Source of the DNA: Nautilus pompilius
Taxonomy: Eukaryota; Mollusca; Cephalopoda; Nautilida; Nautilidae
DNA length: 64,000 nt
NCBI GenBank assembly: GCA_018389105.1
Contig: JACATO010000092.1
Coordinates: 1,054,001-1,118,000 of the forward strand
Reading direction: 5' to 3'
The notes beneath the pieces were generated by a model. That model saw nothing but the letters and a program-made list of their open reading frames with translations. It did not search any database and was not told the DNA's origin. Position numbers and translations under genes: made by a program. Positions 1 to 64,000 of this stretch are shown one piece after another (position 1 is the first letter of the stretch; every line of letters begins with the position of its first letter).

Positions 1-703
1 GGTGAAGAGAAATGGCTCTAAATTTTAAATTAACATTGCCACTGTCAACAACTACTGGGCAGACATTTCCCTAATTATCAGCAGAAAATGTGCTTTACAA
101 AATGCCATTGGTAAAATTTTAGATCTATGAATAAATACAGCTTCGGTGAAATGATTAAAAAAAAAAAATCTAAGGATTTATTGATAGAATTTGGCCAGTC
201 AGTTTGGTTTAGTAGTTAGCATTAAAAAAAGAAGTACTTGAAGGAAAAACAGTTAATACTCTTTCAAAGCCCGAGATATATATATATATATATATATATA
301 TGTATACATAAATTGAAGAAGCTTGGTTCGTGTGATGTGAAACTTCCAAATATTTGATTTATCTGCTTGAAAAAAAACCTACCTCTTTCTAGTATTTATA
401 ACAGGTTATTGTATTTCTTTTTTCTAGTTCCTGTATATAGGTGAAGCATTTTCATTTAATAACTCTGTACCATCTTTGTCATTTTCCAATTCCAAGTGTT
501 GACATGAAATAAAATCTGTTTTGAATTTTGTCTAAAAATCTGATAAATTCCAATAAAGTTAAAGCAAAAAAAAGAGAGTCCTTTTAAATTAGTTAATTTA
601 TTTCAATGGGATTTTTTAAGTTTGTATAGATGTTGGGTAATCATGGAAAATTATGCTTTAAAAAATAAGTATTTTTTTGCTTAAATGTTTTTTTCTTTTC
701 TAG

Positions 704-837
704 CTGGTTGCAGCTTCAAAGAAAATGAAGGACAAATAATGCTGGATATCATGAATGGATTTCTCATCTACATCAGTAAGAAGGGAAGGATTCTATATGT
801 GTCAGAGGGTGTAGAAAAACATCTAGGGCTACCTCAG
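704..837 (+). CDS. Visible exon 1: start of PAS-A
   Basis: The acceptor TTCTAG precedes position 704 and the donor is CAG|gtaatg. The exon enters in phase 1 (its first two bases finish a codon) and ends in phase 0, giving residues 1-44. It carries MLDIMNGFLIYI and LYVSEGVEKHLGL, the first strands and helix of a PAS fold. The sequence begins inside the domain, so at least one more exon with the rest of the N-terminus and the bHLH must lie upstream. Confidence 0.88.
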
Positions 838-3800
838 GTAATGAAAGCAAGTCTATAACTTTGTTTTTGCTGTTCCATTTTGACTCTCCAATGATAAAAG
901 GCCTTTTAATCTTTGCTGCTTCTCTTGGGATGATGAAAAATCATGTGTTTCATATATAAAGAAATAATAAATTTTATATGTATTCCTAAGTGTGCTTCTG
1001 ATCTTATAATAACATCATCATCATTTTATTTTGTAAACCATAAATTATTTTTTTTTTTCTAATAGCATGATAGCTGTGAAATATGAGTATCCTGAATTTG
1101 GTTACTTGGTATGTAAATACAAATTTGGCATCTTTACTTAATTTATTTAGTTAATCATATTTTGTATAAACTTTATACTTAGTCTCATTCTCTAAATGTT
1201 TTTATATATTTAACTGTGTTTCTATTGTACTTTAGATACTGTTGATCAAATTATACATGTGCCATTATTTTCCATCTCCTAGTACAGTAGTAATTTTAAA
1301 GTGGCCTTGAAGGTATAGATTTTCTTTAGCCTTGTTTATATTTTATGTAAACCTGAAATGGAAAAGTACATTAGCAGATTAGTAATATTAAATTTCGTGA
1401 TGCACTGCAAAAGGAGCTAAAAATGGCTATGTAACAGAACAGTGCCAGGAATATTTTTCCTTTTCTCTAATAAGAATGTAGCATGGAAATGACCCTGACA
1501 GTACAAGCATACTTTGAAAATGAGAAAAAATATTTAAAACACAATAATTATTAATAAAATAAAAAGTTCGGAGAAGCATGTACAAAAATCAAATTGCTTT
1601 TTTGTCCTACTTGTGGAAGCAGCTGGAAACTGTCCATTTTACCACTAATAGCACCATTTTGAAAATGGCTGAATTTTTTGTAAGGATTTTAGTAAACAGC
1701 ATACATTTTGAAAACTGGAACAAACCTTAAAATTTGATATGATCACCTTTAGCTTTAATAATATCTTAAACATGTTTATGCATTGAATGCACCAGCTATT
1801 CACAAATTTTCTTTATTTTTTTGTCATGAAACCAGACTTGGATGACAGATCTGACCATTTTTTCTTTAGTTATACATTCAGTTTTCAAAGTCAATCCTAC
1901 ATGTAGCTCGTAGACTTTCAATTGAGTTTAGATCTGGCATGTTTCCTCATCCAGTACAATTCTATAACACATTTTCATGTATGTCATAGAGCCAGATTCT
2001 GTTGTAAGTCTTCATTCGGGATACCTTCAGCAATCCTGGTTTTACGAGGCATTCCAGAACCTCAGTATATTTTTTACTATTCATCTTAGGCACTAATGAG
2101 CTAGTTCATTATGCAGAAAAGCAACTCCAGAACATTTTCTTTTCCGCATTCCTTAAAGTTTAATTATAGTGAGAAATGGTTGAGTGTTTACCAGGTGAAT
2201 GGCATACAATTGTTGACCTTGAACAAAAAAATTACTCTTGCCTGAAAATAAAACATTGCACCAGTTTTTTAAAATTTTTACCAACCAGCATAGTTCTTGG
2301 CCCACACATGGTGTTTTGTCTTCATTATTTTTGTTAGCAATTGTTTTTCATAGATTTCCTGGCTTGGTGCCCCATCTCAATCAATCAACATCTTACATTT
2401 GATAAAGACACCTGGACACCTGCTTGTTCATTCATATTAATTCTGATCTCAGTGATGTTTTCAGTTTTCTTCTGCATTTTCCTTTCCTTGAAGATATTGA
2501 GCCTGTATTTTGTTTGTTATTGACTACTCTCACACTAACTTTGACTACATTGGCAATTTCTTGTGTGAGAGATCTGTGTTCAATGAAGACAATTATTTTA
2601 GTTCTTTATCTTGGTGTACTGTCCATAGTCAACTCTTAAACACAAAAAAACCATAATATCACACAGCAGATTCTGATGACTGGCAAGAATAAAATAATTT
2701 AGGCAGGAACTGAATGACAAGCCCAGTATTAAAAAATGATTCAATAATGCATTGTAAACCATAAATAATTTTTTATTGTTAAAAAGTACAATATTTGAGA
2801 ATCTTTTATTGTTTTCATTACAAACAATGAAACATTTTTGTTTCATATTTGCATTAATTTTCATAAACATGTCATCACAAAATAATCAAGATGGAAAGTT
2901 ATCTACCATGACAAAGTACAAGCCAATGGAATTATTCTTCCATTTGCAGTACTTTACATGTGGCTGTTTATTTACTGTGCCAAAGGGATTTGGGTACATA
3001 GTATCTTTGTGTGTGTAGAAAAGCATGTTTATCAGTAATCACATTACTTGCTTTTCCTATTTATCATAAAATATTTGACAAACCCAAGTAAATGTATTGT
3101 GTGTGCCAACCCTTTTGTAGGCATGAGCTACATTTTACACAGACTAGAGTTACTGTGCCTGCCAATGTGCTATATTTATTTTTTTTTAAAAAAAACTTAA
3201 TAATGACAAAAGAGAAAATATTACAAAAAGCATCTTCATACAAATATTGCAGCAATTTCAACTTTAAAAAAAATAGAAAATGGATCAAATTACAGTTTGA
3301 GTTAACAAAAATTTATTTTAAAAGAAAAAAGAATCTCGCCTGGCTACCTCTAGTGTGGTCTCTGGTGTGCATACTCTCAGCAAGTGTCTAGTACTCCAGA
3401 GTGTATTGTGTTGCTGCCATCTGCATACAATCATGATCATTGGTCTGGGCTGATCTGTACTTTGACTTGAGAATCTTCATGGTTGAAAATTTATTTTTAC
3501 AGAGGTAACTTGAACCAAAATGAGGTCAGCTGCAGGAAGATGCTTTTTAAATTTGGGAAATCTGCTTCATCCACAAAACACATGAAATCTGATAGCAGTG
3601 GTTTTGATTTAAACTACACATTTGTTTACGTTATTTCCATCTCTGAGTCAGCATCATACACTTTGAACACATTTGACTGTCAACTTCACTTATATCAGTA
3701 CCAGTGAATGGGTCAGTTATGAAAGTGGTCACTGGTTTGATATGGCTAAAGCTACATAATTTTTTATAGTCTTTGGAAATCCTATGAAGGTTTCACACAA

Positions 3801-6800
3801 AGACATTCTGTCAATATTTATTCCTCACTCCATTTCTTTCTTCAGGCTAGGAAAGTGATGAAACAAACTTTTTGAAACTGTATCATTCATAACAACAGAT
3901 TCTTTGGAAAACATTCATTGACCCAGTCATGCTTCTTATAGATTTTATTTTACCTTGTAGTTCCAAATTAAGTTCATTGAGTTTCCTTCTCAGATCATTG
4001 AAAAAAACCAAATCAGTAAGCTTTTGGGGATTGTTCAGTTTTTTGTACTTAACCTTTTTATTTTAAGAAGTGATGTATTTCTGGAAGATCTTGAAATCTT
4101 TTCAACACTATTTCTTTGCTAAGCCATTTTATTTCAGTGTGCACAGTAAAACAACTGTGTTGACTTTTTCCAGAAGGGTTATAAACAGAGTGTGTTGTAA
4201 GAGTTTTGTACAGATAGAGTTGAATATTTTGAAAACAATTTTCATAACATGCTGACAATCAATCATTTGTTTTACACATAAGGTCTGCTGGTGGATTATA
4301 CATTGGTGGAACTCTTGAGAATCTTTGGTTCGTTCCTGCAAATGGTAAAAAATCTAAGATTAATGCCAATCATGACTAGCACACTATCTGTTGTTATTGT
4401 GACAAGTTTTTGCAGTGAAACATCCATTTTGAATAGGCATATCTTGAAGTATTAAAAAATGTCTTCTCCACAAGTTTGTCCTTTGAGTTGCACTATTTTT
4501 AACCTTCTTTAAAAGCTTCCATTAGTGACCACCACTTATATGGATATAAGAAGCTGGGATATAACAGAAACATCTGTAAATTTTTCCAACTGGAAAAATA
4601 TATGCATGTCATTTAAGATTGTTTTTCAGGCATCCTTCATTGTCACTGGATATTACTTCTATTCACCTGGCTACTCTGTTTCATAAAAGCTAAGAATCTT
4701 TAACTGCATTATTAATTTTTGTTTCGTGTTTTTTTTAGTCACTGGTTTTGCTGGCAAACAGTCTTTCACTATCTCACCATCTTTTAATGGCTTTTTCTTC
4801 TGGGCAATGATTTCAACTATTTTAGAGGATGCGACAGTTGCAGCTTGGTAAAAAAAACTTACTGTTACACACTCAGGGCACACTTCAGGTTTTTTACATT
4901 TGATTTTTGTAAATGACTGCCTCAGGGATAGCGTACAGTTGTGAAATGGTGTTTAAGATTATGTTTTTTTTGACAGACACTAGCATTACAAATGGGACAT
5001 ATGGCTTCTCCACCGACACTAGTGAAGAAAACTGTTCCTCTCCTTCCTCGTTGAAAGTTTGACTCTCTTTATGGTAGTTTGTTTTCACCAGTAGATATTT
5101 TACCCTGAGGTAGACAGTCTAGAATGGCTAAGCAGCAAGCTTCACTTAGCCCTAGTAACTGAAAGAGTGATCATTAATGATGAAAAGGGCAATCGTTTGA
5201 TCAGCATTATTACCAAATCAGGCAGCTCAAAACCAGTGGCAGGTATGATGATCATGTGACAGAAATACATATAAGCTTCTAATTACATTAGTGACATCAT
5301 AATAATGAGGTTATGTTCTTGCATTTTTACAAATTATATATATACTAGTGAAACTGGTGAAAGCATTTTATTTTGAATGGCATAATTAAACATGCATTAT
5401 GTTGGCATAATTTGGTGATTCCACTGAACTTTGTTGAAATGTGAAAAGGGAGGAAAAAAATTTTTTTTTTCCTATTTTGATATTTTTCTAAAGGGCTTGG
5501 TTATGTGGCTCATGAGCTATGTGCTGAACACCCAAGGGTTTGTGTTTTAAAATTTTCTACATGGTTAACCCATTTCTACCCAGTTGCATTTATACTTCTT
5601 ATTGTACCTAAGGTCACACAGTGCTGCTGCTGCTGTTCTATTTTGTGATATATCTGACAATAAATAATTGCTTCTTCCACTTTAAAAAAAAAAAACCCTG
5701 GAAAACACAAAGTTAGGCCAGTATAAATATATTGTAGGTTAACACTCACAGAACCACAGGAAAAGTGAAGTTAACCCTTTATTTTTATGAAAAAAATTCT
5801 TATTTTTTATTAGAGTAAAACACCAGAAGTTTTTTTGGTTTGGGAAAGCAGCTTTAAATGAAATAGTATTCAGCTTTATAATTTCCAAGAAAGTCTTGGG
5901 AACATTTTGTTTATTTATTTCTCTCTTTTACATAGACACAGTTGTTAAAATAAAGCTGACTTTGGAATATATAGAATTTTCTCTCTTTACATAAATGATA
6001 GATATCTTAATGGGTTAATTTTTAAAGTTCTATTTAAGAAACCTAATTGAGAAGAAACAAATATTTAATAGTTTTAAGTAATTTGATTTTTTTTTAAAAA
6101 AATTGACAATGAAATTTGATTCCATGACTGATTTTTTATTTTTTTAGTAGCAATGAACATGTCTTAACATGAATACTTTTTTTAAAAGGCAATCATGATT
6201 GGAAAACCAATTAAGGAGTTCATTCATCCTAATGATCACAAGGAATTAGCTGCACAGTTTAATATTAAGTTGCACAACCAAATGAATGGAGTTCAACCTG
6301 ATCGAACAGTTTTGCCATTACTAGACTGCAGAAATGGGACAAAAGTGCATAGTAAGTAATTATGAAGTTTTTCTTAAAGATGATTACATATTAACCTACC
6401 CACAAGTTCGAACTTTGAATTTGTTATCATGTAACATTTACATAGAGTTCAGATGTTTCTGATCTCAGTTTGTTAAACTTTCATGTTTCTTACTATTTTT
6501 CTCCTTCATTGTAAGAAAAATTAATTTTCAGAATTTGAATTTCAGCTTTATAATTATTTTGTCATGGCTTGAATTGAATTTTGATACTGTTCTGCTACAT
6601 TCAGATATTGATTAAACATTGATTATTCAAGCAACAGTATTTAGTTTTGATTCTGTAAGTGGTTAAAGGTGTTAACAAAAACCAAATTTCAAATGTTTTG
6701 TGAGTGTTCTTGTCCAAATGTTGCCCATCATTTACATAGTCTTCTCCCACAATGTTTGTATTTTAAAACACTCTTTTATCAAATAGTACAAAGAATCAGG

Positions 6801-9800
6801 TTTCATGTAATATAAGCAAATTATTTTCTACTAAAGTTTTTTTTTTTTTTGTTTTTGATACATAGGTGTTTTTACAGATATTCATTTGTGACATTAGTTC
6901 CTGTCTTGCATATATCTTTCATGATTACATTGAAAAACATCACTAAATAATCAAGGCTACAAATGGAAATTACTCTATATAACAGTTGCTTTTTATTTTT
7001 TATTTTCTGTGTTCCTGATAGGCAGAATTTATGTTACTTTTATTTTGTACATAAAATAGAAAAACCATACAGGCAATGAAATAACTGTTTCCCCACACAA
7101 TAAGACTTGTGTATAGTGAATTAGGAACATCCTTAGCATGTTGTTTTTCAGATGTGAACCCACATTTTTTTTTAAACTTTACAATCTCAATTCCAGCCAT
7201 TCAACTTGAGCCATGCCAGAGGCGAGACATAATCTGATATTTATTTCAGTATGGCACATTAAAAAAAAAATTGTTATTTTAATGAAACCCAAGTTATTTC
7301 TGTTTTTCCTGGAAGAAATACATTACTCATGTCAAGGAAAGATAACTCATTAATACTGTATGTGTAGGGTTTTTGTTAGTTTTTTACTCTGTATAAAACC
7401 CTAGGTACATTTGCATTCTACTACTTTTCAAATCTGTATTTTTCAGCACAAGTTGAAACGTAGTGGCTGTGAGATAGAGTACCTTCCTCATTAGTATAAA
7501 TAACCCTTTGTGACATTAAATATTGATATCTTATGGATGGGCAGCCCCTTTACAAAGGCATTATGCTAGAGACTTGCATTGGATGCGCAATATTACAGAA
7601 CACAACAACAAGTATTGATATCAATACTAACAAGGTTGATAGTTAAAATAAATTAAATTTTTGATTATCTTTACTTCATATAGCTATTGTTATGCTAAGT
7701 CACTAAGAACTTAACACTTATTCATTCTTAATAAGGGCTAAGAGAGAGACTTCTCTTAAATGGTAGGGAGATTATGATCACTCTCAGCTATATTAGCTTT
7801 GATTGTTTATTTCTTAAACAGTCAGATTTAGAAAAACTTATATTTATCATACTGAGCAAGACAGACAAAAAATGTTAATAATTTGATTAGTCTTTGAATT
7901 GGTTACAGTCCAGAAGGCACTTCACATTGCTTTCTCTGTTTTCATAACCATAGGAGTCACTTAACTTGTACCAGTTATCATAGAAAGCTTAACCATGAGC
8001 AGAACTTGGAAACCGTACAAATAAGAACAAAAGTTGTATTTAACACAAAATATTATTAATGTTTATGTTCTTTTTTTTTTGTAATATGCCAAATGAAATT
8101 CTAATACAAATTTTTTTCCTATCCGATGCTGTCTTTCTTTTAAAATGTTATTTTTTAAAATTTTGGTATCCTGTCCTGCCTCTCTCTTCTAGCCGGGACT
8201 TTTTGTCATTGTTTTATCTTCTCCTAATATTTTAAAGGGCAATGAACTATTTAATGTCTTAGTTTAATAATATTGTCAATTTTTATTCACATTTTAGGTA
8301 AAAATGAGCAATTATTTAAATAGCAAAATATTTTTGATGGAAAGAAAAGGATTTTGTCATAGGAGAGAAACATGAGTATATTGTGCAAAATAGGGAATCA
8401 TCTCCTAAGGCCAGGCGATTTGACATGTTCAAAAGTGTGATAGTGATTTTTATCAGACTACAAAGATTTAAAATGTATTATTGTATTAATTTTAAATGGA
8501 ATTTTGGTTTTATGTCAAAAGAGAGCACATGCCCGACTGCTTTTATTTCACTTCATCAAACATCAGAAAATGTAGCAAGGATTACTCTCTGAACCATCTC
8601 CAAACTTTTGTAATGGTTTTTTTTTTTTTCATATTGCCACGCATTTATTTATCTTCAGCCAGCTTTTCTAGCCTTCTTCCTAAGTAAGTAGTAATACCTA
8701 CAAATAGAAATCGTGAGCTTTTTGCATTTTATCATGGGATCATTAAAATTGCTTCTATGATCTGAGCTCATTCTTCATTCCTTGTCTCAGCAAATCATCT
8801 TTTAGATGCTTTGTGTTTTGAAGCCTTTCTCATTGGTCTAACTACACAACTGATCGCTGTATCTATATGGCTTTTTATGTTGTTGCATCCATCATTTCTG
8901 GATACTCCCCTAGCAGTAATCAAGATTGCCAGAGGATTTTCCTTTATCTCTTCCTTGCTCTATCATTTGTTCATACTACTACTACTTTACTACTGGTAAA
9001 GCAGATATAAAGAGTTACCAATTAAGGATTTTTTATAAAGCACCTTAATATTTCATACTGGATGCTTTCAACATAGATTCCAAGTTCATTTTTCTTTTAT
9101 TTTGTTTATTTTTATTCTTATTATTTTGTGGGTAATGATTACATTGTGTATAAACTTGTAAGCCAGAAAAACTCCAGGAAACCTAAAATTTATTAGGTTG
9201 TTACAAAAGTTTTGTCAGTTTTTTTTACTATAACAATGAGACTTCATATCGTTGCTGAAAATGAAGTTTATTAATCAAAGTAAGTTCCATTACAATCAGT
9301 ACACTTCTGCCAATGAGTTACAAGTGCATTTAAACCATTTCGAAAAAAATTTGGATTTCTGGAGTGGATAAACTGTTGGAAAGTAGTTTTGATTGCTGCT
9401 TGGTTGGAGAAGGATTTCATACGGGGGAAGCTGTCAAGGTGTTTGTAAAGGTGGTAGTCTCTGTGGGAGAAAGATCTGATGAATAGGCTGGGTGAGGGAG
9501 AATTTCGTATTCCAGCCTGTTCAGTTTCTGAAGAGTCACTTTTGATGAGGATGAGCATTGTCATGGAGCAGGGTTGGGCCTCTTTGATTCAGCAATGCCG
9601 GCTGTCGTTTGGAAAGTTTCTGATGAACATCGTTTAATTCACAACAGTACCTTTCAGCTGTGATTGTTTCACCAGGTTGCAAGAAGTTATAGTGGATGAC
9701 ACCAGATGCAGTTTACCAGACAATGACCATGACCTCCTTTGGGTGGAGGCTGGGTTTTGGACTGTGATTAGGTGCCTTGTCTCTGTCGAGTCCCTGTGCT

Positions 9801-12800
9801 GATTGTTTGTGATTGTCATAAAGGATCCATTTTTTGTCACATGTAATGAATCGGTCAAGAGATGGGTTGCTTTTGTTTCTGTTGACAAGCGAAGAGCAGA
9901 TCTCCAATTGACAATTTTGTTGTTGTTCATTCAACTTGTGAGGCACCCATTTATCAAGCCTTTTCACCTTGCCAATTGTGTCAAGATGCTGGGAAACAGT
10001 CTCAATGCTTACATCAAGCTCTCCAGCAGAAATTTCTCGCACTGTTTTTCTTGGATTGGCTTCAACTGAGGCTTTCAGGTAGTTGTCATCACAGCTGGAA
10101 GGACATCCACTACATTCCTTATCTTTGAGGCTCACATCTCCTGGTCGAAACTTTACAAATCATCGTTGTACTGTGTGCTCATTTGCTGTGTCCTCGCCCC
10201 ATGCTTGTTTAATGTTACAAGTTGCCTCACTCACTTTGTGGCCTGGTTTGAACTTGTGAAGCAAAATGGCACAAAAAAATTTTCTATCCACGCTTCACTC
10301 AGAACACTGAAACAAATATCCATTTAATGATTTTTAAAAAGGTAGGTTTTGCATAACGTATGCCAGAGCACATGCTACAAAATTATATGTAACTTATCTT
10401 TATACACATTCAAAAGCTGGCAGAAAATGAACCCAAAATTAACATAATATAAAAACCGACAAAACCTTTGTAATGACCTAATATCAGAAAGATACCAACT
10501 GATCATGGATCAGATGTGTAAAAGGTAATTTTTTTTTGTGATTTTATTCTTGTCTTGCTTAATTGATAACATTAGTGAATAAGGCTTATCATGACTTCTT
10601 TTATCCTTTCTGTTTTTAACTTCGAAGTTTCAAGTGAGACAGAACTTGGTTATTACAAACTGGAGAGACAGTTTCAAATGCGAATGAAGCACTATGTGTC
10701 ACGAAGAAATAACAAACTGAGACAGGCAGGTTACAAGGTGAGCAAGGGCACATAATGACTTTGTCAGACCTGTGACATTCAAAAACTGTTTTTAATTTAC
10801 CTTGCTTTCTTTTTTTTTTCTCTTCTTCAGGTTAACATATTTTATGAACCAGTAGTGTGTGCCAAATATTATTACACAGATTTCTCAAACCACTCAGATT
10901 TTTACAATTAAGGTAAATCCTGAGGCTAGGTTTTTGCTTAAGAAAATTAAATTCAGTACTTCATTTTACCATAAAAATTGCAGAGAAAAGTCATCAGTTG
11001 TAAAATATTTTTTTAAAAAGTAACAAAAAAGAGAAAAAATACAGGTAACATTATGAAAATTTTAAGTATACTTTAATGAAACACTATTGATGTACACACT
11101 GGCATAAACATATACTTGCATCAGTAAGAAGAAAGCATTCAGTAAAATGTGTAGTATTGATTGTGCAAGTAAAACTTATTACAGTTAATCATTAAGGTAA
11201 ATTCTCTCTCTCTCTCTCCCTCTCATATGCTTGTGTTTTTTATTGTAAAATATTTCTAAAACAATTGGAATTTCAACACTTATTGTGTGTTCAAGAGAAT
11301 ATTAGTGTTTCAATCAGTGAAGTAGGATCAAGATTTAAATGTTTGTTTTTTGTTTGTAAATTATTAAAAAATAATTTGTATGCTGCTGCATCTGTTAGCA
11401 ACCAAAGTTACTAGTGATGTCAACATAAATTCATTTAGAATAACATTGTTGTGATGGAATCGGACCTGGTTTTATTTGAACATCCATAGTACTTTTGGTG
11501 TTTGGGATCACCGTCTTTTTTGTGATAGAAGACAATGGGATGTGCACTATTTGTGTGTACAAACCATGGTAGTAAAAAGAATCCCAATGATTTTTATTAC
11601 TCTTAACTGCTTTTGTATTTAACTATACTGCAGGTGTAAATCACTTAAGGAAATAAAAAAAACTTCAGATAAAAAATGAATTTACATTCTAAATCATAAG
11701 TAGCTTGTGAGATAGGTGGTCAGACTCATGCAGCCTTTCTTGTTGCTCTACTGATAGTATCAGACTATCTGATTTTAAGAAAAGCAATGTGGCATAGTAT
11801 CCAGTTTTTAATCAAGGCTGTCACTGACTTGTTTTCGAAATTTTACAGTTTTCACTGTAATCTCACATAGGACTAAATCAAATGGATTACCCATGGGTTT
11901 TATGATCTCAAATCCCAACAATACAACTTTGTTTCCATGAAGGGCACATTCCATCGTCATTCAATATTCAATACCTTTGGTGTTTAGAACAAAACGAAAA
12001 TTGGTAGATGAATAATTTATTTTGTCTACTGCATGAGACCACCACCCTTTTATCTGTTTTAGTCCTATCACCAAGTACAGATATAATCTGCCCGTTACTG
12101 CACTTCATGTTTTCCAGTTTCTTCACTTGACAGGCAGATTGAAGGTCCACACTTCAACCAGCCCTTCAGGCTATTCGATAAGGGGACTTGTGTGTGTGGG
12201 CCAGCCCCTGCAGCCAAACTCCATTGTGGAAATCAACATGGGAGGGAACATGTTTACAAGTCGACATGACCTTGACCTACGTTTTACATTTTGTGATGCA
12301 AGGTATGAATACTCAAACAAACCTAAGTGGTCAGTTACCTCTGCATATTGTCATTGAACTTCTTTTCTTTTTTCAGTAAAACTCAGCAAATAACAAGATG
12401 TAGAACTTTTTTTAAATGGAATTCAAACTGCTACAATATTTTTTGTGTAAATCTAGCGATCTAAGGCTGAAAAAAACCTTGTTTCTTCCTCAAATTTGCC
12501 ATAGGTATCTCTTGGCCTTTTAAAGATTTGGCTCAAAAACAAGTTTGGGTTAAATCCCTATAAAAGCAAATTCTTGTTATAGTATTTAAAGGGATGCTTG
12601 TGCAGAATGTAAGCAAAAGCAATGCAAACCCTTTAAAAAATTTTTTAAAATTATGCCTGCTACACATTTTGTTTTATCACTAGTTCTGGAAGTTGGTTAT
12701 AATTTAATCCTAGGACTGGCCTATCCAGACCTATTAACTTTAGTTGACTTAGACAGATTTGTATGACATTTGTCAGTGGGACAAAAGGTAGAATATTAGA

Positions 12801-15800
12801 TAAAACTCTGTACATTTTGTCCAATTCAACATTTCTTTTAAAGTGTTGGCTTGTGCATCAGATTTCTAGAAATTCCTAACAGGTTGTTGTCAATTATGAA
12901 GCATAATCAAGTGATTCATTTCAGATTATTTATTGACTAACCATAACACTGCTAATTTATGCACTCGTAAAACAAAATAAACATATTTTTTCCGTAATCA
13001 CCAGACCTGCTATAACTGATGACTGCCAAAACAATAGAAATATTGTATAATTTAGTTATTCTATTTGTTCAAAGAATGGCACAGCCTTTGTGAAACTATG
13101 CATAACCAGCAAAAGAGTAGCATAGAAATTAACATGCAGAAAAAAAACAAACACACGTAATGGCAGCATTCCACACAACCACCTGGATGGTCAGAGTAAA
13201 TGGTAAGCAAAAATAAAAAAAAAAGTAGACAGAACAATTAGTCATCAGACTAAGAAAACCCAAGATCGTGATGTAAAAGTAATTCCTAACCCTAAACATA
13301 GTTGTAACTCGGTAGCTTGCCTGACTACCTAACAGATGGTCTCGGTGATGGTAACTACGTGGTGACTAATGGATGGTAGGAGAAACAGAGAAAGACAAGT
13401 AAAACACTGGAGAGACCAGTTGGGTAGATTCTGGGGAGGCTCAAGCTGGCAGTGGTGGTGGGGGGGGGGGGGGATCTTTGAAACATCGGTTTGAGAACAG
13501 ACAATAGCTGATGAACCTTTTCTGTAGTAAAATATCACATGCCTGATAGCTTACTGTTTTGTTGTTTTGTTTTTTTTTTAATGATTCTGACTTAAGGTGT
13601 TTTTCAAAATAATCCTGCATAATTATTACTGTGAATCATTGTATAAAGTAATTTTTAATAAAGAGCAGTCTGTGCGTGCAGACAAACTGATGAAAACATG
13701 TACTTTTTTGGGTAATTTCAGTATACTTTATGTAAATATTATTTGCATCTGACAACAAATAATTAATTGCAGGTGTATATCTTATGAAACCCAACTGGGT
13801 TTCTGTCTAATGCATTGCCTCTGGTGCTGGGAGATGAAGTAGTAGTATATGTTGCTATTTTTTAATTTAGGATTCTTGCCTTGGCTGGTTATGATCCGAG
13901 TGAACTGATTGGGAAAACTGCCTATCAGTTCCACAACCCACTGGATGCTGGAAAAGTAGGAGACTGCCATACAAATTGTGAGTAATGGGTGGAATGATGT
14001 ACTCTGTGAATGAATTCAAAGTATCGCTGCATAAAAACGCTAACCAAACCAAAGAAATACTCATGCACATTTATAACAATGTTTTTAAAAGAAAACTTTA
14101 GTTTAATTTTTTTTTTTGTACTAAGAGAAGAACTGTGATTGATTGTACACTAAGGGACTCATTGCATCTCTCTGTTTTTGTTCTTATTTTTCTGCACTTT
14201 CTCTTCTTTTCTACCTGTTGTTCATACCAGAAATTAAATCTGAAGAAAAATAGAGCAGTTTTTCAGGTGTTAATTTTAAAATGATTTACCAGATCTTTCT
14301 GAAAACAAATAACTAAAAACGGTGTTATTTAAAAAAAAAATTAATTATTTTACATGGAAAATGAAATGCCATTCAGTTTATTGCATGTATCAAGTTTTCA
14401 TTTATTTAGGGATTCAGCCAGCACATACATTGACATATATGTAACAATATTATGTAAAAAAAAACCTATACAGTGTGGTGCATGCTTCCTTTGTTTTCAG
14501 TTCTGGAACTTTCTGCTTTATTAGATTATTTTTTTGCTGCCTGACTAATCTACTATGCAATTTTTTTTTTAATTTTAAAAAAATTCACTTCAAAAACTTG
14601 AATCGGTTACTGGTTGTTGCAGTCATTAAATTAGCATAGAGATAAAAATGGTGATCATCAGATATTCCAGAGAAGAAGAATAAAGTAGCTATGAGGGAGG
14701 ATCAGTGTGGGAGATAGATAGACAAATGGCTTCTGAGCAAGTTGTTTAAATGCGTAGAAAAAAAAAATAAATGGAAAAGGTTTCAAGTTGGTTGTTCAGT
14801 TATATTAGTAAATACTGTGCTGCTTTCAATGACACCATGTCAGAATAGTGAACGCTCACAACAAGTGTGCTTCTTTTAATGAACTTTGTTTCCTAATGCA
14901 TCACTTGCCTCTGTCCACAGGGGAATAAGGAAAGCCACAATTACATGGGGGTTTAAGCTGATACAAATAACATCTAGCTACTCTCTTGACAACTTAGTCT
15001 GGGAATAGCTGAAAGAGTGAAGAAATGGGTTGATGCAGTTTCACCAAACATCCATCACATAGATGCAGACGATTTCATTGAAGGCTTAGTATGTGAACTT
15101 CCAGAGTGCTACCATCACTTTTCTTTGTGGCATTGATTTCTTGTGCTGTGAAGGCCGATTTGTTTTTCTGTTGTTGTTTTTTCAAATAATATCTGCAGCT
15201 AACAGATTTTATTGCCAGCATTATTTTTTTAAATGAATATTCTTTTAAATTCCACTCAACTGATCCAGATTATAAAAGCATAAAGGCAAGAAAGCTGCAA
15301 ATAAAATGGTCATTAAACTTTAAGATCTTTTGGGATTTTTTTTGTACGTTTTTAATTTAGCAGGTAATAATTACCATGTTGTTTTTCTTTTTTAATGGTC
15401 TGAAAAGCCAGTCAGGTCAGGGTTAAATGTAACTTCCTCACAGCGCCATTGCCTTGGCCTTGGACAAAATACTGAAAGAAGGAAAAAAAAACATCATTGA
15501 TTCATTTTAAAATATTGTGGTGTTTTATTACAAGTTAAGGAGGGGTGGGAATCTGTAGATGAAGTTTTTCATCATATCGTTTTTAAGATGCAATACTCAA
15601 TTTCAGAAGCTTTGTGTTCTTTCTTGGCAATGAGAGTCGGTGCTTGTTGGTCTGTAAACCTCCAAAGATAATTTCAGTTTGGTAAGTTGGCAGCTGGAAG
15701 AACTGAAACACCAAAAATGTTTATGACCTATACCAGACTTTCTCCACCCACTTTACCTTGACAGTAATACAGTCATATTGAGCCTTGTCCATTTTAAATG

Positions 15801-18800
15801 CAATAGTGCAATTTCCTCTAGATGGAGTAAGAAGTTACCAGAAATTTTTATTAAGTAATAGATTTATAAAAAAAAAAGTAATAAGATTTTTTATTGCATA
15901 AACACAAGGCACAGAACCAGCAATTCCAGGCCTGACTTTAAAGCACTATAAATTAGTAATGCCTATGCAAATTACTTTTCTTCACATCATACTTGTTTTT
16001 GATGATATTCTTAAATGCCTCACATAATGAACATTGAACTTAAACCAAGGAATAAAGGGAAAACAGCTAACAAGATAGGAAATTAAGTTGCTTCTTTAAG
16101 GTCTATTGTAATCACTCTCTTGACAGTGCTTAGACAAGTTGATAAGAAAAGGTCAGTTGGCTGGGCAAAAAACATCAAAACAGAACTACAACTTGGAGCA
16201 ATGCTGCAATGTATTGTGGTTGGATGAAAGCAGGTTTGAAATATTTGGTTTTAATGATAGTCATTTAGAAGAAAGGCTGGAGAAAAGTATGAGAACTGTG
16301 TTTGCCTTATAATTAAGCATGGTAGTGACAATGGGAATGTTTTTGGGTGGTTTTGCTGGTGACCATAAAAATGATGGGATTCTAACAAAAGAGCGAAATC
16401 ACATTATCCTGCAATGCTGTGCACTTCCATCAGGGCATTGTTTGATAGGTAATGGACTTACAAGATAATGATCCAAAGTACACTGCAGAGCCGCAGTACA
16501 CACTATGTTGCTAGAAAAGAATTAGAATACTTCGTAAAATTGTGGTAGTGGCTCCCTCAATCTCAAGATCTGAACCCCATTGAACTTTTGTTGGATAAAC
16601 TAGATTGAAGAGTATAGGAAAAAGTCCAACCAATGTCAGTCAGCTATGGGATGACTACAACAGGAATAGGGGGTTATTTGCAGCATGTATTCATATCAAA
16701 AGTGACTATTTTTTGATGAAAAAAATTGAATTGATAAAATTGCCACAACTAATCATTCTTTTTTTATATAGTATAGTTCATCTGATTTTTCATTTTTCAT
16801 TAATAGCAAAGTGTTGTCAAAGCAGATAATGGTGTTTTCTGGATCATGAGAGAGAGAGAGAGAACTAAATCTGATTTTATTTTTTATCAAAATGCTGCTA
16901 AAGGTTGTGAGATTTAATTTCCTCAAAAGAAGAGAGAGAAAATTTTTTCTGTATGATAAATCTATGCTTTCTAAACATGCAAGTGCCATTTAAAAAGTTA
17001 GAGTGCCATTTTTTTTTCTTTTATCTTGAATACAATGCAATCATCAGCCAGCCAGTCTGTTATTTAAACAGAACTCATTGAATTAAACTACTGTGATTTT
17101 CCTCACTGAAATCATTTTGTTTTCCTTTAGATAAAATTAGATTGCGATAATTAAATATGGATTTCTCAATGATGATAATTTTTGTTGCTTTTGGATGTAA
17201 ACTACATTTACAAACTTGCATTGACTTGCTAATATCAAATTTGGTAGAATTAACCACTCTTATGCAGTCAGTATCCTTTTTTTAAATATAGTTATTGGAT
17301 AAATAAAATATGCAATTCCTGAGATTACAGAGATGATTTTGGCTTCAGAATTCAGTTTGTGTGACTGCATCTCATTAGTTGGTTGGTAACTTTCAATAAA
17401 AGCATATAAACTGTCAAGAATAACCTTTTGAGCGGCATGAGATGCATCGTTGGGATTTACTGATTGCATGATTCTACTTGATACTATATTTAATACTAGC
17501 TGGGGTACCCAGTGCTGCACAGGAAAGAATGGTTTTTGTTTTATAACATTTTGAAAAAACAAGTTCTATTTGTTTAAAAACACAATCATTGAATTAACAT
17601 TGAATCGATGCTAATGTTACATTTCTTAACATTCTATAAGCTGTACACTTAAATTTAATTTTGTTCCATAAAAGCCCAGTTTATTTTTGTCTTGAAAAAA
17701 TCATGAGAAAAGACTTTTTAAAATTGCATTATGGTTCTGTTTGAGCTGACTTGTTTAGGAATCTGAAAAAGCACCTGACCAATACAGGGTCAGCTTATAA
17801 GACGTTGACAAACCTGTAGCAAACTATTAAATGAATTTTTATTCTTAGTTTTCAAAGTTATACCATCTATGGTATCAAAATCAGCTGTTGAAAAATTCAA
17901 ATCTGTGGTCACTTCTGAGTTGAATGAATACTGTGAAACTGTACTAACTCTGAACCTTGAAAGATGGCTATCCAGGCTCTGGTACCCTTTGATCCTGCCT
18001 CTGATCCTGAGATACCTTCATTATAATTTGAGGTTACTAGGTCACCTATTTTGAATGAGTGCAGTGAACTAAATGTAATCTATAAGGCTTTTGAAAAGTG
18101 GCCTTCATTGACCTCAAAACAGCCTCCAAGGCCAATGTGCAATAGCTTAAAACCTTGCCCAGATTCTGAAGTACTTAACATCCAAAATTTTGGGCTTCTA
18201 TGTGCTGTGCTTTGGCCATGAAAGTTCTAAAGTATGACAATGCACGAAGTCCAAAAAGAGAGCCTTGCATTAAAAGATAATAGCTTCAGAGAGGTTCAAG
18301 TCTTGTGATATAATACTTCAGTCTATTTATGTGCCAACATTTAGAATCTGATAATCCATATTTTGAGGATAAGTATTTAAAAAATCCTACACTGAAAGTT
18401 CCATTGCAATAACACTAATACTCTAAAGCTTTTATAAAGTTACTTTTTCTGATTTCACTTGCTGACTTGCTAATTTGGCAGGAAGGTATTAAGATATTTT
18501 GGAAATCATAAGATGTAGATTGTGTTAATTTCCTTCTACTGGAGACATTCAAATCAAACCTCTGGAATAGCAGTGTAGTAATGGTTTTCATCTGGCTTTC
18601 TTTTAAACATTCTTGGTATTTTTTACTTTTTGTTGTTGAACCTTCAATGGCAGTAATACTGAAAGTATTTCCAAAGTCAGATGAAAAATATATAGACACA
18701 AGAAATGCATCAGTTAATACTCAAGCAGCAGAAATAATTCTTATGATGACTGGTGATAATTACAGAAGTGCTATTCTGTTGCCTGTAGTATTTTAGTTTA

Positions 18801-21800
18801 ACCTTTTGAGGAGAGTGCTGGTATATTTACGAGGAGTGGCCATTGATCCTTGCAGAGTAATCTCATAAATGTGCATTTCCAAGGTTTTATAGAATAGTCT
18901 TACAACACAAAACTGTAACATGTACTTCTTATGGGATTACTCTGACAAGGCCATGACTCTCACTCTCTAAATGTACGGCTGAACTTGTCATAGGGCTGAA
19001 TCAATCTGTAGATCTGAGTTAGCATGGGTGATTGTAGGCATGTGCATGCATTTCACCTTATAGATTTTTTAAATATTTTTAACCAATTTAACTTACCCAG
19101 TGTGCAGTTGCACTGTTTTTACTTAAATGTAACTGACCATGTACAATAAATTTTTGTTTGTTTGTTTATACAGTAATTTTAAAGGGCACCTGTATCAGCA
19201 AGTATTACAGATTTCTGAGTAAAAACGGCACCTGGGTATGGTTACAGACACGAGCAGCCATGATTTACAGTGCCAGCAAACAGCCTCAGTACATTACTTG
19301 TATGAATTATGTGATCAGGTACGCTTTACCGCTGTACACCTTTTCCATTGAAACATTGCAATGAAAAGGCTGCAGTCTTAGTTTCTAGAAGCATCATAGA
19401 TTCTTTCTGCCTATCTAAAGAAAAAAAACACTTTATGGACTTTACATACTCAGCATTGAAAGGTTGAAAGAATTGGTAATAGTTACAAAGATCAGGTTGA
19501 CTTAAATCACCAAACTGATTTAAAATAAGAGTAATGATATACGACGTCTGTCAAAAAAGTATCCGACCTTAGGCTGGGAAAAAAAAATTACGTACTTGGT
19601 GGGTTCAATTGTTAATCCCCTTCAAAGTAGGCCCCTTATGCCTCCACACACTTAACCCAGCAATCCTTCCACTGTTCAAAGCACATCTGGAATGCTTCTT
19701 CCGGAATGGCTCTCAGCTCCACCGTCGCATTCTGCATGATGTCCTCTCGGCTCTCAAAGCTGGAGCCTTTCAATGGCATCTTCATTTCTGGGAACAACCA
19801 GAAGTCAGAAGGAGCCATGTCTGGAGAGTAGGGAGCCTGGCGAATGAGCGAAATGCCTTTCTTTGACAAGAAACCTTGGATCAGCTGCAACGAATGAACT
19901 GGGGTGTTGTCATGATGCAGCTGCCAGCTTTGCAAAGCCCACAGATCCAGTCTCTTGCACCAAATTGCATCACGAAGATGTCAGAGGACTTCCTGATAGT
20001 ACTCCTTTGTAACTGTTTGTCCTTCTGGTGCGTATTCGTGATGTACAACACCTCGGTAGTTGAAGAAAACAGTCAGCATTAAATTGATTTTGTTCCAGAC
20101 ATGACGTGCTTTTTTGGGCCTTGCGACATTGGGTGCTTCCACTGTGATGACTGAGCTTTGGTTTCCGGGTCGTACCCATACACTCACATCTTGTCTTCAG
20201 TTATCACGGTATTCTGGAACTCAGGATCCCTGTTGGCAGTATCCAGCAGGTGCTGCGCAACCTCAAGATGAAGTTTTTATTGTTCCTGAGAAAGAAGCTT
20301 GAACACAGCGCAAGCCCAAATCCCCCTTTAAAATTGCATGTGCAGAATCTTCACTGATTCCAACCTCGTCACCAATTTCCCACACCATCAAACGATGATC
20401 CTCCATTATTAAGGTCCGAACTTTCTCAATAACAAGTGCGTTGTGGCTTGTTGATGGCCTCCCGGAATGCTGGTCACTCTCCACTGATGTGCATCCATCT
20501 TTGAACCTGTTGTACCATTCTTTTATTTGGGTAACACCCATGGCATTGTCACCAAAAGCCTGTTGAATTTTGCAAATTGTTTCCACTTGGGTATCTCCAA
20601 GCTTTTGGCACACCTTCCGTCACCACAGGTGAAATTAAAATGCGACGAGTAAGTAGTACAGCACCTCACACGATGGCTACCTGACAGTGACTGATGCATC
20701 CAGCAAGCCCGCCAAAAACCACGCATGCACATGAAGGCATGCGGCTCCACTATGCACACTTGCCTCGCTAACGCCATTAGTTCCCATGGGAAAAAATAAT
20801 GTTGGATACTTTTTCAACAGACCTCCTATATTTAAGTGATTGTTTAATTTAGTGGAAAGTACACCAATGAAGACCCAAAATACATTTGTTAGCAAATGGT
20901 TGTCAAGAATGAATTTCTTAGCATTATCTGATTTGATATTTGGAGTTATGTGCTAATACTCAAATAATATAGCTTATTTCGAAAGTATATCATAGTAAAT
21001 TAAAAAGAATCATTGCTTCTATTTTCAGTATTCATGGTTTGTTTGTGTGTATGTATTTTACCTGTTTGTTTTGATAAAATGGTGACCTGCAATTACATTG
21101 ATGTTTAATTAAAATATTTGGGTAAATGTTTGGTTGATGTTGCAGGAATTGTTGGTGAGAACAGTATAAAGATGTCATTGTTTGTATTGATATACTTCAC
21201 AATGTTTTTAAGATAGCTGCTTCTGAGTTTGAGTTATCTTTTTGATGTCTTTAAGACAGATACACATTTCCATAGCTTCAAGGTATTTGAAATTTGTACT
21301 TCATTCAAAGTGGTTTTAAATGTAAATAATATTCAGATATTGTTTTTTAAAGTTAGGTTTTAACATTGCATTGACCTAGGATTATGATATTAGCAAAATA
21401 AAAGTTAGCACATTGTCTTGATGGCTTTAATAGGAAAGGAATTAGGTTTGCAATTTTCCTAATAAAAGCTAATATTGAATTGACCATTATTTTGCTAGAA
21501 GCCTCTGGCTAGTCCATAGTTAGGATTAATAAACTTTGCTTTAGGGTTGTATTTTATTTCCTATTTTATGCTAAATCACCTGCAACCATAAATTTTTGAC
21601 AAAAGTGAACAAGCATCAGGTTTATTATAGCCAGTATAGCATACAAGATGTGATATGATTCCAGATCTCATTATGCATGTGTATTCAAGCTGTTGTTTGC
21701 TCCAAAATCAACCAGACATTTATTTTGATGTTTCTCATGCTGAAGTCACAAAGGAACTGTACTGTAATAAAATGTGAATATGAAAACTCTGTTACCCTCT

Positions 21801-24800
21801 AGATAGGATGGTGTTTGGTAATAGTACAAAAGAGTTTGTTCACTCTCCGTAAATGGTCACTAGCAAAAGATTTTGCCATGCACAGTATACTGGACATGAT
21901 TTGCCATAGATTTTCTAAAATCTTTTCTTTTAACTATTCAGCCGATAGATTTACCAAGCAGCTCTATGATGGAATTTGGATTAATGGGGCTTCTTTTTTT
22001 TTTTTTTTATTTTTTTTTACAGAGTACTGAATGTGATTTTGTTTTTTGTTTTTAATTTTAGTATAGTGAGACGACACTATTACTTGTTACCCAAAACATT
22101 CGTCAATGGATTCACTGTCTCCAAACCAGGATTAGAGAACAAACTATAATCAGGAGTAGATCCTGTTTAATTTGGAATCTTTGAAGCAAACAAGTGCATC
22201 TCCTAAAGTATTGTTTTATTTTCTCTGTGATGGAGGAGCCACTGAAGAATAGCTTCTGTATCTTGTTACAATGAAAAGACATGGGTTCAAACCTGTTGTG
22301 CTTCGCTAGGTGATTTTTTCAGCAACTGATTCCAATTTGAGGACCAACCTGAGACTGGCTTGACAAACAAATCTGTCAAAATGGCCACTGTAATGAATGG
22401 CTACACAGAGAAGTAACCAAGGCCATGGCCACATTTCTACGATTATTGCTAAATATTTGCACATGACTTTCATGCAGCTGAAATTCAGTGCTTTACATAA
22501 CATAGCATTTAAAATGCATGTTTGCCATTCATAGTAGGTTATTATTTTGTTATTTATTTTATAATTTTCTTTCCGGTTGGTGTTTTTTTTTTTCATGCAG
22601 GTGGTCTTGTAGAACCACAATATCTGGTTTGTGTTTTTTAAACTAGGCCATTTTGGTTACCATTGACAACCATGGTTAACAACACTTACCAAAAAAGCTA
22701 TGGATGAAAAATGATATCTTGAAAAAAAAAATTTAAGGATTTTCAATAATCAGCCTATTGCATTCATAGCTTTATTTTAAAAGACAATACAGTATGGTCA
22801 TATTACTTATGTGTCAAAATTATTAATTTTTCTTAATCTTTTATTATTTGAGAATTATCTTTTCTGAAAATGTCAACAGTTTATATTTGTATTTTTCTTC
22901 CTTTGCATGCTCATGAAGTTTCTTGTCAGTGTTAATGCTGCAATATTAATTTGATTTCAGTGAAGAAGAGGCCAAACGTGAAATTCTCAAGGAAAATCAG
23001 CTCCAGAATACTAGTAGTTTGCAGCCCATGACTTCAGCTTTGACACCTGTATCTTCAAATTGTGGAGGTGTGGAAACACACGAACAAGCATTGTCTTGGG
23101 TGTCAAATGAAATTAATGGGTATAGTCCAAAACCAAAAGTAGGTGCTAACACTACAGATAATATGGACGGGATCATGCATGATGTGTTTCTTGCAGATGT
23201 TTCTAATGTTGTTACAACTTTGTTTGCTGATATGACAGAACAGTCCAGCTATGATGACAATAGATCACCTTTGCATTCCATGGTTGGCAGTGGTAGTGGT
23301 GATCAAGATGGCCGAAAAGCAGTGTATGACCTGCTAGAGGAACTGGACTCGTGCACAGATATGATTAACAGTGACATTGCTAACTCTGATAATTTAGCAG
23401 ACAATTGCTATGCAACAGAGACTGCTTTTGAAACTACACCAAAGAAGACTTCCATTCAACAGTCCTCATTTCTACAATCTCTTCTCACAGATTCATCAGA
23501 TAACTTTCCAAATCTGCAGGAGGAATCCATGGATGCTCCATCTTTTTCATCTCGCAGTTCATCAACGCTAAATGCATCAAATCTTTCTTCTTCCAATTCA
23601 AAAACAGTTCCTCCACTGACTAATCCAAGTTCATCGTCACTGAATTCTATTGATAATCTTGACTTTGAAGATGACTCAAAACTGGAATCCTTTATTAATG
23701 AATTGATTACTGATTCTGAGAATCTGCTTCAAACGGACAGCACTTCAAAGTCAAACATTCCATTTCTTTCAGGAAATGCAGATTTGCCAGTGGGGGATTT
23801 TTTCCCTTCTGAACACATGAACAGTGAGTTAGACATGTCTGATATAGATGAACTTGCTCACTACTGTAACTCACTGAATGAAACTCAGCCACAAGAATCA
23901 TCAATTGCAGAACTTATGGATACTACACTTCCAGAGGATGTTCCTGATTTAGCTGCTAATCTGAACTGTGGCATTGCTGACAGTTCATTTAAGGAGACAC
24001 CTACAAGTTGTGTTGAGAGGAGCTTGCCACAAAATGGATTAGCAATGTCAATGAATGACATGTTATCAAAGATCTCTGATGTTTCAGATACTCAGAATGG
24101 CATAGTATCAAAGCAGCTTAATAATGGAGAAATTGATAGCTTTTCAGATAATGAAACATTAAGTGATTTAGGGAAAGCAGACTGTGAAAATACTGGCACA
24201 ACTACTTCTGGAAAAAACTTCATAACTTTAAATGAAAAAAACACATCAGCATGTTTAGGAAAGCTTAATAATGGAGATAGTGAGCAGCACAGAAGTGTCC
24301 AAAGTAATGTATCAGCTGGAAACATGAAGTCTGGTTCAGTCAGACCCACCAGTAATTTCAGATATGTTGGTTTATCAAGTCGAGGAAAAACAAACTTTAA
24401 ACAGAATGGTCATCATCATCACATGCACAGCTCTCTAGATACCAAACTAACTTCCATTATTTCAAATGATAACATTCAGTTAGTAGGAATATATATTCCA
24501 GGCAAGCATCTACTGAAAAAGAATGGGAACTATGAAAACCAAAGTAATGAGAAATTCGTTATTCCTGACACCACCACTATCATTAAGTCAGTCCGGTTGG
24601 GCAATCATGGGAAGACCAAGGAAAGCAAATCACTTTTGCAAAATAATCCAATAGCATTGGAATCTCATAGTGCAGCAGCAAATCAAAGGAAAAATAGCAG
24701 TAAGTCTTCTGACACAAATAGCCCTGATAGTCAAATGTCTGATGACTGCATCAATGATGTCGGCAGTAGAAAAAACATGTCTGAGCTGGAGAAACATCTT

Positions 24801-25007
24801 CGTGGTATCATCTCCTCTTCCACTAAGTGTGGCGAGAAATCTGAGGCAGTAAATGAAAAGATCTCTTTGTTAAATATGCATGACTTCCAGAAACCGGGCA
24901 ACTCCTTTCTCCAGAAACTGTTGACCGGAGAAATGTCCACTGATGTGTACCAGGAAGTTGATAGACATCTCTGTGCTCAGGAGAAAACAAATAACAAGGC
25001 ATCTTGA
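704..25007 (+). CDS. bHLH-PAS transcription factor, alpha class (HIF/SIM/Trachealess-like), 3' part; seven exons
   Basis: Exons: 704-837, 6189-6351, 10628-10737, 12118-12302, 13871-13977, 19174-19318, 22961-25007. All introns are GT..AG and the phases (0,1,0,2,1,2) join without a break, giving 962 residues to a TGA stop. Residues about 12-150 are PAS-A (MLDIMNGFL, LYVSEGVEKHLGL, FIHPNDH, RMKHYVSR, YKFLHLTG). Residues 160-174 are the linker (LVCVGQPLQPNSIVEI). Residues 179-283 are PAS-B (NMFTSRHDLDLRFTFCDAR, AGYDPSELIGK, YYRFLSKNGTWVWLQT, CMNYVIS). Residues 284-962 are a low-complexity Ser/Asn/Asp-rich tail. Proteins of this class dimerise with ARNT/Tango in the nucleus and regulate transcription. 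The bHLH DNA-binding part lies upstream of the window. By my recall, PAS-B and the linker are nearest HIF-alpha and SIM, while PAS-A has some NPAS4- and Met-like features, so the subfamily is not settled. No LxxLAP hydroxylation motif is visible. Confidence 0.9.
838..1560. other. Intron sequence without recognised content
   Basis: This is the first part of the 5,351-bp intron between visible exons 1 and 2. It is AT-rich with poly-T and poly-A runs. I see no coding potential or clear repeat. Positions 1-703 belong to the preceding intron and hold only a (TA)n microsatellite (276-301). Confidence 0.6.
1570..2650 (-). pseudogene. Tc1-like transposase remnant
   Basis: The reverse strand reads as a broken Tc1-family transposase. 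Near 2520-2440 the segment GSISSRKGKCRRKLKTS resembles the linker after the N-terminal helix-turn-helix. At about 2240-2300 there is VLFSGKSNFFVQGQQ, where intact Tc1 proteins have VLFSDESxF, so the first catalytic Asp is lost. Near 1930 is PDLNSIESL (family: PDLNPIENLW). At 1735-1880 there is a C-terminal stretch TKEKMVRSVIQVWFHDKKI...HSMHKHV.DIIKAKGDHIKF. Many stops and shifts interrupt it, so it is an old dead copy inside the intron, opposite to the gene. I could not place its inverted repeats. Confidence 0.75.
3400..5090 (-). pseudogene. hAT transposase remnant, ZBED5/SCAND3-like
   Basis: The reverse strand preserves several blocks of the hAT-type transposase found in ZBED5, SCAND3 and GTF2IRD2. 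They are VVSVEKPYVPFVMLVSVK-like text near 5030-4960 (BED-finger/VC.VCxE region), ATVASSKIVEIIAQKKKPLKDGEI (about 4840-4770), CIIHQQTLCVKQM..HVMKIVFKIFNSI (about 4310-4220), CFTVHTEIKWLSKEIVLKRF (about 4160-4090) and LNELNLELQGK (about 3960-3930). Frames change between blocks and stops are common. It is decayed and lies inside the intron between visible exons 1 and 2. Confidence 0.72.
5100..6188. other. Intron sequence, nothing recognised
   Basis: AT-rich intron tail with long homopolymer runs (for example poly-T at about 5460 and 6090). It includes the acceptor region of visible exon 2. No coding or repeat signature was found. Confidence 0.5.
6189..6351 (+). CDS. Visible exon 2: PAS-A middle
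   Basis: Acceptor AAAAG before 6189; donor A|gtaagt. Phase 0 in, phase 1 out; residues 45-98 plus one base of codon 99. It contains GKPIKEFIHPNDHKELAAQF, matching the conserved H-P-x-D-H segment that follows the first PAS helices in HIF, SIM, NPAS4 and Met proteins. It is followed by a longer spacer (MNGVQPDRTVLPLLDCRNGT) than is usual for HIF-alpha. Confidence 0.9.
6352..9190. other. Intron sequence, nothing recognised
   Basis: First part of the intron between visible exons 2 and 3. CpG is very rare (I count four in 7001-8000). Short open frames at about 8383-8999 show no family signature and look like chance frames in T-rich DNA. Confidence 0.5.
9193..10481 (-). mobile_element. Full-length inactive mariner (irritans/Hsmar2-like), 1,289 bp
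   Basis: Terminal inverted repeats are visible. The left end starts TTAGGTTGTTACAAAAG and the reverse complement of the right end starts TTAGGTCATTACAAAGG. TA dinucleotides flank both sides (9191-9192 and 10482-10483), as expected for mariner. The transposase reads on the reverse strand from about 10300 to 9270. Recognisable parts are GEDTANEHTVQR, the helix-turn-helix part (KTVREISAGELDVSIETVSQHL), ITCDKKWILYDN with the first catalytic Asp, and a C-terminus ending WQKCTDCNGTYFD. Stops and frameshifts split it into at least three pieces, so it cannot make transposase. Confidence 0.92.
9271..10300 (-). pseudogene. Broken mariner transposase gene
   Basis: Three reverse-strand frames cover the coding region of the element. 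They are 10135-9713 (helix-turn-helix, GKVKRLDKWVPHKLNEQQ, first Asp motif CDKKW, KEVMVIVW), a short middle part in another frame, and 9564-9271 (DYHLYKHLDSF to the normal end NGTYFD). A Trp-to-stop change lies upstream, before FVKFRPGDVSLKD. The start of the protein lies near 10300 and is not clear. Confidence 0.85.
10628..10737 (+). CDS. Visible exon 3: PAS-A late strands
   Basis: The acceptor is CGAAG before 10628 and the donor is AAG|gtgagc. Phase 1 in, phase 0 out; residues 99-135. It contains RQFQMRMKHYVSRR and ends QAGYK. This corresponds to the RSFFxRMK...SR...YK stretch of HIF/SIM proteins. The polypyrimidine tract is weak, but the reading frame and homology make the exon secure. Confidence 0.87.
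10738..12117. other. Intron between visible exons 3 and 4; includes a possible cassette exon
   Basis: AT-rich intron with a (CT)n run near 11205-11223. At 10831-10912 an 82-nt stretch has a strong polypyrimidine tract with CTTCAG before it and AAG|gtaaat after it. If included after exon 3 it would read 26 codons and then TAA, truncating the protein between the PAS domains. It is not needed to join exons 3 and 4. No other feature was seen. Confidence 0.4.
12118..12302 (+). CDS. Visible exon 4: end of PAS-A, linker, start of PAS-B
   Basis: I chose the acceptor TTTTCCAG before 12118, not the GACAG 16 bases downstream. Only the upstream site keeps the frame with exon 3, and it restores YK|FLHLTGRLKV, which matches the YKVLHCTG strand of HIF-type PAS-A. 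The downstream site would give a stop within three codons. The exon ends GAT GCA AG|gtatga (phase 2) and carries LVCVGQPLQPNSIVEI and NMFTSRHDLDLRFTFCDA. Confidence 0.92.
12303..13870. other. Intron between visible exons 4 and 5
   Basis: AT-rich intron. A less AT-rich stretch at about 13230-13530 carries a poly-G run (13460-13473) and no recognisable repeat family. Nothing else is supported. Confidence 0.5.
13871..13977 (+). CDS. Visible exon 5: PAS-B core
   Basis: Acceptor AATTTAG; donor AAT T|gtgagt. Phase 2 in, phase 1 out; residues 197-232 plus one base. RILALAGYDPSELIGKTAYQFHNPLD aligns with the C-D-x-R-I...GY.PEEL.G..Y.F.H..D segment of HIF/SIM PAS-B domains. Confidence 0.93.
13978..16070. 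other. Intron sequence, nothing recognised
   Basis: First part of the 5,196-bp intron between visible exons 5 and 6. There are long A/T runs and no coding signature. The stretch 15000-15130 is somewhat richer in GC, but I cannot assign it. Confidence 0.45.
16080..16720 (+). pseudogene. Tc1-like transposase remnant
   Basis: The + strand reads parts of a Tc1-family transposase. They are VLWLDESRFEIFGF (about 16215-16255, with the first catalytic Asp), VFAYN.ACW-type text with GNVFGWFCW.P (about 16330-16370), DHKNDGILTKER (16362-16396), DNDPKYTAEPQ (about 16465-16500, second Asp) and PQSQDLNPIELLLDKL (16555-16600). It ends with KSPTNVSQLWDDY (about 16620). In-frame stops and small shifts break it. 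It lies in the same orientation as the host gene. Confidence 0.78.
16730..19173. other. Intron sequence, nothing firmly recognised
   Basis: AT-rich with a short (GA)n run at about 16847-16862. Around 17493-17525 the text ACTAGCTGGGGTACCCAGTG looks like the end of a dispersed repeat, but I cannot name the family or its limits. The open frame at 17260-17562 on the reverse strand has no known motif. Confidence 0.35.
19174..19318 (+). CDS. Visible exon 6: PAS-B beta sheet and PAC motif
   Basis: Acceptor TATACAG; donor ATC AG|gtacgc. Phase 1 in, phase 2 out; residues 233-280 plus two bases. LILKGTCISKYYRFLSKNGT, WVWLQTRAAMIY and QPQYITCMNYVIS match the PAC region of HIF/SIM proteins (KGQ...YR.L.K.GGYVW.....VIY...QPQ.I.CVNYV.S). 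Confidence 0.93.
19540..20828 (-). mobile_element. Mariner element, copy A, inactive, 1,289 bp
   Basis: Inverted repeats: the left end begins TACGACGTCTGTCAAAAAAG and the reverse complement of the right end begins TAGGAGGTCTGTTGAAAAAG. TA lies directly outside both ends. Reverse-strand transposase pieces are MCQKLGDTQVETICKIQQAF...VTQIKEWYNRFKDG (about 20613-20500), EIGDEVGISEDSAHAIL, and WQLHHDNTPVHSLQLIQGF...YSPDMAPSDFWLFPEMK (19935-19636) with the second and third catalytic Asp. The first Asp motif is ruined (VITEDKM then a stop, where the family has TGDETW). It lies inside the intron between visible exons 6 and 7 and is the same family as the element at 61912-63072. Confidence 0.93.
20831..22960. 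other. Intron sequence; possible alternative terminal exon
   Basis: AT-rich intron tail. At 22062-22149 a strong polypyrimidine tract with TTTTAG precedes a frame that, joined to exon 6, reads 29 codons (SIVRRHYYLLPKTFVNGF...) to TAA. No AATAAA follows closely. A tRNA-like GGGTTCAAACC box lies near 22288, possibly a SINE scrap. The rest is unremarkable. Confidence 0.35.
22961..25007 (+). CDS. Visible exon 7: large last coding exon, C-terminal regulatory region
   Basis: Acceptor GATTTCAG; AG from exon 6 plus T makes Ser281, then EEEAKREILKENQ. The frame stays open for 681 more codons to TGA at 25005-25007. The tail is rich in Ser, Asn, Asp and Thr and probably disordered. Features seen: an acidic/hydrophobic patch NLDFEDDSKLESFINELI (about 23650-23710), a His run GHHHHMH (about 24410), and two LxxLL motifs in matching context, FLQSLLTDSS (residues 451-460) and FLQKLLTGEMS (930-940). 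VPDLAANL (about 23940) resembles the place where HIF has LxxLAP, but the proline is absent. Transactivation is inferred from family position, not shown. Confidence 0.95.
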
Positions 25008-25450
25008 TGAAAATTACTATTGGTGCTGTTTCAGTGTTAAAATATTGTTGTTTTTTTTAAAAGTATTTTTACCCTCTTGTTTTCACCAGTCTTGGCTAAG
25101 CCAATTTCCTGAACATATCAAATTATATGTTTGTCCAGAGCTTTTACAAATTATAACTGAACATTGCCTTAGATTGGAAATATTAATTAGATATATACAT
25201 AGATCTATTATTTTAAGTATTAAAAAAGTTTATTTTATTTTTTGCAGGAAACTAGTGTAAATAGATTGATGTCGCTTTCTATTTTTTTTTTCTTTTTCAG
25301 GAAATTATTTACATATTTATTGTAAGATAACTCCTAGCTTGCCTTGTTTTATATATTTAGTTACTTACTTTTTGGTACCCTCTCCTTTTTTTTTCCCTCC
25401 TCTCTTCAGTGCTTCGGGGAATAAAACAAAAGCTTTGTGTGCATATGTAT
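25008..25450 (+). other. Probable 3' untranslated region
   Basis: AT-rich sequence directly after the TGA stop, with no intron signals that would continue the frame. It runs to the first canonical poly(A) signal and the GT-rich element behind it. Longer alternatives ending at AATAAA near 27439 or at later signals cannot be excluded. Confidence 0.55.
25420..25425 (+). promoter_or_regulatory. Candidate poly(A) signal AATAAA
   Basis: AATAAA lies about 415 bp after the stop, followed within 15-30 bases by a GT-rich stretch (TTTGTGTGCATATGTAT) that fits a downstream cleavage element. A second AATAAA at 27439-27444 is the next best choice. Confidence 0.55.
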
Positions 25451-25699
25451 CTGGTACATTAAGTTTACCAGCAGATCAGAGCAGGTAATTAAAATCTAAT
25501 TACTAATTTAAAGCATTTTGTCCCAAATGCAATATGATCTTAAATATGGTACTGGAATATAAAATCTGTAAATTGAAAAAATAGAAAAAAAATGAACATA
25601 TATTTACCAGAAGTACATTAATTATCTACTTAAGAGCTGTTGCTAAGATAAAACATATCTAGATTATTACTAAAAATTCTTGCTTTCTGATAGAGCCCT

Positions 25700-26130
25700 G
25701 CAAGTATGTGGATGCCTGGTTGGTTAGACAGCTGGACTGTCATGGTTAAGGACCTGAGTTTGAATCCCAGTTGAGACCAGTTTGGTTTGGTTTGGTTTGG
25801 TGAATCTCCCTGGCATGATTTTTTTTCTCATTTCTTCATCCACCAGTCACAAGGACTTCCACATATTCTAATTTCTTCCCACATTTGAAAATGTAGGGTT
25901 TTCTGGTACATGCGGTACAAGTTTCATGGGCAACTCTTGACTGGCTGGCACTTTGACCACTGTTCAAGAGTCCTCAACCATATCCAGTTAACTTGCTCAG
26001 TTCCCAAGGCTGGTGCCCTATGCCTTCCCTTTTCTAGCTCACTGCTATGAGATGTCCTTAGACCTAAAAATTGTGACAGGGGTTTGCCAAAAAGATATGC
26101 TCACATATTATATGAGGGTCGTACTGTAAC
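25700..26130 (+). repeat. tRNA-derived SINE, long copy
   Basis: A tRNA-like head shows an A box around 25718-25729 (TGGTTGGTTAGA) and a B box at 25756-25767 (GAGTTTGAATCC), spaced as in a Pol III promoter. A (TTTGG)n pentamer at about 25781-25800 follows, then a body containing CTCCCTGGCATG, which recurs in the copies at 54900 and (inverted) at 51170. CpGs are mostly lost compared with those copies. It lies just beyond the probable gene end. Confidence 0.7.
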
Positions 26131-28240
26131 GAATGAGCTCTAGTTAATTATCTCACATACAGTATGTTTTCTCCTCTCATTAACGTCAGTGGTGGTATTG
26201 TTATTCCTCTGTAGCCATTTCAGAAAGACACTTCCATGAATAGTGGGTTGAAAGAGAGAGTAGGCTTTAAGAACGTTCAGTGCAACGGTAGATTTGTTTG
26301 GTAAGTCCAGTATCTGCTATGGATGTGTGAAAGCCAAATTTAGGAAGATCATCAAGTGCTGTGACACCTGACTGCAAATGTGTGGATGATCTCGTTTGAG
26401 CATACTTTCTTTTGGGTTTGTTCTTGCATTTCCTTGAGGTGTTATATTTTGTGTGACTATAATTGCAGATTCTTGCAACTAGTGACTTGTAATTACTTTC
26501 AGTTTTACAACCCTCAGATGCTAGAAATTTGAGAAAAGAATTATTTTGGGGATATCTATAACATGCAGTTTACATGTATATAGCCTTAATTGTTTTTCCA
26601 TATAGAAAGCAGAGATAATTTGTGATACATACAACTACAAGAATTTAAAAAAAAAGATTTGTGCTGTGTTATATAGTAATGTACATATAATATAATATCT
26701 TAATTGAAAAATACTCTCAAGGGATATAAGCATAGTTACACAAGATGCTGAAATGGCATATCAGAAAAATTTTAAGTCTTAACTGTAGAGTAATTTTTAA
26801 CAGGTTTGTAGTTTTGATGCTTTTTTATTATCAGTTTCAGCATCCCATTTGTTATCATGAGGTGAAAAGTAAACAAATTAAAGTAAAACATTAATGTTTG
26901 AATTCAAATTCTATTTTCTTTTTAATTGTCTTAAAGTGTGATACAAGATGAGTACAGAAAGAAAATGTCAGACTTTTTTCTAAAAATGGAAATTTTTTTT
27001 TAATTGACTTTTTAAATAAGTTATCAAGTTGTGGTTCATGATAGTGAAGTTTTCAACGTATACTATTTTGTTTAGCTTACTGACCATCCCAATAATGAGA
27101 GAGAAAGGAAAATATATAATTTTATGAAAAAATTAATTTTTTAAATTATTCAAAATAGCAATTTCTACATCTGAGCTGAGTACTGTGATTCATCTAAGAT
27201 TTTCCATGTGCAATATATTTGTTAGTGACGTTGCTATGGCAAACCTTGGTCATAATAGATTTTTGTTTGGAAATACATCATTTAATGATTGAAAGTTATT
27301 ATGTGGCATGGTTTTGGATTGTAAAATCTACATAGAAAGTGTTAGCATCACTTGTTACAGAACTGAAATTACCAGTTATCGATATGACATTTTCATTGTG
27401 GATTTATATATGTTGTTGTTTCAGGTGATCATTAATGAAATAAAATTTCTAAAAAATAATAGATTGTTATAATAAAAAAAAGCTGTCATTGGAAACAGTA
27501 AAAAAAGGAATAAATTTGTTATTTTTTTATTTTTGGCAGGAGTTTAAATATAATTTTGGGGAACTTTTTTTCTCTTTAAAAAGCCTGGCATTTTCCTGAA
27601 TTTTCCAGTCCCCAGCTTTTCATAGTAATAAAACAAAAAAAGGGGGGGTTAGTGAAGTAAGGAGGAAAATTGTGCTAACTTTTAGTGAAAAATAATCCAT
27701 TCATAGCCATGTGTACAGTCATTTTCCCCCTCATCTCTCACTTTACTATTGTTTATTAAAAGTATCATCTCTTGAGAATAGAAATAGTACAACTGTTAAC
27801 TACATCAATTAAGAGGCACCACAACACCTCTGCATGCATTACTTTTAGCGACAAAAAAAAGTTGTGGAACAGAATTTTGAATTTGGGCAATTCTCATCAC
27901 CTAGTAGTAATGCAACTAATAACCCTGGACAACAAAAAATAACCTCATCTGCTCCTGAGGTATAGCTAGGTGCCCTTTATCTAATCAAGCAGCTGATTCC
28001 AAGTCTGAAGCCGGAACTGCCCCAGCCCGTCAGGATCTGTAGCTACAGAAAAAATGCCATTTTCAGTCCTTGTTTATTAATAAATCAAGCACATCGCAAA
28101 ACTGCAAAAAATAAATTATTTCACAATATAAACACATTGCATATTGTACAGTAACTGTTATCCATAAGCTCAAACATATTGAACAACATAAACACATTGT
28201 ATAAAATATACATTAGTTGTTTAGAAATTCTTCAAGTACT
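26131..28240. other. Gene-free AT-rich sequence
   Basis: No coding signature. It holds an AATAAA at 27439-27444 and several A/T runs. It could be intergenic or part of an extended 3' UTR, since CpG stays low throughout. Confidence 0.45.
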
Positions 28241-28850
28241 TGATTTTACACATGTGAATAGCAGTGGTTTGTCTCTAAGGAAACCAACAACAGTCCTCCA
28301 TCATGTTGGAGGTGAATCTTCCCGACAGCCCATCTCTGTTGCCCTTATGTGTTGGTGGAACCTCTCACTGTGCTCATCACTCACAGCACCAAGGTTGGCT
28401 GGGAAGAAATCCAAGTGAGGATGAAGAAATTACAACTTCAACAACATATGGAAACCCATTTCTTCAAAGGCTTTTATCATGTCTTGAACCAACTCAGCAT
28501 AGTTGTGTCTTTGTGGTTCCAAAGTAAATTGTAGACTACCAGTTTGAAAGTTTCTTATGTATCCAGCTCTAGTGGGTTAAGCCTGGACTGGAAGACTGGA
28601 TCAGAAAATAAATCACAAATTTGTGGTCCAATAAATATTCCGGCCTTCAACTTGGCATCATTTAAAATTGCTCCAAATTTTTCTTTCAGATAAAGAAATC
28701 TGGCACCTTCAACACGCATTGCATTTACAAATCTCTTCATTAGGCCCAGCTTTGCATGCAGTGGTGGAAGAAATATCCTTTGCAGATGTACTAGTGGCAT
28801 GTGTTGCAATTTCCTGGAGTATGGTCTGTTCTTGATGGCCATTCTTTGAT
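28240..28850 (-). pseudogene. Remnant of an unnamed conserved invertebrate protein family, probably transposon-derived
   Basis: The reverse strand reads LPPLHAKLGLMKRFVNAM, FLYLKEKF, DAKLKAGIFIGPQICDLF (28842-28555), then in shifted frames YAELVQDMIKAFEEMGFHM, FLHPHLDFFPANLGAVSDEHSERFHQ (about 28500-28310). From recall, intact proteins with the order PPLHIKLGLMK - KEGIFVGPQIR - GAVSDEHGERFHQDI occur in many copies in arthropod and cephalopod annotations and look like products of a mobile element. I cannot name the family. Stops and frameshifts show this copy is dead. Confidence 0.6.
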
Positions 28851-28859
28851 CTTATAGTG

Positions 28860-30505
28860 ATTTGTGTTGTCTTGGCTATTCTACGGGCACAAAAAGCACG
28901 TGTACATGTAAGCAGGCAACCACGTGGTTCTCCTGCATAGCCTGCTGTGTGTACACAGTACTAAAAAAATACTCAAAATATATAACATTAGATTTCCATT
29001 TATTTCTATAGCTAAAAATCCTTACATACTGGGTTAATTCTGATTACAGATTTGAAAACAGCTTGCTCAAATTAGTCTAAGACACATATTTTAACCTCAT
29101 TAGCAAATTGGTTGTTGTCTATGTTTTGGTGATCTTTCTACTGTTGTCAAATTTCTGCGTATTACTGATGATAGTGATGAGGGTGGTGGGAATCCTGAAA
29201 TGTAGATTTATTAGTTAGGCAATCTGATGAGCCTGGATCAAACAACATGTCGCCAAATATCTCTACACTTATTTTCTCTGATGACTCGTCTGCCTGCTGT
29301 AGGTGGTTACTATCTTAAAATGTACAGTTAGATCAGTGTTTTCTGCAGTGAAGCCAAATTACTCCATGGTAATGGATCCACCGATGAAATATCAATAGGT
29401 AACAGTTTGACCACTAGTCATTTTATCTTGCTGTATGTACTTGCCTGTGTACAAATGTGGAGTTTAAAACAAATAAAAGTTGAATGCAGATTACATTAAG
29501 TTATAATTTTTACTAATGAAAATTTATTCATTGGAAAATAATTATGTTGGAAACAAAAAAATAATTATAGATAATTATGATGCTATAAAAAAATATATTT
29601 ATAAAAAGTAGTCTGTAGTACCTTATTTCAGTGGAGGCTCATAAGTGATATTCATTTAATTTAACTAGATATTTTATTGATTTAATTGTATAAAAATATT
29701 CTTTAATTTTACATACAAGAGAAATGAGTAAAGTGGTTAATTGAAAGTAAAAGTGAAAAACAAATTCAGCTATTGATGCATAAAAATAACTTTGGTTTTC
29801 CACATCTTCTCTACCAACTACACCACCACTACTGCTATAAAAAGAGTTTTGGAAATTGTTACGTTGATGTGAAAAATGGATCTAAAACAATTGTATAATG
29901 ACACCATCCCCTGTTTCTGATTGGTCTGTTCCCGTGTTAACTGTAAATCTAATAGAAAACTCTGTGACTGTTAGTGATGAATTTTAAAAGTGCTGTTGAC
30001 AGATGGAAAGCAGAGAAGATAACATTCTTTATGTTGGGAATAAACTTGGTACACTAATTTTTTTTTTTTTTTAAGAAAAGCTGGTAAAAGTAATATTATT
30101 TGTAGGGAGATTGAGTAGGCATTATATATAGTGTATTGTTCTATGTATTGTCTTTCTCCAGCTTGAGATTAGAGTGTTATTGTGGTGGATGGATACTTGT
30201 CACAGACTTTGTGTTTCTACTGACTCTATGGAATAAAATGTAAACATAAACATAAATCAATAACAGAGAGAATCCAATCTGAGAGACAGTAATTACCATA
30301 ATGTACTAATGATCGTTATCGGCCAGAATTGTTATGTGTTAATCAGTCATGCACTGAGGTAAAATAATGGAAGCTTGTTCTGCCAGTTGCTAGGTGGCAT
30401 TGAGCTACGGCTAAAGATACGAACCTCCCTCCCACCCTAAAATACAAACATAAGTGGCATCAGGGATTCTTGTCTCAGCTAGTGATAGGTGCAAGTGTGA
30501 AAATT
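28860..30505. other. Gene-free AT-rich sequence
   Basis: No coding or repeat family recognised. A poly-T run lies at about 30059-30072. AATAAA-type signals occur near 29467 and 30231. Confidence 0.45.
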
Positions 30506-30509
30506 GGTG

Positions 30510-31827
30510 TACAAGGTGTAGTCAAAAAGTATCCGACCTGTGGCCAAAAAAAGTAATATTAAAAAACACACCATTTTGATTTAGTTTCCTTCAAAGTATT
30601 CGTCTTGGGAGTCTACACACTTCTGCCAGTGTTCTTGTCACTGCTGGAAACATTTCTGGAAATCACTTTTTGGGATCTGTAGAGCTGTGCTGTCGAATTT
30701 TGCTTAATGTCCTCTGTTGACTCAAATCTCCCTTTGGGTGTTTTTTTGAGCTTTGGGAATGGCCAGAAGTCACACGGAGCCAAGTCTGGGGAGTAGGAAG
30801 CCTGACGAACAAGTGGTGTGTTATGCTTGGCGAGGAATGCTTGGACAACGTGGGCGGAATGAGCAGGTGCGTTGTCATGGTGGAGTTGCCAGTTCTTTGC
30901 TGCCCACAGGTCGGGTTGTTTTCGCCGCACAGCTTCACGAAGGCGATGAAGAACCCCCAGGTAGTATTCTTTGTTAATTGTCTGACCTTGTGGTGCATAT
31001 TCATGGTGCACAATACCTCTGTAGTAAAAAAAAAAAAAAACAGGTCATCATCAGCTTAACATTGCTGCGCACCTGTCTTGTTTTCTTTGGTCTTGGTGAG
31101 GATGATTGCAATTTTGTTTCAGGGTCATAGCCATACACCCATGTCTCATCGCCAGTGATGATAGTGTTCATGAAGTTTTGATCTTGGCTAGCACAAACCA
31201 GCATGTCCTGGGAGATTTCTTTTCTGTTTTCTTTCTGCTGGTCAGACAGCAACTTTGGTACGAATTTGGCTGATACCCTCCTCATGCACAAATCTTCTGT
31301 TATAATTGACTGAACTAACCCATGGCTGATTCCAACTTCGGCAACAATCTCCTCAATAGTCACACGATGGTCTTTATAGACTATTCCTCGAACCTTTGCA
31401 ATCATTTCACCGTTTCTGCTAGTCGGTGGTCTGCCACAATGTGGCTCACTGTCCACTGAGGTGCAGCCATCTTTGAACCGGTTGTACTACTCCTTTATTT
31501 GTGTTTTTCCCCATAGCATCATCTCCAAAGGCATTCTGAATCTTCTCGATAGTCTGGGTTTGCGTATCACCAAGTTTTTGGCAGAATTTGATACAGTATC
31601 TTTGCTCAATGCGCTCGGTCATCTTGACTCAAAAAGAAAAAATCGCACAGCACACTTCACATCTGTACTTAACGTGTCACTGCAGGCGACTGGCACAACC
31701 TACAGACACGAAAATTTTTGCACATGCTCAGGAAGGATGCGGCCGCCTAATACCCATGTGGATTTTGCTCACACATTATTTTGTTCAAACAAATTCAAGG
31801 TCAGATACTTTTTGACTACACCTCGTA
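30510..31827 (-). mobile_element. Near-intact mariner element, 1,318 bp
   Basis: Inverted repeats: the left end begins TACAAGGTGTAGTCAAAAAG and the reverse complement of the right end begins TACGAGGTGTAGTCAAAAAG. The outer dinucleotides are TG (left, a decayed TA) and TA (right). The reverse-strand transposase is held in two overlapping frames, 31456-31001 and 31011-30613. All three catalytic aspartates of a DD34D enzyme remain: ITGDETW, LHHDNAPAH and SPDLAPCDFW. The frame breaks in a 15-base A run (31026-31040). A Trp-to-stop change breaks the N-terminal part near 31490. It is related to, but distinct from, the family of the copies at 19540 and 61912. Confidence 0.94.
30613..31456 (-). pseudogene. 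Mariner transposase gene with a homopolymer frameshift
   Basis: N-terminal part: VDSEPHCGRPPTSRNGEMIAKVRGIV, then helix-turn-helix VTIEEIVAEVGISHGLVQSII, MRRVSAKFVPKLLSDQQKENR, and the first Asp in TGDETWVYGYDPETK. After the poly-A slip the frame continues HHEYAPQGQTINKEYYLGVL, WQLHHDNAPAHSAHVVQAFL, YSPDLAPCDFWPFPKLKK. Apart from the slip this segment is well preserved, which suggests a fairly young insertion. Confidence 0.88.
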
Positions 31828-31829
31828 TA

Positions 31830-33290
31830 TGCATGATGGAAATCTCTAAAGCACTCCAACAACAGTCTATTTTAGAAAGGTCATTCATCACATTCTTCAA
31901 TAATTGCCTTACTAAATTAATTGGACAATTATGGGGAAAGACACTTTAATAAAGCAACTATGTGTCTGTCAATATCTAATATCAGTTGTCCCAGCATTGT
32001 GATAAGCTTGTTTCCATGATATTGCAGAGCAAACAACCAAAAAAAACTTTGTTTGGTATCTGCTTCGTAGCTTTGGCTCTCTAGATTTGATGATATGTTT
32101 TGGAGAAGAAGGCACAATAAATACAACTGCATGCACATGCTTTAATGTTTGGTTAAAAGAAAAACTTTTTAATATAAACAAAAATTAACTGCATAACTGT
32201 TTTTAAATTTAAGGATATTTTTAAAGGTTTAATTTGTCAAAAATGTTGTTTGCTTTTGTTTTATTGCCAACATACACCAGGGTTAACTTAGAGCTCCAGT
32301 GGGTGGCTTAAGAGCATGAGAGACCATTAAAAAGGGCCAGTACAAGCATATTCTGAGGCCATAGTTAAGAATGACTTATTTGAAAATGTTCAGTACAGAT
32401 TCTCTAGAACATTTCCAGGTGTGAAATAGACTTTAAATATTGGATGGGAGAAAAACCTACCTAGCCCAAATAGTATTTGATGGGAGGCCAGGTCTATCCA
32501 AGACTAAATTATTTAAGTGTAGCCAGAGCCTATCAAAAGTCCCTACCAGAATTCTTCATTTTTAGATGAGAGAAACCATGTTAGGGAAGTATAAATCTTG
32601 ACAGAGAATTTATCACCAATTTTTGAAAAGGTATTTAAAATTTCAAGCTACTATTATGCTTTTTACCTTATTTGTAGATTGACTAAGCATTGATCAGAGC
32701 ATTTATGGAACTATTGTAACACCAGTACTGTCATCGGTACTGGTCAGGAAGAGAGAGAAAAGGAATTTGGAGGATGTGAATTTATTTAAGATAATGTAGA
32801 TAAAGTTCTATTAAACAAATTTTTAACTCCTTTCTAAAAGTGGATTGAGTGATTTACTGTAAGTGCAGCCATGGTTTTCATGCTTTATTACTTATTTTAT
32901 ATTTCTTGGTCCCTATGAAAAGGCAGATGGGACCCAAATAAGGTCAAAATTAGCAACCATGCTGTACTAACTGACTAGTGAGATATGTCTAAGTGCACCT
33001 GATTTGTTAACAGGAGTGGGTAATTATTTTTACCTATTAGAGAAATCAGGGTTAATAGTGGTCAGAAGTTCCATGGAATTTTTGACAAAGCTATGATGAT
33101 GTCTGAAAAACTATGCTGCTTTCATCACTTGAAACAAAATTTTTCATGTAAATATATTTTATGAAGTTTCCATCAAATACTTTGAATATTTATTCGATGA
33201 CCTATCACAAAAGTACAGGACCAGTTCTTTTATGAGCAAACTATAGTTTTCAGTATAATGTCTTTTGGTACACTTTTTTCATTGTTTATA
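31830..33290. other. Gene-free AT-rich sequence
   Basis: No coding signature or known repeat was recognised. CpG remains scarce. Confidence 0.45.
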
Positions 33291-33299
33291 AGGAGCTTG

Positions 33300-33800
33300 G
33301 AACATTGGCTATAAGCCATTTTTGGCAACACCCTTCAGCATGTTGGTTGTAGCTGACTAGAGAGCATCTGAGTTTGAGATGGTGGGGTTTCAGAAGAACT
33401 GGAAAATAACACAAAGTCTAAAGGTACAAGATTTGGTGAGTATGGAGAATGTGGGAGTAATGTACCTACGATTAGTTAGAAATTCATGAATAATAAGCAG
33501 TATGTGGCATGGTGCATTGTGTTGAAGGTTCCACAGGATTTTCTTGTAAAAGAGAGCATTAACTATTTGATCTTTGGGAACAAATTCCTGGTGAACAATG
33601 TCCTTGGCACCAAAAAATACAATGAGCATCAGCTTTTCTGTATGTGTCAAGTCATCATCGCCTCTGTTCATCTGACTGTTTTGAAAGTAAAATGTGCAGC
33701 CACTTGACACATTTTCAAATCATCTATAAGCAATGGGTGACTGGAACCATATGAGACATCCAACATCTCAGTTATGGTCAGGGTAGGTCATTCCTATATA
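33300..33800 (-). pseudogene. Mariner-family transposase fragment
   Basis: The reverse strand reads KLMLIVFFGAKDIVHQEFVP, KDQIVNALFYKKILW, LQHNAPCHILLIIHEFL and ITPTFSILTKSCTF (33710-33390). These match the middle and C-terminal part of mariner transposases (FFD..G.VH.EFVP...TVN..FY..VL; LQHDNAPAH; LPHPPYSPDLAP). The second catalytic Asp (HDNAPAH) is lost. The 33335-33495 part is homologous to 36790-36970. Confidence 0.75.
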
Positions 33801-36785
33801 GTATCATGATATGTCATTGTCATTTGAGGGTCCCAAAGGTAATTACTTATTACTCTGCCCCCCCCCCCCACCCCTGGTGGTCCCAGCTATGGTACTGAAT
33901 GGTATTGATTGTGTAGGGGCCAGTTTATTGTCATCCACTACATTCATCATCATCATCAATGGATTCATGGCACTTATACACAAAACCTGGAGCATCTGGT
34001 TCTGAATCATTTTGATAGGTCCTCATATGTATGTATGTATTTATAGGGTTGCATCACCAAAATTAAATATTTTTTGAAGGTATAAACATAATTTGTTTTA
34101 TTTTACCATTGTATTAATACTTTATGATAGAGCATTAATTAGGAAAGATTGTTTATTCCACACAAAAGCAATACCATTGGCATACATAAGTGAAAATGTT
34201 TTTAAAAAAAGGAAAAAAAATCTACATTCAAATTTATTATTTTTTTGCAGTTGAGATTAAAGCAACAAGTTTAACTAGTAGTGGTAACTTCATATCAAGA
34301 TGTGCTGAGCTGTAACTTGCCAAGAATCCAAAATTGAAGAAAAAAAAAATATTTTAATGTAATTCATCAATTTAAAATCATTTTCCTGTTATGAATATTG
34401 GGGTATAATTAACCTAACAGCTCTTGTTATATAGGCATCATATTTTAGATCTTTTATTACACTTTCACTACAAGAATTGTTGCATGGGAATTTATAATTT
34501 AGGATATTTTGTTGGGAATAATATTAAAGAATGCTGCTTAACTAAGCTTGTTCACTGTGAGGAAAGAGTTGACAATCAAAGGGGCAGGATAATTCAGACA
34601 AACTGGCCATTGAAGCTGATTCTTTGAAGTCTTTTTCTTTAGTGTAATAAACCATTGAGAACCTAAAAGGTTATCACTTGTATCTAAGCTTTTAGGTTTT
34701 TCTCATGAAACCATATCAAAAGCTGTATGCAAAGATACCATTTTATTTTATCATCACACTACTAGCATTATCAGGAAACTTCAATTAACTTGGACAAATT
34801 TGTCACAGCTGAAGACTACATTAGCTATTTTCAATCAATTTGCTGTTATCTAAATGAAACACAAAGCATTCTTCAATGTTTTCCAGGAATAATAATTTCA
34901 AATAATTGGGCTTTCTTCTGTATTCTAAAATACTCTTTTTAACTAACTAATTTTAAGAGTCTTTAAATATTTGAATACCAACTTGCTTATTTCTAAAAAA
35001 ATAGAGTTTAAAGGCCCAATGTCTTTGATCAGATGTTGAGTTTAATAATTTTATCATACCTGATTTAAGATGAATAATATATCTCTCTTGTTTTATATTT
35101 TCAATATTATTTATAAAAATATTTGGATTTAGGCTTATAACTTTGGAGATTAGTCCATATCTCAAGTAAACATCCATCAAACAAGCAAGAATTACAGATG
35201 ATTGCTATAGAAAGCAGAGCTGCCACACATTTTACTTTTATGGAAAAATCTACCTCTTAGAGGAGTAGCCATGACAAATTCAAATTTCTAAAATGTATTT
35301 TGTGATCATATTCTTAGTTGATGTTCAAACAATCCATCAAATATAACCACACAATTTTTTTTTAAAATTGTAATAATAAATTTTACAATTTTTAAAAAAA
35401 TATATTTAAAACAGTAACATAACATTCTGAAAATGTTGGAAATGGGTGTTTGGTTGGCAGGAGATTTTACTTGTCAGTTGTTAGATCAAGCATATTTGCC
35501 AAAATAAGTGCAAAAGTGGGAGTTATGGCATCTGAGAATGTGTATGTGAAGTTTGAAAAAACTTCAGTCAATAATTAAGAAAATATTTTTACTGTATCCA
35601 ATTATCTTCTGGTAATTTTTTTTTTTTTTTGGCAGCAGGAGTTATCTCCTTTTATTTTAAAGTGGTTAACCATGTGAGTTCAGTGTTGTGCCAGGTCACC
35701 AGTCACTTGAAGAAACCTTAGAATAATATAAATAATATCTGTCTGTGTGTGATAGCTTAGAAAATCACCAGTAAATGTATTTATGGATTTGGAGCAATTT
35801 ATATATTATATTAATATTACATCTTACAGCCAGGGACTTCTACAGTAGATGAACATCTGTTGCCAACTAAAAGGAATAGACAGTTAAAATATTACTACAC
35901 CATAGCACTTTGAATAAGGATAACCTTTTTTCTTTTTTGATAAATTGTTGCCTGATTTTCTTGAGAGAGCTGCTCTTGAGTGTTTCATTAATTTTCTTTG
36001 TACAATTTTCTCATTTTTGTATTTTTTAAAAAAAAGTTATCTGAAGCATTTATTAATATTGCAAATGCAATTTGAATTTAAAGGAACAATTATTACATTT
36101 CATAAATTTTGTTAGGAAAATGTTAATTGATTTACTCTGCAAACATTCATTTTACTCGGACCAATTTATTCCTGCCTATCAGAAAGCTGTTGGGAGGAGA
36201 GGCAGAGACCAACATAAGGAACTGAACAACCATCTTTATGAGTAATTTAAATATGAAAGAAAATAAATGTCATCTAATGATGCTTTTTCAATTTTTGTAT
36301 TTTGTTTATTATACATTTTTTACAAAAATATTGTGAAGTATTTGACTGGGTTTGTGTGTGTGTGTAGTGAGGAAAAAAACATAAATTAAAGATAAATGCA
36401 ACTTTTACTCTCAATAAATAAAGAAATTATAAACAAGGAGTAACAAACAAATATGCCCTCAGAATTTGTAACTTAATTTTTATCCTTCAATTTTAATACT
36501 CAAAATGTGTTTATACAATTCAATTTGAAATGTTCAGGGGGTCATCTCTCAGTAAACATTTTTAATAATACACAGAAAGGGGTTTCATTTATCTGTCTCC
36601 AATGATGCTACATTATAAAAATGCTGTTCTTTTTTTTTCTTTAGAAGTAAATATCCACAAGGAAAAGCCAATATTAGCCTCTAGTATGCAAACTCCCCAT
36701 CTAGCACCTTTACAATCCTTATTGCATTGGAAAGATCATACACTGAAATATAATCGGTTCAAAATTTCATTCTGGTAATCAGAGG
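33801..36785. other. Gene-free AT-rich sequence
   Basis: It contains a poly-C run (33858-33869), a short (GT)n near 36353-36366 and many A/T runs. I see no gene or assignable repeat. Confidence 0.45.
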
Positions 36786-36789
36786 ATCA

Positions 36790-36970
36790 ATGGTAACCCT
36801 TTCAACACATTGGCTGCAGCTGATTGGAGAGCATATGAGTCCGTAAAACTGGCCTTTCAGAAGGCACTTCATACTGGGAGACAACACAAAGTCAAAAGGT
36901 ATAAGATCTGGTGAGTGTGGAGAATGTGGGAGTAATGTACCTATGATTGGTTAGAAAATCATGAAGAAGT
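36790..36970 (-). repeat. Second fragment of the mariner family seen at 33300-33800
   Basis: The stretch shares long identical words with 33335-33495, for example GGAGAATGTGGGAGTAATGT. On the reverse strand it reads FLTNHRYITPTFSTLTRSYTF, then text resembling PSMKCLLKGQFYG, the C-terminal end of the transposase. Only this end is left. Confidence 0.7.
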
Positions 36971-36974
36971 GATA

Positions 36975-39175
36975 ACATGAATCAAATTAAAAACCACAAT
37001 TAATGGACTGCAGAATGGTCAGTTGTGTAGCATGCTTTATTAATGTGTGGGCGGCTTGATAATAAAATGATTTTATATTCCCTTTATGCATTCATCTGTC
37101 CAAAAGCAACTTGAGAAGAAGGGAAAAAAATCAAGTTGAGTTCTAATGAAATGTTTGTTATTCCATAAAAACTTAATCATGTTGATGAAAGTTTTGGAAA
37201 AATTAATAGTGTATAATTAAGTTGTGTTTATCATTATAATTTATTTATTATAAACTTTCACTGAGGAGTTTGGATTAATATTTAATGTGAATGTATTAAT
37301 TTTATAACATTTAACTTAGTATTTTACTTTTTTTGATATATTGACCATCTAGATTATATTTATTAGTAATAAATGGCTGCTGTAGTCACACACTCATCTC
37401 TTGATTGCAGATTATTGAGTTCCCTTATGTGAAATTGACACTTTTATAAAGAATTCTACAAGCTTTACTTTTCACAATTCCACAAACTTGCTACAGAAAA
37501 GATTGATAACCTTGATGATGATTAAACTGTTTCATCAATCATTTTTAACATGAGTGTCATTTAATCTCTGTATGTATGAGTTAATGTTGGTCATGAAGAA
37601 GATTTCTATATAATCTTTATCAAATGTTTCTGAATAATTGTAGTTATTTATGACCAATCGATATCTATAAATGGTGCATCAATGATGTAGCTTGTTTTTG
37701 AATTTGCATACTGTGGTACACAAAAATTAAGTACAATTTAATATTCTTTAAATGTCCAACAACAATCCTTGACTCCATTTATGATCTAATTATAAATATT
37801 CATGAGAATTACATGACTGTTAGGATAAAATTCACAAATGCTGCTATTTAATCATTAAAAAAGAAAACTTTTTTATAGTTGAAATGATGATCATGAATAT
37901 TTTCATATTCAAAATACACTTATAAAACTAAGACTGCCAGTATACAGGCATAATGAGCCACAAGTGATCAGTAGGAAATGAATTAAGCTATAAAATTAAC
38001 GTTCAATTTTAATTTAGCTGTTACAGGTAGGCAGGAACCTAAAGGACTTGTACACATTCCTGCCGTAAAATTTTAACACCCACTAAAAGTCTGTTCGCCC
38101 ATTACATGTCCAACCATTGTCACAATTTTGAAAAATGTGCCAAGGTAAGCAGATTCATGAAAACATGATAGCTAAGATATTTCCCATTTCTTTGGCTCAT
38201 CATCAGAAGCCTCAATGGCCTTCATACACCATATTGCTAATGATCTAAATATTATATATTGGATAGTGTCTGTTTAGGGAGAAGAGGATAACAATTGCAT
38301 ATCAACAACCTCAGCTTCTACCAATATCAGTGTATTTATGGAACAAGATACTACCTGCCAAATATTCAGCAACCAATTACCAACAATACAGTTGTTATAC
38401 AGCAACATCATAGCTGTTGTATTATGCATTTGCTCTTGTATAAACATGAGTATATTAGACAAATTGCTCCATGGAAGTCATTAGTTACAGATCTTTTTTC
38501 ACATACATCAGTGTCTACAACGGTAAACACAGAGTTTATGTAGCGCCATGTTTACTGCTAACAAGCAATGCCAATCCTGCACTCTGTGGAACTTGGCACT
38601 GCCATTCTTCAGCAGGTATGACAGATGTGACAAAAGGCCATCAAAAATGACTTGTTAACAGTTACTCCTCACCAACTAAGAATAAATGTACATGCACAAA
38701 ATCTATAGTATTCAGGGTACTTTGGCAGAGATCTGTCCAAAGCCCACCCAAGTTAAAATAAAATTAGCAATGATTATTGACTATTGCAGCTAAAAAGTGG
38801 TTAAGAATTCCTTCAGTTATTGTGTTTGTGCCATGTTTTCTATCTAAAATCCAAACTGATTAACTTTAAATAGTCTGAAAACTATACATTCATAATTCCT
38901 GAACACTGGATAAAACCTTTCTAATAATCCAGTATATTTTCTTAAATGTGGGGCTCTATGTCTGCACATACATTTACCAGCTGGCTAGCAATATACACTG
39001 CTGGTTAAACCATCTTAAATTTGTCTCTGTATGAACATGTGTTTTGTGCAAATGCCTCAGAGGACTTTAAGTGCAAACTTTTTTTTAGTGTACCAAGCTG
39101 AAAATCTGTGCACTAAAATCAAAAAAATGTGTTTGCTGGTAGTGGGGCACTCCTAAAAAGAAAGCTTAGGTCACA
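36975..39175. other. Gene-free AT-rich sequence
   Basis: No coding signature. CpG count is about four in 38001-39000. The short open frame at 38295-38543 has no recognisable motif. Confidence 0.45.
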
Positions 39176-39179
39176 TGTA

Positions 39180-40040
39180 TTGTTTTGAGGACTAGCTGCA
39201 AAATTCATTTTTACCAGAAGTGAAAGAATTCCTTACGAGAAAGAATCGTGTTGGACAGTGTGACAGGTCACATGTCAGAGTCATTGTTCTTTGTTGATTC
39301 CAACATTTCTATTATGTTCTGCCAACACAGCCTCAATTTTACAGGCTACTGACCAGGGAATTATTAAGACTTTCAAATCTTAATACATCAGAAGGCTCTA
39401 CAGACAGGCACTGGACACAATCAATGTAGTGATGGTGGAGAATCTGATGCAGTTTTGGAAGGAATGCAAAATTTTGGTCTGCATCAGCATAATCCAGGCA
39501 TCTATGGAGATGGTCAAATCTTCATCTTTGAATGCCTGTTGGTACAGATTTTGGCCTGAGATCGTCAATGAGTGCAGAGGCTTCCCTACTATTGACAATG
39601 AAGTCATTGAAATTGTGAGGCTGGCCAAACAGCTGGTGGGGAGGATTTGAAGACATCGAGGATGTGGGGGTGATCAAGCTTATTTCTCACCTTTCCAACA
39701 ACAAAAGAACTTGAGCAACTTGCTGCATCCAGCAGCAACAGTAAGAAAGAGGAAGAAACAGAATGTGCTAAGTCAGCCATCACTGCTAAAACCATTTGAG
39801 ATTTCCTGTGTAAGGCTCAAAACTTGAGTAAAGAGATCATTGATCTTGATTCCATCATAGAAAAAAGTCTCAACTTTAAGCAGGTGTTAGGATCAGCTTT
39901 CATGTTACAAGAAGCTCCAAAAGGAATGCAAAACAGCAGAGGATCACCTCCATGCTTCAGCCTGCCTCTTTGGTCTGCCAGCATATCTTGGAAGGAGCCA
40001 GATGATCTTCCATCAGATGAATATTTTGTTCTGTAATTTG
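39180..40040 (+). pseudogene. Tigger/pogo-like (CENP-B/Jerky DDE) transposase remnant
   Basis: The + strand carries the C-terminal half of a Tigger-type transposase. Parts seen are FLPEVKEFL-type text (about 39205), ANTASILQATDQGIIKTFKS (39328-39389, family form PNTTSLLQPMDQGVI), YIRRLYRQALDTI, LMQFWKECKILVCISIIQAS (39447-39506), LNACWYRFWPEIVNECRGF, VIEIVRLAKQLVG, then after a frameshift GFEDIEDVGVIKLISHLSNN, and finally MSKEIIDLDSIIEKSLNF (39824-39877). Stop codons and at least one shift break it. No inverted repeats were found. Confidence 0.78.
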
Positions 40041-41482
40041 ATTTATTCAATTGTAATTTGTGAGTAAAAATTTTAATAAGACTATTAATTCCATTGTCTT
40101 GTGTTTAAATATCCTTTCATTGAAATAAGGTTATCAAATCTTGGTTCAAGGTCCCTATCCCCCCCCTTTTCCAGAGACTTAATGTCTCAAGTTATACAGT
40201 TTCAACTTACACGGTGTTTATCAGGAGAGTGCATATCCCCTGCATAACTTGTGGTTCAACTGTTATCAAACTTTGATAATTTATTTAGTGGTAATAAATG
40301 GGGAAAATTTGTATTTAGATACTGAAATAAAAGAATTAAATATATCCACTCTTTCTTGCTTTTGCTAACCTTCATCCATATTTCATATGGACAAACCTTA
40401 TTTATTAGGTAATTTTTGTTTGTTTTTTTATCATTCTATTTGCATCCAAAAATGTATTTTCCTTTATATTTAAGGTTTTTAATAATAATAACCCCTAAAT
40501 TACTTTCTGAAACTACATTTTCCAAATTAGGTCTATTCCCATAAAATAATGTCCTTATTCAAATAAAAAATAGGAAAGAAAAGATAAAACCATCCTCAAT
40601 TTTTTAATACTATCAAACTCCGTTTTACATTTAACTGACCAGTAGAGTGGTGATTTTAAATCTCTCATTTGAACGCTAACTATGTATTTAAATATTAGAC
40701 CCCAGTGAAATTTTGTAGTATATAAAATATCGTTATTTTCGAACCGCTGGGCCACGAGTATAAATACTGTTTATATAAATCAAAGGCAAGAGAGGAGGAG
40801 CCCAAACAGACCCCCGCAGCACACCATTGGAGACATGGAGAGCGGTCCTGTCACACAAATTGTGTCCCTTCGTCTGAAACCAATTTTTCTTAATTATTTT
40901 TTAATCGGTAAATGAGAATTATCGAAAAAATCACTATAAATTAAATTTTGTTTTCTTAATTCCAATGGAGGTTGATTTCTTTCTCTTTCTCGAGTGGCTT
41001 TTCCCCCACATCTAAGGTTGTTGGAGAGTGCTAGTAGTAGGGGCTTGTTTTCAGGTAGGTGTTCTGGAATTTTTATATAGGTAGCTCCTGACTGCCGCCC
41101 CCGCACCTGGGTGACCTCCCTGATCACCCTGGCTGATGGACCAGCTCCTCCCTGCTACTGTGAGATTTCCTTATATTTCGAAGTCGAGACTAGGGATCCG
41201 CCAAGATGGTTAATTGCTGCTCACCCCCCAAAACGAATATATTCCCCACGTTATGTGTTTACCGTCGGGTCGGGGGTCTGCACGAAGGTTATGACTTCAT
41301 GACACCTCATGAAGAATTTCCCATTTTATCTGATATTGCTTGAAGCCACCCCCAGATAAAGGATATCTGATATCCAGCAGTCGATTCTGGGGAATACTTT
41401 AGGGGACCAAGTCATTTCAAACTTCGATTAGGAAGAGAGGCCATCTATTTCTTTGATGCGATTTTTTAATAAGATTTAATAA

Positions 41483-41517
<35 letters not shown>

Positions 41518-42931
41518 CTACGGGCCAGAAGGCGTCAGTGGACCCGCAGGACGTGTGGCAGCAGACTTTTGGTCATTCTTGGTAACTGTTGACTGGGCCC
41601 TTGTTGACATCCGTTCCCTCCATGGCCGCACAAAACCTTGCAGATTTACATACACTGTATATTTATACTGTAAACCAAAGAAGATATAAAATACTTCGAA
41701 AAATTCATTTTTATGTTAAAAAAAACAACAAAACAAATCGAAGAAAATAAGTTAATGGTTCGAGACAAAGGTATTATTAGTCATTTCAGGTGTTATCTTT
41801 TAATGTGCCTTTGCTGCTGATAGAACCGAAAACCGTTTATCTTTTTTTTCAAGAGGTTTAAGATTTCTAAGATAATTTTTTTAGGCTCGGAATTAAATGC
41901 ATTTGGACCCCTTAACCAGTATGTTAGTTACACTTGGCTCGCCGAATTTTTGTATCTTCTGCATATCATTATAATTTAAAAAAAAAACAACAACCAAACA
42001 AGTAAATAAATAATACAATATACTTGGCAATATTATGAGCAGTAACCTCACCAGCTAAAATCTTTTTTATTTTATAACGGTTCTGCTTTTTATTATAAAC
42101 GTTTATTGGATTAGACTTCTTTCTTTTCTATGAATTGTTAATTTAAAAAAAAAACAAAACAATTTTTGAAAAATGTAATATTTACGATGTTTCTGCACAA
42201 ACGTGGGAAAATAAGAAACAAACTTGGAGATTAGTTATTTCAGTGCAGACCACACAAAGTCTTGTTTTGGTCATTATTTTTTCCATATTGCGTAATAAAT
42301 TCATCGTGGTCATCATCACATGTTACCTAAATCAAAATATTAACAATGGTCGGTGGAGGAAATTTCACCATCTAAATATTGTTCACATTTTGAGTTATCT
42401 TTGCTAGACTCTGAAGTTATAGTCTAGTGTCGATGTGAAAAGTATCTTTCACTAGGTGGAAGATCAGGGGAAGAAGAGTAAAGGTGATGGTTTGATCAGA
42501 TTTTAGGATATTTATTTAATTTATATATGCTATTGATTGACTGGTTTGACATTCCATAGAACATCGTAAATATAGAAGTGAATTCAAACTGCTCAGAAAT
42601 TCCAAATTTATTCTCGAAGCACCTGTTAAAATATTTTTGAGCGTTCTGAAAAAGTCACTGGTCTCACTTATAATTATACACTTAATAAAATATATATTTC
42701 CTTTGGCTAGAAATTTAAGCATAACTTTTCTGTGGTATAATACAATAGGGAACCTCTTCATGCTGCTGCGCATCTATTAACGGAAGGGATACAATTCTTT
42801 ACAATATAATGCAACGAAACAATTTATGCGCACAAAAGCTACTGAACTATTCTTCACTGGAAAAATTATTTATTAATTTTATTTTAACCTGAGAGAGAGA
42901 TGATGATGAGATGATAGTGGTTATTATTATA

Positions 42932-42984
<53 letters not shown>

Positions 42985-43760
42985 TATTATTATTATTAAA
43001 CTGAAATAAATTTTTATTCTGTAATATTTTTTTGAAATCACAAGGTTGTCTTCCTTGTATGTAGATTTTAATCTGAGTGCAAGTTCTGTTAATAGATAAT
43101 CAGCCATTGAATAATTTAAGGAATAATTTTATTTAATAAAGCTAATTTAATTTTAAGAAGAAAATCGAAATTTTAAACCTTTTAATTAAAAATTTTCGCT
43201 CCATTTTAAGCAACAAGAATCCGTCAGTTTAGTAACAAATTTGTTGCAAGAGAAAATTTATTTCCCTTAACTAATTTTGTTCACAAATTTAATTATCTCC
43301 CTTGGATTTTATTTACAACTGAAAGGTCTAAACAAGGAACTTGTTTGTTTGATTTGTGGTATCAGTTCAGTTGATTTGTTCTCAAGACTCATTATCAGTC
43401 GGCCCATCAGATCAAATTACAAAATATTTCCGCAAAAATATTCTCTTATGTGATGTATTTCTGACACAGAAGTCTACACTTGTACTCCCAAACTACATAA
43501 TGCATGTCAACTATCTTTGTATTCACGACAGAATGTCAAACTATGTTCATTTACCCGATAGTTAGTTATTTATTGACAAACAGGCATCTATCTACAAATT
43601 AGAAATATCTTTAAGAGAATAGATACTAATTTTAGTTCAATTATATGTAGAAACTTTAATATAAATTGCTAATGGCCATTCCAGTCATATAAACTCATGA
43701 TCACAAGCTATCTATAAGAACAGGTACAAGCCAGGAAAAGCCTCAGTCTGTGGACAGCCT
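40041..43760. other. Gene-free stretch containing the CpG-density step
   Basis: No gene recognised. Up to about 40.6 kb CpG is rare. From about 40.67 kb it becomes frequent and stays so to the window end. Microsatellites: (AAT)n 41484-41514 and (ATT)n 42921-42998. The short frame at 41111-41302 has no family signature. Confidence 0.5.
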
Positions 43761-43764
43761 CGCC

Positions 43765-44480
43765 ACGATCAGGAAATTCACAGAAACTGATGGACTTTGA
43801 ATGGCAACGCATAATTTGGAAATAGAAAGTTTGTAGAAGCCAGTGGAAAATCAATGTACTCGATATTTAGCTGTTGATTGTTAACAGAGTGATTATCAAA
43901 TAAAGAGTACATAGTTCCTTGGTTGTCCAAAGCCACAAGAATGAAAACTCCCTACTGTGAAGAGGGATGTTGGAAATGAACCTCTACAATTGGCTGCAAA
44001 TGTGTCAGATTGTGTACAGGTGTATACGAGACCATCATCAGTCATTATTTCGGCCTACACAATGTCAGTCAATCACCACAATGATATAGCATATGCTATC
44101 TTGCTCGTTTTCCTTTTGGAACACACTTTTCCCAACGAGTCAAGGTTTTCCATTTCTCAGGTCTTGCAGGAGGGTGGCACCATTCGGCACAGAAATTTCC
44201 ATTAAACCACCTGCAAGCCACGACTAAATATAACGGTTCTGTCTATCATATTGTGGGATACGATTTTGGCCACTTGATGTTTATGGCTGAAATGGTCACC
44301 GAAAGAACTGCAACTGCTACTCCATCAACATTCTATCGAAGGAACCTCTGTCCAAAGGAGGCACCATTTTTATAGAAGATGGTACCCAAAAAATCAAATC
44401 AGCATAAATCTGCTATCATTTGCCAAATTGTGGAACAAGAGCCCCCATTGAGCAAAGGTAGGCTATTCATGACCTATCTC
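43765..44480 (+). pseudogene. Probable Tc1-like transposase remnant
   Basis: Scattered pieces in changing frames look like a Tc1-family protein: LMDFEWQRII (about 43786, family LTDFERGRII), a central NESRFSISQ (about 44138-44164, family TDESRFSLS) and VGYDFGHLMFMAEMV-type text near 44255-44300 (family VMVWGAI.FG). No block is long and none is decisive alone. Their order is right for Tc1. Confidence 0.42.
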
Positions 44481-45274
44481 TGTAGAAGTGTTTCCTAAAT
44501 CAACTTCCACTATGTAGCAGACCAAGACTGCTCGTCCAAACATTATAGGTATATAGATACTTTGTATGAGGCAAAGTATCGGTATTTCTCATATCTCTAT
44601 TTTCTAATACTAGAAAGAAATTTAGAATTAACAGTATTAAATATACTAAATGTGCAAATTAATATACTACCCTCCTGGGGGAGGGTACTACAACAACACT
44701 GCTAATATTTAAGCTTACAATCAAGAATTAAATATCATAGTTCTTCTCTACACTATGTACTGCACCATCTTCTTACCATCCTCTGGACTTAATTGGGGAA
44801 TGCTTCATCAGAGTGTTGCGTGGGTGTATTTACGTATCTTTACCTGCTTCGACCCATTGGTGGGACTAATGCGACACTCACCGGTCTACTAAATCAGATG
44901 CCATAGTTGGTTACCAGCAAATAACGCAGACTCTTGTTGGAGAACTGTGTCAAGATTGCCTCACAAAAATGGGCAGCCCGGTCAGACGCCGCAATTTAAG
45001 GAAAAACAGATAAGAAACTTTGGAATGCATCATTAGGAAAAACTGATGGCTCAATTCTCAGTCATTTAGATGCAACAAACGAGTCTTCAGAATCCAGCTG
45101 ACTATTTTGAATTTTATTGACAGATTTGTATGAAGGTCTTGTAGAATAAATTAAATATATACGAAATAAATATGACGATTTCGAAAAGAATAATTTCAAA
45201 TTGGAGAAATGCATTCATATTAAGATGAAGAAAAAAAGCAGAATCATGAGAATAAAAATGTTTTTGATGAAAGT
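44481..45274. other. Gene-free sequence
   Basis: AT-rich with a slightly GC-richer part (44780-45000). No gene or repeat family assigned. Confidence 0.4.
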
Positions 45275-45377
45275 GAATATTTAAATAGTAATTTAAAAGT
45301 GAAATAGAACTATATACTGGAAAACCAACTGCAACTTAAGATTATTGTATTTCAAAGCATTTTCATCTCTTCAAAGC
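45275..45377 (+). repeat. Direct repeat copy 1 (103 bp)
   Basis: This segment, starting GAATATTTAAATAGTAATTT and ending CTCTTCAAAGC, is identical to 47050-47153 except for one inserted A in the second copy. The flanks on both sides are unrelated. It encodes nothing visible. Confidence 0.9.
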
Positions 45378-47049
45378 TTCTTTACCAAGTAAATTATATA
45401 TATATATACGGTTGATGAGTTAAAACGTTTTCGTTATATATAATTTCTCAGGAATACTTTCTACTCAATTTGCGACAGATTAATATTAGAATTATCAAAA
45501 GTTTAATCGATACACCAATATCGGCCAGTGCATTAATCTGTGATGTTAATTTGTTTCTATTTTGAAATATTATAATCATACCGATCATGGATTTTGTGAT
45601 CAGATTATATTTATTTATATCGTCATTAATCTTTTTTTTGTATTATTCTTTTGATCATATGACATGTGCATTCTATTCTGTTCTACAAATGTTTGTTTAT
45701 TTTATGAAATAGAAAGTTAATTACACGTATTTCTTTATTAAATTTCATTTATATGATTTTTGTTTTTCAAACAAGAGATCTTACAGACTACATACCTAAT
45801 AAAGTCGTGTGAGGGTGGGAGCCCTAAAGTTTGTTTTCCTGGGGCTTCAGAAGTTCTCAACACGGCGCAGGTTGTAGATGTTAGTGAGGGTGGCTACAAA
45901 AGGTCAGATGGGGAATCTGAATTTACCCGGATGTTAGATGTTTTTCGTATATATTTTTGATTTATCTAACCACGTCGGGTTTTGAGGAATGATGCTGATA
46001 CGTGATACACTGGCTTTTAGTGATGATGGATAGCTAATGGCTCTAGGTGTTGAGTGTGTGGTCACTTCAGTAAATAGCTTTACACAGATAAACAAGCGTA
46101 ATGAAGCTCTATTAAAAAAGAAAAAAAGATATTAATTAGGAAGAAAGTAAGCAGCAAATGCAGTTAGCATGGCTGGGTACCAGGTTTGGGCTGATCTGAG
46201 TTATCACCAAGCGGTTCAGCAGTGGGATGACTGTATCTGTTACCTTTGTAACCACCAGGAAGTCAGCTTTAGTTTTTTTCAGGTAATTGTCTTTTTCTCT
46301 CTGAACCAGTAAGACTCAGGGATGATCAATGTTACCTGAAGGTGAGATGGCGGAATTGTTAGTTTAACGGCGTGGGGTGTTGGCTCTGAGGGTGGATTCC
46401 TAGAACTCGAACTCCTCAGTAAAATTTATCGTGGCAAGATTTTTTTAAAAATAAAAGTATGAAGGTTCTACCTCTTGGAACCGACTGCCGGAAGCCACTT
46501 TTTTTTTCTAGTCGCGCGAAAATCATGCGATATCGTGGACCAAGTTGGAAAAAGCCGAGTGGCGCCGACTATAAACAGGTTGAAAACCGTCGTCAAGCTC
46601 AACGGGGGAAGAATCTTCTAGAGTGACCGGAAAAGCAGAGGTGGAAATGGATGTTAGAGACGAGTGACAGAAATAAGAGGTAAACGCCTAACATAATTGC
46701 AATCACGACGAACGAGCACGCTACGCTTAACCTGTATCGCGTGTTTTATTATTAATTTCTGAAAATTATATATTAAAAGAAGCTGTTTGCAAGACACACC
46801 AATCCGGTTATTCGCGTAGTTTTTTTAAAAAATAACTTAAGGTTTTTGCCTGGAAATCACATTTAACTGATAGAATGAAGCACTAAGTATACGCCATTTT
46901 TAATAATGGGCCTTAACTTCGAGTCTAAGGAGGATGGTTGATCGAATGTTGGTAACCGACTGGTTCGCTGCTGCTGTCACGATCTTTAATTGAAGCATTG
47001 GGCTAGTGTTGGCAAAAATTAGTAGAAAATTTTACAGCTCAAAACAATT
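45378..47049. other. Sequence between the two direct repeats
   Basis: About 1.67 kb with no open frame of interest. It contains a (TA)n near 45393-45409 and a tRNA-like head at 46345-46450. CpG-rich stretches at 46490-46700 have no assignment. If the two repeats were element termini, this would be the element body, but it shows no reverse transcriptase text. Confidence 0.4.
46345..46450 (+). repeat. tRNA-like SINE head
   Basis: An A-box-like TTAGTTTAACGGC (about 46360) and a B-box-like GAACTCGAACTCC (46403-46415) are spaced as in Pol III promoters. A coherent tRNA cloverleaf is not apparent, so a SINE scrap is likelier than a tRNA gene. Confidence 0.4.
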
Positions 47050-47153
47050 GAATATTTAAATAGTAATTTAAAAGTGAAATAGAACTATATACTGGAAAAC
47101 CAACTGCAAACTTAAGATTATTGTATTTCAAAGCATTTTCATCTCTTCAAAGC
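47050..47153 (+). repeat. Direct repeat copy 2 (104 bp)
   Basis: Near-identical partner of 45275-45377, 1.77 kb downstream in the same orientation. Directly after it come CTGATGA (47160-47166) and GAAAC (47188-47192), spaced like the core of a hammerhead ribozyme. No matching stem I is evident. Confidence 0.9.
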
Positions 47154-47199
47154 CATATCCTGATGATACCGAGAAAAAAATATAGTCGAAACGTAAGTT

Positions 47200-48410
47200 C
47201 ATTAGTTAGCTCCAGTCCGAACTAATTCTTTATATTCCGGAATATTTACTTGTGATAAAATCTGCTTTCACGCGTTTACAAACTATACTAATTAGTAATT
47301 TAAAATATTCCTAAAAATCCAAATTTACAAGCCCTTTTTGCCATGTAGTCTTTAATATTAACTATTTAACATTAGGATAAATTTCGGAAAATTTTAAAAA
47401 AAAAAAACGAAAACGTTCCCATATTCCGAAGGGTTTGTTTCATGTATTTGTTTATGCTTATTTATAAAGATTATTTTAATTTTGGAGATCTGTGCGGTCA
47501 TATTCTCGACTCCATTTGGTTCGCTCAATTATGCATTGAACCGTCTGACTAATGATGAGTTTTCTTATTTTACATCTTTGTTCACATACGGAGTTTAATG
47601 CGTCAAAATACGATGCCTTGGTGAGTTTGTGCTTACAGACATCTTAAGTAGAATATGTCCGCTGCCGACAGTCGTGTTTATAATGGATGAGGGTACGTCA
47701 GTGAGAACTATCTAGCGTCAAAATATGGACCAGTGCAGACGGAAGACGCGTTTACTGTAGCCAAAGAAAATCTGAAGTTCCTATTTCCAGATTAAAGACC
47801 ACGCCATCACAGATGCACATGCAGAGCTGGATACGTTGTTATATTTTATATTTACGTAGTATTTATTTTTGTAGTTGTAAATAACATCGTCTGTAATAAA
47901 ACAATGCATAACAAATTGGTGATCGTGGGTGGAAAGCTTTACCAAAGCAGAAAGTAGAAACGGGGATTTAAAAAAAATTGAATCTGTGCAGTGCATACAC
48001 AACTAACAGGAAAAAACAACCGATTACTGCTACATCCTATCACAGCAGATAGGTATAATCAGCAGAAATCCACTTTTCACCACTCTAACTAAATAAAATT
48101 TAGAAGGATATTTTGATTATTACCATATTAACACTGGAACTTTATTACATTTACATTAGTAAAAGAAACGAAAGAAGGCAGTAATTCTCTTAAGTTTTAT
48201 AATTATTTCCTCATAAATGGCCAATAGTATATAATTACAATGCTTTAAAACCGATCTTATCTGTTAATCTGCAGTAGTATAAATTTTAAAATATTTTTGT
48301 AAAGTAAGCCATCAGTTATGTTTATGGCAAACACAAATGAAGGCGTTTTGAATGTTTCAAATGAAGCCAGGGGATTTGAACGGTTTGACAGTATTTGGGA
48401 AATTCACTCT
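47200..48410. other. Gene-free AT-rich sequence
   Basis: No gene or repeat assigned. The reverse-strand frame at 47781-48002 has no family motif. Confidence 0.4.
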
Positions 48411-48413
48411 ATA

Positions 48414-48867
48414 TAGGTGGGCCAAAAAATGCATCTGATTTCAATGTCAAATAGAAATTTGATGGATGTTGATATCAGTGTTACACAAAACCGAATAAAA
48501 GGAGAAAATCAAAAGTTTATTGGCATCAATACAAATTTTAAAAATGTTTTTCCGCCATTCTGAGCACAGGACGGTTCAGATCGCCAACTGTTCTTAGTTT
48601 CTCTTCATAGACATTTTTCTTTAAGGTACCCTCATAGTTAAAGATCTAAGAGGGATAAATCTGGTGATTTTGGAGACCATGGAAACGGAGACCTGTGGGA
48701 AATTATGTGTTCTGAAAAAAAGTTTAAGTATTGCATTGTCAGTTTGAAAGTATGCGCACATTTTGAGTTCCTTCTATTATTTAGTTTTGGTCTTACACTA
48801 ATATCACAATCCGTTAATTCTTTATTTGCCTTTGAAATCGGGTGCATTTTTTTGGGGGGGCACCCTG
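48414..48867 (-). mobile_element. Short TIR element of the IS630-Tc1-mariner superfamily, internally deleted
   Basis: The ends form inverted repeats of about 40 bases: TAGGTGGGCCAAAAAATGCA at left and, reversed, CAGGGTGCCCCCCAAAAAAA at right, both continuing into GATTTCAAxGxCAAAT. TA flanks each side (48412-48413 and 48868-48869). The reverse strand still reads RSPFPWSPKSPDLSLLDL (about 48700-48640), the C-terminal SPDL..LD motif of a DDE transposase. Most of the coding region is gone (about 454 bp left). Confidence 0.75.
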
Positions 48868-49019
48868 TATTTGTCTGGCCTATCCTGTGAAAGTACTTCA
48901 CTGTTAAGCTATATTATGACAGTTAATCCAATCCAGTAAAGAATACGTGATCTTCAGTGTCTGGGCTCTTATTCTTTGAGTGGGGGATCGGAAAATAAGA
49001 AAGAATTTTGGAGAAACAA

Positions 49020-49440
49020 ACATAATCAAACATGTCGTAGTACTGTAGAAGGTTTCTAATTTTACTTCTCTTTGAATGGTTGTAATTTTCTCTCAGCAAG
49101 AGCCCTGCTGACCTGCTTTCGAACAGATTCATAATAATCGTTTTTCCATCTTTCCGAGTCGGTCCACATTTATTCTGACGTGTGGTTTACCTTCCGCCGG
49201 GGTCCTGTAGTTTGGAAAGGGATGAAGCTTTATGTCACCATCGTCCAGTCTTTCGGGATACCTAGTGTCCACATTGCCAAAGCCCCCAGAAACAGCTTTC
49301 GTTGTGATCTTGCGATTGTCATTTCTTAATTCTATACGGGCCAGCAACGAAACCGACCCCCCCAGGCTTTCTTCTTCAAATGGGTCTCGCGCTGAGTGTC
49401 CTACCACCCAAAGGGAGGTGACGAGCAGACGACACATTAG
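49020..49440 (-). other. Unassigned open frames with a coding look, CpG-rich
   Basis: On the reverse strand a 102-codon frame (49437-49129) reads LLARIELRNDNRKITTKAV...VDTRYPERLDDGDIKLHPFP. In another frame, 49160-49050 reads WTDSERWKNDYYESVRKQ followed by VSRALAERKLQPFKEK. The composition is unlike the AT-rich surroundings and looks protein-like, but I recognise no family. It could be an exon of a reverse-strand gene or a retroelement piece. A GGAAG|gtaaac donor-like site sits between the two frames (49196-49180). Confidence 0.3.
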
Positions 49441-49449
49441 GCGGGAACG

Positions 49450-49904
49450 CCCAGTGTCGGCTGCTGTGAGTAACTAGATCGTTTCGTTGGAAATATACTT
49501 TACGTATTGCATCAGCTTGCGCGAAGCAAGTCATCGAATCCCACACCGTGGTTACAGACATGGTTCCTGGGAATAAACTCACGTGACAGCCCGACATTTT
49601 ACCACTGCCATCTATATAAAGGACCCGTAATAAATTTCGAACACATCCTGCTTGTCATTTGATGACATCAGTAACTTACTCTACATTAATACAGATTATC
49701 TCTTAGAATAAGACTGACGCTATTTATGCGATTATTTATTTTTTAAAAAAAGTTACTCGTTTTAAGTAACTCAAATATATTTAATGTAAAATTTATTGAG
49801 AATTTATTTTTACGAAATACAAAGATAAAGACTTCAAAAGTCTAGCTGTTGTTTGTTTTTTATAAAAAAATTGTATTTGTTTATCGAGTACCAAGAACTA
49901 TTGC

Positions 49905-49949
<45 letters not shown>

Positions 49950-50925
49950 CTCATGACTTCGGTATTTAGCGAGTATTCTTTTAATATATGGTGGCATTCG
50001 TTACACAAAATTAAAAAGGTTGATTTTTATAAGTTGAACGATGATGGCGCCATTGGAATTAGTTTCCTTTCTGTCTGAATAAAAATCTCAGAAAAAACTA
50101 TTAAATGATGTGGATTTTCTTTACACACCAATCAATATAAATTTTCGGAATTAACAATCTTTTACTATATGCCCATTTTATTTTGTATACGTATTGAATA
50201 TTTGACAAAAAAAAATCCTTGGAGCATTTCCTCCTCCTTTCTTGCCGCGGTATGACCACCGACGCCACCTGTACAGGTAAAGGAAGGATGCCAGGATAAC
50301 GCTGTTGAAATCCAATCATTAAGAAAGCAATATTCTGTCACGCTAACGGCGACCAGAAGAATATAGAGCTACTTTAATACAAATTTTAAATATCCGATTT
50401 TTATTTTGAACGTTTTTTTAAGTCAACATGAGCTTAACATTTTTTTTTAAAAAGGAAATTTAAAAAAAAAACAAAAAGTTGCTGATATTTTACTAAGTAA
50501 AAAAACAAATTTCTTTCAGATTTGGTTCTCGTACCGTTATCGTAGCATCGCGAGGCAGAGTGTTTACAGTTAGGCTTAATTCTTCATGTCTACTCTGCTG
50601 AAGGAAGTTACCCATAAATTTTCGCTTGCAAATTGTTTTCTTTTAAATTTTTGTTTTGTTTTTTTTTTGAATTTTAAGAAGTTCTGAGGGTTTTCTTCTC
50701 GACTTTTACCACGGGCTATAAATTATGGAGTGGCCAAAATAATATTCGATGCATTAGTTATGGGTAAAGTCCGTGTCGAGTTACTCAAAATAATTCTGAC
50801 TTCTTTTCTGAAAGTTTTGTTATAATCAAAATTTGCTTTGCTTTGTATTTCTAGTTTATGCATATTAATTGTTGTTGTTGTTTTTGTCGTTGCTAAAATG
50901 ATAGTCTGTAGACCAAAACTGCTGC
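49450..50925. other. Gene-free sequence
   Basis: A + strand TATA-box-like TATATAAAGGACC lies near 49613, with no gene visible behind it. (AAT)n spans 49908-49949. No gene or repeat family is assigned. Confidence 0.4.
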
Positions 50926-50929
50926 GAAT

Positions 50930-51275
50930 TTATCGAAGTGAACTATTGGCTCTGCGAACCCCGTTCTGACGTCTGACGGAAGTCAGCCAGATGCGGGGTT
51001 GTCTGCCTTGGTGGCCGATCACGTGACTTTTGAACGGCGAACAGGATACAGCCAGCCAAAAATTACCCGCGTAACCTCCTCCACAGGTACTTAGACCGTT
51101 CATTCTTCTGTGGAAGAAAGCCCACCCGGCCAGCTGATGAAAAAGGGCAAGAAGGAATCATGGCAGGAAGGTACCTCAAAGCAAGTCGTCCCAACCAGGA
51201 TTCGAACTAGGGTCTCCAATCTTAGCAGTATCCAACCTTTGCTACGAGAAACGACTAGACTACATTAAGACGGAT
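50930..51275 (-). repeat. tRNA-derived SINE, reverse orientation
   Basis: Reverse complement: a tRNA-like head with B box TAGTTCGAATCC (about 51199-51210) is followed by CCTTCCTGCCATGATTCCTT, which parallels CTCCCTGGCATGATT in the copy at 25700. Further on, GGCTGG...CGTTCAAAAGTC parallels GGCTGG...TGTTCAAGAGTC there. This supports one SINE family with a shared body. Confidence 0.65.
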
Positions 51276-51279
51276 ATAT

Positions 51280-52823
51280 AGCATAAAGACACTATAAATT
51301 TTAAAACGGTGCTTATTTGGCTTCTCTTTAAATGCATGTTTACACTGTATTACGCAAGTGAACAATATATCATTTAAAACAAAAGACTTACAATAATTTT
51401 GACCATCACTGTATAACAAATCTATTTAAATGAATATAAGTAATGAACTTTTTTGTTAGGTAAATTATTTATTGGTTGGTATCCTACAACTTAAGCCGCC
51501 GCCTGCGAATAATCACTTGTCTGTCCACCGGTGATAAAACAAACAATCGGTTTTTGGTAATTAATCTGGTACATATAAAAAAATTAATAATTAAAACATA
51601 GACAAAGGAAAACCAAGACACGTTCTAATTTCTGTTAAAATAACTTGCATTTATCCCCATTATCAACCAGACTAAAAAGAACGTAAAATAAAAGAGATAT
51701 TTAAAGAAACAACCATTGATTTTCTCTTTCATCATCAACATCTCGAGAAGAATGAGAATGAATCCTGAATCTGTTTTATGTTCTGTGCCCCCATCATTCT
51801 GTCCAAAGACCAGAATCGACGGTGATGGATGCCTTACAGGTGGGAATTATACATGGCACAGGGAAAGTGTCTGGTAAAACATCATTATCGAAGTAAAAGT
51901 ACTTAAAGAAATTTTCTATTTCTTTAGAAATTCGCAAACATAACATTTTGTGTTTAATGTTTGTTGGTGACCCATTACCTATGGAATGGCCCTGTAGCAT
52001 GAGACACTATCATAATTATTGTGATTACTTCATGCAACGTCAAAAAGTAATTGGAACTAGGAGATGGCAACGAAACTGGTCTCAAAGGGTGAAAGTGACG
52101 TCAGTGAAATATCAGGAGTTTTTTGAGGTCAATCCCGAACAACTGACTGATTAAGTAAGTAGGGAAACTCTGGAGAAAGTCAGAAACAGATTCATGCTGT
52201 CGTTGGCTGCGTCTTTGAAAGGGAAGAAAAGGAAGGATGGGGACGGTAAACAAAGAAACAGACGTCAAAACAAAACAGAACAAGAAAAAAGAGAAAGAAA
52301 TATTAAGTTTTGCTTCTTTGCAACAATATATTTATTAAGGTCGAGGAGCAAGCAGGCAGAGAAGACTAGGGGACTGGTTCAGACATATTCAATCCCCTTA
52401 TTAACAGAAAATAAGTCATCACCAGAATTAGCCGAAAACGTTATAGTGAAGCACAGTGAGGCGAAATGTAACGGAAAAGAAAGAAACAAACGATTCTTCT
52501 TTTCGATCTAATAGAACGCGGACTGAATTATGGAAAGCGTCTGTACTTCTGTCAGGGAACACATGGCCGTCACGGTCCGATGCATTCAACATCGACGACA
52601 TCTGGAAAAGAAATAACACGTTATTAAACTTTCATTTCTTAGTCTATAGGCAGCTTGTCAAGTGCTAAGTATTTCAAATGTTAATTTTTCGTATCATATT
52701 TTTCGTATTTTCAAAATATCTCTGGCATTTATTTAATTAAAGTATATATATATTTTTATAATTCAATTCATAGGTAGCGTACCAAAAAGATACTAAGCCT
52801 GTGCAACAGACATAATTAAGAAC

Positions 52824-52856
<33 letters not shown>

Positions 52857-54895
52857 GGGCAGACACACGCTTTAATATTTTTAAAGCAATTTTGCTGATT
52901 TTGAAGTGATCAGCAATATTCGGCGTGCGTGGTCACGTGATCTTCCCCCTTCCCAATCTATGGCGTATTCGGAACTCTGAACGAGAACTTGAATCTTCTG
53001 TGATTATCTGTTATGAAAGTAAACAATTAGCGATACAAATTCACCGTCATTACTGGAGCTAAAATGGATAAAATAATTTTAGAAAATAAGTATTATCATC
53101 GCTGTTTCAAAATCAGACGTATATTTATAATTTTCTGCTATAAATTGTACTTGCACGTCACGGACTGTAGTTTTGGAGCATAATAAATGTCTGCTTCAGA
53201 CAAAGGATCAACTTCCCATGGATTTATTTTAATTATCACTGACCGTAATGTTACCATTTGATGTAACAATGTTCCCGTGCATGCAAATAAAATTTAAAGC
53301 GATTGTAAAGCTATAAATAACGTCTTGAATACATAAAACAAACAGTTTTAGAACAAATTTTAATAAAAAATAATTTTAAATTTTAAATAAAATTGTATAC
53401 ATTTTATTTTGGAGGGTTAGTATGCTGAAGATGAACAGCGACTGTTTGAAATACTCAGATATTTTTGTTTCTCACTATTTTGTCTTTGCTATCCGTCATT
53501 TTCGTATTTTAAAATGGTAATCAAATTATATACGTTGATCAAAGTTTCAGGAAACTTGTTGCAGTATAGCAACTATATTCACCAACAATGTGCTTATATA
53601 TGAAATATGGGATATTTCGTTGGAGAGTCTATAATCATGGCCACGTATAATATCGCCTCGAAACCTTGGTAAACATTCGAAATATAGTGACAATCAATAT
53701 CAACTATGGCAAATTTTATGCCACTTAAAAATTCACTGGTAACTGCCATGTTATAGGGTAGACTGGTCGGGTCGAGTTGCTACAGCACCAGTGATTCTTA
53801 ATTAGGCATGTAGCGAAGCTATCATTGACGTCAAGTCAAAGTATATGACGTCGATTACAGCTCATCTGTAACAACTGTCACCGGTATTTCCTACCATTGT
53901 ACCATAACTTACCACCGTATAATTTAAATAACAGCTTCGGTAAATATGCGAGACTGTATAATTTACCATAATTACAATGTTAATTATATGTCGATGTATC
54001 ATTTGTTATTTCTTGCAGTGAGTAGCATGATAGTATATGATTACGGCTAGTGATCGATGTGACATTTATCCTGATACTTTTTTTTTTCAAAAAGAAAGAA
54101 TAACTTTAAAAGTGTTTTTTCATCATTTAAAAATATCAAAGATAAGCTTTTAGTTGATCAGTTGTACAGGCGTATTGGCTGGAATACCAGGAATTACTTT
54201 TTCCCCTTTTTCTTTTACCAAATTATTACGCATTAGTAGGATTTAGGTATGGCTTTTCTTTAAATAAACCGTTAGCCAGTTTTCTGTATCTTCATTATTG
54301 ATTTTATAAATACTCGCGCTATCCGCAAATTTCTTTACACCTGAAGTTTAAAGAGCGATCGATTTTATTTTGAATATTTTTTTGTCCAGATTATCAGAAA
54401 AAACAAAACGGTAGAAACAAAAACGAATTTGGGTTTTTCCGAAATATAAATATCTTATTGTAATTTTCCAAACATTTTTTATTAAAGATTATTAATCGTG
54501 AAAAGAAAATTATCTCGTCTCTTGTAGTGAATTCACTATTTTGTACCTGAATTAAATTATCAACGATATCACATTTGACTTAAATTCTTGGTAATTTTTA
54601 CGCCTTAATAATGAATAACTATATATATACCAGGGATTATTCTCACAATAAAATAATTAATTTCCAATATTAGTCTCCTTAATGACCTCATGCTAATTTA
54701 CAACTGTAATAATATGTGTACAGTACCTGTAATTTAAAATGATCTGCCTATTGTTTTGCTTTTTTTTTAATTACTGGAACATTTAGTGGTCAAATATGAT
54801 CACTCAGTTTACCTGCCGAATGTTTGTATTCTCATATCAGGATGAAGTATGAGTATATTTAGCCACTTTATTTACCTGCTGGTAAATGTTTTACA
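51280..54895. other. Gene-free sequence
   Basis: It contains (AG)n at 52825-52855. Open frames at 51948-52154 and 52194-52511 are short and lack family motifs. No other assignment is supported. Confidence 0.4.
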
Positions 54896-54899
54896 AATG

Positions 54900-55190
54900 A
54901 TTAATAATTATTTGTAGTTTGCAGAGATGATGTGTGGCTATTGGCCAGAGTTCGAATCCCATTTTGTCGTGCGTACCTCCCTGGCATGTTTCACTATCCG
55001 ATCGCATGGGTAGCGAGGCTTTCTTTTCCGAAGTCGGAAGTACCTGGTCCCTTGTGGTGCACGATTGGCAACGCCTCCTAACGGACATCGTTGGCATTAT
55101 GTCCTTTCGTATCTTTTGTAGACATTGGTATACGAAACAACTAAAAACAACAACGAAAACGAGTTTTTGAGTTGCAATTGCAATTAATGT
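54900..55190 (+). repeat. tRNA-derived SINE copy
   Basis: B box GAGTTCGAATCC at 54948-54959, then CGTACCTCCCTGGCATG, shared with the copy at 25700. A 3' body contains GGCAACGCCTCCTAACGGAC, repeated in near-identical form at 57299-57318. The A-box side is poorly kept, and a simple (AAC)n tail is near 55145-55160. Confidence 0.65.
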
Positions 55191-56067
55191 CGGGTAAGTA
55201 AAACATACGTAATAATTTATCATAAAAATAAAATAAAAATGAAAAGAAACAGACTAAATTGTGTAGTAAAGCCGTTGCATCAGGTAGGGATTTTAATTAG
55301 GGTAAGGAATAACAAAAAAAACAAACAAACATTTTTATAGCTTTCAAATCCTCTGGTCGTACAACCGAAGCATGTAAGAGAAGAAACTGAAAGTGTATCA
55401 TTCTAAAGCACGGATTGTAGAGGCGGGAAGCATAAAGTCGAGAAGTAACTACTTTCATTTTTACCTATTTGTATTTATTAATTATCTCTCTCTTATGTTA
55501 ATTTAATAAATCATGTTAAATTTAAGATAGTCGAGGGAGTAAAATAATTGCTGAACTGGAGGGAACACCAAATTTTATTTTGTTCTCATTCTATTTATCT
55601 TTTGTTGTTTATTTTTAATAAGACTGATGCTACAAGAGAAATCTAACTAATCAGACGCAGCACCAGGTGACGTTAAAGACGATCGAACAATGTGTATCGG
55701 ATCTTGGAAGTAGCGAGATGAGGTCTATTAGGGATCGCGAGTCAGCTTCTTAATGAGAGAGGAAACTAAATGTCGCGGCTTCAGTGCATTCATTTTTTAA
55801 AGAAAGACATGATAACTTAAGAACTCTCTAAAAAAGAGATAAAAAATAATTATCATTTATGGAAGAGGGCTTCTGGATTTTAAAATGCGGAGACATGTCT
55901 ATGAGCTTCAAGAAGTCGAACTTTCCGTTATTACATTTATATTTAAAAAGTAATTATTTTAAATGTTATAATGCTGTTTCTGTCGCATCTTTCAGGTCAG
56001 TACATAAAGATTGAGCACTTTGTTGACCTGTTCTTTCACACACATAACCACAGACACAAAGACATCG

Positions 56068-56116
<49 letters not shown>

Positions 56117-57214
56117 ATTGTTGTCAAGTTTGAGCTTTTTGGAGGCCGCAAAGCATCCAACTCGCTTAGTGAGTCTCAAACCGAAATCATCGTGAGTAGT
56201 ACAGTATGCACCTTTGAAGGACCTTTCTAGACTACCGATAGTTTTTATTATATCATATTAGTTTCGTGATAATCGTAAACGTAGGCAGGGCTGATGTAAA
56301 ACTGGAATTATCGCTCAAACTCCGCTTCGGGTAAAACAAACGGCTGCGGCAGATATACAACTCCAGTAAGGTTTCTCAGCAGCCCCTATCATGGCGAGAG
56401 AGATGTCGTTCAACTTCCGAACAAAAATGAGAGGTTTACTCAAAAACACACGCACTCCTATAATAAACTACTTGGTCGTCACAAAAGAAAGATGTTACAG
56501 TTGGTGGAACACCGCTATTAACGTATCGCAAAGTTTTTCGATCGCTTTACTAAATAAGTTACTAATATGCATCGGCTTATGGTGTCGCGTCTAAAAGCTA
56601 GAGCTCGTGAAGATCTGATTGGCGATCGCTTCCGTGTTGACTTATTGAAGAAATTAGCTGTTCATCTCTCTGGTATACTCCGGTCTTAACTTTCTTCTGG
56701 CAAACGGCGATAGGATTCGCCTCCGTTAGCGATCGTTTCTCAAACCTTTAAATCCTTGATGGTACCCCGACCGCTGAGGAGGGTACCTCCTTACCACCGA
56801 TCTCATCTACACCTGTACCTGCAGTAAAAACGAAGAGTAGTACGTGTAGTATCTAAAATAACGTTACACGAAAAGAATAATTTGTTTTCCTCACTTGGAT
56901 AACTTGTTTTTATCCTAAGTTAACATAGCGGGTTTCTTTCTTTGAGATCATTTTTTAAGTATGTATAGTGACATTTATTCACCTTATCTACTCATAAGCG
57001 ACCCACTGGCGGGGATGGAAAAATTTCTGGTGACTAGAGTTTACCAAAATGCTGAAAAGAACCTAACAAAAGAAATGTGTACTACGTCACAAGATTTGTT
57101 AATGGCTGCAACCCAGAGCACCTACACTAACAGAAAGCACACTTTCACTTTTATCGACTCAAATTTTGTTATAAAATTGTTTTGGTAAATGACGACCGTT
57201 TTAGATGAACTACA
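55191..57214. other. Gene-free sequence with a CA microsatellite
   Basis: (CA)n at 56072-56113. The short frame at 56391-56594 has no recognisable motif. GC content is locally higher at 56280-56820, but nothing could be assigned. Confidence 0.4.
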
Positions 57215-57380
57215 GGAATGATAGAAGTGAAGAGTTTTAGTAGGGATTTCCCTGCCACATCTAGATAGAAGTGCCATGTCCCACGTGACGCAGGATAAGC
57301 AACGCTCTCTAACGGACGGCCGCAGTACTACTGATTTTCGCCAGGGTTGGCTGTCTCCGTTGTCTAGTATATAATACAAC
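57215..57380 (+). repeat. SINE 3' fragment
   Basis: The text TTTCCCTGCCACATCTAG...AAGCAACGCTCTCTAACGGACGG matches the body of the SINE at 54975-55090 (GGCAACGCCTCCTAACGGAC). The tRNA-like head is missing, so this is a 5'-truncated or decayed copy. Confidence 0.55.
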
Positions 57381-58730
57381 CGGTAAACGCGGAAGGCGCC
57401 GATGACGAGACACGGAAAATATTTTAATAGAATAATTAAGTTTCTTACTAATAATTAATCGTATATTCCATAGTAATGGTAACCGTATACTCGCTTAGTG
57501 GGTTTCATATGTTTGTATTAACGATTTTAGTTCATTAGAATATTCGACGCACGAGTAGCGATTTTTAGATAATGGTTACAATTAAATAAAGAATCGAGTC
57601 TGGGGAGTGAAAAAAAATAATAGAAAACCAATCTGTTAATTCGCAATGCATCATAAATATCTGGTTTTCCGCCAGAACGTAGCGAGTCTGTCGGCGGTAC
57701 GCCACGATGCAAGACGACAGAGAGTGCTGGAAGGCGAGGTATCGAATGCAGTGCTCAGTGTTTTATATGTAATCTCTTTCCTTTCAATCTGCGAGAATGA
57801 TCTCCCTAGAAATCGGTTCGTTTGGAACGAGTAGTTGTTGTTCTAAGGCCTGTAGCAGAAAGTAAACCATGATAAATTAATAATAAAATCAGATTAAATA
57901 TCACAGCGCTGCTTAGTAAAGAGAAAAACTTCTTCAAATAACGGGTTTTTTAATCAACACATTCAGAAAAGGTCTTCGTTAATTTTGTTCTTCAATGGCA
58001 ATTAATTCTTAATATTCAATCAGTGTGATTAATTTTCTGTATACAGTGTAATATATCGTATTGAGTGATATGTGGGATTTTTTCACAAAAATGACGAGAG
58101 ATTCTGATAAAGAAACTAATATATAAATAAATGTTGAATAGTTATACATTATTAAGCTCAAGTGATTTTGATAATAATAGTAATGTTTCTTCTTGTTTTG
58201 GTTATTTGTAATACTTTTATGAGCCTCTCATGTCCAAATGGCCGATTATCCATGAAACCAAATACCCTATCGAATTCATCTCGATTATCCGAACCTGTAA
58301 CAGACAGAGTCAGGTTGATTTAATTCGGGTTTTGACGTTAAATCATAGGGGAAAAAATTAACTGCGCATGTTCTTGTTTCAGCTGGACACCAGATTTTAA
58401 AAAGTAACTGAAATTCTCTACACTATGGAAGCATAGTCCAAGATTCCTTTCGGTTTGTTATCAGAACGGACGCACCACCTGAAGCAATTTCTTTTCTTGC
58501 TTACGAAACGAAAATATTAAGTTTTTTAAAAATGTCAGACATTCATACAAAGCGGGATCACCTGAACTTAGTTCGGCATCCGGGCGTGGATAGAGCCCAG
58601 GCATCAGCTGATGCATTCCGCGATATCTATCCCTGCAACGGAAAACAATAGACAAATAAAACTAAATAACTCTTCATAGCCGAAAGCACGTCTGATTGAC
58701 CATCATCCATTTTATTTATTGTAGATGTAT
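57381..58730. other. Gene-free sequence
   Basis: AT-rich but CpG-containing. No gene or named repeat was recognised. Confidence 0.4.
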
Positions 58731-58734
58731 CGGT

Positions 58735-59410
58735 GCTGTTGAAAGTAAATTCATGAATGGGTCTCGCTCAACAAAACGCAACGTTAGACAGGATAGGAAA
58801 GTCCAACCATCAGCAAAGAATAGACCAACTGACAAAGTCATTGAATGCAGGGCAATTCACACCAATTTCCAGCTGTCCCTTACGTAAAACATGGAGACCG
58901 TTGTGTAGACTACTGGCCACAGTTACTAACATGAAAAGACATCTTGAGTAAAGTGAGTAGCACAGACCTTGGACTAAGGAGGACTGAAAAAAAAGTGCTG
59001 AGGCTTGACGAGTCACGCTTCACCTCTTATCTTGCACATATGGAAGAAGACAGATTTGGAGAAAGCCATACGAATGTTTTGCTGGCACCCTGGGTCCCTT
59101 GGTCCCTTTAGAAGGCGGAATGAATGCCAAAGCTTATTTCAACATCATTTCCGATAAAGTGCATCTAGTGATGCTTCATGTATATCCTGATGGGGTGACT
59201 ACTTCAGAGATAACAGTGCTCCCGTCAGACACATTGTGAGTTGATGGTTTGAGATACATGACAGAGATTTCAGGCGCCTCCCATCGCCAAGACAATCTTG
59301 GGTCAACTTGAAAAACGAATTCGCCTTCACGATCCTCTGCTTTCCACCATACACTGCGTATTTAGTGTCATGTCGTGCCATGGTTGTTATTCAGAGAAAA
59401 GGTGGCCCGA
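58735..59410 (+). pseudogene. Tc1-like transposase remnant
   Basis: The + strand reads GAVESKFMNGSRSTKR (58732-58779, linker after the N-terminal domain), LRLDESRFTS (about 59000-59030, first catalytic Asp), PYECFAGTLGPLVPLEGGMN then AKAYFNIIS (59069-59156; family form GPLVPVEGNMNA..Y..IL). Further pieces continue toward 59400. Frameshifts and stops separate the blocks. Confidence 0.72.
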
Positions 59411-60521
59411 CTAGTTATCATTATCATAGATCCCGATAAAGGGGCCAGCCGGCCAGTCAGGCTGATGTATAATTAAATAAAAACTTTTCTGCCTGACCAA
59501 AATCTATGAGTCTCGCTTTAGTTTATACATTTTTTCTTTCTTTAATAGTTTTTTAAAAACATTTTCTTAGCTCTAATATAGGTTTCCTAAGTACAAAAAT
59601 GAAAAAGAACCAACTTTATGATTAGTTCCTATATTATTTAAGAAAGTTTGGTTATTAAAAAAACAATGTTTCTAAATTCTTGAACCGAAGTGCTGGACCA
59701 CTACAGTCGAAGGCCTCTGGTTTGACGGACTGGAACAATTTCCTCCCACCTCTAAAGTGTGGAGTTTTAGTAAGAGAACTGTTCTGCACAACCATACGAT
59801 AACTGCTGCGTTGTTTGAAAGAACGGCTTTCCTCTAAGGATGAATGGAACAAACTGGATTTCAAACAGAATGTGGATGTTCTTCGGGAAAAGTTGTTATC
59901 GCAGCTTCATCAGATTTAGGCGATGATTTTATTTTACAGAGAAAATTTCGAGAAAACTAAGGGGTAGCTTATTATTTTTTACTTGCGTACGTTTACCCAG
60001 AACATTGGAAACTCATAAGCAACAAGAAAAAAGAAAATTTCAACAATGCAAAATCAGGCGGTAACACGAGGGGCTTTGCGAAACTTGTAAGGCCATTTTA
60101 GATTCGTGTCCTTGCAGAGGAAGCTCGAGGAAGGATCAACGCGACCGCCTGCCAAGACACGTAATCAGCCCAAGTAAACAGCGATCGCGCTATTTTCGCT
60201 ACTGGCGGCATAATTCGAAATGAAACCAGACGGAAACAACATCGCTGTGGCGGTACCCGACTCCCGGTTTCCGGTTGAACGCTCGTCCCCAGTACAAACA
60301 GAAGAACCACCGCAAAAACTGGCCTGACTCCACGAGAATTGGTGTTTTTTTTTTTAATCTAGAAACGAATAGTTTTTCCGAGTTTATTTCACGTTCTGCA
60401 GTGGGTAGTGCGTGAAGATGATAGGGCAAAAGTGTAAGCAATTACGTCACCAAGCAGCATCTCAAATAAAGAAATCGAATTTAGTCTTTGTAAAGATATC
60501 GGGACATGGCGTCGTTTAGGG
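59411..60521. other. Gene-free sequence
   Basis: No family recognised. The reverse-strand frame at 59864-59655 looks moderately coding-like (MKSSLFHSSLEESRSFK), but I cannot assign it. Confidence 0.35.
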
Positions 60522-60866
60522 CAGCGTCTCCCAACATCTTCCATCCGTTGGCACACTTCCATTGACAAAAAAGCCTGCCTCAAAAACATCACACATTATT
60601 AATAACAGTATTATAAACAAAACTTTACTTTTAATGTGAAATCTGAACCGATAGTTTACTGATTAAAGAAATCAGAGGTCAGCTTTTATTCCGGAGGAGC
60701 TGAAGAACGCTCACAGAATCCAGAGCCTCCAGCCCGCTATGTGCTGGATGTTTGTTGGATAAAAAAGTATGTCCACACTTTAGTTCCGCCCACAAAAATC
60801 ATTTATTTATTTCAGTCATGTGTGACTGTTAAAAAATTCCACGGCCCACTAGTTGGGGAAACTCTG
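60522..60866. mobile_element. hAT-type MITE, about 345 bp, with decayed 8-bp target duplication
   Basis: Left end CAGCGTCTCCCAAC and reversed right end CAGAGTTTCCCCAAC are typical hAT termini (CAGxGTTTCCCAAC). The 8 bases outside are GTTTAGGG (60514-60521) and ATCTAGGG (60867-60874), equal at six of eight positions with two transitions. There is no coding sequence inside, so it must have been mobilised by another hAT element's transposase. Confidence 0.8.
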
Positions 60867-61911
60867 ATCTAGGGAGAAATCAATGGATATAGGAACGTTC
60901 ACATCATTCCGCGGTTTAACTTCAGTTGTCAGGTGAATTTCTGAGCGTCTTCATGTTAAACCGCATCATGCAGATAGTAAACACCAGAGAGAATTAATGC
61001 GGTACAGCGATGAAATAAAAAGATAGTCTGATATGGTTTTTATTAACCTAATTCTTCCAAAATATTTCAATGTTTCAAGCTGACGTAAATATAAGCAGGT
61101 ACCTCGGCTAACTGTGTTAACAGCATAATCGGCTGTTGAGCGATATCTTGGAAATGTTGTTGGCTTAAATATCTAAAAAAATTATTTTTGAAAGAGTAGA
61201 TTAGGAATAATCTTATAAAAGTTGAATACTTACAACTTCGCAAACATCTCAGCATTCTGAGAGATTAAAAATGAAACCAATTTTTTCTTTTAAATTTTCT
61301 AACATCAAAAAAAGATTATATCCCATCCACTAATTCTTCCTTCAGAAACGTGGAAATCAAGAGTACAACAACAACAACAACAAAAAGCAACATGTCATGT
61401 TTTGTTGATATCAATAGCGTTCATTAGAATTTTCCCTCCACTAGAATATCCTTCATATCAGATCTTCAGTAAACTCGGTTAAAGCGGCCGACAGACGACA
61501 CAGGATGTCAGCTGCTTTTATTCCACGATGATTCAGCTATGAAATCGTGTTGGATATTTGTGGCATTTTGCTTGTCATTTTAGACTGAGTAACATTTAAA
61601 AAACCCATCATTTCAGCTATTCGGCGAACAGCCACATAGAAAAAAATCGAGATGTTACATATTATTGAACACAATGACGTAAAGTCCGAAATCGATGTGC
61701 AAATCGCCGAACCGTGCCACTTATGTCATAAGACCGCTTTAAAAGCTGTCACTTTTCTAATGATTTTATATATGCGGTGCATCATTTAATCGTGTACTCT
61801 TGAAAAATATGCCCCGTACATACCGAGGGTTCAGATTTTCGTGGTTATTTATTTTTGTCTTTCCTTTAATGTTTTCTTTTTTGGTTGTCTTCAGCCTCTG
61901 AGTTCTAAACA
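60867..61911. other. Gene-free sequence
   Basis: (CAA)n near 61366-61384. No gene or named repeat recognised. Confidence 0.4.
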
Positions 61912-63072
61912 TACGAGGTCTGTCGAAAAAGTATCCGACCCCAGGCTGGGAAAAAAATTACGTACTTGGTGGGGTTCAATTACAAATCCCCTTCGAAGTA
62001 GGCCCTTGTGCCTCCACACACTTAGCCCAGCGATCCTTCCACTGTTCGAAGCACGTCTTGAATGCTTCTTCCGGAATGGCTCTCAGCTCTGCCGTCGCAT
62101 TCCGCATGATGACCTCTCGGCTCTCAAAGCTGGAGCCTTTCAGTGGCATCTTCATTTTTGGGAACAACCAGAAGTTAGAAGGATCCATGTCTGGAGAGTA
62201 GGGAGCCTGGTGAATGAGTGAAATGCCTTTCTTTGCCAAGAAACCTTGGATCAGCTGCGACGAATGAGCTGGGGTATTGTCATGATGCAGCTGCCAGTTT
62301 TGTGAGGCCCACAGATCCGGTCTCTTGTGCTGAACTGCATCATGATGTCGGAGGACTTCCTGATAGTACTCCTTTGTAACTGTTTGTCCGTCTGGTGCGT
62401 ATTTGTGATGCACAACACCTCGGTAGTCGAACAAAAACAGTCAGCATCACCTTTATTTTGCTCCGGACCTGACATTGAGTGCTTCCACTGTGATGACTGA
62501 GTTTTGGTTTTTGGGTCGTACCCGTACAGCCACGTCTCATCTCCAGTTATCACGGTATTCTGGAACTCAGGATCCCTGTTGGCAGTATCCAGCAGGTCCT
62601 GCGCAACCTCAAGACGAAGTTGTTGTTGTTCCTGAGAAAGCAGCTTTGGCACAGCGCAAGCCCAAATCCTCCTTAAAAATTGCATGTGCAGAATCTTTAC
62701 TGATCCCAACCTCGTCACCAATTTCCCGCACCATCAAACGATGATCCTCCATTATCGATGTGCGGCCATCTTTGAACCTGTTTACCATTCTTTTATTTCC
62801 GCTTTGGTATCTCCAAGACTTTGGCAAAACTTGATGTAAGATCGTTGCTCCACACGTTCCGTCATCACGGGCGAAATGAAAGTGTAATGAGTAAGTAGTA
62901 CAGCAGCTCACATGCTGTCTGACTGACAGCGACTGACGCATCCAGCAAGCCCGCCAAAAACCACGCATGCGCATGAAGGCATGCGGCTCCACTATGCAAA
63001 CTTTTGCTTCTCTAACATCATTACTTCCCACAGGAAAAAATAAAGTTGGATACTTTTTCGACAGTCCTCGTA
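61912..63072 (-). mobile_element. Mariner element, copy B, with internal deletions, 1,161 bp
   Basis: Ends begin TACGAGGTCTGTCGAAAAAG (left) and, reversed, TACGAGGACTGTCGAAAAAG. Outer dinucleotides are CA (a decayed TA) and TA. The reverse strand carries TGDETWLYGYDPKTK with the first Asp (62721-62251), then in another frame FDYRGVVHHKYAPDGQTVT, WQLHHDNTPAHSSQLIQGF with the second Asp, and SPDMDPSNFW where the third Asp has become Asn (62434-61976). Compared with copy A it lacks about 80 and about 60 bases near 62755 and 62800. CpGs are far better kept than in copy A. Confidence 0.93.
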
Positions 63073-63074
63073 TA

Positions 63075-64000
63075 CCTTCATTTTTGAAAATTTTTTTGAA
63101 AAGATGCGTGAACTTGGGAGATTTCTAGGATTTCTTCTAGAAACTTTGGTTTTGGTTTTATCGCTTCAGGGTAACCTCGACGTTGGCTCATCTGGTGAAC
63201 TCTTGTGACCGTCTGAAACTGCAGCTTTATTTTACCGAAGGTGTTTCTTCCCCGCAAGTCACGCGTGTAGGGTAGACAAGGTGTGATGCCGGGGAACGCT
63301 CACGAGTAAGAAATAGAACCGCACACTGCCGAATGGGTTTCCGGGCTCGCAAATATACTGTAAGCAGACGATACAATTTAGAACACAGCATTTTTGTTGT
63401 TGTTGTTGTTGTTGTTGAAACACGGTCCTTCAAATATCAACAAACTTTATTCGACTAAAAGAGGTTTTAATTTCTGTACACAACCTCTAAATTTAATCCA
63501 GACTCTTTCCCAAAAAAACTGCAGTGCACGCGTAACCTTCAAGTGACCTTGACGGACCAATCGACATAGAGAAGTAAGTCCACACCTCAAAAGTACTTAG
63601 AAATTTTAAAAACCGACCAAAGAGAACCCGTCTGCAAGCCGCACCCGCTGTAGGTCGTGAGTAACTTTACACCAATTAATTTTCGATTTTCACATGCGTA
63701 CATACTTCAAAAAGAGAAAAGAGGTTATAGTAAAACCATTTCCTGTCCCTGACTGGTGAACCAATCTCAGTTGTCGGTCTTTGAGAAAATTGCCACCCTC
63801 TCTTTCAGATCCTGCGCCATTAGTATAATTTCTTATTCATGTTATTTTCTTCAAACCTGTTATACGACTAATTCTGTTTTCCGTGTGTGAAAACTACGAC
63901 CACAGATATTCGCTGTCAAAAAAGTTAAAATGAGGAGATTCGTTCATGCCTAACATTTTCGTTTATTTTGATTCTATGAATCTGCATCACCTACATATTA
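63075..64000. other. Gene-free sequence to the window end
   Basis: CpG-rich compared with the first 40 kb, with (TTG)n at 63394-63417. No gene or repeat family recognised. Confidence 0.4.

Follow-up and report, generated by a model that had tools for sequence, protein, structure and literature searches.

A sharp CpG step 15.6 kb downstream of a PAS-domain gene in Nautilus pompilius as the probable edge of a germline-methylated domain

Why should CpG-poor DNA continue for many kilobases beyond the stop codon of the only gene in its vicinity, and then end abruptly? In many invertebrates, transcribed gene bodies are germline-methylated and CpG-depleted, while intergenic DNA is not. We addressed the question in a window of 64,000 nucleotides from Nautilus pompilius (assembly GCA_018389105.1, contig JACATO010000092.1, positions 1,054,001 to 1,118,000; all coordinates below count from the first base of the window). 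The first-pass annotation of this window had reported an abrupt change in CpG density at 40.6-40.75 kb, about 15 kb beyond the stop of the only gene at 25007. It had offered four explanations: a very long 3' UTR, further unannotated exons, a downstream non-coding transcript, or a second transcript that enters the region from about 40 kb. The stop was found where it had been placed, and the CpG-poor domain extends beyond it by 15.6 kb (Table 1).

Recomputed CpG densities were 3 (7001-8000), 4 (38001-39000), 4 (39001-40000), 15 (42001-43000) and 22 (54001-55000) per kb, close to the earlier hand counts of about 4, 4, 4, 15 and 24. A Poisson change-point model, allowing for local C and G content on a 10-bp grid, located the best single change point at 40,610 (3-lnL limits 40,390-40,730; 2lnLR of 484 versus no change). 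The CpG observed/expected ratio (O/E) was 0.21 on the left of this point and 0.93 on its right; CpGs at 40,212 and 40,621 flank the step, with none in between. When 500-bp blocks were permuted, none of 5000 permutations reached the observed statistic of 481, and the largest permuted value was 96. A ramp test over 31.9-46.4 kb, in which rates were varied on a coarse grid, gave the best fit at zero width, with lnL losses of 1.0, 1.8 and 4.3 for ramps of 400 bp, 800 bp and 2 kb, respectively. The step is abrupt: a transition some hundreds of bases wide is compatible with the data, and a smooth gradient on the kilobase scale is rejected. The change claimed by the first-pass annotation was thus borne out both in its position and in its sharpness.

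Table 1. Features of the 64-kb window discussed in the text
Feature	Position	Strand	Basis or remark
CpG-poor domain, probably germline-methylated, still open at left end of window	1..40600	.	segment O/E 0.18, 0.19, 0.09
PAS-A exon, first part	704..837	+	edges by eye at AG/GT
PAS-A exon, second part	6189..6351	+	edges by eye
PAS-B exon, first part	13871..13977	+	edges by eye
PAS-B exon, second part	19174..19318	+	Pfam PAS_3 E=9.7e-9; edges by eye
Mariner copy A within CpG-poor domain, CpG O/E 0.52	19539..20830	-	
Last identified coding exon, stop 25,005-25,007	22961..25007	+	acceptor by eye
Domain part beyond last identified stop; transposon remnants	25008..40600	+ (presumed direction of transcription)	keto skew positive as in introns
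Second mariner (Mos1-like), inside CpG-poor domain	30400..31600	-	ends approximate
Decayed transposase-like remnant, 2 CpGs left	39368..40050	+	Pfam DDE_1 E=0.092 only; ends by eye
CpG step, edge of CpG-poor domain	40390..40730	.	change point, ramp test, block permutation
Transition shoulder, O/E 0.66	40601..46400	.	segmentation
CpG-normal DNA, probably unmethylated, O/E 1.01	46401..64000	.	no convincing Pfam exon in frames scanned
Mariner copy A in CpG-normal DNA, CpG O/E 0.72	61911..63074	-	88% identical over main block

The left domain is not uniform. Two stretches, 19.2-20.8 and 30.3-31.9 kb, reach an O/E of 0.53, and each carries a mariner insertion. Since these mariners still have a CpG O/E of 0.52 and 0.46, respectively, they are suggested to be younger than the rest of the domain. 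The part between 31.9 and 40.6 kb, with an O/E of 0.09, is as deeply depleted as the introns of the PAS gene (0.12-0.20) or deeper, and the deepest depletion is met at 33.75-36.75 kb, where a single CpG remains in 3 kb. The depletion is equally deep in both and hence no weaker far from the gene than within it; the introns and the DNA downstream of the gene are also as CpG-poor as the last exon. On the right side, segmentation distinguished two levels, the shoulder and the CpG-normal DNA listed in Table 1. Inside the shoulder the O/E falls again to 0.50 at 43001-45000, is 0.72 in 45.0-46.4 kb and is about 1 from 46.4 kb onwards; the dip looks as if this part had been partially methylated in the past.

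Methylated cytosine mutates to thymine, and loss of CpG accompanied by gain of TpG and CpA is the expected trace of this process. Such a trace accompanies the step. The CG observed/expected ratio rises from 0.13-0.19 on the left through 0.66 in the shoulder to 1.06 on the right, while CA/TG falls from 1.30-1.32 through 1.10 to 1.02. All other dinucleotides shift by no more than 0.2, and the ranges of G+C per kb overlap between the two sides. The step is therefore, very probably, the edge of a germline-methylated domain in a mosaic methylome of the invertebrate type. To the left of 40.6 kb, CpGs would have been methylated in the germline for a long time and lost by C-to-T mutation, and to the right they would have been kept. 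The suggestion of the first-pass annotation that germline methylation underlies the CpG loss has gained support from this reciprocal TpG/CpA excess and from the mariner pair described below. Another origin of the step, namely a misjoin in the assembly or the border of a large, recent insertion, is highly unlikely. It would account for a sharp edge that coincides with no recognised feature, and the far end of an insertion would fall outside the window. However, dinucleotides other than CG and CA/TG hardly change across the step (0.2 or less), and the right-side frames of at least 120 aa all lie in or over the mariner. Moreover, the same mariner family occurs on both sides, which makes a chimera of two species unlikely, although a join within one genome is compatible with this.

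The transposon pair that straddles the step is a useful internal control. The alignment of the two copies of mariner A comprises 1296 columns, 136 of them with a gap; it is a single pair, and its changes are unpolarised. Twenty CpG sites are common to both copies. Of the 47 CpGs of the outside copy (62 kb), 24 are represented by TpG or CpA in the inside copy (19.5 kb); conversely, 7 of the 30 CpGs of the inside copy correspond to TpG or CpA in the outside one. This asymmetry of 24 versus 7 is significant (binomial p=0.003), and it also differs from the other transitions, which by subtraction number 34:28 (Fisher p=0.04). In this mariner, CpG decay thus seems to be determined by the site of insertion. 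Among viral contigs we found no relatives of mariner A by which the changes could be polarised, and a search of phage records gave no relative of the second, Mos1-like mariner.

Methylation of the left side could in principle have been attracted by its transposons instead of by transcription. The region of 25-40.6 kb holds three mariner pieces and two less certain transposon pieces, the latter recognised by eye. Mariner fragments at 33.3-33.7 and 36.8-37.0 kb have an O/E down to 0.14. The remnant at 39368..40050 is presumably Tigger/pogo-like, judging by resemblance. A minus-strand open frame of 98 aa at 28558-28851, which had no Pfam match, resembles what we take to be an invertebrate transposon-encoded protein. 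Nevertheless, we consider this origin very improbable: the right-domain copy of the same mariner kept more CpG, and introns in 1-8 kb (O/E 0.12) are as depleted as the transposon pieces, so that decay follows place and not element.

Next to be considered is the gene from which the domain extends. The joined PAS-A pieces had NPAS3 as their best solved-structure match (E=6.7e-10) and the joined PAS-B pieces EPAS1/HIF (E=1.5e-20). Searched alone, the last identified coding exon had no match in Pfam up to E=0.1, nor any in PDB better than E=0.7. Because the best matches with named proteins were bHLH-PAS factors, we take the gene as a putative member of this class, HIF-like in PAS-B, whose bHLH part would lie to the left of the window. 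A HIF-alpha would presumably carry the oxygen-degradation motif LxxLAP. This motif was not found in the three plus-strand frames of the window, exons further left being outside the view, and the sole match to any of the oxygen-motif patterns tried was APYI at 61,811 on the plus strand, far outside the gene. The name HIF-alpha was therefore withheld despite the EPAS1-like PAS-B. Either a HIF-like factor that lacks oxygen control or a different bHLH-PAS gene is conceivable. Across 1-23.1 kb, 141 plus-strand frames of at least 38 aa yielded the PAS matches and a marginal match to GINT1_N (E=0.0089).

In 25-40.6 kb, both strands were scanned against Pfam, covering 99 of the 110 frames of at least 45 aa; the remaining 11 lie within a mariner, and one of them (31,004-31,486) was scanned separately. 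No convincing host exon was recognised among the 99 frames. They gave a match to Transposase_1 (E=1.1e-6) and a marginal one to G6PD_C (E=0.0048), the latter taken as chance among 99 scans. Likewise, no Pfam match appeared in 112 of the 123 minus-strand frames of 27-44 aa, the 11 frames between 30.3 and 31.9 kb being left out. These scans detect Pfam-recognisable coding exons only, and on the plus strand they covered frames of 45 aa upwards. On the right side (40.6-64 kb), 123 of the 144 frames of at least 52 aa were covered (the 21 starting at or beyond 61,790 were left out) and contained no convincing Pfam exon; three marginal matches, the best with E=0.0057, were taken as chance. Rfam at gathering scores and tRNA scans returned nothing. 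The best 45 segments of a codon-usage scan included the last exon but none of the PAS exons; as it misses the PAS exons, its silence elsewhere means little. Further unannotated exons were thus not encountered by Pfam among the frames tested in 25-40.6 kb, although all explanations that assume the direction of the gene, this one included, fit the strand skew reported next.

Keto skew (T+G minus A+C on the plus strand) was calculated with exons and transposon pieces masked, some of the latter by eye, and with bootstrap intervals. It amounted to 0.052 [0.035,0.068] in the gene introns, 0.037 [0.012,0.060] in 25-40.6 kb and 0.003 [-0.015,0.022] in 40.6-64 kb. The interval for 25-40.6 kb stayed above zero in all six settings of block size and homopolymer masking. 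With fewer masks, both T-A (p=0.017) and G-C (p=0.020) were positive there, in tests made per base with clustering ignored; for the G-C skew alone, the masked bootstrap interval includes zero. The part between 31.9 and 40.6 kb, taken alone, gave 0.026 [-0.002,0.051]; across settings the value ranged over 0.022-0.026 and its interval lay above zero in one of six. When the Tigger-like piece was left unmasked in this part, neither the T-A nor the G-C skew was significant. Such skews are usually read as transcription-linked strand bias. The skew, on a scale calibrated on one gene, is moderate evidence that plus-strand transcription reaches about 40.6 kb.

The main reading of the extension is that plus-strand transcription of the PAS gene, or a plus-strand transcript continuing from it, would run to about 40.6 kb in germ cells. 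Methylation would follow transcription. The gene could have a long or an alternative 3' end or non-coding exons further downstream, or transcription could continue beyond the poly(A) site (read-through); the last, absent from the explanations offered earlier, would likewise account for the extension. We infer methylation, transcription and its direction over 25-40.6 kb from the nucleotide sequence, and we regard the chances for and against transcription running on from the PAS gene as evenly balanced. Support comes from the step, its CpG/TpG character, the asymmetry of the mariner pair and the same-sign skew when 25-40.6 kb is taken in its entirety. The reading is weakened by several observations: i) no exon was found in 25-40.6 kb, ii) the skew is weak in 31.9-40.6 kb alone, iii) the CpGs lost inside the left mariner copy A became CpA 17 times and TpG 7 times on the plus strand, opposite to the intronic excess of TpG, and iv) AATAAA shows no clear avoidance on the plus strand of 25-40.6 kb.

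As for iv), AATAAA is present 0.4 kb past the stop. After correction for composition, its plus-strand occurrences versus those expected were 22/16.8 in 25-40.6 kb, 26/23.9 in the introns and 38/27.4 in 40.6-64 kb. In 1-22988 the motif occurs 60 times on the minus strand and 26 times on the plus strand (58 seen and 37.7 expected on minus, 26 seen and 23.9 expected on plus). The right side leans likewise, with 53 on minus versus 38 on plus, and therefore the intronic imbalance is not a clear case of sense-strand avoidance. Poly(A) signal counts thus did not discriminate between the readings.

The main rival assumes that two convergent genes share one methylated domain. According to it, a minus-strand gene would start from a promoter immediately to the right of 40.6 kb, extend leftwards and end tail to tail with the PAS gene, and the sharp step would be the 5' edge of this second gene. 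In sperm of Ciona intestinalis, a single methylated domain occasionally extends over convergent genes without any drop between them (PMC3827831), and in Nematostella methylation was regained faster at 5' ends (PMC13345969). In our window, the edge is sharp, the deepest depletion lies near it, and the CpA majority in mariner copy A indicates that the strand signals do not all point one way. On the other hand, a minus-strand gene should give a skew of about -0.05, as we deduce from the scale of this window, and the opposite sign so expected was not seen in 31.9-40.6 kb. The skew thus argues against a minus-strand gene that would occupy 32-40.6 kb. Neither the 112 short minus-strand frames nor the 99 longer frames gave any Pfam match beyond the transposase and the one marginal match mentioned above, and the minus strand of 25-40.6 kb shows no depletion of AATAAA (20 seen, 13.4 expected). 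Taken together, we hold the convergent arrangement to be possible but rather doubtful. Concerning the four explanations of the first-pass annotation, those that follow the direction of the gene are modestly favoured by the skew, and the second transcript from about 40 kb is less favoured.

A same-sign skew where coding exons were not detected might also come from a separate plus-strand non-coding transcript, or from an unrecognised gene, in 25-40.6 kb and independent of the PAS gene. Such a transcript would need a promoter of its own, normally an unmethylated, CpG-richer gap, but the sole CpG-richer segment in this region is the one with the mariner at 30.3-31.9 kb, and we judge the possibility improbable. 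Returning to run-on transcription, its most specific version can be put forward only tentatively: the primary transcript of the HIF-like PAS gene would be extended by about 15 kb on the plus strand in germ cells, with a fixed end near 40.6 kb that has stayed in place long enough for a mutational edge narrower than about 1 kb to form. If this were true, CpG edges combined with strand skew could map hidden germline transcript ends without any other data. A gene model that ends at the stop codon may miss 15 kb of transcribed DNA, and a single unannotated sequence can show where germline methylation has probably long ended.

Sharp-edged mosaic methylation is already well known, and the present case is one more such edge. 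In C. intestinalis sperm, methylated domains border sharply on unmethylated ones, 83% of the methylated DNA coincides with annotated genes, and domain edges are unrelated to the first methionine or the stop codon (PMC3827831). The Nautilus domain resembles these in its sharp edge and in possibly being a single domain over two convergent genes. Unlike in Ciona, where methylation was measured, here there is only its mutational trace, together with a 15.6-kb extension in which no second gene was found. In a segmentation of deuterostome genomes by CpG score, CpG frequency predicts methylated and unmethylated regions with relatively sharp boundaries (PMC2957685). That is a genome-wide statistic, whereas our test concerned one boundary and used strand skew together with a transposon pair. 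Insects methylate a subset of their transcribed genes and leave intergenic DNA largely unmethylated; in the majority of the arthropod species examined exons are more methylated than introns, while two crustaceans show little difference (PMC7343188). With introns and downstream DNA as CpG-poor as the last exon, our window is closer to those two crustaceans.

Two further repeats were noted in the right half of the window. An inverted repeat at 48424-48514 and 48761-48852, with arms of about 92 bp that match at 77% of positions and a span of about 430 bp, is reminiscent of a foldback or miniature transposon. A direct repeat of 108 bp, 98% identical between 45271-45377 and 47046-47153 and 1.8 kb apart, is a putative recent duplication or short interspersed element.
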